50,730 nt of DNA from Bacteroidia bacterium (GTDB taxonomy: Bacteria; Bacteroidota; Bacteroidia; UKL13-3). The stretch is taken from NCBI GenBank assembly GCA_023151275.1, contig JAKLJI010000023.1:1-50730 (forward strand), written 5' to 3'. Below the pieces are notes generated by a model. That model saw nothing but the letters and a program-made list of their open reading frames with translations. It did no database searches and was not told the origin of the DNA. Below, piece by piece: positions 1-50,730 of this stretch (position 1 is its first letter; every line of letters begins with the position of its first letter). The translations under genes were made by a program, and so were the position numbers.

Positions 1-632
1 AGGGATTTTGTAGGGTGTTGGCCTCGCAGCGCAAGCCGGCGCCTTCGACAGCGAAAGGCTTTTGGTGACTTTTGGCCCACAAAAGTTACACATGAAAATT
101 AAATACCTTATCGACTAAGTGTTCTCAAAAAACAACAAAATACCAGTCTACCAAAGAATAAAGGTTTAAATGGTTTATGAAGGTTTAAGTGGTTTAAGCG
201 GTAAATAATCGAGAATCTTGATTCCTAGGAAATGGAGAATTTCACCATGGTGTAACCCTAAAAATCTGATACAGCCCTCCTCGCTGTCGGCAGTCCCGTA
301 ACCAGTTACGGGACCGCCATCCCCAAATCCCGACTTTTCGGAAACAGGAAAGGGCGGGCCCATTTCCTAAGAGAGTCTCCAATTCTAGATTCAAAAAGCA
401 ACTTGCAAAAGCCCCAGCATATCAAATAGTTCAAGAAATCAAAGCCAATGGCCAATCCGTCAAAAGCTAAGGGCCCTGCAATTGAAATCTTTCACGCTCC
501 CAAAAAGCCATCGCCAACAGCCATAGCCATCGTTCCCCACCTTAAATCTGAACCGAAAAAGCAAAAGCCTATTGCCAATCCGCTGATGGCGGAAAAGCTA
601 AAGGCCCTGCAATTTTTAATTTTATGCGTTTA
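1..632. repeat. Intergenic repeat-rich region
   Basis: No credible gene was found here. Bases 1-106 hold an element whose core (gcttttggtgacttttggc, then acaaaagttaca) recurs in the same orientation at 48324-48434. A perfect hairpin lies at 293-314 (gtcccgtaac, 2-nt loop, gttacgggac). Bases 421-620 are built from the 'gccatagccat / gccaatggcc' words that fill the other intergenic regions of this window. They include a short palindrome at 579-593 (tccgc-N5-gcgga). Short open frames across this stretch have repeat-like composition and no recognisable protein, so I do not call them genes. Confidence 0.6.
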
Positions 633-1511
633 TTAAATCACAAACTCCGACTTGAAGCCATCGTAATTCGGATTCACGCAGAAAACCGGAATATTGCCCG
701 TATCGTTTACAATCTGCTGTGCATAGGTTTCTATGATGTACTCCCGAATGCCTTTGTCTTCTTGCTGCGTCATAATCATGATGAGGTCTGCGAGCTGGGT
801 TTCTGCAAATTCCTGAGTCTTGCGTGCAAAATCTTTGTCGTTTTCCAATACGGTCTCGGTATGCGAAATACCGTTTTCATCCAATAAGGTTTGAATCTGC
901 TTCAGGTTGGCCATCAGCTTGTTGTTTAAAAACTCATCGCCAACTTTGTAGGTAAGTACATGGATGGTGGATTTGTAAGATTTACCCAAATGGATGGCCC
1001 ATTTCACCTTTTGCTTGGATTCAGCCGACAAATCGAGTGGGAATACAATGTTCTTGTAGGCATTGGGGTTCTTATCGGTTTTTACAACAATTACCGGAGT
1101 TGTGCTATAGCTGATTACCCTGCTGGCATTGCTGCCTATTATGCGCTCGGCTCCGCTGGCCCCATGCGTTCCCATGATGATGCAATCACATCCATGCTCT
1201 TCAGCTGTTTCAATAATGGTTTTGTAGATTTTCCCCGATCTTACTTCGGTAACACATTTAATTCCATAAGCCGATTCAATCTCCCGGGCTTTTTGCGCCA
1301 GTCTGCCAAGCATGGCTTCTTTGGCCAGGTTTTCTTTTGCATCGTTTTTGCTGAAACTGAATATGTTGCTTAGAAAGTCATCTTCAAGGATGCTAAGCAA
1401 TACAAGATCATTGTCGAAATGTTTGGCAATTTGCGCTGCATGCGTCAGGGCGTTCAGGGAGATTTCCGAAAAATCTACCGGTACCAGCATAATGTTCTTC
1501 TTTTTATCCAT
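633..1511 (-). CDS. Universal stress protein, tandem UspA domains
   Basis: Cytoplasmic protein of 292 residues with two UspA-type alpha/beta domains, roughly residues 5-145 and 152-280. The first domain starts with MLVPVDFSEIS and ends with a nucleotide-binding signature, G114-T-H-G117 followed by G126-S127 and the strand TTPVIVV. This is the ATP-binding pattern of UspA proteins. The second domain (IVFPLDLS...) lacks the glycine signature and is probably degenerate. Tandem Usp proteins of about 280-300 residues are common in Bacteroidota. The gene is divergent from the nucleoside phosphorylase with 63 bp between the two starts, and that gap contains a plausible minus-strand promoter. Its role in stress survival is assumed from the family; nothing local points to a specific stress. 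Confidence 0.9.
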   Translation of the reverse strand: MDKKKNIMLVPVDFSEISLNALTHAAQIAKHFDNDLVLLSILEDDFLSNIFSFSKNDAKENLAKEAMLGRLAQKAREIESAYGIKCVTEVRSGKIYKTIIETAEEHGCDCIIMGTHGASGAERIIGSNASRVISYSTTPVIVVKTDKNPNAYKNIVFPLDLSAESKQKVKWAIHLGKSYKSTIHVLTYKVGDEFLNNKLMANLKQIQTLLDENGISHTETVLENDKDFARKTQEFAETQLADLIMIMTQQEDKGIREYIIETYAQQIVNDTGNIPVFCVNPNYDGFKSEFVI

Positions 1512-1534
1512 AGTTGATGAGGGTAATTGGTTTG

Positions 1535-1542
1535 CAAATGTA
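1535..1542 (-). promoter_or_regulatory. Candidate -7 box for the universal stress gene
   Basis: On the minus strand this reads TACATTTG, an exact match to the Bacteroidota -7 consensus TAnnTTTG, 24 bp upstream of the stress-protein start codon. I see no clear TTTG -33 element at the expected spacing, so the call rests on one box only. Confidence 0.35.
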
Positions 1543-1574
1543 ATTGTTTTACTTTACCTGCTCATCGCATAAAA

Positions 1575-2429
1575 ATGATACGAACTATTCCTGCTTCAGA
1601 ATTGATTATTAATCCGGATGGCAGCATCTACCACCTCAACTTACACCCTGATGATCTGGCAGATACGGTCTTTTTAGTGGGTGATCCCGACCGGGTTCCT
1701 GAAGTATCCCGCTACTTTGATGCCATTGAGGTAAAAAAGCAAAAACGCGAATTCGTAACTCATACCGGACGCATTGGTAATAAGCGATTTACAGTACTTT
1801 CAACAGGCATTGGTACCGACAATATCGATATCGTTTTGAACGAATTGGACGCCTTGATTCAGGTTGACCTTAAAACCCGAGAAATCCTTAAGAATCCGTT
1901 AAAATTAAATGTAATTCGGATTGGAACTTCGGGTGCTTTGCAAAAAGAGATTCCGGTAGATACTGTTTTAATCTCTGAAGCGGCGCTGGGTCTTGATAAT
2001 TTACTCTGGTTTTATGCCTTGGAGCCGGATGCCGATTTTCGGGAAATGGGCAAAGACCTGGGACTTGAGTTCATTTGGCCTTATGTTATGGAATCGTCCA
2101 TGGAGTTGAACGAGCGTTTTCCAAGCAGTTATTTGCGAGGGTTAACTGCTACCTGCTCCGGGTTTTATGCCCCCCAGGGCAGGCAATTGCGCATGCCCAT
2201 CAGCCAGCCTGATTTTATTCAAAAATTATCCAACCTGGATTTCGGGGGACGAAAAGTGAGCAATTTTGAAATGGAAACTGCCGCTATATTCGCCTTATCG
2301 CGTCATTTTGGGTTCAATGCACTTGCAGTAAATGCCATTGTGGCCAACCGCATTACGCATCAATTCAGTAAGGATACCCACAAAGCGGTCGACACCACCA
2401 TTCGTGCAGTTTTGGAGGCCTTTAGCTAA
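1575..2429 (+). CDS. Nucleoside phosphorylase (uridine phosphorylase-like)
   Basis: Predicted to catalyse phosphorolysis of a nucleoside to ribose-1-phosphate and free base for nucleoside salvage. The protein has 284 residues from the ATG at 1575. An in-frame ATG 48 bp upstream (1527) would add a cysteine-rich tail that does not fit the family and would overlap the promoter region, so I use 1575. Family marks are the phosphate-binding GDPDR at 36-40, the glycine-rich GTSGAL segment, and the C-terminal SNFEMETAA motif, whose Glu-Met-Glu contacts ribose in the uridine/purine phosphorylase superfamily. Substrate (uridine or another nucleoside) cannot be fixed by reading. DprA follows 11 bp downstream on the same strand, so the two are probably cotranscribed. 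Confidence 0.88.
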   Translation: MIRTIPASELIINPDGSIYHLNLHPDDLADTVFLVGDPDRVPEVSRYFDAIEVKKQKREFVTHTGRIGNKRFTVLSTGIGTDNIDIVLNELDALIQVDLKTREILKNPLKLNVIRIGTSGALQKEIPVDTVLISEAALGLDNLLWFYALEPDADFREMGKDLGLEFIWPYVMESSMELNERFPSSYLRGLTATCSGFYAPQGRQLRMPISQPDFIQKLSNLDFGGRKVSNFEMETAAIFALSRHFGFNALAVNAIVANRITHQFSKDTHKAVDTTIRAVLEAFS

Positions 2430-2440
2430 TCCTGTTTTTT

Positions 2441-3550
2441 GTGGCTACTCAAGAGGAACTCATTGCTGCTATCCAACTTCGTTTGGTGCCCGGAGTGGGA
2501 GATATTATTGCCCGAAGTCTTATTCAGTATGCCGGTTCAGCGCAAGCGGTTTGGGAGTATTCCAAAGAGCGTTTGATGGCTGTTCCGGGGGTTGGCTTGA
2601 GTGTAGCTCAAGAAATTCGCGCCAATCGTGAACTGAAAAAGCGGGCGGAACAGGAACTGAAGAAATGCAAAGAGGAAGGGATAGCGATTTATTATTACAA
2701 AGACGAAGCCTATCCCCAACGGCTAAAGTCATTCCCAGATTCCCCTTTGCTCTTATTTGGCAAGGGAAATATCGAATGCAATCCGGCCAGGATGCTGGCA
2801 GTGGTTGGCACCCGCAAATGTTCCGAATTTGGCAAGGAATTTACCAGGCAATTGGTTGAACGACTGAAGGATATGGATTGCACCTTGGTTTCAGGTTTGG
2901 CCTTGGGAATAGATACGGCCGCCCACCGGGCTGCTGTTGAATTTGGATTACCAACATTGGGTGTCCTAGGGCATGGGTTTAACACCTTATACCCTTATCA
3001 AAACAGGACCCTTGCAGAAGATATGCAAAAAAAGGGAGGCTTATTGACAGAATTTTTATTTGCAAGTCCGCCCGATGCTGAAAACTTCCCCAAACGGAAC
3101 CGGATTGTGGCAGGCCTTTGCGATGCCCTGGTGGTGGTTGAAACAGCCCTAAAAGGGGGAGCGCGCATCACCGCAGAAATTGCCAATGCCTACAACAAAG
3201 ATGTAATGGCCGTTCCGGGCCGACCCGGTGATTTGCAATCGCTAGGCTGCAATTACCTGATTCGCGAGAATAAGGCCATATTGATTAACACGCCAGAGGA
3301 CCTGGTGAAGGATTTGAATTGGCAAGCCGGCAGCTCCCAAAAGCCCATTCAGCAGCAATTGAACTTTCTGCTCAGTGAGGAAGATGGACGTATCGTTCAG
3401 TTTATTCGGGAACGGAGGCAGGCGGGGATTGATGAAATTGCTTTTGGATTGGGACTTGAGCAAAGCTACCTGGCCTTTCGCCTCCTGGAGCTTGAATTTT
3501 CAGGATTCCTCCGTGCCTTACCCGGTAAAATTTTTGAAGTAAAAAGGTGA
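2441..3550 (+). CDS. dprA: DNA processing protein DprA/Smf
   Basis: Single-strand DNA-binding protein that loads RecA on incoming DNA during natural transformation. It has 369 residues starting at GTG 2441. The order is an N-terminal helix-hairpin-helix region (about 10-65, VPGVG repeated), then the DprA Rossmann domain with GTRKCSEFG (123-131), SGLALGIDTAAH (151-162), FPKRNRIVAG (216-225) and GARITAEIA (240-248), then a winged-helix-like C-terminus (about 305-369). Length and motif order are complete. The GTG start is supported because the preceding gene stops at 2429 and the helix-hairpin-helix begins directly after it. No ATG exists upstream in frame after that stop. Confidence 0.95.
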   Translation: MATQEELIAAIQLRLVPGVGDIIARSLIQYAGSAQAVWEYSKERLMAVPGVGLSVAQEIRANRELKKRAEQELKKCKEEGIAIYYYKDEAYPQRLKSFPDSPLLLFGKGNIECNPARMLAVVGTRKCSEFGKEFTRQLVERLKDMDCTLVSGLALGIDTAAHRAAVEFGLPTLGVLGHGFNTLYPYQNRTLAEDMQKKGGLLTEFLFASPPDAENFPKRNRIVAGLCDALVVVETALKGGARITAEIANAYNKDVMAVPGRPGDLQSLGCNYLIRENKAILINTPEDLVKDLNWQAGSSQKPIQQQLNFLLSEEDGRIVQFIRERRQAGIDEIAFGLGLEQSYLAFRLLELEFSGFLRALPGKIFEVKR

Positions 3551-4166
3551 TGAAATAGGGTGAACTTGCCCCAGAATTTTAATTCGCTTACACTTCGAGA
3601 AGCTATGGCTATGGCTTTTAGCTATGGCTGATTTTGCGAATGGTAATCCGCCGAAGGCGGAAAGGCCAATTGCTAATGGCCCATCTATTTAAATCGTTCA
3701 TGAAATCAAAGCCATTGCCAATAGCCATAGTTCACTAATTGAAATCATTCACGTCCCAAAGACCATCGCCAATAGCAATTATTCACCCGAAAATTAGTCT
3801 AAAACCGGTCAACGTTTTTTAGGACTCGACACAAAAGCCAATGGCAAACGGCCAATAGCCAATTGCCTAGAATTTTAAATCGTTTATGAAATCAAAGCCA
3901 TCGCCAAAAGCCATAGCCATAGTTCGCTAATTGTAAATCGTTCACGCCCCAAAATGCCATAGCTATAGCCGTATTCAATCGCCAAAGGCGATTGAATACC
4001 ATTTATTCACCCATCCCCCCCAACTACGCATCCTTACAAACAAGGGGCATTGCAAAAATTCTCCAAGCCCTTGAAAACCCAGCCTTTAGGGAACGCTTAA
4101 CCTAAACTTCATCCAAAACTCAAGGCTTTTCCCAAACAAACTACTTTTATTTAAAGCCTTTAAGAC
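3551..4166. repeat. Intergenic dispersed repeats and hairpins left of the polysaccharide locus
   Basis: No gene was found here. The stretch is a patchwork of words such as gccatagccatag, aatcgttcacg and gccaatggc. It includes a short palindrome at 3647-3661 (tccgcc-N3-ggcgga) and a perfect hairpin at 3971-3999 (gtattcaatcgcc, loop aaa, ggcgattgaatac). A segment at 3813-3848, beginning cgttttttaggactcgaca, occurs as an exact 36-nt reverse complement at 46535-46570. The same core is found in direct orientation at 47087-47104 (one T shorter) and 47236-47254. The hairpins lack a following T-run, so they are not convincing terminators. Confidence 0.75.
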
Positions 4167-4174
4167 TATTTTTG
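4167..4174 (+). promoter_or_regulatory. Candidate -7 box upstream of the export genes
   Basis: tatttttg matches the Bacteroidota consensus TAnnTTTG and lies 22 bp before the polysaccharide export gene start. The -33 position has only tttt at about 4145-4148, so support is partial. It sits just outside the repeat-rich stretch, where a promoter for the two-gene export unit is expected. Confidence 0.4.
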
Positions 4175-4196
4175 CAAATACTGATGAAAGCAATAT

Positions 4197-5054
4197 ATGA
4201 TACAAACCAATAAAAAAGAAAAACTGATAACCGCAAATAAAATAGTGAAGTTGATTCTTACACTATTAACATTTACTGTTTTTCAAGGATGCATAAGTAA
4301 TAAAAATTATGTCCTACTTCAAAAGAAAACAATATCATCGAATAATGATTCTACTGAAGTAAAAATAGTTAATAGTGAGTATAAACTTAAAACAGGAGAC
4401 ATTCTTTATATTAGGTTATTAACAGATGATGAAAAAACAAATCAAATTTTAAATCCACTCTCAGGTGGAAATATGAATATGCAAATGCTAATGTCCCAAG
4501 CAGGAACAGGTACACCTTTTTATATATTGGGCTATACCGTTAACAGCAAAGGAAACCTAGAATTGCCATTTTTAGGGGAAATACATGCAGAAGGGAAAAG
4601 CATTGAAGAATTAAAAGTGACAATTGGAAAAGAAGCAGAAAAATACTTCAAAAAATTTTATCTACAAATCAAGTTAGGAGAATTCCGATTTAGCGTTATT
4701 GGTTCCGTTTATAGACCTGGACAATATTTTTATATGGTCAATCACCTAAACATACTAGAAGCTCTTGCAATGGCAGGTGATGTAACTGAAATTGCAAAAA
4801 GAAATGGATTAACACTTATTCGAGAAGAAAATGGACTTACAAAATTAGTTCAATTAGATTTAACAGACAGGAATATAATAAATTCTCCATATTTTTATAT
4901 TAAACCAAACGACATTTTATATGTACAACCAGTCAAGTCCAGGAGTATAGGAAAAATAACAAACTTTCAAGAAACACTTGGAACAGTACTACCTATTTTT
5001 AGTACATTTTTATTAGTTTTAAATACCTATATTATACTACAAAATATTAAATAA
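4197..5054 (+). CDS. Wza-like outer-membrane polysaccharide export lipoprotein
   Basis: Predicted outer-membrane channel component for surface polysaccharide export, partner of the Wzc-like protein that follows. It has 285 residues, shorter than E. coli Wza, as is usual in Bacteroidota. A lipoprotein signal runs to Cys32 (hydrophobic LILTLLTFTVFQGC). A Poly_export domain spans about 62-160 (YKLKTGDILYI...). One SLBB domain covers about 165-250 (FSVIGSVYRPGQYF). A hydrophobic C-terminal helix at about 261-283 may be the outer-membrane helix. Its stop overlaps the start of the next gene by one base (TAATG), so the two are translationally coupled. The DNA is much richer in A+T than the dprA side, consistent with a horizontally shuffled locus. 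Confidence 0.92.
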   Translation: MIQTNKKEKLITANKIVKLILTLLTFTVFQGCISNKNYVLLQKKTISSNNDSTEVKIVNSEYKLKTGDILYIRLLTDDEKTNQILNPLSGGNMNMQMLMSQAGTGTPFYILGYTVNSKGNLELPFLGEIHAEGKSIEELKVTIGKEAEKYFKKFYLQIKLGEFRFSVIGSVYRPGQYFYMVNHLNILEALAMAGDVTEIAKRNGLTLIREENGLTKLVQLDLTDRNIINSPYFYIKPNDILYVQPVKSRSIGKITNFQETLGTVLPIFSTFLLVLNTYIILQNIK

Positions 5055-7564
5055 TGACCACCAATCAGGATAATCAAGCTCACCTCTCAACCTTTCATCA
5101 AGGGCAAATATCAGAGGGGCTTAACTTCAAGGTAATTCTTGGTAGATTTTTAGGATACCTACCATATATAGTTATCTCTATAATTACTTCTCTTTCTATC
5201 GCTTTTTTAGTTAATCGGTACTCAGATGAAAAATACATCGTTAAAGGCCAATTCTTAATAAAAGAAAAGGGGGGGAGAAATAGTTTTGATGGAATGGATA
5301 ACTTTCTTCAGGGAATGCAATTGTTAAATACAAATAAAAATGTTGAAAACGAAATTGGCATGATGAAATCAAGGATGGTTACAAGAGAAACTATTTTAAA
5401 ATGTAACTTTCAAATTGATTATTTTGGAACGGGAAAGCTGAAAACAAGTAATTTATATTCAAATTCACCATTCTTGGTAAGTGTTGATTCTAATCATATT
5501 CAACCCTATAACATATCGTTTAATTTAAAATTTTTAGACAAAGAATCATTTTTACTAACAACAACTAAATCTTCCCCTTATCTATGTTATCCGAACAATC
5601 AAACTAGATTAAATGCCCCATTTGATGAAATCAATATTAAAGGGAAAGTTGGAAACGTAATTGAAGGTCCTACCTTTAGATTTAAAATTATCATTACCCA
5701 ACCCGATCTTTTGATGGTAGAAAATGATTACAAATTTAAATTAAATACGGTTGAATCTTTAGTAAAAAGGTATGCTGGAAAAATAACAATAAAAACATTA
5801 AACAAGCAATCAAGTATTGTAGAACTATCTAAAGAAACAAAAACTCCAGAGATTGATGCTGAGTTTATCAATCAACTTATGGAAACATACATCCAAAAGG
5901 GATTAAACGATAAAAATCAAATCTCTGTCAATACAGTAAACTTTATCGACAATTACCTAATCTCAATTTCAGATTCTTTAAAAATCTATGAGCAAAATTT
6001 GAAAGCCTTTAGAACCCAAAATCAAGTAATTGATCTTGGCCAACAAGGAAATCAACTTCTTTCAAAACTTGCGGAAATAGACAATTCAAGGACCGAAGAA
6101 GAAATCAAGTTGAAATATTATGATTATTTACTTGACTACATGATAAAAAACAAATCACTAGACAAAATTGTAGCCCCAAGTGCAATAGGAATTCCAGACC
6201 CCTTATTAAATCAACTATTAGGAAAAATGGTGCAATTGTATGGTGAAAAATCAATTCTGGAACAAACAATGAGTAATAACAATCCAGTATTAATTGAAAA
6301 GATTGAAGCAATTGACTTGGTAAAAAAATCAATAATTGAGAATGTAATTAACATTAAGTCTAGCTCTAAAATTTTTGTAAGTGAAATATCCAAAAAGTTA
6401 AATTTTTTAGAATCTAAAATTTCTAATCTTCCAGAAAAAGAACAAAATCTTCTAAATATTGAAAGAAAATATAAACTAAATGACAAATTACTAAATTATC
6501 TCCTCGAGAAAAAAGCTGAAGCTGGAATAGCTGGGGCATCAAATATTTCTGACAACAGAATTGTAGATTATGCAGTAATTTCAAGTAAAATTTATCCGAA
6601 TGAACCAGCAAATTTTCTGTTAGGACTTATTATAGGGGTCATTTTACCTTTAATAATTATCTTCATTATTGAATTCTTTAATAATAAAATTAACAACCAC
6701 AGTATTCTTCAAAGTGTTAGTAACATTCCAGTTGTAGGAAATATTCCTCACAATAGTAAAGATACTCCACTGGTTATTGCTAATCACCCTAAATCAATGG
6801 TATCTGAAAGTTTTAGAAATTTGCGGTCAAATATTAATTACTTGAGTCATGAAAAAAGAAAAAACACCACTATTCTAGTAACTTCAACAGTTTCTGGTGA
6901 AGGAAAAACTTTTGTGAGTATGAATATTGCTTCAGTGCTTGCAATTGGAGGGTACAAAACCGTTCTAATGGGTGTAGATTTGAGGAAGCCAAAAATTTTC
7001 CAAGATTTTAAACTTGATAACACCCTTGGCATTAGTAATTATGTAATCGGAAAAGTGGGCAAGGATGAAATAATTCAAAACACCAATATTCCAAATCTTT
7101 CGATTATTACTTCGGGTCCAACACCTCCCAATCCTTCAGAATTAATTATGTCAGAAACCTTCAAAAATTTATTGAAGGAGGTTAAAGAGGAATTTGACTT
7201 TGTCATTCTAGATACACCTCCAATTGGATTGGTTGCAGATGGTTTGGATTTGATGCCTTTAGCTGATATTATTCTTTACATGGTTAGACAAAGGATCAGT
7301 CGTAAAAACTATCTAAATATGATTAACGATATCCATTCAAAACAGAAAGAAAAGAAAGTTGGAATTATTTTTAATGATATCAATTTCGCCGCAGTTTATG
7401 GATATGGGTATGGCTCTTATGGATATGGGTATGGCCAAAACAGCTACGGATACGGATATGGATATGGATACGGATATGGATACGGGTACGGATATGGATA
7501 CGGCCAATACGGAGATGTGGAAGTAGACAAAAAGGTTTGGTGGAAAAAATACCTAGGTATCTAA
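5054..7564 (+). CDS. Wzc-like polysaccharide co-polymerase / tyrosine autokinase
   Basis: Inner-membrane protein of 836 residues that should control chain length and export by cycles of tyrosine phosphorylation. An N-terminal Wzz region has TM1 at about 32-53. A long, partly coiled-coil periplasmic section follows. TM2 is at about 520-545. The cytoplasmic BY-kinase domain has Walker A SGEGKT (614-619), Walker A' VLMGVDLRKP (D642) and Walker B FVILDTPP (D720). The C-terminal tail from Tyr782 is an extreme Tyr-Gly repeat with 17 tyrosines before a basic, tryptophan-containing end. Tyrosine clusters are the autophosphorylation target in this family, but here they are unusually long and regular. 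No Wzb-type phosphatase gene is in the window. Confidence 0.93.
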   Translation: MTTNQDNQAHLSTFHQGQISEGLNFKVILGRFLGYLPYIVISIITSLSIAFLVNRYSDEKYIVKGQFLIKEKGGRNSFDGMDNFLQGMQLLNTNKNVENEIGMMKSRMVTRETILKCNFQIDYFGTGKLKTSNLYSNSPFLVSVDSNHIQPYNISFNLKFLDKESFLLTTTKSSPYLCYPNNQTRLNAPFDEINIKGKVGNVIEGPTFRFKIIITQPDLLMVENDYKFKLNTVESLVKRYAGKITIKTLNKQSSIVELSKETKTPEIDAEFINQLMETYIQKGLNDKNQISVNTVNFIDNYLISISDSLKIYEQNLKAFRTQNQVIDLGQQGNQLLSKLAEIDNSRTEEEIKLKYYDYLLDYMIKNKSLDKIVAPSAIGIPDPLLNQLLGKMVQLYGEKSILEQTMSNNNPVLIEKIEAIDLVKKSIIENVINIKSSSKIFVSEISKKLNFLESKISNLPEKEQNLLNIERKYKLNDKLLNYLLEKKAEAGIAGASNISDNRIVDYAVISSKIYPNEPANFLLGLIIGVILPLIIIFIIEFFNNKINNHSILQSVSNIPVVGNIPHNSKDTPLVIANHPKSMVSESFRNLRSNINYLSHEKRKNTTILVTSTVSGEGKTFVSMNIASVLAIGGYKTVLMGVDLRKPKIFQDFKLDNTLGISNYVIGKVGKDEIIQNTNIPNLSIITSGPTPPNPSELIMSETFKNLLKEVKEEFDFVILDTPPIGLVADGLDLMPLADIILYMVRQRISRKNYLNMINDIHSKQKEKKVGIIFNDINFAAVYGYGYGSYGYGYGQNSYGYGYGYGYGYGYGYGYGYGQYGDVEVDKKVWWKKYLGI
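7397..7513 (+). repeat. In-frame hexanucleotide repeat coding the Tyr-Gly tail
   Basis: Units of the form tay-ggn encode Tyr-Gly in blocks of three, three and ten, plus a final YG. Codons alternate between tac/tat and gga/ggg/ggc, so the repeat is imperfect. Because the unit is six bases, slippage would change tail length by whole Tyr-Gly pairs without a frameshift. Confidence 0.9.
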
Positions 7565-7573
7565 ATCTTACCG

Positions 7574-7628
7574 AAATTAGTAGACAAAAAAAAGCGGCTT
7601 AAAGCCGCTTTTTTTTGTCTACTAATTT
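7574..7628. terminator. Bidirectional terminator between convergent transcription units
   Basis: A perfect inverted repeat with 27-bp arms (7574-7600 and 7602-7628) and a single-base centre. The core is gcggctt-a-aagccgc flanked by eight A on the left and eight T on the right, so it reads as a GC stem plus T-run on both strands. It lies 10 bp after the Wzc-like stop and 24 bp beyond the end of the convergent aminotransferase gene, as expected for a shared rho-independent terminator. Confidence 0.92.
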
Positions 7629-7651
7629 TATTTGTACTTCATTATTTCATT

Positions 7652-8809
7652 TTATTTGTACTTCCTTATTGCAGTAACCACCCGTTCTAAATCTTCATCC
7701 TTCAAATTGGACCCACTTGGTAAACATAATCCTTTGTCAAACAAATCTTCAGAAATTCTGCCTCCAAAATACGGCGCATGTTCAAAAACTGGTTGCATGT
7801 GCATGGGTTTCCATAAAGGTCTGCACTCAATGTTTTCCTTTTCCAAACCCAGGCGAATGTCTTCTCTGCTGAAGCCGGCAACTTCTTTTTCAATTAAAAT
7901 ACAACTTAACCAGCGATTTGAATAGGAATCCTTGGGCTCAACCGGAAAACTAATACCCGAGATAGTGCCCAAATTTTCCTTATAATATTCAAAGTTGGCC
8001 CTTCTTTGCCTTACTCTATCATTCAAAACCAGCATTTGCCCCCTGCCAATACCTGCACTCACATTGCTCATTCTGTAATTGTAGCCAATCTCACTGTGTT
8101 GATAGTGGGGCGCAGAATCCCTTGCCTGTGTGGCCAAGAACCTGGCCTTTTTAACAACATCTTCATTATTCGATAGCAATGCTCCTCCTCCACTGGTTGT
8201 AATAATTTTATTTCCATTGAAACTAAGTATTCCAAAATCCCCAAAGGTACCGCAGGATTTATCTTGAAATCTGGACCCCAAGGCTTCTGCCGCATCTTCA
8301 ATTACCGGAATTTCATATTTTCTTGCGATTTCCATGATTTCGTCCATTTTTGCAGGTGTTCCGTACAAATGAACCGGGATAATAGCCTTGGGCATTTTTG
8401 CTTGCAGTTTATTGCCCTTCGAATCGATTCCGCCAGAAATACAAGCTTGAATTGCCTCTTCCAAGTGACAAGGATCCATATTCCATGTTTCAGACTCAGA
8501 ATCAATAAAAACCGGGATGGCCCCTTGGTAGGCAATAGGATTTGCAGATCCGGAAAAGGTGAAACTTTGGCAAATCACATAATCCCCTTGCGATACTCCA
8601 AGCTGAATCAATGAAAGATGAATCGCTGAAGTGCCTGAACTTAATGCAGCCGCATAGCTTGATCCCGTATAGTTGCAGAGATCTTGCTCAAAACCATCAA
8701 CATGAGGTCCTAAAGGAGCAATCCAATTCGTTTCGAAGGCATCCTTTACAAACTCAATTTCTTGACCGCCCATGTGTGGAGATGATAACCAGATTTTTTC
8801 TTTATTCAT
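7652..8809 (-). CDS. DegT/DnrJ/EryC1 sugar aminotransferase, PglE-like
   Basis: PLP-dependent enzyme that should transfer an amino group to a 4-keto-6-deoxy nucleotide sugar. It has 385 residues, full length for the family. PLP contacts visible are the SSGTSAIHL loop (about 58-66), EDAAEALGS (D172) and the Schiff-base lysine K201 in SFNGNKIITTSGGG. That last segment is characteristic of the PglE/LegC type that aminates C4 of UDP-4-keto-sugars. It is the last gene of the long minus-strand run and ends at the bidirectional terminator. With the PglC-like transferase and PglD/NeuD-like acetyltransferase upstream, it suggests a bacillosamine-like (QuiNAc4N) first sugar. A matching retaining 4,6-dehydratase (PglF) is not in the window, so the substrate is inferred. 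Confidence 0.9.
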   Translation of the reverse strand: MNKEKIWLSSPHMGGQEIEFVKDAFETNWIAPLGPHVDGFEQDLCNYTGSSYAAALSSGTSAIHLSLIQLGVSQGDYVICQSFTFSGSANPIAYQGAIPVFIDSESETWNMDPCHLEEAIQACISGGIDSKGNKLQAKMPKAIIPVHLYGTPAKMDEIMEIARKYEIPVIEDAAEALGSRFQDKSCGTFGDFGILSFNGNKIITTSGGGALLSNNEDVVKKARFLATQARDSAPHYQHSEIGYNYRMSNVSAGIGRGQMLVLNDRVRQRRANFEYYKENLGTISGISFPVEPKDSYSNRWLSCILIEKEVAGFSREDIRLGLEKENIECRPLWKPMHMQPVFEHAPYFGGRISEDLFDKGLCLPSGSNLKDEDLERVVTAIRKYK

Positions 8810-8857
8810 TTTTTATCAATTATAGTTTTTTCACGATTGTAATTATTTTGAGTTACA

Positions 8858-9298
8858 CTAATTTTCCAACAAGAGTTTTGTTCGAATTTTTATGCTTAGG
8901 TAGGCAATCTCTACAATTTCAGGAATATTTTTGTTAAATGTCTTAAGCAAAATTTCTCGAATTACTTGGGTGAGTTCAATCTCCTCTCCCTTAAATTTTG
9001 CTGCCAAATGAGCTAATACCAATCGCTCCTCCATTCTTAGGAAAATAAACACTCCCAGCAGCTTATTTGCATCTGGCTCCGATTTTAACAGAAAAAACGA
9101 TTGCTGCTTATAGGATTTGCCTTCCACTTGTATGCTAATATAATTGCCTGTTTTAACCAAAACAGGTTTACCATAAGCCTGTATTGTCTTTCTTATTTTA
9201 CTTTGGTATACATGTTGGCTGGGATGGAAATAGAAAAATTCCTGCAATTGCTCCTCCATGTTGATTGGAAGCTGCGAAACCAAGCGAAACTGATTCAT
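8858..9298 (-). CDS. Small protein of unknown function in the acyl cassette
   Basis: I do not recognise this 146-residue protein. It has no signal peptide or membrane segment and looks soluble and mixed alpha/beta. The second half (LLGVFIFLRMEERLVLAHLAA, then a charged helix) is faintly like the central strand and helix of a GNAT acetyltransferase, but the acetyl-CoA loop R/Q-x-x-G-x-G is absent. It lies 2 bp downstream of the metallo-beta-lactamase-fold gene and 48 bp upstream of the aminotransferase, so it is almost certainly cotranscribed with the acyl cassette. A role as a degenerate acyltransferase or as a partner of a carrier protein is possible but unproven. Confidence 0.7.
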   Translation of the reverse strand: MNQFRLVSQLPINMEEQLQEFFYFHPSQHVYQSKIRKTIQAYGKPVLVKTGNYISIQVEGKSYKQQSFFLLKSEPDANKLLGVFIFLRMEERLVLAHLAAKFKGEEIELTQVIREILLKTFNKNIPEIVEIAYLSIKIRTKLLLEN

Positions 9299-9300
9299 GG

Positions 9301-9915
9301 TTAATACTCCTTTCGGTTTAAGTTGCTTGCCAATACAATTTCACCGTGCCCCGGACAAATTACATCATCCCTTAAGAAAGCACCGAACAGGAAATCGAGG
9401 GTTAGCTGGTTTAGGACCCTATCACCACCCTTTAACTTGGTTACCACAGGGTAGCCTGGCACTAGCGAGTCCCCTGTGAACCAATAATTAAACAATTTAT
9501 AACTCAGGCTCCCGGAATAATGACCAGGCGTCTTGAAAATTTTCATAGAATTCCCTGTTACTAAACCTATCTCATCCAGGCTATCCAAGCTAACACAAGA
9601 AGAGCCGGAAAAAACTACCGGCTCTTCATGATAAAATGAAAGATTTTCTTTTGGATTTTGTAAAGCCTCCAAGGTTTTGCTCGAACCAAATATCTTACAG
9701 TTTGGAAAACACTCCACCAAGCTGTTTACTCCTCCAATATGGTCATAATGAGGATGGGTAAGGAAAACTCCGGCAATTTCTTTTGTACCGGATAAAGCCC
9801 GTCTTACCGGCTCAAACTCTCCAATATCAATCAACCAAACCAACTGAGATTCATTTGGTTCAAGAATAAATACATTGGAGGTGTATTTTTCTAAAGCAAC
9901 CCGCCGGACTCTCAA
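9301..9915 (-). CDS. Metallo-beta-lactamase-fold hydrolase
   Basis: Compact 204-residue hydrolase of the MBL superfamily. The metal ligands are all present: H54-x-H56-x-D58-H59 (THPHYDH), H131 (TPGHYSG), D148 (FTGDSL) and H189 (CPGHGE). The protein therefore looks active with two metals. The fold includes glyoxalase II-like thioesterases and lactonases. Between an acyl carrier protein gene upstream (4-bp overlap, ATGA) and an unknown gene downstream, the most economical guess is a thioesterase that releases or edits an acyl group on a carrier protein. That is inference; no substrate can be read from the sequence. Confidence 0.85.
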   Translation of the reverse strand: MRVRRVALEKYTSNVFILEPNESQLVWLIDIGEFEPVRRALSGTKEIAGVFLTHPHYDHIGGVNSLVECFPNCKIFGSSKTLEALQNPKENLSFYHEEPVVFSGSSCVSLDSLDEIGLVTGNSMKIFKTPGHYSGSLSYKLFNYWFTGDSLVPGYPVVTKLKGGDRVLNQLTLDFLFGAFLRDDVICPGHGEIVLASNLNRKEY

Positions 9916-10130
9916 CCCATGAAGTTCAAAATATCACCAACAGTCTTGAATTCTTTGATTTGTTCTCCAGTTAGCTTTTTGCTAAACTCCTCATCACATA
10001 GCACAATTAAGGATAGTTTGGCCATTGAATCGTACTCAGCAACATCGCTAAGCAAAGTTGATTCATTTAAGGTACCTGATTCAATTTCGAGTGCATCTTC
10101 TAATAATGCAATTTTTTCTTGATTTGTCAT
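9912..10130 (-). CDS. Acyl carrier protein, first of two
   Basis: A 72-residue acidic helical protein with the size and pattern of an acyl carrier protein. The phosphopantetheine site should be Ser35 in YDSMAKLSL, where Met replaces the usual Leu after D-S. It lies 20 bp downstream of one FabG-like reductase and overlaps the metallo-hydrolase by 4 bp. A dedicated carrier protein in a surface-sugar locus implies that an acyl chain is built or held here apart from housekeeping fatty-acid synthesis. The other carrier protein at 11660-11896 is clearly different in sequence, so the two probably serve separate substrates. Confidence 0.85.
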   Translation of the reverse strand: MTNQEKIALLEDALEIESGTLNESTLLSDVAEYDSMAKLSLIVLCDEEFSKKLTGEQIKEFKTVGDILNFMG

Positions 10131-10150
10131 TGTATATTAATTTAGATTGA

Positions 10151-10906
10151 TTAATTAATTAAAAACCCCCCATCTATTGGAAGTGCATGCCCTGAGATAA
10201 ATCTAGAACGTTCTGAAAGTAAGAACATAATCAGATTTGAAACGTCTTCCGGCTCCCCTAAACCCAAAAACTGCCTTTGCAGTGTTGGGTCAGGCTTGCC
10301 CTCACTCGCTGCAAGTAACTCCTGAAAGATGGGAGTATTTGTTTGGGCTGGCACAACTGAGTTTAATCGTATTCCTTTGGGAGCTAATTCTTTTGCTAGG
10401 CATCGAATAGAGGCATCAACCGCAGCTTTTGATCCAGCATAAGCCGTCACGCTTGGCGCTCCCCTTTCAGATGCAATTGAAGAAATCTGAACTATACTTA
10501 ATCCGGATTGGTAATTCTTCTTTTTGCAAATATTCTTTATAAATTCAAGGAAGGAAAAGTAATTGCTGGTAAATATTTCCTGAACATGTTCTGAAGTTAA
10601 CAAGTTGAGCGGCCTCCTCGACCTCATTCCGACACAGTTCACATAACCCGTAATGGGACCTTCCCCTTCAACCAAGGTCTGAATCAAATTAGGAATTTTA
10701 TCGAGTTGAGTTACATCAAAATGAATATAGGTATGTCTAGCATTTCCTAACTCATTTTTAAGAGATTCTAAACGCCCTTGGTTTGAACCAATTAAAGCCA
10801 AACGAGCCCCGCATTGATTCAATTGAATTGCCAACTGTTTGCCAATTCCAGCACTTGCACCCGTGATTAAAATCAATTTACCCTCAAGATTCAAGAAGGA
10901 TTTCAT
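10151..10906 (-). CDS. FabG-like short-chain dehydrogenase/reductase (copy 1)
   Basis: NAD(P)-dependent oxidoreductase of about 251 residues, probably reducing a 3-oxoacyl group on a carrier protein. It carries the cofactor loop TGASAGIG (15-22), catalytic Ser in ISSIAS (about 142-143), Y156 and K160 (YAGSK), and the typical SDR C-terminal SGHALPIDGGF. I use the ATG at 10906. A start at 10933 would overlap the upstream reductase and add residues unlike the family. It lies 1 bp after that second reductase and is its paralogue, with Y and K at identical positions. The usual NNAG motif is replaced by N-C-V-G. Confidence 0.9.
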   Translation of the reverse strand: MKSFLNLEGKLILITGASAGIGKQLAIQLNQCGARLALIGSNQGRLESLKNELGNARHTYIHFDVTQLDKIPNLIQTLVEGEGPITGYVNCVGMRSRRPLNLLTSEHVQEIFTSNYFSFLEFIKNICKKKNYQSGLSIVQISSIASERGAPSVTAYAGSKAAVDASIRCLAKELAPKGIRLNSVVPAQTNTPIFQELLAASEGKPDPTLQRQFLGLGEPEDVSNLIMFLLSERSRFISGHALPIDGGFLIN

Positions 10907-10907
10907 A

Positions 10908-11663
10908 TTATAGGTTGTACCCTCCGTCAACAACTAACTGAACTCCTGTGATAAACCTGGAGGCATCACTTAAAAGAAATCCAACAGATTGGGCTAAATC
11001 TTCAGGCTCAATTACTCCTAAAAACTGGTTGGCTAAGTCATTATCTCCAGAAAGAGCCATATTATTTTGAATAAATTCGGCATTCATATCTGAACTAACC
11101 CAACCTTTTTGGATTGAATTTACTCTGATTTTGCGTTCACCAAGTTCTTTTGCCATGCAGCGAACACTTGCATCTAATGCTGCTTTTGAAGCGGCATAAG
11201 CAGTTTTTGATTTCAAGCCTCGCGTGCTCGAAACTGAGGAAATTGCTACTATGCTTCCACCAGAAGCGAAAATACTCTTTCTTGTAATCAGCCGAACCAA
11301 CTCAATAAACGCTACTGTGTTCACTTCCAACATGGAAGTTGTAAACGTAGGGTTACTTAACGATATGGGACGAACTCCTCCTTTACCACCACAAAATACA
11401 AAACCGAAAATAGGTGCATAGTTAGGAAGCTTTGCTTTCAAACTTTCCTCAAGGAGTTCTGGCTTTGTGTAATCTACAAGCATTGTATCCTGGGAGGCAA
11501 GTTTTGGGTGCTGTTTAATTTCATCTAATCTTTCCTCTGTACAATCTGTCAAAACCAATCTTGCCCTTTGTTCCAACAACAATAAGGAAATTGCCATCCC
11601 TGTAGCCGAGCCAGCGCCTGAAATAAAAATTGTTTTACCTGCTAAACCTGAGAATCCATTCAT
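10908..11663 (-). CDS. FabG-like short-chain dehydrogenase/reductase (copy 2)
   Basis: SDR of 251 residues with Y156 and K160 (YAASK) and the ISSVSS catalytic serine segment, ending in TGVQLVVDGGYNL. Its cofactor loop is atypical: S-G-A-G-S-A-T-G (15-22) instead of TGxxxGxG, and the NNAG motif reads C-G-G-K-G-G. These changes could alter cofactor preference or substrate. It overlaps the second carrier-protein gene by 4 bp (ATGA). Two adjacent FabG paralogues suggest either two reduction steps or one reductase and one dehydrogenase acting on the same acyl chain. The sequence cannot decide which. Confidence 0.88.
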   Translation of the reverse strand: MNGFSGLAGKTIFISGAGSATGMAISLLLLEQRARLVLTDCTEERLDEIKQHPKLASQDTMLVDYTKPELLEESLKAKLPNYAPIFGFVFCGGKGGVRPISLSNPTFTTSMLEVNTVAFIELVRLITRKSIFASGGSIVAISSVSSTRGLKSKTAYAASKAALDASVRCMAKELGERKIRVNSIQKGWVSSDMNAEFIQNNMALSGDNDLANQFLGVIEPEDLAQSVGFLLSDASRFITGVQLVVDGGYNL

Positions 11664-11896
11664 TTTGAAGATTCCTTTAATCGCTTTACTAAGCTCTCTA
11701 TGGCTTCAATTGAATTAAAATTAGCTGGTCCTAATTCCGTAACCCGAATTGCAATTGAATATTCATCATTCAATTCTGAAATTATGCTTACAATATCAAA
11801 AGAATCAAGAATTCCATCGTCAATCAATGCCTTTTCGTTCAGAAAATCCACATCAGGGCGGATTTCGGTTAATATTTCATTTATTCTATTAATCAT
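11660..11896 (-). CDS. Acyl carrier protein, DltC-like (second of two)
   Basis: A 78-residue carrier protein with the phosphopantetheine serine at S32 in LIDDGILDSFDIVSIISEL. This stretch is typical of carrier proteins annotated as D-alanine carrier-like (DltC-like) that pair with a stand-alone adenylating enzyme. It is translationally coupled on both sides: it overlaps the GNAT gene upstream by 8 bp and the reductase downstream by 4 bp. The adenylating enzyme at 12698-14242 is its likely loading partner. Known DltC delivers D-alanine to teichoic acid; here the acceptor would be a sugar, as an inference from the locus. Confidence 0.87.
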   Translation of the reverse strand: MINRINEILTEIRPDVDFLNEKALIDDGILDSFDIVSIISELNDEYSIAIRVTELGPANFNSIEAIESLVKRLKESSK

Positions 11897-12701
11897 AATT
11901 AAACTTTATCATTGATGCAGTTGATTTCCCTGCATACACAAAACCAAACCGTGCATATAATTTAATAGCGGGTTCATTATCGTGAATTACCCAGAGTTGA
12001 TATTTGGTTGAAGGTCCGTTCCACCCATGTTTTAAAAAACGATCAACCAAAGAATTTGCAATTCCTCTTCCTCTAAATTCTTCGGATACAGCAATATGTC
12101 CCAACCAATTGATGTTATTTTTGTGCTCCATTTGCAACACACCTGCAAGTTTACCTTCAATATGCGCAAAAAGCAATTGCTTGTTCATAGCGTATGTGCG
12201 AATTTCCTCCAAACTTCGCCAATCACCAGTATATCTGTCCAAATCTTTGGAGAATAAGTGATAAGCAAAATTAACTGCTAAATCATCATTCAATAGCTCA
12301 ATAACGACATCGGGATTAAGGGTTACCGGGATTACTTTAGCACCTGCAAGTGCCAAATTATCACGTTCTAAGTGTTTTGCAAAACCCTGCTTCTCCCAAA
12401 AACTAGCAGCTTTCTCCGGATAACCTAAGGAACCCCTATAAACAATTTCAAGTACGAGAGGCTTATCAACCGGAAGGCTAAACTTCTCCTCGACTGAATT
12501 TACATGGTAGTAAATCTGATAACAAAACCCTTTATCAACAAGAAGGCAACAATTTGACAGGGATGAATCAACCCATAAATTTCCACGTTGAATTTGCTCT
12601 TCTAAAACGGAGGGCATCAAGAAATTATTGGTTAGATTTCCTGGCAATTGAAACTTAAGAAGAAGTTCTTCTAATTCTTGCAATGAATCTATTTGCTTCA
12701 T
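11889..12701 (-). CDS. GNAT-family N-acyltransferase
   Basis: A 270-residue protein with an N-terminal region of about 130 residues of unclear fold and a C-terminal GNAT domain (about 135-270). The acyl-CoA or acyl-pantetheine loop is HIAVSEEFRGRGIANSLVDR, with R-G-R-G-I-A fitting the R/Q-x-x-G-x-G/A rule. The gene lies exactly between the adenylating enzyme (4-bp overlap) and its carrier protein (8-bp overlap). That position makes it the best candidate for the enzyme that moves the activated acyl or aminoacyl group from the carrier protein to an amino group. GNAT members using carrier-bound donors are known. The acceptor is not evident. Confidence 0.85.
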   Translation of the reverse strand: MKQIDSLQELEELLLKFQLPGNLTNNFLMPSVLEEQIQRGNLWVDSSLSNCCLLVDKGFCYQIYYHVNSVEEKFSLPVDKPLVLEIVYRGSLGYPEKAASFWEKQGFAKHLERDNLALAGAKVIPVTLNPDVVIELLNDDLAVNFAYHLFSKDLDRYTGDWRSLEEIRTYAMNKQLLFAHIEGKLAGVLQMEHKNNINWLGHIAVSEEFRGRGIANSLVDRFLKHGWNGPSTKYQLWVIHDNEPAIKLYARFGFVYAGKSTASMIKFNYD

Positions 12702-14242
12702 ACAACATTTGCCTTCAATTCTCCATTACTATACCATTTCTTTATTTCGGTTCGGTCAATCTTACCATTCAAATTATAAGGCATTGTTTCCATTTTTATG
12801 AAAGTATTGGGATACATAAACTTGGAAATCTTATCCTTTAATTCCGCAATAATGTATTTTTTATCTGCTAGTTGACCTTGGAACACTAAAATTATCTTTT
12901 TTTCTTCATGATCATAAAAGCAAAATGAAGCTTCAATTTTGTCCAAAGCGTTCACCAAAATTTCAATCTCACCTAATTCAACACGCTGCCCCATATGCTT
13001 CACCTGATTGTCCTTCCTGGAAAGAAACATAATCTCTCCCAATTCATTGTATTTTGCCAAATCTCCGGTTCGGTATATTTTTTCTGGAAAAAATGGATTC
13101 AAAGGATTTTGACAAAAAGCTTCTTCCGTTTTCTCGGGATTGTTGTAATAACCTAAGGCCAAGCAACAACCTTTCACACATAACTCACCTTGCTGGTCGG
13201 GTGCGGTTACTAACTTATTATCCTCGTCAAGTAGGAGTATCTCCGAATTGGGGAAAGGAATGCCAATTGGCAATACTTCATCATCCAAAAATCTCTTTTC
13301 AATCTTGTAGTAGGTACAAACTGAGGTAATCTCTGTAGGCCCATAGAGGTTTACAAACTGGGTATCCGGAAGATTCTTGCGCCAGTAATTCAGTACTTTA
13401 TTGTGCATTACCTCTCCTGAAAACATGACATGCTTCAATTGAGTTGGTTTCTTCTCCTCAAATGCCTGGGAATTTGCCAGAAGAGCAATCGCAGCTGCCG
13501 ACCAAAGGATGGTATCTATTTTTTGCTCAATTAAATAATCAACCAATTTACCTTGAAAAAGAAAATGGCTTTTGGGAAGAATATGCATCGTTGCTCCACA
13601 ACTCAGGGTGCAATAAATATCCTTTATAGAGGCGTCAAAATAAAATGGATTCTGGTTTCCAAAAATATTTTCTTCCCTAAATCCAAAAATGTTCACCAAA
13701 TTATCCGTCATATCAATTACGGATTGATGGCAGGTAATTACCCCCTTTGGAATACCGGTAGAACCTGAGGTAAATGTGGCATAAATGGGGTCACGGTCAA
13801 TAATTCTTCTTCGTATGGTTGATAAAACAGATTGATCTTCCGGAGTCAAAATGGCTTCCTCATAACGAACCTGAAAAAGACCAGGGGCTACAGAATTAAC
13901 AAATTCAATATCTTTATCCAAAACCACTGAGGCAATTGGATTTAGTGTTTTTAATATCAACTCAATTCTGCCTTTCGGCATTTGAATATCAATCGGCACA
14001 TAAAAGTTTCCGCTTGCCGCCACTCCTAAGAAAGAAACCAAGCTCTCCAAATTCCTATCTACAAAAACGACAACCGGATTACGAATGGACTGTTTAAATT
14101 GAAGAGCGATTTCAGTCCCAATCGATCTCGAGTAATTCAATAAATCCTTGTAGGTAATACTTTTTGTTTCATCTACAAAAGCAGGTTTAGATGGCACTCT
14201 GCTTGCTGATTTTTCAAGATATTCTAATACAGAATAATTCAT
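12698..14242 (-). CDS. Stand-alone adenylating enzyme, DltA/NRPS A-domain type
   Basis: ATP-dependent enzyme that should adenylate a carboxylate and load it on a carrier protein. It has 514 residues, a full A-domain with no carrier domain attached. The core motifs are in order: A3 TSGSTGIPKG (158-167), A4 FDAS (202-205), A5 NLYGPTE (298-304), A7 YRTGDL (390-395), A8 around 418-426 (GQRVELGEIE) and A10 NGKIDR with K494. Asp203 in A4 corresponds to the residue that binds the alpha-amino group in amino-acid-activating A-domains, which points to an amino acid rather than a fatty acid. It is immediately downstream of the KAS III gene and overlaps the GNAT gene. No DltB or DltD is nearby, so this is not a teichoic-acid system. 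Confidence 0.9.
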   Translation of the reverse strand: MNYSVLEYLEKSASRVPSKPAFVDETKSITYKDLLNYSRSIGTEIALQFKQSIRNPVVVFVDRNLESLVSFLGVAASGNFYVPIDIQMPKGRIELILKTLNPIASVVLDKDIEFVNSVAPGLFQVRYEEAILTPEDQSVLSTIRRRIIDRDPIYATFTSGSTGIPKGVITCHQSVIDMTDNLVNIFGFREENIFGNQNPFYFDASIKDIYCTLSCGATMHILPKSHFLFQGKLVDYLIEQKIDTILWSAAAIALLANSQAFEEKKPTQLKHVMFSGEVMHNKVLNYWRKNLPDTQFVNLYGPTEITSVCTYYKIEKRFLDDEVLPIGIPFPNSEILLLDEDNKLVTAPDQQGELCVKGCCLALGYYNNPEKTEEAFCQNPLNPFFPEKIYRTGDLAKYNELGEIMFLSRKDNQVKHMGQRVELGEIEILVNALDKIEASFCFYDHEEKKIILVFQGQLADKKYIIAELKDKISKFMYPNTFIKMETMPYNLNGKIDRTEIKKWYSNGELKANVV

Positions 14243-15339
14243 TATAATTCTTTTGCTGATTGAATAATTCCTTCCTCAAATAGAGTATCATCCTCTACGA
14301 TCGGGAAGATAGTAGCAACATCCAAAGTTGCTGAAAAGATTCCCCATGAAAGGCCTACACCAAAACCACAAACAAGTGTTTTAATTTGGCCATTTACCTG
14401 GTTTCCATACTTATCACATAATGTAAGTGCAGCGGAGGCGCCAGAGGTATTCCCATAACGGTCTAATGAAATCGGAAACTTTTCAGTCGGGAACTTCAAT
14501 TTCTTGGCAATTTGCTGAAGAATTAAGCCATTGGCCTGATGAAAGGCAAAACAATCATAATCCTCGATACTTGTTTTTGTTTGGGCGAAGAAATCCTTTA
14601 CAACCCTAGGCACATCTGTAATGGTGAAGGTGAAAACAGAGGTTCCTTGCATCACAGAATGAAGCAAAGTTCGTTCAACTCCATCTGAATAAATTTCAGG
14701 CTCAGGATTTGCATCAATGTTTCGATAGCCACCACCTGGAACAATAAGGTAGCGGTAACCGGTGCCATCAGAACGTAATAAGGACTTCACTCCTTCGTGT
14801 GGTTCTGCTGTTCGTTCCAATAAAATCGCAACGCTGCATTCTCCAATCAGCATGAGGGAAGCTTTGTCCTTCGGATAGGTGGTTTTACCAGCTGTATCTC
14901 CCAGAATTAATAGAGCTCGGTCGATATCTGAATTTTGCATCATAGAGGCCGCAACCTGAATACCATAAACAAAGGATGAGCAACCTAAACTAATATCAAA
15001 AGTTGCACACTCAATTGACAAACCAAGTCGTTTGTGAATGATTGAACTCGAGCCTGGCCTTCTATAATCCGGACTTGTCGTACCCATGATTAAAGCGCCA
15101 ATTTGATTAGACTCAATACTCAACTTTTCCAACAACAATTTCGCAGCAGTTGTACCCATATCTGAAGCAGTTTGATAATGGGTGGTACGACGGGTTTGGG
15201 TTATTCCGGTCATTTGCATGAATTTTTCTACCTCCTCATGACCAAATAACTCTTTGTAAGAACTTGTTGGAATAATGTTCTTAGGAACCACTGTTTGAAT
15301 ACCAGCAATTTTTATATTGGGAAAACTAAACTTTGCCAT
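14242..15339 (-). CDS. 3-oxoacyl-ACP synthase III (KAS III, FabH-like)
   Basis: Decarboxylating condensing enzyme that joins a short acyl-CoA to malonyl-carrier protein. The 365-residue protein has a complete C-H-N triad: C120 (DISLGCSSF), H267 (FAFHQANG) and N297 (RYGNTSGAS). It is somewhat longer than housekeeping FabH (about 320 residues). With the two reductases and the first carrier protein it could make a 3-oxo- or 3-hydroxyacyl group such as hydroxybutyryl. Similar KAS III, reductase and carrier sets next to an aminotransferase make the acyl part of modified viosamine in Pseudomonas syringae flagellin glycosylation. The parallel is by gene content only. Its stop shares a base with the next start. 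Confidence 0.92.
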   Translation of the reverse strand: MAKFSFPNIKIAGIQTVVPKNIIPTSSYKELFGHEEVEKFMQMTGITQTRRTTHYQTASDMGTTAAKLLLEKLSIESNQIGALIMGTTSPDYRRPGSSSIIHKRLGLSIECATFDISLGCSSFVYGIQVAASMMQNSDIDRALLILGDTAGKTTYPKDKASLMLIGECSVAILLERTAEPHEGVKSLLRSDGTGYRYLIVPGGGYRNIDANPEPEIYSDGVERTLLHSVMQGTSVFTFTITDVPRVVKDFFAQTKTSIEDYDCFAFHQANGLILQQIAKKLKFPTEKFPISLDRYGNTSGASAALTLCDKYGNQVNGQIKTLVCGFGVGLSWGIFSATLDVATIFPIVEDDTLFEEGIIQSAKEL

Positions 15340-15342
15340 AAT

Positions 15343-15993
15343 CTAAAAATCAACCTTTTTTGCTGGATTTCCAAAATAAAGTAATCCATCTTTTGTTTTT
15401 TTCATTACATAACTACCTGCACCAATACGCGTATTGTTGCCAATCTGGATGTTTTGCAATACAACTGAACCAATTCCGAATAAATTTAAATCTCCTATTT
15501 TCGCGCCACCAGAGATTCGAGTTAGGGGCATAAAAACATTGTAACTACCAACCACAACATCATGAGCTAAAGCAGAAATACTGTTAAATTGATTGAAATC
15601 ACCTATAGTTACATCGCAAGAAAATGTACAGCCCCGTACAATCACATTTCCCCTGCCTATTTTCAATGAGGGCAAATCCGCAAAAAATGCCTCCGGATGA
15701 ATGAGATTGGGGTATTTAACATGTTCATTGGTAATTGAATCGACCAATTTCTTTATTATAGAAGAATTACCAATGGCAAACACTACATGAATCTCTTCCG
15801 ACCAACTATTTAATTCAGAGAATCCACCCAATACCTTTCCAAAATGTGATACAGAAGTTCCTGCGGAAATTCCATCGTCAAAAAAACCGATAACATCCCA
15901 TTGTGGTCTAATTTCATTGATTCTATTGATGAGGCAGCAAACTTCCTTCCCAAAACCTCCGGCCCCGTAAATTGCAATATTCTTCAAAACCAA
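15343..15993 (-). CDS. PglD/NeuD-type sugar N-acetyltransferase
   Basis: A 216-residue protein with an N-terminal Rossmann-like region (IAIYGAGGFGKEV, about 6-18) and a C-terminal left-handed beta helix of hexapeptide repeats (about 95-205). H144 in SALAHDVVVG lines up with the catalytic histidine of PglD, which acetylates the 4-amino group made by PglE. NeuD, a related O-acetyltransferase of sialic acid, is the alternative. Both readings are possible here because the locus has PglC/PglE-like and NeuABC-like genes. Position next to the PIG-L and KAS III genes favours a role on the amino sugar of the acyl cassette. Confidence 0.85.
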   Translation of the reverse strand: MVLKNIAIYGAGGFGKEVCCLINRINEIRPQWDVIGFFDDGISAGTSVSHFGKVLGGFSELNSWSEEIHVVFAIGNSSIIKKLVDSITNEHVKYPNLIHPEAFFADLPSLKIGRGNVIVRGCTFSCDVTIGDFNQFNSISALAHDVVVGSYNVFMPLTRISGGAKIGDLNLFGIGSVVLQNIQIGNNTRIGAGSYVMKKTKDGLLYFGNPAKKVDF

Positions 15994-15994
15994 A

Positions 15995-16675
15995 CTACTT
16001 TATTTCACGGATTAATGCGAAGGCTTCTGCCCTTTCTGCACCTACTGTTGCCCCTCTAAATTTGGCCAAAGCTTCCAAAGCCTCAATTGATCTTGAATTT
16101 GGAAATTTTCTCAGTTGAGATTTATAACATTCCATAGCCTGAAGCTTCATTTGGAACTCAGCGATCGTAACTTGCTCATAAACAGTAGGAACAAATGATT
16201 CTCCGGCAAAAGGATATGCCCATTCTGTTTCCGAAAGTGTTTCATAGGCATAAATGGTTTTTACAGAATATTTTCCGACAGGTCTAGCAGCAACCATTGC
16301 TGCATCAAAAATTGCTTTATGATCATTGTGTATATCTCCTCGAAATGGGATATACAAAATTTCAGCAGACACTTTTTTAATCAGGTTTGAAATGGCTTCA
16401 GCCATTTTAAAGCCTGGATACTGATCGAGAGCTGGAGCAGGAAAATCCTCAAAAAACACCTCAGATACGCCTAAAAGATTGCACGCAGTTCGTGCTTCCG
16501 ATCTCACATTTTCCAATTTCTCAAGGGTATACTTAACAGGATCAGACTTGCAGGCATTTGTAAGAATACCTACGAAAACCTCGTCGCCCTGTTGAATTCT
16601 TTTAAAAATTGTTGCACCGCAACCCAATACCTCATCATCCGGATGTGGAGCTAAAACTAATATCTTTTTCTTCAT
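15995..16675 (-). CDS. PIG-L (LmbE) family N-deacetylase
   Basis: Zinc-dependent deacetylase fold, 226 residues. The metal and catalytic motif is A-P-H11-P-D13-D14-E15 near the N-terminus, with a second ligand region in FRGDIHNDH. Family members remove acetyl groups from GlcNAc-containing small molecules or glycolipids (PIG-L, MshB, BshB). It lies 1 bp upstream of the PglD/NeuD-type gene and 18 bp downstream of a GNAT gene. A deacetylase surrounded by N-acyltransferases suggests that an N-acetyl group is removed and replaced by another acyl group. This replacement model is inference. Confidence 0.88.
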   Translation of the reverse strand: MKKKILVLAPHPDDEVLGCGATIFKRIQQGDEVFVGILTNACKSDPVKYTLEKLENVRSEARTACNLLGVSEVFFEDFPAPALDQYPGFKMAEAISNLIKKVSAEILYIPFRGDIHNDHKAIFDAAMVAARPVGKYSVKTIYAYETLSETEWAYPFAGESFVPTVYEQVTIAEFQMKLQAMECYKSQLRKFPNSRSIEALEALAKFRGATVGAERAEAFALIREIK

Positions 16676-16693
16676 CTACCTTCTATCTATAAA

Positions 16694-17650
16694 TTAAAAT
16701 ACATCTGAATCACCCATGTTCAAATTCCACAATCTAAAATCCAAAAGTGAAGAATGCGAAATACTAAATGGCAATAAACCAACATAAGCTTGGGGAGTAG
16801 ACAAAATAAATCCATTTCTCTCGAACTTTAAATGATCCTTACTAAATAAACTCTTCCAGATATTTATTGAACTAATTTCAACCTTTAAACCTGAACAAAC
16901 GTTAAACAAAACTGACTTCAAAATTGAAAAATCATCTGCAAAGAATTCCAGAATGTTTAGATTATAGGCACCACTTTTTGAATCAAAATAAACTTTAGCA
17001 ATAATTAAAAATCTAACATCGGATATAGTGCCAAAATATTTCAAATAATTAACTTCAGGCTTATTTGAAAATCTCCAATTCAAATAATTTGATGACTTTG
17101 AAACCCAAATGCCATTGTTCCTCTCATTAAAACCAGCAATAAAATTCTCATGCTCAAGGGTAAAATCATTAAACTTGAACTGTTCAAATCCATCTACAGA
17201 TTGTTGCTTGCTGGAAATTGTTTGGAATTTAGCTTCCAAACTATGTTGAACTCCTAAATTTTCCCAAGATAAACTATGCACAAATCCTCCATGCGAATTG
17301 TTGTTAGGAAATCCCCAAACACTCGAATACTGCTCAGAATCTAAGTCTGAGTATAATGCCTTGGCAAGACTTTTAAAAACTCCCTTCCCTTCAAAATTAG
17401 GATGAGTCATAGTCCCCAGAGAAAGTGCAGATTTCACCTCAATTCCATCGACAACTAATGAAACCGGCGATACCGCATATTGTCCTATAAGCATATCATT
17501 ATCCCACATTAGCTTAATCTTTTTTTGGCCAGCAGGATTCTGAATAAATCTCCAATGCCACAAATCCAAAGAGTATTTTTGTTTAAAAACCAATTCAAAA
17601 AGGTCTTTGATGAAAATTTCATCGCCATCCTGGTAATCACGCATTTCCAT
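16694..17650 (-). CDS. GNAT-family acetyltransferase
   Basis: A 318-residue protein with an N-terminal GNAT domain (about 1-150): DLFELVFKQKYSLDLWHWRF, then LSLGTMTHPNFEGKGVFKSLAKAL, where E-G-K-G-V-F is the acetyl-CoA loop. The C-terminal half has no motif I recognise. Proteins of this type sit in many O-antigen and capsule loci and are presumed to acylate sugar amino groups. It starts just 2 bp downstream of the PglC-like transferase gene. The start is Met1, with Met3 as an equally good alternative. Confidence 0.82.
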   Translation of the reverse strand: MEMRDYQDGDEIFIKDLFELVFKQKYSLDLWHWRFIQNPAGQKKIKLMWDNDMLIGQYAVSPVSLVVDGIEVKSALSLGTMTHPNFEGKGVFKSLAKALYSDLDSEQYSSVWGFPNNNSHGGFVHSLSWENLGVQHSLEAKFQTISSKQQSVDGFEQFKFNDFTLEHENFIAGFNERNNGIWVSKSSNYLNWRFSNKPEVNYLKYFGTISDVRFLIIAKVYFDSKSGAYNLNILEFFADDFSILKSVLFNVCSGLKVEISSINIWKSLFSKDHLKFERNGFILSTPQAYVGLLPFSISHSSLLDFRLWNLNMGDSDVF

Positions 17651-17652
17651 AG

Positions 17653-18219
17653 TTAATCAATTTTGGGTTTGTTTAAAAATTTCTTTTCTCCGAATACAAT
17701 TACTAAAACCGTTTTAACAATAATTATTAAATCCATATAAAAGGATTTGTTATAATGGTAGAATTTATCAAAATAGTCCTTTTCGGGCCATGATAAATAA
17801 ATAGAACCAGAAACTCCAGCTAGGCTTGTTAAACCAGGCTTATCAAGGAATCTCTCATTACATAAATTCTGTTTCTCAGCCACAAAATCTACACAAGGTC
17901 TTGGTCCAACAATTGACATATCGCCCAACAAAACATTGATTAATTGTGGCAATTCATCAATTTTGAATCTTCTCAGGTATTTACCAACGGAGGTAATCTC
18001 AGGATCATTCGCAAAAACTTGTACTACCTCCCTTTTGCGATTTGTCATTGTTCTAAATTTAAAAACCTTAAATCGCTTCCTATTTAAACCAAGTCTTTCT
18101 TGCATAAAAAATACAGGACCATCAGAATCAAGCTTTATCCATATTGCAACGATAATTAGAGGAAAAAATAAAATGGTTAAAGCAATAAAGGCTGAAAAAA
18201 AATCAAACAATCGTTTCAT
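17653..18219 (-). CDS. Initiating sugar-phosphate transferase, PglC-like
   Basis: Monotopic phosphoglycosyl transferase that puts the first sugar phosphate on undecaprenyl phosphate at the cytoplasmic face. The protein has about 188 residues, the short PglC-type without the extra membrane bundle of WbaP. It has a re-entrant hydrophobic N-terminus (FDFFSAFIALTILFFPLIIV), then QERLGLNRKRFKVFKFRTM, the catalytic Asp-Glu pair D88-E89 in KIDELPQ, and GDMSIVGPRP. I use the ATG at 18219, which gives the standard MKRLFDF start 10 bp after the upstream gene. The longer start at 18261 would overlap that gene by 32 bp. It probably initiates the repeat unit of the whole locus. Confidence 0.92.
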   Translation of the reverse strand: MKRLFDFFSAFIALTILFFPLIIVAIWIKLDSDGPVFFMQERLGLNRKRFKVFKFRTMTNRKREVVQVFANDPEITSVGKYLRRFKIDELPQLINVLLGDMSIVGPRPCVDFVAEKQNLCNERFLDKPGLTSLAGVSGSIYLSWPEKDYFDKFYHYNKSFYMDLIIIVKTVLVIVFGEKKFLNKPKID

Positions 18220-18229
18220 TAAATACTTA

Positions 18230-19429
18230 TTAAATGCTAGAAATAATATTATTATAGGCAATAGAGGTGGTGAAATTACCTATTAAGAACTTCTTTGAGT
18301 TCTCTCCCATATCCTTGATTAATTTTTCACTACCAGAAAAAGTGTCTACAGCTTTCCTAAAAGTAACAGTATCATTTGATCTGCAGAAAAATCCAAAATT
18401 ATTTTTTTCAGCGATTTTACCTAAATCAGAAACAGTATCAGAACAAACGATTACAGGCAAACCTGCTTCCATATAGGAAAGCACCCTAGATGGGAAGTTC
18501 GGAATGGTAAATCTATAATCTAAAAATACTAAACCAACGTCACACCAAGCCTCAATCAAATCAAAATCAGCTTTTGGTAAATAATCAAGAAACTGAACAT
18601 TTTTTGGGTGTCCATTAGAAATCCATTTCTTTAATAATTCAGCTCTATTACCGCTTCCGATAATTAAAAAATGAGCATCCTTTACATCTCGGCATTCTTT
18701 AAGGCATTCAATTAAAAATTCTATACCCTGTCCTATGCCTAGATTACCCGAATAAAGAAAAATCTTTTTGTTGGCAGGAATTCCATACTTCTGAAATAAA
18801 TCATCCTTAATGTTTTTTTTTCGGTCGATTACCTCAATTGCATTAGGACATAAACCAACCTTTTCTTTATTAACTGAGGGGTTATGATTAAGGACATAAT
18901 CCACATTAGCTGGAGACATACAACCAATAAAATCAGAAATGTCATAGAGACTTTTTTCTTTATTCCTAAAAAATCTATACAGAAGGCCATTCTTTTTTAT
19001 TAACCCCAAATCTACAGCATTTTGAGGAAAAATATCTTTTAGCATTAAGTATGTTCTAGCAGAATGTTTATGCTTTAGTCTTCCAATCAAAGAATTGAAA
19101 GTTATTGGAGGCGTTGTATATAGGATTAAGTCAAATTTAATATTCTGAAAATGTTTCTGAATTGAACGTTCAAACTGTTTCTCAATCAACAAGGTTGCAA
19201 AGAACTTTTCAATACTATTTGATTTTGTGATATTCAAGGTTTCAACTCCTAAAGTAAAAACATTTGATTCAACAGTAAGAGCAGTGGATTTCTTTGTTCT
19301 CCTTTCAAAAGGGCAAACAATGTAAACAGTATGCCCCATGCGAACAAAATATCTTAATAAATCAGGATAAATCCCGCGATTGTTTATATTGCTAACAGCC
19401 GTGGAGACGGAAAGAAAAAGAACATTCAT
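18230..19429 (-). CDS. Glycosyltransferase, GT4 type (GT-B)
   Basis: Cytoplasmic glycosyltransferase of 399 residues. The C-terminal nucleotide-sugar domain is recognisable: IFLYSGNLGIGQGIEFLIECL, FLIIGSGNRAELLKKW, VQFLDYLPKADF and FPSRVLSYMEAGLPVIV. Overall order is that of WbuB-like GT4 enzymes, which often add the second sugar (for example FucNAc) of an O-antigen unit. The locus makes UDP-L-FucNAc, so this is a reasonable but untested candidate for that step. Its start shares one base with the upstream stop (TAATG). Confidence 0.88.
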   Translation of the reverse strand: MNVLFLSVSTAVSNINNRGIYPDLLRYFVRMGHTVYIVCPFERRTKKSTALTVESNVFTLGVETLNITKSNSIEKFFATLLIEKQFERSIQKHFQNIKFDLILYTTPPITFNSLIGRLKHKHSARTYLMLKDIFPQNAVDLGLIKKNGLLYRFFRNKEKSLYDISDFIGCMSPANVDYVLNHNPSVNKEKVGLCPNAIEVIDRKKNIKDDLFQKYGIPANKKIFLYSGNLGIGQGIEFLIECLKECRDVKDAHFLIIGSGNRAELLKKWISNGHPKNVQFLDYLPKADFDLIEAWCDVGLVFLDYRFTIPNFPSRVLSYMEAGLPVIVCSDTVSDLGKIAEKNNFGFFCRSNDTVTFRKAVDTFSGSEKLIKDMGENSKKFLIGNFTTSIAYNNIISSI

Positions 19430-20640
19430 TAACTTTCTAGAATCGATTTATACAAGTAAATATATTTATTAAGCTGGACCTTTACATCAAAGTGTAAAAG
19501 GGCAGATTTCCTAATAATTTCTTTACTATTACTAGAACTTAACAATTCACCAATAGCAGTTGAGACCCCTTGTATATCTCCAATTGATACAATTCTACCC
19601 AAATTATCATTCTTTATTAACTCCGGACTTGCAGTTGCATTATAAACAATTGAGGGCTTTCCACACATAAAGCCTTCAACTGAAGTAAGTCCAAAAGTCT
19701 CAAGTTTTGACAAGTTCAATACAACAGAGGCTAAATTATACCAATCAACAAGTTCATTAACATTCTCTGTTCTTGGAACACCTATTACATTTGTTGGGAG
19801 TCCGAACATTAGTTTCCTTGGTAAACCGACAAGGACAATTACAAGATTTTTGTTAATTACCTTAGACAGCTCAATATAGTCATTAAATCCTTTTTGCCCA
19901 GCCCATGAAGTTGAAGCCGCTAGCAAAATTGTCTTTCCTTGTAATTGGTACTTTCTTAACAACTCTGTATTGGGTTCCTTTGGACAAAAGATTTCCGAAT
20001 CTACGCCATTAAGAATAACCTCAATATTATGGCAACTTAGAAATGACTCCTTTACTAAATCGCCTAACCAATTAGAAACTGGAACGATTGTTATTGGAAA
20101 ACTAGTAAATAATTCCTTCTTTAACTGGTAACTTTCAAAGGACCTATCAAAGAAAAAAGAAGATGGATAATTATTTTTCTTTGGGCAATCAAAGCATTGT
20201 GTTTTCCATCTATCACAATTAATATCACTAAAATATGTGCAATGCCCAGTAAAAGACCAACAATCATGAAGTGTCCAGACAATTTTACACTTTTGTAATT
20301 TAGATAATGATTCAAATAAAATTTTATAATTAATATAGTATCCATGTAAATTATGCAAATGAATTATATCTGGTTTAATTTCTTGGATATATTTAATTAA
20401 TTTTTCTGTAGGAGTTACTGAACTTAAACCATGTTTTCCAAAAATTCTTGAAAAAAATAGATGTTTGTAAATTTCAAAATTAGTCCCAATTCTAAAAAGC
20501 TTAGACTTTGAAGAATTTGCTTTACGTCCATATGCTACAAAACTTTCCCATCCTTCCTGTATTACTTTCAGGCCAATTTGCTCAGAGATTCTTCCTGTAG
20601 AACCCATATTTGCGGAGGAATTCACAAGCAATATTTTCAT
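19429..20640 (-). CDS. Glycosyltransferase, GT4 type
   Basis: A 403-residue GT-B enzyme. The N-terminus has LVNSSANMGSTGRISEQIG and the conserved PDIIHLHNLHGYYINY. The C-terminal domain has GADSEIF-like NGVDSEIFCPK, KTILLAASTSWAGQKGF and ETFGLTSVEGFMCGKPSIVYN with the usual glutamates. This HLHNLHGYY subtype, with a cysteine-rich WTLHDCWSFTGHC segment, is common in colanic-acid and O-antigen clusters. Donor and acceptor are not readable. It overlaps the downstream and upstream genes by one to four bases, so it is part of the same operon. Confidence 0.88.
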   Translation of the reverse strand: MKILLVNSSANMGSTGRISEQIGLKVIQEGWESFVAYGRKANSSKSKLFRIGTNFEIYKHLFFSRIFGKHGLSSVTPTEKLIKYIQEIKPDIIHLHNLHGYYINYKILFESLSKLQKCKIVWTLHDCWSFTGHCTYFSDINCDRWKTQCFDCPKKNNYPSSFFFDRSFESYQLKKELFTSFPITIVPVSNWLGDLVKESFLSCHNIEVILNGVDSEIFCPKEPNTELLRKYQLQGKTILLAASTSWAGQKGFNDYIELSKVINKNLVIVLVGLPRKLMFGLPTNVIGVPRTENVNELVDWYNLASVVLNLSKLETFGLTSVEGFMCGKPSIVYNATASPELIKNDNLGRIVSIGDIQGVSTAIGELLSSSNSKEIIRKSALLHFDVKVQLNKYIYLYKSILES

Positions 20641-21749
20641 TTCTGCATTTCTCCCATAATAATCGCGCCCAAACTTGAGGACGTGACAAATTCAACATCT
20701 GGCCAATTTCTCAAAATTTCAGTTAACAGCTTTTCCAATGCAAACAAACCTGAATCTGCATTTTTTTGATCAATCCCACTTACATAATTTACCCTATGGG
20801 TGCTAATTACTGCTGGTTTAGACCAAAAAAAAGAGGTGGCAAGGTCATTGAGGCAAGTAGAAACCCAATCAGTTTCAGAAATATCAGAAGGTTCAAACCC
20901 AGAATTTCGGGTTAATACGATTTGACCATGGGTGTTTTTTCGGCCTAACCAATTCAATTCCTTTGTTGTTTTACCATTGCCTTTGGGATATTGTTGCAAT
21001 TTGTATCTAATTAAATATTTAACCCCAATTTGACTTAAGGTTTCTTCCAATTCTTTTGGTTCAGGTTTATTAGAAGCTACAAAATGCCTTGGCTTATATC
21101 CAAGAACCTTGTAAAAAATCTCGGCACCGGAAATTAACACCTGTTTAAACTTTTCAATATCCTCTTCAAATTGAGGATCAAATGCTGCCAAATACTCAGG
21201 AATTGGTTCTCCCTTAAATTTAGAGCCCCCAATTGACTGATGCTCAAAAGAAGTTAACACTCCGGGATTTTTTTCTTGAAGTGCTCTCATCCACCGCAAT
21301 GCATTCAAATGTTCTCTGCCATGAAACTCCGGAACAAACAAATTTTCCTTAACTCCCTTATTCCACAATTCTACCACCTTATTGCTGTTGGGATAGCGCT
21401 TGCAGGTTTCCTCAAAGGATTCAAAAAAATAATCGCTAAACCCGGCATTTGAGATTTTCTCAAAATCAGGATTTGCAACTACACACATGGGCGTAAAAAC
21501 AGGGTGATTTCCGCCCCTGTCTTTAAACTTTGACAGCAGATTGTACAATCTTTCCAAGTCGTAATCGGATTCCAAACAATCAAAGCGCGTGAAATTGGAG
21601 TTGTCAACATTGACACCTTTTTCAAGCATGCTATTGAAATCAAACTTGCTTCTTGTTCGAATTGAGCCCCAATCATCCGATTCAAAAATGACCAATTTCC
21701 TATTGGTCCTCCAACCCGGAATATTGCTTAGGTGTTTTCTGAAATCCAT
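20637..21749 (-). CDS. NodB-like (polysaccharide deacetylase-like) protein, ESDDWG family, copy 1
   Basis: A 370-residue protein with no signal peptide. The N-terminus GWRTNRKLVIFESDDWGSIR carries D25-D26, in the position of the NodB motif-1 aspartates. H143-G-R-E-H147 fits the H-x-x-x-H metal motif. Near the C-terminus is PAVISTHRVNY, likely the last active-site strand. I read this as a divergent carbohydrate esterase 4 fold, often labelled polysaccharide (de)acetylase. The substrate is unknown. A paralogue with the same three motifs lies at 26864-27997 in the same operon. Lack of an export signal implies action on a cytoplasmic precursor. It overlaps the upstream GT4 by 22 bp. Confidence 0.75.
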   Translation of the reverse strand: MDFRKHLSNIPGWRTNRKLVIFESDDWGSIRTRSKFDFNSMLEKGVNVDNSNFTRFDCLESDYDLERLYNLLSKFKDRGGNHPVFTPMCVVANPDFEKISNAGFSDYFFESFEETCKRYPNSNKVVELWNKGVKENLFVPEFHGREHLNALRWMRALQEKNPGVLTSFEHQSIGGSKFKGEPIPEYLAAFDPQFEEDIEKFKQVLISGAEIFYKVLGYKPRHFVASNKPEPKELEETLSQIGVKYLIRYKLQQYPKGNGKTTKELNWLGRKNTHGQIVLTRNSGFEPSDISETDWVSTCLNDLATSFFWSKPAVISTHRVNYVSGIDQKNADSGLFALEKLLTEILRNWPDVEFVTSSSLGAIIMGEMQK

Positions 21750-22825
21750 TTATTTTCCGATATAACTTTCAAATATTCATTTGCAATTTTAGGAAATGCC
21801 AATCTAGAAGCAATTTCGGAGGCCTTAGCGCCCATGTGCTTTCGTAAGTCGGGATTATCAATTAGTTTCTCCATAGCAGAGTGCAATTCATTCACATTGC
21901 CAGGTTGAAACAAAAGTCCATTTACACCATCCTCTACAATTTCGTTGTCTCCTTCAAAAAAATCACTTGAAATACAGGCCTTACCCATTGCCATAGCTTC
22001 AATCAATGCATTGGGAAAACCTTCTTTCAAGGAGGGTAGCACAAAAATGGAAGCCTGAGTGAGGGGTTTGGAGAAATTAGTTAAATGACCCAGAAATTCG
22101 ACCTGATGCTCAATATTAAGTTCTCTTGCTTGTTGGACCAATTTACCTCTTTCGGGTCCATCTCCAACCAAAGAAAGCTTCCACTGCTTGAAATTCTTCA
22201 ACTTTGAGAAAGCCTCAATAAGGAACTTGTGTCCTTTTTCAGGGGATAATCTTCCAACTGTCACAATCCCATTTTCCAAGGGGTCATTGGTAGGTTCAAT
22301 GATATTAACGGGATTATTTATCACGAAAATTTGCTTTGCACCTGTTTTTTTTTGCAAAACTCGTTTTGCGAAATTTGTTTGAGCAATAATTCCATTGGCC
22401 CTTGGATAAGTAATTCGCTTTAAGATTTCACTGGCCAATGGCAATTTGGCTAATGGGTTCATTCGGTCTGAAACAAAGACCGGGTATTTTAAACCAGTCA
22501 AGGCGATTAAAACATAGGGATTTGTCCATTCTCCAAAAGCTAAAATTGAATTTGGATCCACTTTAATTACTTCTCTTCTTACAAACCTGATCATTTTATA
22601 GATGTATGAAGCTCTGTTATTGTTTTCTCTTAAAAAATCAGGCTCAACGAAACATATACCTTCACGAAGTTGAAAAACCACTTTTCTTTGGTATAGAGCT
22701 AAGACAGATACCTTGTATCCCAAATCAAAAAAGTGATTTGCAAGACTGGTGGATGCACGCTCAATTCCACCACCTGCCAATCCATTGTTGATAATTAGAA
22801 TTTTTCTCGAATTTTTATTTTCCAA
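21728..22825 (-). CDS. Glycosyltransferase, GT4 type
   Basis: A 365-residue GT4 enzyme. Motifs are INNGLAGGGIERASTSLANHF at the N-terminus, the domain-2 start GIVTVGRLSPEKGHKFLIEAF, SLVGDGPERGKL, and EGFPNALIEAMAMGKACISSDF with the E-x7-E pair of retaining GT4 enzymes. It resembles GalNAc/Gal-transferring WbnH-type enzymes in general order, but specificity cannot be assigned. It is sandwiched between the ATP-grasp gene (11-bp overlap) and the NodB-like gene (22-bp overlap). Confidence 0.9.
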   Translation of the reverse strand: MENKNSRKILIINNGLAGGGIERASTSLANHFFDLGYKVSVLALYQRKVVFQLREGICFVEPDFLRENNNRASYIYKMIRFVRREVIKVDPNSILAFGEWTNPYVLIALTGLKYPVFVSDRMNPLAKLPLASEILKRITYPRANGIIAQTNFAKRVLQKKTGAKQIFVINNPVNIIEPTNDPLENGIVTVGRLSPEKGHKFLIEAFSKLKNFKQWKLSLVGDGPERGKLVQQARELNIEHQVEFLGHLTNFSKPLTQASIFVLPSLKEGFPNALIEAMAMGKACISSDFFEGDNEIVEDGVNGLLFQPGNVNELHSAMEKLIDNPDLRKHMGAKASEIASRLAFPKIANEYLKVISENKWISENT

Positions 22826-23834
22826 TTTTCAATTCGTTAATTATATCATCAATAATCCATTTTGTGGAATCAAAGCTACCTGGAAAAAAATTCAAATTTT
22901 CATCCCAATATCCTTCACATTGATCATATCCTTGAATTGCAAATCCATAGGAAATTTCAACTATTTGAGCTTTTCCATCTTGAAAAACATAATCAAATGC
23001 CACCGCCTGAGCCCCCAAACTTTTGCTATATTCAAAAGAACTTTTTATTAATGATTCATTGAATAACTTGATATCGTAAAGAATATTTCCGCTTCCCGAT
23101 GCACGAAAATCATTGCTTCGAACCATTCTTTTTATTGCAAAGGCTTTGTTTCCGACAACAATAACTCGGATATCTGAATCATTATTTGGAATAAAATCTT
23201 GAAAATATATTTCATATTTAATTCTTCCCATCATTTTTGCATAATATGGAGGATTAAATACCCTATAAACACTTTTCAAAACTCCCAAAAAGCTTTCTTT
23301 TCCTTGTTTAAATTTTCCAAATCGTTCCTTCAGAGCTTCAAAGCTGTCGTATCCGGAAAAGCCCTTTGAAAAAGCCTGATTGATTAAACGAATGGCATTT
23401 TGCTTGTCCCTAACCAATTTTACATTTGCAGAGCCAGCCCCACCTTTAAGCTTGAAAACCTTGGGAAATTCGGTATTATTTACCCAATCCAATGCCTCCA
23501 TTTTATCAACAAAATGATAAGACCTTACCAAAGGTAAACCCAAAGCTTCAAGCAGGTATTTCTGAGCTATTTTATCATCAAAATGCCAACTTGACTTAAA
23601 ATTTGGAAAGACTTTCATACCAGCATGCTCAAGGGCAAATAAAACCCTTTTGGCTTTCAACAAATCCTTGTAATTTACTTGCCAATGGTGCCAGAGAAGC
23701 ACCTTGCATCCTTCTAATTGTTGAACGATATCGGTTTTGTGGCAATCTACTATCTTAAAAGGAATTTTTGATTCCTCACAGTATTTAACCCAGCGAGGGT
23801 AAAATCCAATATCGCTTTTATGAATTGCAATCAT
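22815..23834 (-). CDS. ATP-grasp carboxylate-amine ligase-like protein
   Basis: A 339-residue protein with an ATP-grasp core: a pre-ATP region (to about 110), PKVFKLKGGAGSANVKLV for the ATP-binding loop, RIKYEIYFQDFIPNNDSDIRVIVVGNKAFAIKRM resembling the RimK-type central sheet, and VAFDYVFQDGKAQIVEISYGF for the Mg-binding end. ATP-grasp ligases join a carboxylate to an amine through an acyl phosphate. In a polysaccharide locus it could amidate a uronic acid with an amino acid or link an amino acid to an amino sugar. It overlaps AsnB by 4 bp, so the two amide-forming enzymes are coexpressed. Confidence 0.83.
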   Translation of the reverse strand: MIAIHKSDIGFYPRWVKYCEESKIPFKIVDCHKTDIVQQLEGCKVLLWHHWQVNYKDLLKAKRVLFALEHAGMKVFPNFKSSWHFDDKIAQKYLLEALGLPLVRSYHFVDKMEALDWVNNTEFPKVFKLKGGAGSANVKLVRDKQNAIRLINQAFSKGFSGYDSFEALKERFGKFKQGKESFLGVLKSVYRVFNPPYYAKMMGRIKYEIYFQDFIPNNDSDIRVIVVGNKAFAIKRMVRSNDFRASGSGNILYDIKLFNESLIKSSFEYSKSLGAQAVAFDYVFQDGKAQIVEISYGFAIQGYDQCEGYWDENLNFFPGSFDSTKWIIDDIINELKIGK

Positions 23835-25723
23835 TTTCCATCCAAAAATTTTCTAGCCCAAATTTCAAAACCGGTCATTAGCCAAATCGCATCAATTTTA
23901 TCGGGTGTAAGAGATTGAGGTTTTTGCATCCAGTTCTGAACCGCGGCAAATTCAAAAATACCTCTCGATTTGATTGCGGGCAGCAATTCTGAATCCCACC
24001 TTTCTTTGAAATGTGCAGTGGTAAAGAAGGCACGCATCGGGATACTGAAGCCCATTTTTCTTCTGTAGGCAAATTCTTCCCCCAGAAGTTCAGAACAATA
24101 ATCCTTCAATATCAGTTTACCAGACTTTTGATTGTTCCTTTTCCCAAAAATTTGAGCGTCTGAAAGTCTAAAACTTGCACTTACCAATTCATGGTCCAAG
24201 AAAGGAACTCTGTTTTCAATTGAATGCGCCATCGACATTTTATCTTGCCTTACCAATAGGTCGGGAAGAAAGGTTAATAATTCATATTTTCTCCTTTTTT
24301 CAGATGCTGACCCTGTTACTCTTTTCCAATACTCATAACGAGACTCCATTGCTGAATCGTAGGAGAAGATGGGGTACAATTGACTTAAGGAGTTATAAGA
24401 ACCAAAAGAAGAACTCAGTAAATACCTGCCATCCGCATTAGACCAAATACTAAGCCATTTTGAGAATTTTCTGTGATTTCTTTTCGTGCCTAAAAATAAA
24501 TCATAGGATAATTCGAGAAAACTCCTTTGCAGGAATCTATCATACCCTCCAAGAAGTTCGTCTGCGCCCTCCCCACTTAAAAGCACGGTTAAAAACTCCC
24601 TTGCATTTTTACTTAGTAATTTAATGCCGATTGTATTGGGGTGGTTCAAGGGTTGCTCGAAATGCCAAATAGAAGAATCAATCAGGCCAAAATACATTTC
24701 GGAATTCAATGTAAACTGGTGTGAGACCAAGCTGTAATTATTAACAACATGGTCAATATAGTTTTTTTCTGAAAATGCTTTGGTCTCAAAATCTACCGAA
24801 ACAGTTTCAAGAAATCCCTTAGGAAGGTAATTCGAAGAAATGGCTGTAACTACTGAAGAATCCACTCCACCTGATAGCTGGCAGCCCAACTTAACATCAC
24901 TAATTAGCTGCGACTTTACAGCTTTACTTAAATAGTCTTTCCACTCCTGGGCACCAATTGACTGGGAATCTTTATTCCCTTCTTGGCAAAGATCGTAATA
25001 CCTTGTTTCATTTATGTTTCCAGTTCTGTCTATGGTTAAAAAAGTGCCCGGTTCAACATTTCGAATTCCTTTAAACAGGGTTCTATTTATTAAATTTCTG
25101 AATAATAGGAACTCCGATAGAAGAGTTTGATTTAGCTCTAACTTTATCCCAGCGGGAATAAATGATTTTATTTCCGAAGAAAAAAAGATTTTATCTGATG
25201 AAGAAAACACATACAAAGGTTTTATTCCAAACCTATCCCGAATTAAATACAGCTTTTGATTCCTACCGTCGAATATACAAATTGCAAACATTCCATTTAA
25301 CCTACCTAGCATCCCTTCTATGCCGTACTCCAAATACAGGTAAAGAACTACCTCCGTATCACTCTTGCCTTTAAACCGGTATCCCTTATGGATTAAATCA
25401 TCTTTATAGTCAAAAGCATTGTAAACCTCCCCATTCAACATCAAGGCCACTTTGGATGGTTCATGAACCATGGGCTGATGACCGTTCAAGCTCAGATCCA
25501 GAATACTTAGTCGATTGAAACCAAATACCAAATCCGGATTGTTTGAAAACTGGTAATGGGGACCAGTTGAGGCCTCCTCCAAAACATTGCTTGCAGAATT
25601 TATTCCAAGTACCCCTGAATCATCAGGCCCCCTGTGTTTTTGTAAAACAAGCATTTCAGAGATTAAAGAAGAATTGGTCTCCGAAATTCCGTTAAAATAA
25701 TAATACCCTGCAAGACCGCACAT
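23831..25723 (-). CDS. Asparagine synthetase B-like glutamine amidotransferase
   Basis: A 630-residue class II amidotransferase. The N-terminal nucleophile is Cys2 (MCGLAGYYY). The glutaminase domain spans about 2-200 and contains RGPDDSG and NGEVYN. The synthetase domain has the PP-loop SGGVDSS (284-290) and later LSGEGADELLGGYDR and VPFLDHELV. It is complete and probably active. Such enzymes in O-antigen loci (WbpS type) turn uronic acids into uronamides with glutamine as nitrogen source. The locus has genes for UDP-HexNAcA, so a GalNAcA-type amide is a good candidate product. Ordinary asparagine synthesis is the alternative, less likely here. Confidence 0.92.
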   Translation of the reverse strand: MCGLAGYYYFNGISETNSSLISEMLVLQKHRGPDDSGVLGINSASNVLEEASTGPHYQFSNNPDLVFGFNRLSILDLSLNGHQPMVHEPSKVALMLNGEVYNAFDYKDDLIHKGYRFKGKSDTEVVLYLYLEYGIEGMLGRLNGMFAICIFDGRNQKLYLIRDRFGIKPLYVFSSSDKIFFSSEIKSFIPAGIKLELNQTLLSEFLLFRNLINRTLFKGIRNVEPGTFLTIDRTGNINETRYYDLCQEGNKDSQSIGAQEWKDYLSKAVKSQLISDVKLGCQLSGGVDSSVVTAISSNYLPKGFLETVSVDFETKAFSEKNYIDHVVNNYSLVSHQFTLNSEMYFGLIDSSIWHFEQPLNHPNTIGIKLLSKNAREFLTVLLSGEGADELLGGYDRFLQRSFLELSYDLFLGTKRNHRKFSKWLSIWSNADGRYLLSSSFGSYNSLSQLYPIFSYDSAMESRYEYWKRVTGSASEKRRKYELLTFLPDLLVRQDKMSMAHSIENRVPFLDHELVSASFRLSDAQIFGKRNNQKSGKLILKDYCSELLGEEFAYRRKMGFSIPMRAFFTTAHFKERWDSELLPAIKSRGIFEFAAVQNWMQKPQSLTPDKIDAIWLMTGFEIWARKFLDGK

Positions 25724-25728
25724 ACGTT

Positions 25729-26862
25729 TTAAATGTGATGCTTTAAAGTATTCAACAAAACATCTCTATGCGCTTCACATTGAACAATGGCTTTAATCAT
25801 TTTTCGTTTTTCCTTACCCATCAAATCAGGCAATAGCCCCTTTCTGAAAAGAGCGGTCATCACTCTGCTTTTGTATGGTTGTAACCTCTGCAGCATGGTC
25901 AATGCCTCTTTTTTACAATACTCTGCAAAGTAATCATTCAATTTATCATCATCGGCAATTATCTCATTTATTAAAGTTAATTTAATTTCCTCATTTGCAG
26001 ACTCTTCATCATTTAAAGGAAAAACACCTACATTTTCATTGTTTTGGTGAAAAAACGTATATTTAAAAGTTATTGGCTTATTAGGTTCTACAAAAAGGTT
26101 TAGGAATAGTCCTTTGTTCCAATCTGAGTTTCTCAAATCCGGCCAATCGAAAATAAAATTTCCGAGCCCATAAAAAATCGGACAACCTTTATAAACTTCA
26201 TAACCAGAAATTATATGAGCATGGTGAGAAACAACTGCATCCGCCCCCGCATCAATCATAAACCGATATTGACTTTTCATCCTTGGGCTTGGGTAGGGAT
26301 AATGTTCATGTCCACCATGTAAGATCGCTATCACTTTATCGGCTCCAGATTCTTTTGCCTTCTTAATAGTTAATAGGGCACGCGGCAAATCCAATGGATT
26401 GCAGCCTGCCTCAGCCCCTGAGGTAGTAGTCCATTCAGTTTCGGTCATATTAAAGAATGCGATCTTCATATCCTTTATAGATTGGATACTAAAATTAGCG
26501 GCCTCCTCAATGTTTGACCCACTACCTATCCAATTTATCTTATTACCTCCCAAAACAGAATAGGTCTCGTTGCTACCCTTGATTCCAAAATCCATAAAAT
26601 GATTATTGGCCGTTGTAACCAATTTACAATTAAAATAATTTAGAATTTCAATTGTTGCAGGTTTAGCCTTGATATGGGGTCCTGTTTTTTTTATTCTGTT
26701 CTCAGAATTAGTTAATGGACATTCAAGGTTAATTAAGTTAAGATCATTAGCCACAAACAAGGGTAGAATTTCACCATAAGCATCATTTAATTTTTGTATA
26801 GAATTTAGCTTCTCTGTTCTTCCGATGGGGCAAAAATCGCCTACAAATCCAAGCTTAATCAT
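25729..26862 (-). CDS. CapA-family metallophosphatase-like protein
   Basis: A 377-residue protein of the PGA_cap/CapA family, from the ATG at 26862 (MIKLGFVGDF). The longer start at 26877 would overlap the upstream gene. Motifs are GFVGDFCP, LNLINLECPLT, TTANNHFMDFG, ILHGGHEHYPYPS and ADAVVSHHAHIISGYE, then YGLGNFIFD. These metal-binding motifs are intact. CapA is needed for poly-gamma-glutamate capsule synthesis in Bacillus, but members also occur in polysaccharide loci with unknown roles. No CapB or CapC is seen, so poly-gamma-glutamate is unlikely. It sits between AsnB (5-bp gap) and the second NodB-like protein. Confidence 0.87.
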   Translation of the reverse strand: MIKLGFVGDFCPIGRTEKLNSIQKLNDAYGEILPLFVANDLNLINLECPLTNSENRIKKTGPHIKAKPATIEILNYFNCKLVTTANNHFMDFGIKGSNETYSVLGGNKINWIGSGSNIEEAANFSIQSIKDMKIAFFNMTETEWTTTSGAEAGCNPLDLPRALLTIKKAKESGADKVIAILHGGHEHYPYPSPRMKSQYRFMIDAGADAVVSHHAHIISGYEVYKGCPIFYGLGNFIFDWPDLRNSDWNKGLFLNLFVEPNKPITFKYTFFHQNNENVGVFPLNDEESANEEIKLTLINEIIADDDKLNDYFAEYCKKEALTMLQRLQPYKSRVMTALFRKGLLPDLMGKEKRKMIKAIVQCEAHRDVLLNTLKHHI

Positions 26863-26863
26863 T

Positions 26864-27997
26864 TTAATTTCTAGCAATTAAATTTCCCAATTCCGAACTA
26901 GATAAAAACTCGACATCAGGGTGTTGTTCAATAATTTTTTTTAGTAAAGAAGATAACTTTTTCAAACCGTTTATTCTATTATCCATTGAAATCCCACCCA
27001 TATAATTAACCCGGTGAGTGCTAATAATTGCCGGCTTCTTGTACTTAAATGCTTCATTAATTTCAAACAGACATTGATTAATACTATTGGTAGAATTTAA
27101 TTGGTCTGTTACCGGCTCAAAAAAACAGTTTCTAATTAAATACATTTGTCCAAGGGAGTTTCTTTGGCCTTGGTAATGTCTCTCCGTTTTCCTCCCAGTT
27201 TTTTCTCTCCAATAAGTTGTAAACAATTGATTGGGTTGCCCTTGGATAAACTTAACATTATTCTCAAAAAGAATTTTTTCCAAAGTTGGATCCCAAATGT
27301 AATTGTTTGCAATATATGAATCTGAATAGAAACCGAACAACTGAAAAAACAATTCTACTGATTCCTTAATTGCAGAAACAACCTCAAATTGCTCAGATTC
27401 AGTTCGGTAATTTAAGCCCGCCATCGAATTCCTGTAATAAAAATCATCTTGGCTTTTTGCAACAGCCCCCCACATCCTATAATTAAAAAGCTGTCTATCA
27501 ACACTATCCATATTTAAATGTTCCAACCAAATTCTGGAATTAATATGTTCACGGCCGTGTAATTGAGGAATAAATAAATTTGCTTGTAACCCTTGCTTCC
27601 ATAGTTGAAATACTTGGTCACTTTTTTCACTATTTTGAAAAGTAGCTCTAACATCTTCAGAATAATAGTTTTTGAAACTATTTTTCTCAATACTTGAAAA
27701 ATCAGGATTCTTTACAATACAATTGGCTGTAAATTTGGAAGGTTTACCATCAACATTTGATTTAAATCCAGATAGGAGATCAAAAAGCTCAATCAAATCT
27801 TCATTTTGTTCCAAACAATCAAATAAATTGTACTCATTCAACTGAATTCCAAATTTTTTATAAATCTCGATAACATCCTTTGAACCAACACTTCGAATGG
27901 TTCCCCAATCATCGCTTTCAAACACAACAATTTTCCTGTCAGTTCTCCAACCACGGAAATTTGTAATAAATGACCGAATTCCTTTTTTAGAAAACAT
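26864..27997 (-). CDS. NodB-like (polysaccharide deacetylase-like) protein, ESDDWG family, copy 2
   Basis: A 377-residue paralogue of the protein at 20637-21749. The shared segments are GWRT(D/N)RK, then FESDDWG(T/S)IR (D29-D30 here), FDCLE, HGREH (H147, H151), PA(I/V)ISTHRVNY and PDVEF. The regions between them differ strongly, so the two are old duplicates or were acquired separately and probably have different substrates. It lacks a signal peptide. It begins 2 bp after the CapG-like epimerase stop and ends 1 bp before CapA. Confidence 0.75.
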   Translation of the reverse strand: MFSKKGIRSFITNFRGWRTDRKIVVFESDDWGTIRSVGSKDVIEIYKKFGIQLNEYNLFDCLEQNEDLIELFDLLSGFKSNVDGKPSKFTANCIVKNPDFSSIEKNSFKNYYSEDVRATFQNSEKSDQVFQLWKQGLQANLFIPQLHGREHINSRIWLEHLNMDSVDRQLFNYRMWGAVAKSQDDFYYRNSMAGLNYRTESEQFEVVSAIKESVELFFQLFGFYSDSYIANNYIWDPTLEKILFENNVKFIQGQPNQLFTTYWREKTGRKTERHYQGQRNSLGQMYLIRNCFFEPVTDQLNSTNSINQCLFEINEAFKYKKPAIISTHRVNYMGGISMDNRINGLKKLSSLLKKIIEQHPDVEFLSSSELGNLIARN

Positions 27998-27999
27998 TC

Positions 28000-29154
28000 T
28001 TAATGATTTTCACTCCAAACAACTCTTTTTACATAGTCAATATAAGAAATAATAATTCTAACAACTTTATCTCCCACATTTGGCATTGAATAATCAGCCA
28101 CAGGCCTGAATGAGCGAGCATTTTCTATTTTCTGCAATTGAACATGTTCCAAGCCCTGAAGAATTCTTTCAGGATTTAGGCCCACCATCATTACAGATGT
28201 TTCCTCCATCGCCTCAGGTCTTTCATGCGCCTCGCGAATATTAAGAGCTCTAAAATTCAGTATTGAGGACTCTTCGCTTATTGTACCGCTATCAGATAAC
28301 ACTGCAAATGAATTCACTTGCAATGCATTGTAATCTGAAAATCCCATTGGTTTTTGCCATTGAATCAAAGGGTTCAACTGAATAGAAGAACCCAGTCTCT
28401 CCATAGACTCCAGGCGCTTTCTTGTTCTTGGATGGGTGCTAACAATAATTGGAAATTGATACTTTTCTGCAATAGAATTTAATGCGGTCAACAAATTGAA
28501 AAAGTTTCTGTCACTACTTATATTTTCTTCCCTGTGGGCAGAAACAATAAAGTACTTCCCTTTTTCTAAGCCTAACTTTTGCAATATTGTTGAGTTCTTG
28601 ATTTGGTCGGCATACTGGTTCAGCACTTCAAACATCGGGGAACCGGTTTTTATCACCTTATCAGGAGAAAGTCCTTCTCTTAACAAATATTCGCGTGCAA
28701 TATCGGAATAGGTAAGGTTGATATCTGCTACATGGTCAACGATTTTCCGGTTGGTTTCTTCAGGAACACGTTGGTCAAAGCATCTATTTCCCGCTTCCAT
28801 ATGAAAAACAGGAATATGTCTTTTTTTAGCAGGAATTGCGCATAAACATGAATTGGTATCCCCCAAAACAAGAAAGGCATCGGGTTTCACCTCTTCCAGA
28901 ATTGGGTCGATATTGATTAATATTTGACCAACCGTTGAGGTTGCTGTAGCGCCGGCAGCATTTAAAAAGTAGTCGGGTTTACGCACCCCCAAGTCTTCGT
29001 AAAATATTTCGTTTAATTCGAAATCGTAATTCTGCCCGGTATGCACAGTAATGTGTTCAATAGCCGGACTCTCATCCAACTTTGCCATAACCCGGGACAA
29101 TCTGATAATTTCAGGACGGGTCCCAACGACCGTCATTACTTTAATTTTTTTCAT
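28000..29154 (-). CDS. capG: UDP-N-acetylglucosamine 2-epimerase family, CapG/WbjD/FnlC-type
   Basis: A 384-residue WecB-family enzyme from the ATG at 29154; the 29181 start would overlap the upstream gene. Motifs include VMTVVGTRPEIIRLS, HTGQNYDFELNEIF, VLGDTNSCL, HMEAGNRCFDQRVPEETNRKIVDH and SDSGTISEESSI. In the UDP-L-FucNAc pathway CapG epimerises C2 of the CapF product. The assignment rests on context: CapF, with its signature C-terminal cupin, lies directly upstream and CapE lies two genes further. A plain WecB making UDP-ManNAc is the alternative if taken alone. Confidence 0.9.
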   Translation of the reverse strand: MKKIKVMTVVGTRPEIIRLSRVMAKLDESPAIEHITVHTGQNYDFELNEIFYEDLGVRKPDYFLNAAGATATSTVGQILINIDPILEEVKPDAFLVLGDTNSCLCAIPAKKRHIPVFHMEAGNRCFDQRVPEETNRKIVDHVADINLTYSDIAREYLLREGLSPDKVIKTGSPMFEVLNQYADQIKNSTILQKLGLEKGKYFIVSAHREENISSDRNFFNLLTALNSIAEKYQFPIIVSTHPRTRKRLESMERLGSSIQLNPLIQWQKPMGFSDYNALQVNSFAVLSDSGTISEESSILNFRALNIREAHERPEAMEETSVMMVGLNPERILQGLEHVQLQKIENARSFRPVADYSMPNVGDKVVRIIISYIDYVKRVVWSENH

Positions 29155-29156
29155 TT

Positions 29157-30281
29157 TTACACTGTTACATTTTCCATCCAAGTATCCGCATCAGATGGAT
29201 TATAAGGTTCATTTATCCAAAAATTTGTGTAGAGAATTTCTTCTCCAATATTTGTTATGTTGTGTGTATACCAAATAGGCATATCGACATAGGATGGCTT
29301 TTCGCCATCAAGAAAGAACTCCAATACCTCATCAGTACCCATTTTCCTCAATTGAATTCTTGCTTTTCCCATGATTACAGAAAACCGTTCAATTTTCCGG
29401 GTATGAAAATGGTTTCCTCTGGTAATTCCCGGAACAGTAGTAGAAAAAGAAACCTGCCCCCCAATACCAAGGCGAATAATTTCTACAAAAGCGCCTCTGG
29501 GGTCCTGGTGTTGAATGTAGGGTCTAGGAAAATAATTCTTTATATCCATGTAACACCTGAATGTATTGAACAGGTTTAACTCGAATGTGGAATTCAGTTC
29601 GGGAATTTCACCTTTATCCTGGTACATTTCTTTGAACTTGTTTAGGGTATTTAGAATTTCAGAAACGCTCGCTTTGGCTGTTGCAGGAACAATCAGGTTG
29701 TGTTCATTCTTCTCCAACCTAATAGCATCTATGATTTCCCTTACCAATTCACTAACGTAAATCAAATTTATTACACCGTCGACTTCAATTTTCGGAGTTT
29801 CACCTCTGGAAACCTGGTGGCAAAAAGTTGCCACAACCGAATTGTAATAAGGGTTACCAAAAGGACCAAATACATTCGGAATTACTAATCCTGTGAAAGG
29901 ATTGGAAGTTTCATTTGACCATTTTGCCAAATTTTCACGACCATCCTTCTTTGATTTACCATACAAATTATCCCTTTCCTCCTGAGAGGAAGAAGAAATC
30001 AAAATGTGAACTTTCTTATTAACTCTTTGGGCTGAACCAACCAATTTATTTACCAAGGTTGTGTTCACATTGTAAATTTCCTGAGGATCGTTGTGTCTGT
30101 TTAAAGCTGCCAGATGAACAATTACATCGCATTGATTCATAAATTCATCCAGAAGGTTTTCCTCTTCAAAAAAATCTCTCTTGAATTCAACCAAGGAAAA
30201 TTCCTCAGGGAACAATTTTACGGTTTGATACAAATGATACCCCACAAAACCATTTTGGCCTGTTATGCCTATTTTTTTCAT
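29157..30281 (-). CDS. capF: CapF/WbjC/FnlB: bifunctional UDP-sugar 3-epimerase and C4-reductase
   Basis: A 374-residue fusion that is diagnostic for UDP-L-FucNAc synthesis. The N-terminal SDR domain (1 to about 245) starts with IGITGQNGFVGYHL and has the segment SSSSQEERDNLYGKSK with the Y-x-x-x-K pair. The C-terminal cupin (about 250-374) has GNHFHTRKIERFSVI with metal-binding histidines and MPIWYTHNITN. In Staphylococcus CapF the cupin epimerises C3 and the SDR reduces C4 to give UDP-6-deoxy-talose-type sugar. The whole architecture is present. It sits between the CapG-type epimerase and a small cupin gene. Confidence 0.95.
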   Translation of the reverse strand: MKKIGITGQNGFVGYHLYQTVKLFPEEFSLVEFKRDFFEEENLLDEFMNQCDVIVHLAALNRHNDPQEIYNVNTTLVNKLVGSAQRVNKKVHILISSSSQEERDNLYGKSKKDGRENLAKWSNETSNPFTGLVIPNVFGPFGNPYYNSVVATFCHQVSRGETPKIEVDGVINLIYVSELVREIIDAIRLEKNEHNLIVPATAKASVSEILNTLNKFKEMYQDKGEIPELNSTFELNLFNTFRCYMDIKNYFPRPYIQHQDPRGAFVEIIRLGIGGQVSFSTTVPGITRGNHFHTRKIERFSVIMGKARIQLRKMGTDEVLEFFLDGEKPSYVDMPIWYTHNITNIGEEILYTNFWINEPYNPSDADTWMENVTV

Positions 30282-30309
30282 AATTTCAACATTGAATAAT
30301 TTGTATTTT

Positions 30310-30735
30310 TTAAATGGCTTGGTCCCAAATTAGCGTTTGAATATCCACTCTAAAGTCATCCGCTTTACCCTGTTCAAGATTAAATTCAGAAAATACTTGA
30401 AGGCTACTTTCAGGCTCTAGCGCCCTAAAACCGTTTAAATGCCCCCCCGGAATTTCTAAAACTTGAAAATCTGAATGGGAAATCACAAAGGTTTGCATTC
30501 TCTCCTTTTGGAATTCATTTTCTCCAGAGGCAGGAACAATTTTAATTTCAAAGCAACCCTTAGTTACAAAAAACCACTTTGTTTCAAGTCGATGCCCTTG
30601 CCAGGCTCTAATCAAACCTTGATGGGGTTGAATAATATACAATCTGGAAACCCGAGTCAAATCAAAATCATTGAAAGCAATTAGTTTTCCACGATTATCT
30701 TCAAAGATTTGTCCCGAATACAAAATAGGTTTCAC
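30310..30735 (-). CDS. Small RmlC-like cupin, putative sugar epimerase/isomerase
   Basis: A single-domain cupin of 141 residues resembling WxcM/FdtA-like and RmlC-like proteins: FEDNRGKLIAFNDFDL, RLYIIQPHQGLIRAWQGHRLETKWFFVTKG and IPGGHLNGFRA. Its H-x-x-E-like site (GHRLETKWF) is intact. The standard UDP-L-FucNAc pathway needs only CapE, CapF and CapG, so this extra cupin between CapE and CapF has no defined step. It may help the epimerisation, alter the product, or be regulatory. It lies 6 bp downstream of CapE. Confidence 0.8.
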   Translation of the reverse strand: MKPILYSGQIFEDNRGKLIAFNDFDLTRVSRLYIIQPHQGLIRAWQGHRLETKWFFVTKGCFEIKIVPASGENEFQKERMQTFVISHSDFQVLEIPGGHLNGFRALEPESSLQVFSEFNLEQGKADDFRVDIQTLIWDQAI

Positions 30736-30741
30736 CTCAGA

Positions 30742-31773
30742 TTAAACAATAAAATCCTCAACAGATTCACCAAACAATTCACGTCTAACCAAAGCTAGTT
30801 TACTAATAAGGTTTTTTACTCCCTCTGTATCCAACCGATTGGTGTTGTGGGAATGGTAATCTTCAATTTTTGAAACATCCTGCTCACCTTCCGAGAAATA
30901 CATGGCATAATTCAAATCGCGGTTGTCGGCAGGAATCCTGAAAAAGTCACCCATATCCTCAGCTTTCACCATCTCTTCTCTGGTACATAGGGTTTCATAC
31001 AATTTTTCGCCATGGCGTGTACCAATAATCTTTATTTCATTTTGTGCTTTTGCTAGCTCACGTACGGCACTTGCTAAATCTCCAATGGTTGCAGCCGGAG
31101 CTTTGTTAACAAATAAATCCCCTGAATTTCCATGTTCAAAAGCAAATAAAACCAAATCTACAGCGTCGTGAAGGCTCATTAGAAAACGAGTCATTCCAGG
31201 ATCAGTAATTGTCAATGGCAACCCATTTTTTATTTGATGGATAAACAAGGGAATAACTGAGCCTCTGGAAGCCATAACATTACCATAACGGGTCAAGCAA
31301 ACTACGGTATCTGTTAAATTTCTGGCTTCAGCAATTGCCACCTTTTCCATCATGGCCTTAGAAATACCCATAGCGTTAATGGGATACGCTGCTTTATCTG
31401 TGCTGAGGCAAATTACTTTTTTTACTTTGTTTACCCCCGCAGCTTTTATCACATTTTGGGTACCCTCCACATTGGTCCGAACGGCTTGCATGGGGAAGAA
31501 TTCACAGGACGGAACCTGCTTAAGGGCAGCAGCATGAAATACATAGTCGACACCACGCATTGCAGGTTCAACGCTATTGTAATCACGCACGTCACCGATA
31601 TAAAAGCGAAGTTTAGGACTTTTTAGCTGGTTACGCATGTCATCCTGCTTCTTCTCGTCACGGGAGAAAATTCGAATTTCACTAAAATGCTCTGTATTCA
31701 AAAACCGCTGCAAAACTGCATTTCCAAAGGAGCCTGTTCCTCCAGTAATTAATAAGGTCTTTCCTTGTATCAT
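30742..31773 (-). CDS. capE: CapE/WbjB/FnlA: UDP-GlcNAc 4,6-dehydratase / 5-epimerase
   Basis: Cytoplasmic SDR of 343 residues starting the UDP-L-FucNAc pathway. It has GGTGSFG (11-17), KQVPSCEFFP, and the catalytic STDK (D126, K127) followed by M135-x3-K139, with Met in place of the usual Tyr. That replacement is the mark of the inverting dehydratases CapE/PseB/FlaA1. Context with CapF and CapG supports CapE rather than PseB. The gene is less A+T-rich than the polymerase and flippase genes upstream. Its 4-keto product could in principle feed the PglE-like aminotransferase too, though stereochemistry would differ from bacillosamine. Confidence 0.93.
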   Translation of the reverse strand: MIQGKTLLITGGTGSFGNAVLQRFLNTEHFSEIRIFSRDEKKQDDMRNQLKSPKLRFYIGDVRDYNSVEPAMRGVDYVFHAAALKQVPSCEFFPMQAVRTNVEGTQNVIKAAGVNKVKKVICLSTDKAAYPINAMGISKAMMEKVAIAEARNLTDTVVCLTRYGNVMASRGSVIPLFIHQIKNGLPLTITDPGMTRFLMSLHDAVDLVLFAFEHGNSGDLFVNKAPAATIGDLASAVRELAKAQNEIKIIGTRHGEKLYETLCTREEMVKAEDMGDFFRIPADNRDLNYAMYFSEGEQDVSKIEDYHSHNTNRLDTEGVKNLISKLALVRRELFGESVEDFIV

Positions 31774-31779
31774 GGTAAT

Positions 31780-33030
31780 TTATAAATTATTTTGACATTG
31801 ATTGTTTCTATGTAAATCAATCAAAAAGTTATACAGTGATTGAGACTGAATGTCCTTATTGAATGACTTTTCAGCTATTTTTTTTCCATTTTCACCAATT
31901 GCAATGGCCGCTTGGTAGTTCCCCAAGGCACGATCAATGGCATCTGCAAAAGAGGGAATCGAACCTGGCTCTGCAAAAAATACCGATTCGCCATCCGTCA
32001 AATACTCTGGTAATTCACCAACTGAGGTCGCACAAACTGGCTTTCCGGATGCAAGGTACTCCCCTAGCTTGGTTGGAAAACCACCTTGCGCTTGCTTAGA
32101 ATCAGGTCTTGGTAAAACAAGCAGGTTTGCTTCCATCAATAGCGCAGGAATTTCATCCCTATGAACTTCATTAATCCAAAAAACTCTTTGCTCCAAACCT
32201 AATTCTGAGATCCTTTTCAAATGGCCGGGAGTATCGTATTGCCAAGGTCCAACCAAAAACAACCGATAATCAGGATACTTTTGGGCATTTTCATTGAATG
32301 CTTCTATTAAAATGTCAATTCCATCCTTTGCATTACTCATTACCCCTATAAAAAGAATGTACGGCTTAATGAAACAAAGGGAGGACGATTTAACATTGAC
32401 GAACCGAGATAAATCCACTGTCATGGGTAGATGAAGTAGCTGACAATTGGGGAGATTCATATCTTCAAAGAATCTATACAAGGCCTTCGTCATAAGGACA
32501 CAACCTGAAAGGTTATGTACAAATTCCTTAACAAAAAATCGCTCGGTTCTTACCAACTGTGGCAATAACCATCTTGGTACTTCCTGTGATTTGTAGTAAT
32601 CCAAATATTCACTTACCTCACAAACTATTTTTAGATTGGGGTTTTTCTTTTTCAATTGATGGAGGCTTTTCATCAAAAAATAATCCGGATTGATGAAAAC
32701 AACACCATTAAAATCGGATAAAATCTTATCCAATTTAGGAGCAAAGAGAAATTTTGAAACCGGATAAGAAAAAAAGCTATAAACTCGATGAAAAAGTGAG
32801 GATTCAAAAACCTTGGATGAAAGTTGAATTAAATTAAGTTTCCCCTGGGATGTAACTTGATTGTTTATAAAGTTTGATTTCTCTTTGCTACTAAAAAATG
32901 GAGCACAAATGTAGAAGTCAATCGCTGCTCCTTGCGAAATCAACCCTTCAACCAAGCCTCTTGTCCGATTTGCACTTGCCCCGTTGGATTGAAAGGGATT
33001 GGACCTGGAAAGGAAAAGAAAATGGTTCAA
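31780..33030 (-). CDS. Glycosyltransferase, GT4 type
   Basis: A 416-residue GT-B protein. It has SRSNPFQSNGASANRTRGLVEGL at the N-terminus, PYILFIGVMSNAKDGIDILIEAF at the start of the second domain, and AQGGFPTKLGEYLASGKPVCAT, with the F-P-T-K-L-G-E-Y segment replacing the more common E-x7-E region. The next gene upstream has a nearly matching segment (AEGGFPTKLGEYLLAGVPSLFT), so the two are paralogues that probably add different sugars. Donor not readable. Confidence 0.88.
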   Translation of the reverse strand: MNHFLFLSRSNPFQSNGASANRTRGLVEGLISQGAAIDFYICAPFFSSKEKSNFINNQVTSQGKLNLIQLSSKVFESSLFHRVYSFFSYPVSKFLFAPKLDKILSDFNGVVFINPDYFLMKSLHQLKKKNPNLKIVCEVSEYLDYYKSQEVPRWLLPQLVRTERFFVKEFVHNLSGCVLMTKALYRFFEDMNLPNCQLLHLPMTVDLSRFVNVKSSSLCFIKPYILFIGVMSNAKDGIDILIEAFNENAQKYPDYRLFLVGPWQYDTPGHLKRISELGLEQRVFWINEVHRDEIPALLMEANLLVLPRPDSKQAQGGFPTKLGEYLASGKPVCATSVGELPEYLTDGESVFFAEPGSIPSFADAIDRALGNYQAAIAIGENGKKIAEKSFNKDIQSQSLYNFLIDLHRNNQCQNNL

Positions 33031-33031
33031 C

Positions 33032-34225
33032 TTAGTTTTGATTAAAAAAATTCAATAACTGAGCAGTTTGAACTTCGGCAGAAAAATTCCGAGCTATAAA
33101 AACTCTACCTTGCTCAGCAACTTTAAGAGCTTCTGAATAGTTTGACAATATTAAATCAAGCTTTTCGGCATAATCAGCAGGATTTTCAGGTTTGGCTAAA
33201 AATGTATGTTCAGCATTTTTTACAAAAACACTGATATCTCCTGAATCCGTAAAGAGCGAGGGTACACCGGCTAACAAATACTCACCCAACTTGGTTGGGA
33301 ATCCTCCTTCAGCGCGCTTGGTAATTGGTTGAGAATTTACACAAACCTTCGCTGATTTTAAAACAGAAGGAACAGAAGAATTGGCAATTTTTCCCTTGAT
33401 AAAAACTCTATCTTCCAGATTAAGCCTGCCAATGAGGGAAGTTAGAATCTGCTTGTCTTCTTCGTTTGGAAGACCATACAAATGCAATTGAAGGAAAGGA
33501 TATTTGTGAGCAATCAGGGAAAAGGCCTTGATAATATTATCAACATTGTCTTTCTTCAAAGACATATTTCCCATGTAACAGATATAATCCGGTCCCGAGA
33601 TTATTTGAAACTTTTGGAATCTATCCGAATCAACAATGGTATTCAAAATAAAGGTAGGCAGTTCAAAACTATTCCTGTTATAAAAATCCTTGAGCGCATT
33701 GGACATTAAAATCCTTCCGCGAAAGAACCGTTGGAAATTAGTGTACCTGGCCATTAAATCTGCCGGGACGGATTCCTTCATAAAATCCCGAATAGGGATT
33801 GGAAATTCATCTGCAACAAAATATTTCGGGAAAGTGAATATTTTAAACAAACGACAGTAGGTCCCCAGGGAATGAACATCGTCAAAACTGAACATGAATA
33901 AATTGAATGGCTTAGTCCAATGGCTACCTAAAACCATAAGTATCAATTTAAGCCTGAGAATGAACTCATCAATTATTCTGATTAATTTCAGATTCTTTCC
34001 TAAATCAGAAAATACATGGATGTAAGCATATTTTACACCCTGGATATCTCCTTTCATTTCAATTGATTCAGCTAGGTAATCCGATTTGAAAATCCTTCGA
34101 AAGGAATAAATCTCAACATCAACCCCATTTTTGACTAAACCCTTAGAATAGGCTAGGACTCTTGTTGTAGGAGCCATTCCCTCAGGAAAATCCCAAAACG
34201 TAAGAATTCCAATCTTATTAATCAC
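33032..34225 (-). CDS. Glycosyltransferase, GT4 type (paralogue of neighbour)
   Basis: A 397-residue GT4 enzyme beginning KIGILTFWDFPEGMAPTTRVLAYSKGL. The second domain has YICYMGNMSLKKDNVDNIIKAF and AEGGFPTKLGEYLLAGVPSLFTDSG. It overlaps the Wzy-like gene by 4 bp and is 1 bp from its paralogue downstream. The N-terminal acceptor half is clearly different between the two, whereas the donor half is similar, which suggests related donors and different acceptors. This is inference. Confidence 0.88.
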   Translation of the reverse strand: MINKIGILTFWDFPEGMAPTTRVLAYSKGLVKNGVDVEIYSFRRIFKSDYLAESIEMKGDIQGVKYAYIHVFSDLGKNLKLIRIIDEFILRLKLILMVLGSHWTKPFNLFMFSFDDVHSLGTYCRLFKIFTFPKYFVADEFPIPIRDFMKESVPADLMARYTNFQRFFRGRILMSNALKDFYNRNSFELPTFILNTIVDSDRFQKFQIISGPDYICYMGNMSLKKDNVDNIIKAFSLIAHKYPFLQLHLYGLPNEEDKQILTSLIGRLNLEDRVFIKGKIANSSVPSVLKSAKVCVNSQPITKRAEGGFPTKLGEYLLAGVPSLFTDSGDISVFVKNAEHTFLAKPENPADYAEKLDLILSNYSEALKVAEQGRVFIARNFSAEVQTAQLLNFFNQN

Positions 34226-35433
34226 AATGAAACAAAACTTGGCTTTGGTAAATCAGACTTTAATAAATCCTTCAAATAAATAGCTCTATAAATTGGAAGT
34301 AACTTAAAAAAATGATAAGGTATATAACTCCAGCTATTTTCAAAAGAATAACTCAAAATAAAGTAAACACCCATTACAAATCCTATCAAGATCTCATTAT
34401 CTCTTTTAATATAAGGAAATAATTTTAAAATCTGGTATGCAAGAAAAATTGTAAAAAAAAGATAAAGGATCCCTCCTTTGTAAAGAATATTATAAAATCC
34501 TATATGAAGAGCACGAACTTCATTATCAAATTCACCAATATAATACATCTTCATATAATTATTAGCACCGAAACCAGAGAGGATCTGGAATGTAGTAACT
34601 CCACTAAAAAACTCATCAAGCTCAGTCAACCTATCAAAATTCTCAATATCGGAAGCATCTTTCTCGAATCGAGCATACAATGGTTCTAAATAATTCCCAA
34701 AAAGTAAAACTATTACTAATAACAAAACAGCAACACCAGAAAAAATTTTAATTTTATTTGCGCCTCCTATGTTTGAAAAAATCAAAATGATAATAAAATA
34801 TGAAAAAGCCCCCGTAATACCAGATCTTTTCAAGAACAATAAACTGCAGATAATATGAATGGAAAAAAGAATTAAACCATAACTTTTCTGCTTGGAAACA
34901 AAACTTTTTAAAAACATATATGGGTAAACGCAAACAACAACCCACCATAAAAAATACGGAACACCAACTGTTTGCCTCTCAAAAGCATCAACAACAGTTT
35001 TATCAACTGTTAATATTGAAAAAACTCCAGAAACAATAGCAACAATGGAAACCGCTTTAAAAATTTTGTTATAATAGATATTAGCCTCATTTGAAATAAA
35101 AATAAATGGCAAAATGCTAAATATTAAAAATCGGTAGTCACTATACATTCCCTCCACAAAGTTAACATTGCCAGATCTTACCAAAATAAAAGGTACTACA
35201 AGAAACCACCCAACCAAAAGCATCCAAAAAGTAAAAATTGTTTTTATTGAACCCGTCAAAAACTTTGATCCTCCTTGTTCATTCCAAAAATAAATTAGAA
35301 AAATCCCTAAAATAAAAATCAAGGCACTTGCATAATTACTTAAGGTTTCAAGCAAACCAGATTCAAACCTGAAAAGATAAAAGTAGGCAAGCGAAAGTAT
35401 GAGCAGCGTAATTCTGTAATATAATTTAAACAT
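34222..35433 (-). CDS. Wzy-like O-antigen/capsule polymerase
   Basis: Integral membrane protein of 403 residues with about ten or more hydrophobic segments, for example ILSLAYFYLFRF, ALIFILGIFLIYFW, IFTFWMLLVGWFLVVPFIL and VAVLLLVIVLLFGNYL. A large hydrophilic loop lies at about 270-310. No catalytic motif is visible, which is normal for Wzy and ligase families. Its place beside the flippase gene (8-bp overlap) and among glycosyltransferases makes polymerase the best call. O-antigen ligase is the alternative. Confidence 0.8.
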   Translation of the reverse strand: MFKLYYRITLLILSLAYFYLFRFESGLLETLSNYASALIFILGIFLIYFWNEQGGSKFLTGSIKTIFTFWMLLVGWFLVVPFILVRSGNVNFVEGMYSDYRFLIFSILPFIFISNEANIYYNKIFKAVSIVAIVSGVFSILTVDKTVVDAFERQTVGVPYFLWWVVVCVYPYMFLKSFVSKQKSYGLILFSIHIICSLLFLKRSGITGAFSYFIIILIFSNIGGANKIKIFSGVAVLLLVIVLLFGNYLEPLYARFEKDASDIENFDRLTELDEFFSGVTTFQILSGFGANNYMKMYYIGEFDNEVRALHIGFYNILYKGGILYLFFTIFLAYQILKLFPYIKRDNEILIGFVMGVYFILSYSFENSWSYIPYHFFKLLPIYRAIYLKDLLKSDLPKPSFVSL

Positions 35434-36712
35434 GAAATAATGAGGAACGAAGAGCTAAATAAGAAAAAAACAAAGTGGTAAAAAACATAAAAATAGAAAC
35501 TAGAACAAAAGATAAAGAGGCAATAAAAAGAATATCATTAGAATAAACTTGAATAATAAAGAAAAAAACAAAATAATATACAATATTCGAAAGAGCAATC
35601 AAAATATTTGTCTTCCAAGATTTTAATACAGCAAAAACAACATTTCCTGATCTATAACCAATAAAAAGAATCCCAAAGGAAACAACACGCAAATATTCAG
35701 AAATTTCCGAGTATTTTGGGAAAAATAATCCGAAGTAATCCGAAAAGAAAAAAACCAAAAGAAAAGAAGGAATAGAGATAATAAAAGAAAAAAAATAATT
35801 TCTTAAACATAGATCCCAAATAAAATCTTTATTTCCAGATTGACCAAATTCATATGACATTTTTGGATACAAATAATTACTTAATGATTTTGGAAACATT
35901 CCAACCAAACCAATAACGATAATGATAGGAGAAAACAAACCCAATTGATTAAAATCACCATATTTGGCGATTATCAATCGTGGAATAGTGTCAGAAAAAG
36001 AATTCAAATAAGAAACTAAAAACAATGGAAATCCAATTTTAAACAACGCCCTTAAAGATGATGGATCCCAAATCCAATCAACCCTCAAAGGCCTATATCT
36101 GTGCATAAGTAGCATTTCACAAAAACTTAGCAAAAACTCTCTAAACAAAAGTCCCCAGAAACCGAAAAAGTAGATAAAAATTATAGAAAAACCTCTAATC
36201 AGGGACAAAAAATAATTAATCTTACTTAAATCCTCAAAACTTTTGCTGGTTCTGAAGGTCACCGCTAAAAAAGATGTATAAGAATTAAAAACCACTCTAA
36301 GTAAGACAACAATAAATGAAAGCAAATACTCCTTTTGAAAACTAATCAGTGAAGAATTAAAATAAAAAATAACAGGTGCAGCAAAAAGTAATATTAAATT
36401 ACTATAGATAGAGTATCCAAATGCTGCTGAAGCAAGTTTTTCTCCTTCTTCACATTTCCCATTTCCTAAAAGGAAAGGCAGTTCTCTTCCAAGGCCATTA
36501 ATTATTCCTAACCTTGAGAATGTAGAATAGACTTCAAAAATTGAAAACAATGAAAAAACACCAAGCAGATTAGGGTTTATAAATCTATAAGTAAAAAAAC
36601 CAGAGGCTAACCCAATAACAGATAGAACTGCACTTGATGCAAAGTACTTTACAAAAACTCTCTCTTCCAGAATTTTCTTTAAAAAATTTGGTTTCGTCAA
36701 ATTTAGATTCAA
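35426..36712 (-). CDS. Wzx-like lipid-linked oligosaccharide flippase
   Basis: Inner-membrane protein of 428 residues with a MATE/MOP-like pattern of about 12 membrane helices, such as VLSVIGLASGFFTYRFI, LILLFAAPVIFYF and ISIPSFLLVFFFSDYF. Charged loops such as GREL-P (about 84) fit the family. It should flip the undecaprenyl-linked repeat unit across the inner membrane. The DNA is among the most A+T-rich in the window. The gene directly abuts the capsule-type transferase upstream. Confidence 0.85.
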   Translation of the reverse strand: MNLNLTKPNFLKKILEERVFVKYFASSAVLSVIGLASGFFTYRFINPNLLGVFSLFSIFEVYSTFSRLGIINGLGRELPFLLGNGKCEEGEKLASAAFGYSIYSNLILLFAAPVIFYFNSSLISFQKEYLLSFIVVLLRVVFNSYTSFLAVTFRTSKSFEDLSKINYFLSLIRGFSIIFIYFFGFWGLLFREFLLSFCEMLLMHRYRPLRVDWIWDPSSLRALFKIGFPLFLVSYLNSFSDTIPRLIIAKYGDFNQLGLFSPIIIVIGLVGMFPKSLSNYLYPKMSYEFGQSGNKDFIWDLCLRNYFFSFIISIPSFLLVFFFSDYFGLFFPKYSEISEYLRVVSFGILFIGYRSGNVVFAVLKSWKTNILIALSNIVYYFVFFFIIQVYSNDILFIASLSFVLVSIFMFFTTLFFSYLALRSSLFHV

Positions 36713-38179
36713 TTAGTTTTTTCTACCAATTTTTAAAAGGGATTCTTTAACACCCTCAGCTATTGTTTTGCAATTTTCTTCATGGTCAATTTTTATCTTT
36801 CGTATGTGCCCAGGGAAGTACAGAGCATAACCCTTATGGCAAACATTTAAGAACTTTGAAACAAAATCGTATAACTCTTCATCATCAAAATAATTTTCTG
36901 CAGAACTTTTATAAATATTATCTCTAAGGTCACGAATATTTCTTACCTTAACGACGCGTTTTGAATACATATAAAATGCTTGACCAAGAAGAAAGACAGG
37001 TTTATTAAGAAGAATGGCCTCGAAACCCGCTGTTCCACTGATTGTAATTACACCCAACGAATTTTTGATAATACTCTTTCCTGAAATATTAGGATCCACA
37101 AACACCAAATTAGGAATTCTAAATAACCTGTCTAAATAAAGCATATCCGTAAATGCACTTCTATGAGGATGATCCTTAATTAACAATTTAATCCCAGGAG
37201 GAAGCTGCTCTGCAATATTCTCGATCAACTTTACTTGTCCTTCATAAATTCCATCTCCACGATATAAGACTGCAGCTTCAGGCTCAGCATGTAATGGATA
37301 GAAATAATATTTTTCATCAGCCCCCATTTGGTGGTAACGTAACTTAAAAGAGCGATACCAAATATTGTATAATGACAGAGTAAATGGCTTTTTTAACTTT
37401 TCCTGATAGTGGTCATAATGATCAACTAATTCAATCTTATCTACTTTACTTTGTATAGAAGTTAAAAAGGCACTTTTTAACAATGATAAAAAAGATAAAG
37501 AAAATTGCATTACTCCTGATTTATGCATTTTTTTTGGAATCAAATCACTAAATAGGATATCATAATTACTTCGAAATCTAATAATGAAATCTCCAATCAG
37601 ATTCCTTTTATTAACCGAATCATTCGAACTAGAAATATCCCATTCAATTGGAAAACCAGAATCTCCTTCAATAAATATCCAATCGTTTTCATTCAAGGCA
37701 CTAACTTGACTTTGAGATAAATACTTACAACCAAGAAATTTACAAATATTGGAAGCAACATGGGTCATAAAAATTGCTGGAGGCTCATGCAATAAAAAAT
37801 CCACGCCGTTTGTGGAAATAAACTCTATCCAAAACTTATAATAAACTTTTGACAATTTTAAACAATCGGAATAATTTAAAAATTGGAAAGACCTATCATA
37901 TCTTATCGACGAATTCAATGAGAATCTTCCATCACTCTGCTCAATAAATAATTTGTCAATCTCATCTAAGGAAATATTATTATATTCATTATCCACTAAA
38001 ATTTTAGAAATACAACTTTTAAAATTCACTACATTTTTAATATTGTATTTATCCTTTAATATGTCCTCTTCCCGATCAGAATAAGCTAAATGAATGATAT
38101 CAAAATCAGCTCGAAGATGATGATCAAGGCGTCCAAATAGATTAGTCAATTCAAGCCTACTAAAAAAACAAATTTTCAT
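36713..38179 (-). CDS. Capsule-type glycosyltransferase (KpsC/KpsS or LipB-like fold)
   Basis: A 488-residue protein with a recognisable C-terminal half: KYYFYPLHAEPEAAVLYRG, LLIKDHPHRSAFT, LVFVDPNISGKSIIKNSLGVITISGTAGFEAILLNKPVFLLGQAFY. This HPH...SGTAGFEA pattern is found in capsule polysaccharide synthesis proteins (Capsule_synth) that use CMP-activated acidic sugars. Since CMP-sialic-acid-type genes lie directly upstream, it is a good candidate for the enzyme that transfers that sugar. The N-terminal half (about 1-270) is not recognised. Confidence 0.78.
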   Translation of the reverse strand: MKICFFSRLELTNLFGRLDHHLRADFDIIHLAYSDREEDILKDKYNIKNVVNFKSCISKILVDNEYNNISLDEIDKLFIEQSDGRFSLNSSIRYDRSFQFLNYSDCLKLSKVYYKFWIEFISTNGVDFLLHEPPAIFMTHVASNICKFLGCKYLSQSQVSALNENDWIFIEGDSGFPIEWDISSSNDSVNKRNLIGDFIIRFRSNYDILFSDLIPKKMHKSGVMQFSLSFLSLLKSAFLTSIQSKVDKIELVDHYDHYQEKLKKPFTLSLYNIWYRSFKLRYHQMGADEKYYFYPLHAEPEAAVLYRGDGIYEGQVKLIENIAEQLPPGIKLLIKDHPHRSAFTDMLYLDRLFRIPNLVFVDPNISGKSIIKNSLGVITISGTAGFEAILLNKPVFLLGQAFYMYSKRVVKVRNIRDLRDNIYKSSAENYFDDEELYDFVSKFLNVCHKGYALYFPGHIRKIKIDHEENCKTIAEGVKESLLKIGRKN

Positions 38180-38230
38180 TTAACAAATTAATAAAAGTCA
38201 ATAAGTAAGAAAAACAAAAATATAAAACTC

Positions 38231-38917
38231 TTATTTGAAATGCATAGTAAGAAACTCAGCAAAAGCAAAATCAATGGGATCATTAATATCTATAGACCTT
38301 TCCCTTGGCATAATATAACCTAAACATTTATTTCCAATAATCCTTGACTTTAAAATTGTGGCAATTCTACTAGCATAAACTGCACCATTTCTAACAAATA
38401 TTTCTGGTAAATCATGAGCAGCCATCCTTCCTTTTTCTTCCTCATAAAATGGAATAAGAAATTCATCCTCCATTGTTTTCATTTTTATTGGATGAATGGA
38501 GTGGTCCAACTTCATTACCGAAACCGCTGAATCAGCCAAATCATTGTTTAATAAGAGCTGGATGGTTCCATCAATATCCTCAGTAAGAGAAAGTGGGGAG
38601 CTTGGCTGAATAATTACAACCAAATCAAAAGTTTCCTTTATGGAATCTAACGAATGAATGACATAATCTATTGCTGGAGATTGGTCATCTGCTAATTCTG
38701 AAGGCCTATTTATTAAGGTAACAAGGGGGAAATATTTTGAAACGAAATTTAGCACATCCTGACTATCACTTGACACCACCAAATGTGTTAAAAGTTTAGA
38801 AGAAACTGCTGCATTTAATGCATACCAAATCAAGGGCTTTCCATTGAATGGTTTAATATTTTTACCAGGAATTCTTTTTGACCCCGATCTAGCTGGAATA
38901 ATTCCAAGAATTTTCAT
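38231..38917 (-). CDS. neuA: CMP-acylneuraminate cytidylyltransferase (NeuA-like)
   Basis: Activates a nonulosonic acid with CTP to a CMP-sugar. The 228-residue protein has the CTP-binding IIPARSGSKRIPGKNIKPFNGKPLI (R10, K14, R15), LVVSSDSQDV, QPSSPL and DINDPIDF. It is single-domain, without the C-terminal hydrolase of some bacterial NeuA proteins. The nearby NeuB and NeuC fit N-acetylneuraminate. No legionaminic- or pseudaminic-specific enzymes are nearby. A 119-bp gap with an inverted repeat separates it from the dehydrogenase upstream. Confidence 0.9.
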   Translation of the reverse strand: MKILGIIPARSGSKRIPGKNIKPFNGKPLIWYALNAAVSSKLLTHLVVSSDSQDVLNFVSKYFPLVTLINRPSELADDQSPAIDYVIHSLDSIKETFDLVVIIQPSSPLSLTEDIDGTIQLLLNNDLADSAVSVMKLDHSIHPIKMKTMEDEFLIPFYEEEKGRMAAHDLPEIFVRNGAVYASRIATILKSRIIGNKCLGYIMPRERSIDINDPIDFAFAEFLTMHFK

Positions 38918-38977
38918 ATAGTTATATGCGTTTGTATCAGATTAAACTATCAATATATTAAATTTTCAAATTGAAAT

Positions 38978-39025
38978 ATTATTAAAATAATTAAATACTC
39001 TTGTACAAAATTTTATTTTAATAAT
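38978..39025. terminator. A+T-rich inverted repeat between dehydrogenase and neuA
   Basis: Perfect 13-bp arms attattaaaataa (38978-38990) and ttattttaataat (39013-39025) with a 22-nt loop. It lies 12 bp beyond the dehydrogenase stop on the transcribed strand, in the largest gap of the operon (38918-39036). The stem has no G or C, so a classical terminator is doubtful. A partial terminator or a spacer is equally possible. Confidence 0.3.
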
Positions 39026-39036
39026 CAAGAATGGCT

Positions 39037-39984
39037 TCATGAATCCAAATCTGCCAGCATGTTAATTAACTTACTTGCAAGAAAAAACTCCGTTTTTTCA
39101 AATGATTCATAAGTATTTCCACCAATATGAGGGGTAATAAGAAGGTTGGAATTCGTTTTACTGTATTCGACCAGTTCGTTTGCGGAAGAAAAATTAAATT
39201 CATCTTGAATAACATCCAATGCCGCTGCAGCAAGTTTCCCACTTTTCAAAGCACTTAATAGCGCTTTTTCATTTACAATTCCTCCACGAGAAGTATTGAT
39301 AAAAATTGTGCCAGGAGAACATAAATCAAAAAACTCTTTATCGATTAAATGATGGGTATCCTGCGAATAATTAACATGAATAGAAATAATATCACAGCTG
39401 GCAATTTCATTAAGACTGCTAGCAGCGACTGCATAATCAGAAGACTTAGTGACAATATCAAAATATTTCACTTCACAACCAAACGCATGAAAATAGAATG
39501 CTGCGATCTCCCCTAATCTTCCAAATCCAACAATTCCTACTTTCTTCCCAAACAGCTCTCTACCTCGGAATAAGTCCCTATTCCACCTTCCATTTTTCAC
39601 AGATAAAATTGCCTCAGGAATGTTTCTTAACAGAGCAAAAACCAATGCGAAAGTATGTTCTGCAGTTGCCCTAACTTCTTTAAGAAAATCATATTCACCT
39701 CTAAGACATAAAATTTTAATATTTTTTTCCTTGCAGGCGAGTTCATCAATATGGTCAATTCCAGTAACTGGTGTTACAATCACTTTTAATCTAGTGGAAT
39801 TTAAAATCAGATACTTGTCAATTTTAAAACCGAGCCTAAACCAAAATACATCATAATTATTAAAGATAATTGGTAAATCATCGGCAATGCATGGCTCAAC
39901 ATCAACAAGTGCAATCCTATTCAAAGATTCCATTACTCTTGGAGAAAAATCTTGCTCCTCAGCAATTCGAATTTTATATTTCAA
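39037..39984 (-). CDS. D-isomer-specific 2-hydroxyacid dehydrogenase
   Basis: A 315-residue NAD-dependent dehydrogenase. The cofactor loop is GFGRLG (153-158). The catalytic set is R233 (NTSRGGIVNE), E262 and H286 (TPHIGG). The protein is complete. It overlaps NeuC by 4 bp and precedes neuA, so it belongs to the nonulosonic acid module. The canonical NeuC-NeuB-NeuA route has no redox step. It may act on the 2-keto acid itself, supply a hydroxyacid, or make a precursor such as a phosphoglycerate-type acid for a linked modification. All of these are inference. Confidence 0.88.
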   Translation of the reverse strand: MKYKIRIAEEQDFSPRVMESLNRIALVDVEPCIADDLPIIFNNYDVFWFRLGFKIDKYLILNSTRLKVIVTPVTGIDHIDELACKEKNIKILCLRGEYDFLKEVRATAEHTFALVFALLRNIPEAILSVKNGRWNRDLFRGRELFGKKVGIVGFGRLGEIAAFYFHAFGCEVKYFDIVTKSSDYAVAASSLNEIASCDIISIHVNYSQDTHHLIDKEFFDLCSPGTIFINTSRGGIVNEKALLSALKSGKLAAAALDVIQDEFNFSSANELVEYSKTNSNLLITPHIGGNTYESFEKTEFFLASKLINMLADLDS

Positions 39985-41141
39985 TAGTTTAATATTTTAT
40001 GAAAAGTCAAAGGAATTTTTGCCAATATATTTGCAATATTCTGACCCGCATTACCATTGCCATAAATACCATCAGATTCGTAATGCCCATTTTCAATTTG
40101 CTTACTTATGGCAGTTTTTATTTCAATTTGATTATAATCTGTATCAATTACATTTCTAGCTCTCTCTCTTCCTATTTGCCTACTCCCAATATTAACTACT
40201 GGAACACCCAAAAATGCACACTCCCTTATACCCACGCTTGAATTACCTATAAGACACTTACTATTTTTCAAAATCCGTAAAAAATCTGTTGGCTCCATAT
40301 TTTTAAAAAAATGAATATTGGATGCATCTTTATATTCCCGAAAAGAGCGAATACCTTTTGATGTCCCATCGGCCCCCGCATCAACATTAGGCCAAAACCA
40401 CAGCGTTGGGATTTTTAAATCAGATATTGCATAAAGTGTTTCTTCAATATGCTTTCTGCTGTCTCCATATTCCGTAGTAACAGGATGTTGCATTACAACT
40501 ACATATCCGTTTGAAATATCTAAATTAGCACCAACACCTTTGTATTTTTCAAAAGGGTCAAAATCCAAATTCGGAAATTCCTTTACATTTTGAGCAACAT
40601 CAATAGAAGGACAACCAGTCAAAAATACTTTTTCAGGGTTTTCGCCCATTTTTATTACACGTTCCAATGCAAGCGGCGAGGCGACAAAATGAATGTCAGC
40701 CAGCTTGGTTATTGAGTGCCTCACTTTCTCATCAATATTGCCGGTAACTTCTCCTCCTTGAACGTGAGCTAAAGGAATATTCATGTAAGCTGCGGAAATA
40801 GCAGTTGCCATTGTTTCAAACCTATCAGCCACTGTAACAACAACATCTGGGTTAAGATTGTCAAATAGAGTTGAAAGTTCCAGGATTCCAATTCCAGTTG
40901 TTTTTGCAGCTGCAGTAAGATTCTCTCCTTCTAGAACATTAAAGACTTTACCTGCAATTTTAAATCCATCCTTTTCGATATAATTTACAGCTGTTCCATA
41001 TCTATCTAATAATGCAGAAGCCGCAACAACTAATTGTAAATCCAATTCTGGATGCTGCTCAATTGCAGTTAGAGCAGTTTTAATTCTGCTGTAACTTGGC
41101 CGAGCAGTTACAACAACACAGATTTTTCTTTTCTTAACCAA
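39981..41141 (-). CDS. neuC: UDP-GlcNAc 2-epimerase, hydrolysing (NeuC-like)
   Basis: Converts UDP-GlcNAc to ManNAc plus UDP, the first step to sialic acid. The protein has 386 residues. It has CVVVTARPSYSRIKTAL, VQGGEVTGNIDEKVRHSITKLADIHFVAS, VMQHPVTTEYGDS and NSSVGIRECAFLGVPVVNIGSRQIGRER. The GGEVTGNIDE and NSSVGI-E segments are typical of the hydrolysing NeuC/LegG type, unlike the non-hydrolysing epimerase at 28000. LegG, which acts on a diamino sugar, is an alternative, but the matching LegB/LegC/LegH set is not here. Confidence 0.9.
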   Translation of the reverse strand: MVKKRKICVVVTARPSYSRIKTALTAIEQHPELDLQLVVAASALLDRYGTAVNYIEKDGFKIAGKVFNVLEGENLTAAAKTTGIGILELSTLFDNLNPDVVVTVADRFETMATAISAAYMNIPLAHVQGGEVTGNIDEKVRHSITKLADIHFVASPLALERVIKMGENPEKVFLTGCPSIDVAQNVKEFPNLDFDPFEKYKGVGANLDISNGYVVVMQHPVTTEYGDSRKHIEETLYAISDLKIPTLWFWPNVDAGADGTSKGIRSFREYKDASNIHFFKNMEPTDFLRILKNSKCLIGNSSVGIRECAFLGVPVVNIGSRQIGRERARNVIDTDYNQIEIKTAISKQIENGHYESDGIYGNGNAGQNIANILAKIPLTFHKILNY

Positions 41142-41186
41142 TTTTTTATTAATTAAATTAACTACTTGGGTATTTAAAATTGCTTT

Positions 41187-42197
41187 TTACTCAATTTCAA
41201 AATCTTCTCTTTTCAAAAAATCCCATTTCTCTTTAGAATTTTTCAATCTTTTGCCAATCACCAAATTATAATCACTGGCAGAAATACCTAAACCAAAAGG
41301 CTTTTTTGATTCCAAATCACTAATTGATACTATGTGGCCTGGAGCAAGGGATTTATTAACAGCCAAACTTTTCCCAAACAAAGTCCTCAAATCACTGAAT
41401 CTGTCACTATTTGTTTTCAGATCACCTGATGCCAATGATTTGCTAACATTTCTGATTCCATTTACCACCCCTTTAACTGAATCAATTGGCAATGATGCCA
41501 CAGAATCAGGACCAAACATATTCTTGTGAAAAACAACATGAAACTCTATCACTTCCGCACCTAAGGCCACAGCAGCTATTGGTGCTTCAATACTGGCAGA
41601 ATGGTCAGAAAAGCCAATTGGAATTTTATACCTTTCTCTCATCTTTTGAATAACATTAAGTCCCCAATCAATCGGTTTGGTTGGATATGCAGTTGTACAT
41701 TGGAGAAGAGTTAGAGAGTTTTTATAGTCCCTAAGAAACGCAATAGTTTTGTCCAATTCATTCCAATCACTCATTCCTGAAGAAATAATAATTGGTTTTC
41801 CAGTGCGGCCAATATGATGAAGCATTAGGTAATTCGTAAGTTCTCCAGAACCAATTTTATATCGGTTGACTCCTGTTTTTTCAAGTAATTCCACAGCTGC
41901 AATTGAAAAAGGGGATGAAATAAATTCCATTCCCTTTTCTATACAATGATTTCGAAGCCCTACCCATTGTTCAAAAGTAAACTCCATTCTTTTCCAATAA
42001 TCAAACCTTGTTGAATCTTGATAACTGAAATTTATCCTAAATCTCTCCTCTGAACTGCTTTCGGCCTCGGCAATATGTGTTTGAAATTTTATTGCATCAA
42101 CTCCTGTATCAGCCAGCGCATCAATATAGGAATGAGCAATTCCTAGACTTCCTTCGTGTGCCTGAGCAATTTCTGCTATTATAAAAACATCCTTCAC
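41187..42197 (-). CDS. neuB: N-acetylneuraminate synthase (NeuB-like)
   Basis: Condenses ManNAc with phosphoenolpyruvate to give Neu5Ac. The 336-residue protein has an N-terminal TIM barrel (IIAEIAQAHEGSLGIAH, FISSPFSIAAVELLE, YKIGSGELTNY, IIISSGMSDW, LLQCTTAYPT, IGFSDHSAS, EFHVVFHKNMFGPD) and a C-terminal SAF domain (about 275-336) related to antifreeze proteins. It lies 45 bp upstream of neuC. The set NeuB, NeuC and NeuA is complete for CMP-sialic acid. A legionaminic or similar product remains possible because NeuB paralogues are hard to separate by eye. Confidence 0.9.
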   Translation of the reverse strand: MKDVFIIAEIAQAHEGSLGIAHSYIDALADTGVDAIKFQTHIAEAESSSEERFRINFSYQDSTRFDYWKRMEFTFEQWVGLRNHCIEKGMEFISSPFSIAAVELLEKTGVNRYKIGSGELTNYLMLHHIGRTGKPIIISSGMSDWNELDKTIAFLRDYKNSLTLLQCTTAYPTKPIDWGLNVIQKMRERYKIPIGFSDHSASIEAPIAAVALGAEVIEFHVVFHKNMFGPDSVASLPIDSVKGVVNGIRNVSKSLASGDLKTNSDRFSDLRTLFGKSLAVNKSLAPGHIVSISDLESKKPFGLGISASDYNLVIGKRLKNSKEKWDFLKREDFEIE

Positions 42198-42200
42198 AAT

Positions 42201-43223
42201 TTATTGATTATTTTTTCTGTACCAATTAAAACTTATCCTCAGACCATCTTCAAAGGAAAATAAGGGATAGTAACCTAACTCAATTTTTATTTTCTCAATA
42301 CTTGCTTTTGAATGTTTCACATCCCCTGCCCTTTCAAGACCATACTTTGCATCAATGTTTTTATTACTTATTTTTTTTAAAAGAGTAACCATTTCATTCA
42401 AACTTACTTGGTCGCCACAGGCTGTATTGAAAACTTCATGAGTTTGGGTTACAGATTCTTTGATAAGACTCTCCTTTAATAATGCTTTAATATTTGCTTG
42501 GACAGCATTCTCCACAAAGGTAAAATCACGGCTCGTAAGCCCATCACCATTAATAGTAGGTTGTGTTCCTTCGATAAAATGTTTGCAAAATATAGGAATT
42601 ACTGCTGCATAAGGATTGTTTGGGTTTTGTTTGGGTCCAAAAACATTAAAATATCGCAAACCTATTGAATGGAATCCATAAACCTTGCTAAATACTTCCG
42701 CATACATTTCGTTCAGTGCTTTGGTAACTGCATAGGGACTCAATGGTTTTCCTTCTCTCCCTTCCACCTTTGGTAATTCTTTACTATCTCCATAAGTACT
42801 TGATGAGGCGGCATAAACAAACCTTTTGCAAACCTGGCTATCCTTAGCGGCCACAAGCATATTTAAGAAACCACCAATATTTACTTCATTCGTTGTTATT
42901 GGATCATTGATACTTCTAGGTACACTGCCCAATGCGGCCTGGTGGGAAATATAATCAATATCCGCAACTGCCCTCCTACAGGATTCTAAATCACGAATAT
43001 CACCTTGGACGAATTCGAAGCTTGGCAAATCAATAAACTCTTTAATATTTTCAAAATATCCATTGGATAAATTGTCCAAAACCCGAACTTTTTTGGCCCC
43101 ATATTTTAATAAATATTCAACCAAATTACTTCCAATAAATCCTGCTCCACCGGTAACTAAGAAGGTTTTATCTGATAGACTTTCCTTATGATAAGGAGTT
43201 TTGTATAAATCTGGATTGTACAA
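42201..43223 (-). CDS. UDP-GlcNAc/GlcNAcA 4-epimerase, WbpP/TviC-type
   Basis: Extended SDR of 340 residues with GGAGFIG (25-31), serine/threonine at about 140-143 (AASSSTYGD), Y164 and K168 (YAVTK). The N-terminal extension MYNPDLYKTPYHKESLSDKTFLVTG and the tight SR segment are typical of WbpP/TviC, which epimerises C4 of UDP-GlcNAc or UDP-GlcNAcA. With the dehydrogenase upstream it should give UDP-GalNAcA. It lies 3 bp upstream of neuB. Confidence 0.9.
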   Translation of the reverse strand: MYNPDLYKTPYHKESLSDKTFLVTGGAGFIGSNLVEYLLKYGAKKVRVLDNLSNGYFENIKEFIDLPSFEFVQGDIRDLESCRRAVADIDYISHQAALGSVPRSINDPITTNEVNIGGFLNMLVAAKDSQVCKRFVYAASSSTYGDSKELPKVEGREGKPLSPYAVTKALNEMYAEVFSKVYGFHSIGLRYFNVFGPKQNPNNPYAAVIPIFCKHFIEGTQPTINGDGLTSRDFTFVENAVQANIKALLKESLIKESVTQTHEVFNTACGDQVSLNEMVTLLKKISNKNIDAKYGLERAGDVKHSKASIEKIKIELGYYPLFSFEDGLRISFNWYRKNNQ

Positions 43224-43260
43224 AATAATTCTCTTTTAATATGTTAAAAATTCGAAGAAA

Positions 43261-44541
43261 TCATAAGCGTGCATCAACAATTTCTTTCGGCAAAAAGCTC
43301 TTCACATCAAAAATTACTCCGTTCGGAATGAGGTGTTTCTTGATATCGATACCGGCAAATTCTTTGTGCGAAACCGCAAGAATAGCGGCTTCAAAAGTAC
43401 CAGCAGGCAATTCATTCACTACCGAACAACCGTATTCGTGCTGTACCTCCGCAGGGTTTGCCCAGGGGTCGAAAATAACTGGCTCGATATGGTAATTGTT
43501 TAATTCTTTGATGATATCGATTACCTTGGTATTGCGCACATCGGGACAGTTTTCTTTGAAGGTAAAACCAAGCACCAAACAACGTGCATTTTTCACTTGC
43601 ACTTCTTTTTTCACCATCAATTTCACCACTTCCTCGGCCACGTAGGCACCCATGCCATCGTTTAGGCGACGTCCAGCAAGAATTATTTCTGGATGGTAAC
43701 CCACCTCCTGGGCCTTTTGAGCCAGGTAATAGGGGTCAACGCCTATGCAATGACCACCCACCAAACCTGGTTTAAACTTCAGGAAGTTCCATTTTGTGCC
43801 TGCCGCATCCAACACCTCGTTGGTATCAATGCCCAATTTGTTGAAGATTTTAGAAAGCTCGTTCACAAAAGCAATATTGATATCGCGCTGTGAATTTTCA
43901 ATCACTTTGGCTGCCTCGGCTACTTTGATGCTCGTGGCCTTGAAAGTACCGGCAGTGATAACCGATTTGTAGAGCTGGTCCACCTTTTCGGCTACCTCTG
44001 GAGTTGACCCCGAAGTAACCTTCAAGATTTTGGTAACGGTATGTTCTTTATCGCCCGGATTGATACGCTCGGGAGAATATCCTGCAAAAAAGTCTAGATT
44101 AAATTTTAGTCCGGAAACACGTTCCAATACGGGGATGCATTCATCTTCTGTAACACCCGGATACACGGTTGATTCGTACACAACGATATCGCCTTTTTTA
44201 AGCACTTTTCCAACGGTTTCACTGGCCTTGTACAAGGGAGTTAAATCGGGGCGATTGTGCTTATCGGTTGGAGTAGGAACCGTAACAATGTAGTAGTTGC
44301 AGGTTTTAATATGATCCAATTGGGTGCTACACAGCAGGCCCTTGGTTTCAGGAGCGTTTGTTAAAACCGCCTTCAAGGTATCGGAATCCACTTCCAGGGT
44401 AAAATCATTCCCTGCATTCAATTCGCTAACGCGTTGTTGGTTGATATCAAAACCCACTACCGGGTACTTGGCAGCAAAAGCAGCAGCTAGGGGTAAACCC
44501 ACATAGCCCAGTCCAATGACTGCGATTCTAGTGTTACTCAT
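43261..44541 (-). CDS. UDP-N-acetyl-hexosamine 6-dehydrogenase, TviB/WbpO-type
   Basis: NAD-dependent enzyme oxidising C6 of UDP-GlcNAc or UDP-GalNAc to the uronic acid. The 426-residue protein has GLGYVGLP (10-17), the substrate region [26 protein letters not shown] and the catalytic C265 in [16 protein letters not shown]. The sequence is TviB/WbpO-like rather than WecC- or glucose-type. It is the first gene of the long minus-strand run. By eye the gene is clearly richer in G+C than genes such as wzx and neuC, more like the housekeeping genes, so it may be a conserved edge of an exchangeable locus. Its start is preceded by a gene remnant 4 bp away. Confidence 0.94.
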
Positions 44542-44545
44542 ATAC

Positions 44546-44596
44546 TTATTTTTTCCAGATTAATAAATTGTTATCCTGCAAAAGCTGGTTTTGCTT
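44546..44596 (-). pseudogene. 3' remnant of a winged-helix/nucleotidyltransferase-like gene
   Basis: On the minus strand this segment reads [16 protein letters not shown] then a stop. The C-terminus of the intact gene at 45309-45839 reads KQNQLLQDNDLLIWKK. At the DNA level 46 of 49 bases match between 44548-44596 and 45311-45359. The similarity ends abruptly at the junction with a hairpin (agctggtttt / aaaaccagct, 44583-44609) and repeat DNA. The remnant stops 4 bp before the dehydrogenase start, so a full copy probably once sat directly upstream of it. Confidence 0.85.
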
Positions 44597-44599
44597 TTT

Positions 44600-44724
44600 A
44601 AAACCAGCTATAGCTATTTGCTATGGCTATGGCTTTTAACTGCATTTCTTGTCTGCAATAGTTGTTAAGGACTGAATTTGCATTCAAATTAACTGATTCA
44701 ACCAAAGCGAATTCGTTCTAAAGA
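44600..44724. repeat. Short intergenic repeat and spacer
   Basis: Contains a small piece of the 'gctatggctatggc' repeat (about 44608-44637) that fills the other intergenic regions. I see no promoter box for the long operon here, although one is expected in the 44542-44724 gap or upstream. Confidence 0.5.
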
Positions 44725-45024
44725 TTAAACAGGCCTTTGTAAAAATTCATACATGAATATGTATTTTTTTTGCAAAGACCTAGACCGAATTTGACCAATA
44801 AGGCTCTTATTCAATAACTGCCTTATTTCCTGAATTGAAAACAATTCCAATAAGGTAAACCAAGAATAAGACTCCAAACTTCTTTTGAAGAGGAATTTCT
44901 TGTCCACATGTCCAACTGCTTCTTTCTTCCCTTCCAAAACAGGTAATACATCATTAACCTGAAGGGTAGTATCCCAAAGCAATTGGGCAATTAATTGATA
45001 TTTTCTTGAATTTATTCTTTCCAA
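44725..45024 (-). CDS. Small protein, possibly DUF6922-like
   Basis: A 99-residue soluble protein I can only match loosely. The pattern LLWDTTLQVNDVLPVLEGKKEAVGHVD..., then KRSLESYSWFTLLELFSIQEIRQLL and a basic end, recalls small DUF6922 proteins that are often the antitoxin-like neighbour of nucleotidyltransferase genes. The next gene upstream, at 45309-45839, has a degenerate nucleotidyltransferase-like domain, which would fit, but 284 bp separate them. No catalytic residues, signal or membrane segment are seen. Function is not assigned. Confidence 0.6.
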   Translation of the reverse strand: MERINSRKYQLIAQLLWDTTLQVNDVLPVLEGKKEAVGHVDKKFLFKRSLESYSWFTLLELFSIQEIRQLLNKSLIGQIRSRSLQKKYIFMYEFLQRPV

Positions 45025-45308
45025 AATCTAACTACAAAAAGATTTAAAGAACAAAGTAAGACTCTCTTGACTTTTCACTATTAAACCAATTAAGAAAGAC
45101 TAGATGAGGTTAATTCACTACTTAAATTGAAGTCCGAAATTTCAATAGCACAAGCTGATTTTTTTGGACTGAAAACTGTAAGATACTCTTTCAACTGGCC
45201 ACCACGAATGCCATCTTAAAAAAACCTCCTAAATTTTTCTAAGATTTTATAGCGAGGTATTGCAAATAAACTTGAGCTAATTCCATAAGGAGGATCCTTA
45301 GCGCGACC
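45025..45308. other. Intergenic spacer without recognised features
   Basis: I see no gene, clear hairpin or copy of the window's repeat families in these 284 bp. It separates two same-strand genes and could hold the promoter of the downstream one. Confidence 0.4.
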
Positions 45309-45839
45309 CTATTTTTTCCAGATTAGTAAATCGTTATCTTGCAAAAGCTGGTTTTGCTTGAGAGCGAATTCCTCCGGGGAAAAGACTACAAAGCGAATTT
45401 TCTTTTGAATGTACTGTTCGGCTTTTACCACCAGGTTGTGAAAATAATCCCGGTTTACATTTCCCACCAAAATCAAGTCGATTAGCTCTGAATTGATTCC
45501 TCTGGCCAGATCTCCGCTTAGGTATACCAAATCGAGCTCTCCTACATTGTTCAAAACTCGCTTAACCAATTCATCCAATCCCGTAATTTTGAGCAGAATA
45601 CTGTGAATATCGGGGAAAAGCGGATGTGCGGTATTGGATTGAAAATACTTGCGGTTGCCCTTGCTAAAACTTTTGAGCAAGCCCGCCTCTTCCATTTTCA
45701 GCAATTCCTGGCGGATGGCATTCGTATTGTCGCCCAAATCCGATTCCAGCTTGCGCAGGTAATCCTGATTGTTGGCATTTAGGAAAAACTTCAGGAGAAG
45801 TTTGATACGGGTTTTAGAAGTAATAAGGGCGTCGAGCAT
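45309..45839 (-). CDS. Winged-helix protein with degenerate nucleotidyltransferase-like domain
   Basis: A 176-residue protein. The N-terminal winged helix (about 1-75) has LITSKTRIKLLLKFF, NNQDYLRKLESDLGDNTNAIRQELLKMEEAGLLK and the wing KGNRKYF, similar to ArsR/MarR-type readers. The C-terminal part (about 100-176) has LVYLSGDLARGINSELIDLILVG, which resembles the nucleotidyltransferase motif GS-x-ARG...D-x-D, but the Ser is replaced and the first Asp is missing. It probably cannot catalyse transfer and may act as a ligand-sensing regulator of the polysaccharide locus. A remnant of a second copy lies directly before the UDP-sugar dehydrogenase. Confidence 0.8.
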   Translation of the reverse strand: MLDALITSKTRIKLLLKFFLNANNQDYLRKLESDLGDNTNAIRQELLKMEEAGLLKSFSKGNRKYFQSNTAHPLFPDIHSILLKITGLDELVKRVLNNVGELDLVYLSGDLARGINSELIDLILVGNVNRDYFHNLVVKAEQYIQKKIRFVVFSPEEFALKQNQLLQDNDLLIWKK

Positions 45840-46045
45840 AGCTTCGCTTGGTGAGTCACAGAATGTTCTGCAACAAAATGGGAAAAAGTAAGCAAGACTT
45901 CAAATTGAGTACTTTTTCTATACAATAATATTCAACCAGAAACAGCAATCCAAATAAAGTTTTGGTTAGCGGTCCCAAAAAAGGGGGCAATGAGTAAGTG
46001 GCGGGAAAAGTTTAAAAAGCGGGCTTAGATTTTTTACGTGAACGA

Positions 46046-46520
46046 TTTGAAATTGATGAACGATAGCTATGGCTATTGGCGATGGCTAGGGATTCGTGAA
46101 CGATTTTAATAGACGAGCTATGGCGAAAGCTATTGGCGATGGCTGGGGATTCGTGAACGATTTCAATAGGTGAGCTATGGCTATGGCTATTGGCTATGGC
46201 TGGGGATTCGTGAACGATTTTAATAGGTGAGCTATGGCGATAGCTATTGGCGATGGCTGGGGATTCGTGAACGATTTCAATAGGTGAGCTATGGCTATGG
46301 CTATTGGCGATGGCTGGGGATTCGTGAACGATTTTATTTGGTGAACGATGGCTATGGCTATTGGCGATGGCTAGGGATTCGTGAACGATTTCAATAGGTG
46401 AGCTATGGCGATAGCTATTGGCGATGGCTTTGGGATTCGTGAACGATTTCAATAGGCGAGCTATGGCGATAGCTATTGGCGATGGCTGGGGATTCGTGAA
46501 CGATTTTAAGGGGTGAGACT
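46046..46520. repeat. 57-bp tandem repeat array, about eight units
   Basis: Successive units begin (gattcgtgaacgatt) at 46091, 46148, 46205, 46262, 46319, 46376, 46434 and 46491. The spacing is 57 bp, with one of 58. Each unit has gattcgtgaacgatttcaat, then aggtgagctatggc and tattggcgatggctgg, with small substitutions. Because 57 is a multiple of three, a minus-strand frame stays open and reads a 19-residue repeat (IVHESPAIANS...). That frame is better explained by the array than by a gene. No unique spacers separate the units. Confidence 0.92.
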
Positions 46521-46960
46521 TTTGCTATTGGCCTTTTGCCATTGGCTTTTGTGTCGAGTCCTAAAAAACGATTGAGCTTGGCAAACGATGGCGATGGCTA
46601 TTGCCGATGGCTTTGGATTCGGAACTGTTTTTAATTTTAACCCTCCTTTGGCGGATTGCACTTAGCCATTGTCTTTTGACAGGCAAGCTAAAGGCTAATT
46701 TCTTCCACTAAAATCCTGCCACCCCTTATGGGGGTTCAATTTCCATGTTTTTTCGGCAACATGCTACAATAATGTCACCCGCCAGAGGCGGGTTTGAAAT
46801 CACAGCGATAGCCAATGGCAATCGCTATGGCTGAATTTGCGTAAAGTCGAAAGCAAATGGCACGGAGTTTCAAATCGTTCACGAAAATCGAAAGCTAGCA
46901 CAAATGGCTATGGCTATGGCCATTTTTGGAAAAGCCAATCCGCCAGAGGCGGACAGTTGG
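46521..46960. repeat. Dispersed repeats including an inverted copy of the left-flank motif
   Basis: 46535-46570 is the exact 36-nt reverse complement of 3813-3848. Palindromes of the tccgcc-N3-ggcgga family occur at 46777-46793 (acccgcc-aga-ggcgggt) and 46939-46953. The rest is built from gccaatggc and gctatggc words. No gene was found. Confidence 0.8.
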
Positions 46961-47345
46961 GCAAACTGCCAAAAGCAAATGGCCCAAAAATTCAAATCGT
47001 TCACGAATCCAAAGGCCAAGGGCTCATCAATTTTAATCGTTCACGTTTCCCAAGCTATCGCATAGCCATCGTTCAACAAGTTCAATCGTTTTTAGGACTC
47101 GACAAATAGGCAAACGGCCAAAAGCAAATGGCCCAGAAATTCATATCGTTCAGGAATCAAAAGGCCAAGGGCGCATCAATTTTAATCGTTCACGATTCCC
47201 AAGCTATCGCATAGCCATCGTTCAACAAGTTCAATCGTTTTTTAGGACTCGACAACCAGGCCAAAGGCCAAAAGCAAATAGCTAATGGCCCAGAATTGAA
47301 AATCGTTCAAGCCCCTAAAAAGCCATCGCCATAGCCAACAGCCAT
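46961..47345. repeat. 149-bp tandem duplication with partial third copy
   Basis: Copy 1 covers about 46961-47109 and copy 2 about 47110-47258. Matching landmarks are 149 bp apart, for example caagctatcgcatagccatc at 47051 and 47200. Each copy ends with the cgttttt(t)aggactcgaca motif (47087-47104 and 47236-47254). A partial third copy begins at about 47259. Units are built from the same aatcgttcacg and gccatagc words as the other arrays. Confidence 0.85.
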
Positions 47346-47363
47346 AGCTGCATCTATCCAATT

Positions 47364-47576
47364 TCATTCCCGAATGCCCAGGTATTCTGTTAATTCCTTC
47401 GCGGTGATTACCTGGTGTTTGGCTTTGTTGTAGTTGACCCGAATGTCTTTTAAAATGCGGTATGCCGTGCGAAGCGATTTTCCGGTTAAAACCATAACGT
47501 CTTTAGCGCAAACCACTTTTCGACCTTCAAAAAGCGGCATGATGGGTTGATTTTGTTTCTTTGGCTTTTTATCCAT
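47364..47576 (-). CDS. Small helix-turn-helix DNA-binding protein
   Basis: A 70-residue basic protein. The core VVCAKDVMVLTGKSLRTAYRILKDIRVNYNK fits a helix-turn-helix, followed by HQVITAKELTEYLGI. Small proteins of this type are common as stand-alone regulators or mobile-element relics in Bacteroidota. It is isolated: repeats lie on the 3' side and a run of four 11-bp direct repeats lies about 174 bp upstream of its start. Its target is unknown; those repeats are a candidate binding site. Confidence 0.75.
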   Translation of the reverse strand: MDKKPKKQNQPIMPLFEGRKVVCAKDVMVLTGKSLRTAYRILKDIRVNYNKAKHQVITAKELTEYLGIRE

Positions 47577-47749
47577 AGTTCATTGAATTTTCGGTACCAA
47601 AAAGCCATCATTCCCTCATTTTTCAAACTCAGTTTGCACCGCCAATTGTGGAATTTTCAAAGAAGTATCCAAAAGACAGGACATTTGCAAAAAAATTTAA
47701 ATGAAATTTAGTTTCTTTTACAATTGTCCTACACACCCTTTCAAGGTAA

Positions 47750-47793
47750 GATAAAGGCATGATAAAGGCAGGATAGAGGCATGATAATGGCAT
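47750..47793. repeat. Four 11-bp direct repeats (gataaaggcat-like)
   Basis: Four abutting units: gataaaggcat, gataaaggcag, gatagaggcat and gataatggcat. The 11-bp spacing is about one helical turn, so each unit faces the same side of DNA. They lie upstream of the small HTH gene, which could make them an operator. This is inference from position. Confidence 0.75.
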
Positions 47794-48323
47794 GTGGCCA
47801 TCGCAAAAAATGAGACAGGTTAGGTTGAAACCCTGGGTGAAAAAATTGGATGCCAAAAGTCGTGAAAACTTACACTATTTCGTCAAAATTATTTCCTTTG
47901 GGGTATTCCTTAAAAATGTCGACCCCAAAAAAACCATGGAATGAATTTAACTCTCCTTTTTCGTTTCAATCCAGTGCATCTCTATAAAATCTACCCTCAA
48001 AAAGTCTTCGAGCAACTGAATTTCATTTTACTCAGTCAAAAAGTTTTACAACTAGTTTGCAAAGAAATTAATCGAATAACAAAAAACCTTGCAAATTAGT
48101 TAACAAAAACTGCCCCTTAATTCGAATGCAACAATTATTGTCAATTGGTATAGAATTCCAGAATCTAGAAATGAAGACGCCCTTAAGTTGTGAGTCGGAA
48201 CTTTCCTGTTCCCGAATCGTCGGGATCTTGGGATGGCAGTTCCGCATGGGCGGAATCTTTGGATGCGTGCGGGCAAAATCCGCGGGCAGGGATGTCCCGT
48301 CTTATTACGGGAAAAAGGCAGGG
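47794..48323. other. Intergenic stretch with short hairpins
   Basis: No supported gene was found. From about 48200 the DNA becomes richer in G+C and holds several short hairpins, such as cccgaatcgtcggg and ttccgcatgggcggaa. The remainder (47794-48190) shows nothing I recognise. Confidence 0.4.
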
Positions 48324-48434
48324 AGGGATTTTGACCGAGGTTGGCCTGCAGGGTGATCCCGGTTAATCCGGGAAACAGGAAAAGCTTTTGGTGACTTTTG
48401 GCTACAAAAGTTACAGCAGAAAAAACTAAATACC
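48324..48434. repeat. Copy of the element seen at the left end of the window
   Basis: Shares agggattttg, ttggcct, gcttttggtgacttttggc, acaaaagttaca and taaatacc with 1-106, in the same orientation and order. The middle sections differ and include a hairpin here (cccggttaatccggg). It could be a small non-autonomous repeat or a decayed coding end; reading cannot decide. Confidence 0.6.
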
Positions 48435-48641
48435 ACAAAGGTAAAATGTCATCAAAAAGTAATTAAATGGAAGTCTAGGCTTTAAAGACGACTTTATGCT
48501 TGAACGAGAAATTCAAACCTTAAATAATGACTATTTGAGGAACGACTATATAATTAGACGGAGCAGATTCAACTTCCAATCCTTTTTTGTCCCTCAAAAA
48601 ATCATTACTAACTAGTTCCATTACACCTACAGATTTTTAAT

Positions 48642-49030
48642 CCTCTCTTTTTCCCGGAATAGGCATTCGACCACGGATTTCTGCCCAGTAATTTAATTGC
48701 TGCAATTGTTCGGCTATTTGGTTCCCAAATGCCTTTGAAAGTGGCCGTAAATTGAGCACAAACCCTATTTCCACAGCTGTTCATTCGGCCTGGCTCTTGA
48801 AAAGGCATTCTCTTAGGCCCTTCGCCCTCCTGACCAAGTTCAATTGCATAATCCCGGAATACGCATTTGACCATCTATTACTGCCCAAAATGCCTTTGAA
48901 ATTGGGCGTAAACTCAGTTTCCCTCACTCGTCATAAAGATTCATTATGCCTTGCTCGTGAAACTGCCAATTTCTTTGGCCTTTTGGCCCTCATGACGAAG
49001 TTCAAATGCGTAATCCGGGATAATACGGGT
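48642..49030. repeat. Degenerate long direct repeats (about 160-200 bp units)
   Basis: The string aaatgcctttgaaa occurs at 48727 and 48888, 161 bp apart. The phrase tcccggaata(g/c)gcatt occurs at 48652 and 48852, 200 bp apart, with the extra 39 bp inside the first unit. A third, shorter piece starts at about 49013. On the minus strand the units look like decayed coding sequence (FRDYAIELGQEGEG versus PDYAFELRHEGQK), broken by stops. I see no intact gene. Confidence 0.65.
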
Positions 49031-49381
49031 TTGAGAAAACTCCTACCTCCTCAACCCAACTGTTTACCCCACAATGATTTGGGGAATTCCCTAAAAAGGT
49101 TGCTGCTCCCCATTGGAAAAATGCAAGCTTGGGGCAAAAGCGCGGAAATACGGCTCAGCCAAAACATTAAACAAACAACTTATTTCCAAGCACTTGTGCA
49201 AGACTCACGAAGTCAAAAGCTGCCAATAGGGCCAAAATAGGCTGAATGCTGAAAGGATTGCTAAACTGTGAACAAAAGCTGAAATAAGCTGCAAAAACAT
49301 GACAACCAGTTCTTTAGACAAAAAACCAGCCTTTGATTTGTACCGGGATTCGCGAAACACCCACTTAAAAAAATCAACACA
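49031..49381. other. Intergenic stretch before the conserved + strand gene
   Basis: No gene or repeat family member was recognised in these 351 bp, and no exact TAnnTTTG box was found just before the start at 49382. Confidence 0.4.
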
Positions 49382-50143
49382 ATGGCTAAACAAGCTGGTA
49401 TTATCAAATTAGAAGGCACTATCGGGGATATTTCCTTCTACAAAAGCAAAAATGGATTTATTGCACGCGAAAAAGGGGGTATCGACCCTCGACGAATTGC
49501 ACAAGATCCTGCATTTAAACGCACACGTGAAAATGGTAAGGAGTTTGGCGAAGTTGCCAAAAGCTCGCGCTACATCCGTCAAAACCTGCGCAAATTGCTC
49601 CAAAACACTGCTGATCCGCGGGCATCAAACCGACTGACCAGCGGACTGTTTGGGATTATTAAAACCGATACTGCCGGGGCCAGGGGCGAAAGAAGGGTGA
49701 AGTTTGGAGACCTGGCCTTGCTGAAGGGCTTTAACTTCAACGAAAAAACGCCACTTGAGCGCACCTTGCTCGAACCCCTAAGTTGCACTATCGACCGCAG
49801 CGCGGCTACTTGCACCCTATCGCTACCTGCCATTCAACCCAAAACCGATATTGGAGCCCCCGGCGGAGCCACCCACCTGCATTGGTTGGCAGGAGTATTG
49901 GTTTTTGACCCCGATTTAACGGAGCCTAACGTGGCAGTTTATGAATCGGAAAAACTAGAGCTCAGCGAAAGCACCTGGCAAGCGCGGAGCATTGAACTAA
50001 CCCTTAATCCGGTTGGCACTGCTGGCTTGCTTGTGGTATTTGGCCTTGCCTTTTCTCAGGAGCTTAATGGGCAATTTTACCCCATGAGCAATGGTTCGAG
50101 CAATAGTTTGGCTGTAATTGAAGTGCTACCCGCTCAAAATTAA
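49382..50143 (+). CDS. Conserved Bacteroidota protein of unknown function
   Basis: A 253-residue protein starting MAKQAGIIKLEGTIGDISFYK, with GFIAREKGGIDPRRI and PAFKRTRENGKEFGEVAKSSRYIR shortly after. I recall this N-terminal pattern from many uncharacterised Bacteroidota proteins. The middle and end are beta-rich, with a GAPGGATHLHWLAG segment. There is no signal peptide or membrane helix. Its partner 6 bp downstream is a DUF5675 protein, and the two are probably cotranscribed. Function is unknown; a phage-derived or particle-related role is only a guess. Confidence 0.82.
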   Translation: MAKQAGIIKLEGTIGDISFYKSKNGFIAREKGGIDPRRIAQDPAFKRTRENGKEFGEVAKSSRYIRQNLRKLLQNTADPRASNRLTSGLFGIIKTDTAGARGERRVKFGDLALLKGFNFNEKTPLERTLLEPLSCTIDRSAATCTLSLPAIQPKTDIGAPGGATHLHWLAGVLVFDPDLTEPNVAVYESEKLELSESTWQARSIELTLNPVGTAGLLVVFGLAFSQELNGQFYPMSNGSSNSLAVIEVLPAQN

Positions 50144-50149
50144 GCCGCT

Positions 50150-50551
50150 ATGGAACTCCTATTGAAACGGAAATACTACCGCGATGGAACAAATGGTGAA
50201 CTGTATGCGGGGCCAAGTTTCATTTCCTATACCATTGAATGTCCCGACCTGATGAACCTACCCGGCAAATCGTGCATACCCGAAGGGCGTTACCGTGTGC
50301 AGCGCAGGAGCAGCCTGCGCTTTGGTCAGCACCTGCACCTGGTAGGCGTTCGAAACAGGAATTTAATCTTGATTCATCCTGCCAACCATGCCTTAAGCGA
50401 ATTAAAAGGTTGCATTGCTCCGGTGGGCAGTTTGTCGGGGCCTGGCTGTGGAAGAAATTCCATGGCGGCTTTCAACCGCCTGCGCGAATTGGTTTATGGA
50501 GCCATTAACCAAGGACAGCAGGTCTGGATTACCATTCAAAAAGCCCGCTAA
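50150..50551 (+). CDS. DUF5675 family protein
   Basis: A 133-residue single-domain protein with the marks of DUF5675: LKRKYYRDGTNGELY near the start, YTIECPDLMNLPGKSCIPEGRYRV, LILIHPANHALSELKGCIAPVG and then a conserved SRAAF-like NSMAAFNRL. Conserved Cys, His and Gly residues suggest a small enzyme or a fold related to cell-wall or phage-lysis proteins, but no activity is established to my knowledge. It directly follows the conserved protein at 49382. Confidence 0.88.
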   Translation: MELLLKRKYYRDGTNGELYAGPSFISYTIECPDLMNLPGKSCIPEGRYRVQRRSSLRFGQHLHLVGVRNRNLILIHPANHALSELKGCIAPVGSLSGPGCGRNSMAAFNRLRELVYGAINQGQQVWITIQKAR

Positions 50552-50633
50552 TCTCATGAAAACAACGTGCAGAGGTCCGCCGTTGGGCGGGGGGGGGAGA
50601 TTTCATAAACGATTAGAAGTTGATGGCAATTGG

Positions 50634-50730
50634 GACGTCAATTTGGGGCCAATTGCAATGGGGACGTCAATTTGGGGCCAATCGCAATGGGACGTCAATT
50701 TGGGGCCAATCGCAATTGGGACGTCAATTT
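50634..50730. repeat. 28-29 bp tandem repeat running off the window end
   Basis: The word gacgtcaatttggggccaat starts at 50634, 50663 and 50691, and a fourth unit begins at 50720 and is cut by the window end. Units vary by one base in length and lack spacers. The palindrome gacgtc is in every unit. Confidence 0.9.

Follow-up and report, generated by a model that had tools for sequence, protein, structure and literature searches.

The fourteen genes at positions 7652-18219 of the window (the whole 50,730-nucleotide stretch of Bacteroidia bacterium DNA analysed here) appear to form a module in which two small carrier proteins serve to assemble an uncommon side group of amino-acid origin, which is then attached to a polysaccharide's first sugar. 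We read this block as the exchangeable R-group part of a polysaccharide locus from the Bacteroidota, in which an N-capped aminoacyl primer would be extended once, and we give this reading a chance only just short of even. A fish pathogen provides a precedent for the overall scheme, and the amino-acid branch looks new.

Gene content and distribution

The block consists of 14 consecutive minus-strand ORFs spaced by -26 to +20 bp, apart from the 48 bp that separate the 146-aa gene from the aminotransferase gene; the PglC ORF is extendable to 18261 via a TTG start. ORF calls, HMM searches and motifs confirmed the first-pass annotation, which had described 14 coupled minus-strand genes and named their enzymes and active sites. 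The KAS III triad that it had listed, C120-H267-N297, is present, as are the key motifs of the MBL-fold hydrolase (HPHYDHIGG), the PIG-L deacetylase (HPDDE), both SDRs (YxxxK) and both carriers (DS).

The gene set is not a chance assembly, since its core order recurs in other genomes. The window's variant, KAS3-DltA-cap-ACP2-SDR2-SDR1-ACP1, is found in L020, L026-L029 and L062/L063, all of them loci that can be read through, and L022 keeps the same order with one extra KAS and SDR inserted. The ligase occurs in seven of the 64 family genomes (own genome included), which were also those covered by the order search, and the ligase and the core order are found in another class as well (L062/L063). 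Among the three best candidates per genome in the matches listed, only the own genome was recovered from a class sample of 395 genomes (E<=1e-110), and only the own genome and G694 from a phylum sample of 395 (E<=1e-90); within the family of G694, one of 80 genomes had it, G694 itself.

On the other hand, the fourteen genes do not behave as one fixed, self-contained unit, as had been proposed. The complete set was seen elsewhere in the same order only in L028, with one extra NeuD, five loci (L021, L023, L025, L026 and L029) being cut by contig ends; PglC, GNAT2 and PIG-L vary, and no PglF-type dehydratase lies inside the set. Locus maps, that of L034 included, show matched ORFs only, L055 is L020 reversed, and two structure alignments are without fragments. 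The link to glycan loci held where the surroundings are readable: glycosyltransferases, PglC or the aminotransferase accompany the module in L020, L021, L025, L027, L028 and L062/L063, and in L026 and L029, which are short contigs, it is adjoined by PIG-L and/or the aminotransferase. No glycan gene was recognised beside the module in L022, which begins at a contig end, and L023 is too short to judge.

The adenylating ligase, ACP2 and the slot between them

The DltA-like ligase (12698..14242) matches the AMP-binding domain PF00501 over its full length and scores 308.7 bits against the amino-acid adenylation model TIGR01733, under the curated cutoff of 317.4; against the DltA models it reaches 292-294 bits where the cutoffs are 476-560, missing the DltA equivalog threshold. 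Its top PDB match is LgrA, with which the Asp of its FDxS motif aligns; we take this Asp to bind the alpha-amine and to be a mark of amino-acid substrates. In an alignment of 10 ligase sequences from the 9 readable loci, the FDxS Asp and the Lys are kept in all nine, with either cap enzyme, and the other pocket residues in eight, L022 deviating. The pocket, DAK(L/M)MSLSV in 8/9 loci, was read by eye against the GrsA positions, because the PDB comparison of the ligase segment gave LgrA alignments alone and neither 1amu nor DltA. Its Lys hints at a substrate with an acidic side chain, and the pocket Cys of DltA is presumably Ser in this ligase. ACP2 (11660..11896) is a DltC-like carrier that scores 31.9 bits (E 9.9e-8) against the DltC model, under its cutoff of 68, and 19.5 against PP-binding; we predict that it holds the aminoacyl group.

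Between dltA and acp2 lies GNAT1 (11889..12701, PF00583), a tandem GNAT whose AF2 model (pLDDT 86.3) has mycothiol synthase among its best matches (Z 17.6) and whose C-terminal half matches N-alpha-acetyltransferases. This slot holds a GNAT in seven of the nine readable loci (partial in L025; the L063 copy, part of that of L062, was dropped from the alignment) and a formyltransferase in the other two, L026 and L027; L021 and L023 end before it and are outside the nine. Both formyltransferases contain N-x-H...D, presumably the motif of their family. With blastp at E<=1e-3 across 21 distinct comparison loci (L020-L039 and L062/L063), GNAT1, the formyltransferases and ACP2 had homologues only where DltA is present.

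That a formyltransferase can take the place of a GNAT in this slot suggests that the slot enzyme caps the amine of aminoacyl-ACP2. It could instead act on a sugar amine, since sugar formyltransferases give the L027 formyltransferase its highest score (54.6 bits, compared with 39 bits for the LgrA formylation domain) and both formyltransferases fall under every NCBIfam cutoff.

Condensation and reduction

In a KAS3 tree limited to sequences longer than 300 aa, KAS III (14242..15339, HMM-assigned) falls in a single clade (support 100/99) that unites the KAS3s of the 11 DltA-linked loci, the nearest outgroup being L024. The latter has a sister KAS3 yet no DltA, which counts against an aminoacyl primer. 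The cassette KAS3s read KFMxM where L002, the genome's FabH-like protein (not so named by HMM), keeps EWITTR, in a region that we take to be the CoA site of FabH. This loss is no proof of an aminoacyl primer, since it also occurs in KAS3s of other loci without DltA. KAS pairs outside the DltA-linked clade are present in L033, L035-L037 and L039.

SDR1 (10151..10933) is a FabG-like ketoreductase by HMM, with TGxxxGIG and YxxxK intact. Its FabG-like partner SDR2 (10908..11663), also HMM-assigned, keeps YxxxK and has a nucleotide-binding motif that is degenerate in 8/8 loci aligned, seven of them comparison loci. ACP1 (9912..10130), the predicted acyl/malonyl carrier, has weak ACP matches (19.8 bits against PP-binding, just under the cutoff of 20.8); it is 60-78% identical in L020, L022, L024, L026-L029 and L062, with lower values elsewhere, and its DS is conserved in the aligned rows.

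The sugar frame and the peripheral genes

A PglC-type initiator, a PglD-type transferase and a DegT aminotransferase flank the KAS, ACP and ketoreductase genes, as expected for wfp-type 4-N-acylation of Qui2NAc4N. Judged by protein families, it is very probable that such a frame operates here, with a dehydratase encoded elsewhere and with the aminotransferase, NeuD1 and PglC acting on Qui2NAc4N. The DegT/LegC-family, PglE-like aminotransferase (7652..8809) scores 402.5 bits against the LegC model TIGR04181 (cutoff 420) and is predicted to install the 4-amine on a UDP-4-keto sugar; copies 66-70% identical stand at the same module end in L028, L029, L056 and L062, which have DltA, and in L031, L034 and L038, which do not. 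NeuD1 (15343..15993), a hexapeptide-repeat N-acyltransferase of PglD/VioB type, exceeds the cutoff of the NeuD/PglD model TIGR03570 (162.5, cutoff 160.8), and its PDB kin are a pilin glycosylation protein, VioB and UDP-N-acetylbacillosamine N-acetyltransferase. A second NeuD occurs in L027-L029 and in L034, which is without DltA. The PglC-type phosphoglycosyl transferase (17653..18219; Bac_transf, PF02397) is a variant common to L028, 54% identical to the copy there and 34-40% to 10 others. Since L034 has the wfp layout, a KAS-ACP-KAS-SDR module, within the same PglC/NeuD...aminotransferase frame, we regard the R-group module as the part that is swapped.

No PglF/WbpM-type dehydratase was found among the 14 genes. 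The genome's strongest Polysacc_synt_2 match is a 654-658 aa protein on contig C55, putatively of PglF/WbpM type yet under the PseB cutoff. FnlA, at 30742-31773 in the window, best matches the L-FucNAc model, and a long FnlA/WbpM-like gene, recognised by blastp and length only, lies near the module in G012 and G694. An assignment of the aminotransferase and NeuD1 to the nonulosonic acid genes (NeuC, NeuB, PseF-like) at 38-44 kb was rejected, because the neighbour at 42201-43223 is TviC-like and not LegB-like (322 vs 146 bits) and because in relatives the aminotransferase comes after the acyl module.

The 146-aa protein U146 (8858..9298) has no Pfam or NCBIfam match and no Foldseek match at E<=0.001; its predicted fold (AF2 pLDDT 69.4) is weakly GNAT-like, with GNAT rows at Z 6.5 or less, and homologues occur in L020, L026-L029 and L034. 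The MBL-fold hydrolase (9301..9915; PF00753, HxHxDH motif aligned) is a possible thioesterase. The PIG-L family N-deacetylase (15995..16675, PF02585) and GNAT2 (16694..17650; Acetyltransf_9, PF13527) are add-ons, with homologues among the comparison loci only in L026 and L028 (61-65%) and only in L028, respectively.

Discussion

From the observed gene order, families, active sites, co-occurrence, slot exchange and clade we infer the substrates and the product of the following pathway. The dehydratase encoded elsewhere, of PglF/WbpM type, and the PglE-like aminotransferase would yield UDP-Qui2NAc4NH2. The ligase would load an amino acid onto ACP2, GNAT1 would N-acetylate the amine of the aminoacyl-ACP2 (N-formylation being expected in relatives with a formyltransferase in the slot), and KAS III would use this capped primer for one condensation with malonyl-ACP1. 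SDR1, perhaps paired with SDR2, would reduce the ketone to give a 3-hydroxy-4-amidoacyl group, which the PglD-like NeuD1 would move to the 4-amine of the UDP-Qui2NAc4N sugar before PglC loads the acylated sugar onto the lipid carrier. MBL may clear blocked carriers, and in this genome PIG-L and GNAT2 probably alter an N-acyl group further, to be read by the divergent PglC.

Taken by itself, the primer-plus-extension step falls somewhat on the doubtful side, and the two SDRs, which exceed the need of one reduction, count against it. More tentatively still, the system could be described as a discrete-protein NRPS-PKS hybrid in which an N-acetylated or N-formylated amino acid primes KAS III, malonyl sits on the second carrier, and a statine-like 3-hydroxy-4-amido acid ends up on the first lipid-linked sugar, the cap being exchanged between species as an antigen-varying part. 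The first-pass annotation had proposed a hydroxyacyl or aminoacyl group made on dedicated carriers for the first lipid-linked sugar. Its carrier-based module tied to a PglC/PglD/PglE-type sugar stands, and the choice of group narrows to an N-capped, probably extended aminoacyl primer, owing to the GNAT/formyltransferase swap, the KAS3 clade and the co-occurrence.

KAS III, the SDRs and ACP1 might instead make a 3-hydroxybutyryl group while the ligase loads ACP2, with GNAT1 joining both and NeuD1 placing an N-(3-hydroxyacyl)aminoacyl group on the sugar. Two carriers and a GNAT fit such an amide, and amino sugars with groups of this kind are described in PMC3210612: Qui4N bears N-[(R)-3-hydroxybutyryl]-L-alanyl, and both Qui4N and Qui3N bear N-acetyl-alanyl. 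We nevertheless consider this unlikely, since two of the nine readable loci have a formyltransferase in place of the joining enzyme and still retain KAS III, both SDRs and ACP1, and since KAS III does not resemble FabH at the presumed CoA site. The formyltransferase family uses formyl-THF, not acyl-ACP.

Similarly unlikely is that two different amines, which might be those at C4 and (once PIG-L has acted) C2 of one sugar, receive separate groups, an N-capped aminoacyl from ACP2 and a 3-hydroxyacyl from ACP1, via NeuD1 and GNAT2 or NeuD2. The two carriers, the occurrence of both PIG-L and GNAT2 in the window as well as in L028, and the second NeuD of L027-L029 would agree with two such transfers. 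However, L020, L027 and L062/L063, which are readable to PglC, have the complete module but neither PIG-L nor GNAT2, the second NeuD also accompanies the DltA-free L034, and the single clade of DltA-linked KAS3s suggests a coupled step. It is more improbable again that the substrate of the ligase is something other than an amino acid, or that the ligase works in salvage, and that the module makes a short hydroxyacyl group as in the wfp locus of Flavobacterium psychrophilum; the ligase's scores under curated cutoffs and the shorter AMP-binding protein beside the KAS3 pairs of L030-L032 would allow it, but the FDxS Asp is kept in every readable locus and an amine-modifying type of enzyme adjoins the ligase in 9/9.

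The closest system that we found, by layout and not by sequence comparison, is this F. psychrophilum wfp O-polysaccharide locus (PMC6519341, in the part of the paper used here), which is nearer than the P. syringae viosamine set originally offered as the parallel. There, R-group genes wfpB-wfpG, which differ between strains, accompany pglE, pglF and fnl genes, and 3,5-dihydroxyhexanoyl on Qui2NAc4N was proposed. Both loci combine a PglC-like initiator, a PglE aminotransferase, a PglD-like N-acyltransferase, a dedicated ACP, KAS and ketoreductase with L-FucNAc genes, whereas wfp is described as having two KAS, one ACP and one reductase, and that part of the paper mentions neither an adenylating enzyme nor a second carrier or cap enzyme. 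The viosamine island of Pseudomonas syringae pv. tabaci (vioA, B, R, S, T, M and acp) makes N-(3-hydroxy-1-oxobutyl) viosamine and likewise has an aminotransferase, an N-acyltransferase, KAS III, a reductase and an ACP; unlike the window, it serves a flagellin glycan, uses a dTDP sugar and, in the sections drawn upon, comprises seven genes without an adenylation branch and with the methyltransferase VioM (PMC3927599). Among our 14 genes, no glycosyltransferase or methyltransferase match corresponds to a VioT-type large transferase or to VioM.

D-alanine activation by DltA and DltC also pairs a stand-alone ligase with a small carrier, and both are among the best NCBIfam matches of the window's ligase and ACP2; however, the ligase is far under the DltA cutoffs and no DltB or DltD match occurs among the 14 genes. 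The initiation module of linear gramicidin synthetase LgrA comprises adenylation, carrier and formylation, and LgrA is a PDB match of the L027 formyltransferase as well as of the ligase. In contrast, the proteins of the window's set are separate and lack a condensation domain, and KAS III and reductases come next, within a glycan locus. The Campylobacter PglF-PglE-PglD-PglC bacillosamine pathway has an aminotransferase, a hexapeptide N-acyltransferase and a PglC-type initiator, whereas here the acyl group would come from a carrier and not from acetyl-CoA. A literature search for an adenylation, ACP and KAS set in sugar loci, with most subscription papers outside its reach, gave nothing closer than PMC6519341 among the matches listed, and one for 4-amino-3-hydroxy acids in polysaccharides gave none among the 12 of 25 matches listed.

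Altogether, the module joins assembly-line chemistry (adenylation, N-capping, condensation and reduction) to sugar decoration. Surface polysaccharides carry odd N-acyl groups, and the genes for many of these have not been assigned. By exchanging GNAT and formyltransferase at a fixed slot, nature has run an experiment that indicates the step of each, and this would aid the prediction of O-antigen and capsule structures from sequence in Bacteroidota.

Results

The 14 minus-strand genes occupying 7652-18219 of the window are spaced from a 26 bp overlap to a 20 bp gap, with 48 bp preceding the aminotransferase, and we confirmed the tight block and the enzymes named in the first-pass annotation. 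Transcription runs through a PglC-type initiator, GNAT2, PIG-L, NeuD1, KAS III, a DltA-like ligase and GNAT1, and continues with ACP2, SDR2, SDR1, ACP1, an MBL hydrolase, U146 (146 aa) and a DegT/LegC-family aminotransferase. The window as a whole forms a polysaccharide locus and includes export genes, several GT4-type glycosyltransferases and sugar genes of the L-FucNAc (FnlA, FnlB, WecB), NeuC/NeuB/PseF-like and TviB/TviC-like types. The protein encoded at 5054-7564 is of the Wzc type and carries a long YGYGYG tail close to its C-terminus, and a 370-aa protein without family match (20637-21749) recurs in related glycan loci, sometimes in two copies. At 22815-26877, adjacent ATP-grasp (RimK-like) and asparagine-synthase-like genes lie beside a PGA_cap-like gene, and this pair may serve amidation of, or amino acid addition to, a sugar acid.

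We found all 14 genes in order, with one extra NeuD, only in L028, one of 21 comparison loci, a count limited by five other loci that end at contig ends. The core order recurs more widely: KAS III, ligase, cap slot (the position between ligase and ACP2), ACP2, SDR2, SDR1, ACP1 and MBL hydrolase, immediately preceded by NeuD1, are found in L020, L026-L029 and L062/L063, the latter a single locus of a genome from another class (G694). Among the comparison loci, PIG-L occurs in L028 and L026 only and GNAT2 in L028 only; the window PglC shares 54% identity with its L028 counterpart and 34-40% with 10 others, nine of these ten being 44-72% alike. Owing to this restricted occurrence and the PglC likeness, PIG-L, GNAT2 and the window-type PglC look like a linked add-on, judged from two loci. 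The interpretation proposed earlier is partly supported: the glycan frame with a carrier-built acyl module is borne out, while a fixed 14-gene unit is not supported, since PIG-L, GNAT2 and PglC vary; the gene unit is real but modular.

The ligase is present in 7 of 64 family genomes (own genome counted), in the own genome only in the class sample (1/395), in two genomes of the phylum sample (2/395, the own genome and G694), and in G694 alone within its family (1/80). This patchy distribution suggests horizontal exchange.

Discussion

A locus of the same family, L034, has the order PglC-NeuD1-KAS-ACP-KAS-SDR-U146-NeuD2-aminotransferase, and a search there for the ligase, ACP2 and GNAT1 gave no match to any. 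In the available excerpts of a Flavobacterium psychrophilum study (PMC6519341), wfpC-F are described as KAS, ACP, KAS and reductase, the set shared by L034, a likeness judged by layout. Its authors propose that the PglC-like WfpB initiates the chain, that the PglD-like WfpG transfers 3,5-dihydroxyhexanoyl from ACP to UDP-Qui2NAc4NH2, and that different R-group genes are present in other strains. Since L034 and wfp share the frame with another R-group set, the window holds a different R-group module within a known, wfp-like frame, matched by layout. A candidate dehydratase is a 654-658 aa protein on another contig of the genome, its strongest Polysacc_synt_2 match; in two other module-bearing genomes (G012, G694), a long protein resembling it is encoded close to the module, as judged by blastp and length only. 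In two related loci (L056:12122-16483, L057:3118-8212), the aminotransferase is followed by a second block that contains a further DegT-type aminotransferase and, for L056, a NeuD-like stretch; this block possibly serves a second modified sugar.

KAS III from each of the 11 ligase-linked loci falls into a single clade (100/99), which excludes the KAS pairs found in wfp-like loci as well as the genome's two other KAS III-like proteins. The cassette KAS III has an intact catalytic triad, and reads EKFMQM where the genome's FabH-like protein reads EWITTR, whose W and R we take to bind CoA in E. coli FabH. With these two residues absent, the primer is more likely to arrive bound to a carrier than as acetyl-CoA. 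However, the KAS III proteins of wfp-like loci also lack both residues, which weakens the case. SDR2 (10908-11663) and its relatives keep the SDR fold match, but in 8/8 aligned loci their glycine cofactor motif is disrupted, and not always in the same manner, which suggests that SDR2 is perhaps an obligate partner of SDR1. NeuD1 is related to VioB and the bacillosamine N-acetyltransferase.

In other sugar R-group loci (L030:7800-8831, L031:7909-8868, L032:9653-10654), KAS III-like proteins that have partly or wholly lost the Cys-His-Asn triad adjoin an intact KAS III and resemble chain-length-factor or PqsB-type partners. In a Bacillota locus where no ligase homologue was matched, a 446-aa protein without Pfam family (L024:8645-9982) lies between tandem ACPs and a sister KAS III, and is a possible alternative primer-loading enzyme.

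The ligase, aligned to LgrA (the linear gramicidin initiation module), has the FDxS Asp, presumably the residue binding the alpha-amine in NRPS domains; this Asp and a Lys four residues downstream are kept in 9/9 readable loci. The pocket reads approximately DAK(L/M)MSLSV in eight of these nine, L022 differing, and its Lys, which we take to resemble glutamate codes, gives a weak hint of an acidic amino acid. ACP2 is a DltC-like carrier by profile match. GNAT1 fills the cap slot in seven of the nine readable loci (the L025 copy being partial) and a formyltransferase in two (L026, L027); among the comparison loci, blastp homologues of GNAT1, the formyltransferases and ACP2 are restricted to those bearing the ligase. 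GNAT1 is predicted to be a tandem GNAT (pLDDT 86.3), with mycothiol synthase as first structural match (Z 17.6, rmsd 5.4, 253 aligned; matches within 1 tied), and its C-terminal half matches N-alpha-acetyltransferases (Z ~15). The first module of LgrA formylates its own aminoacyl group. By analogy, the simplest reading would be that the slot enzyme adds an acetyl or formyl cap to the aminoacyl-ACP2 amine, although sugar formyltransferases outscore LgrA as matches of the L027 formyltransferase, which counts against it.

In the pathway we propose, with putative substrates throughout, GNAT1 or a formyltransferase would cap the aminoacyl group on ACP2, KAS III would join it to malonyl-ACP1, SDR1, perhaps partnered by SDR2, would reduce the product to a 3-hydroxy-4-amidoacyl group, and NeuD1 would pass this group to the sugar. 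That the module instead makes an N-(3-hydroxyacyl)aminoacyl group agrees with known glycans in the available text of PMC3210612, yet seems unlikely, as it fails where a formyltransferase occupies the slot while KAS III and the SDRs stay. Alternatively, two amines might each receive an acyl group of their own.

Among the matches listed from the open-access literature, the available text held no report of an aminoacyl-primed branch in a sugar locus. The module of the window is wfp-like, with an aminoacyl-primed branch that is possibly new.
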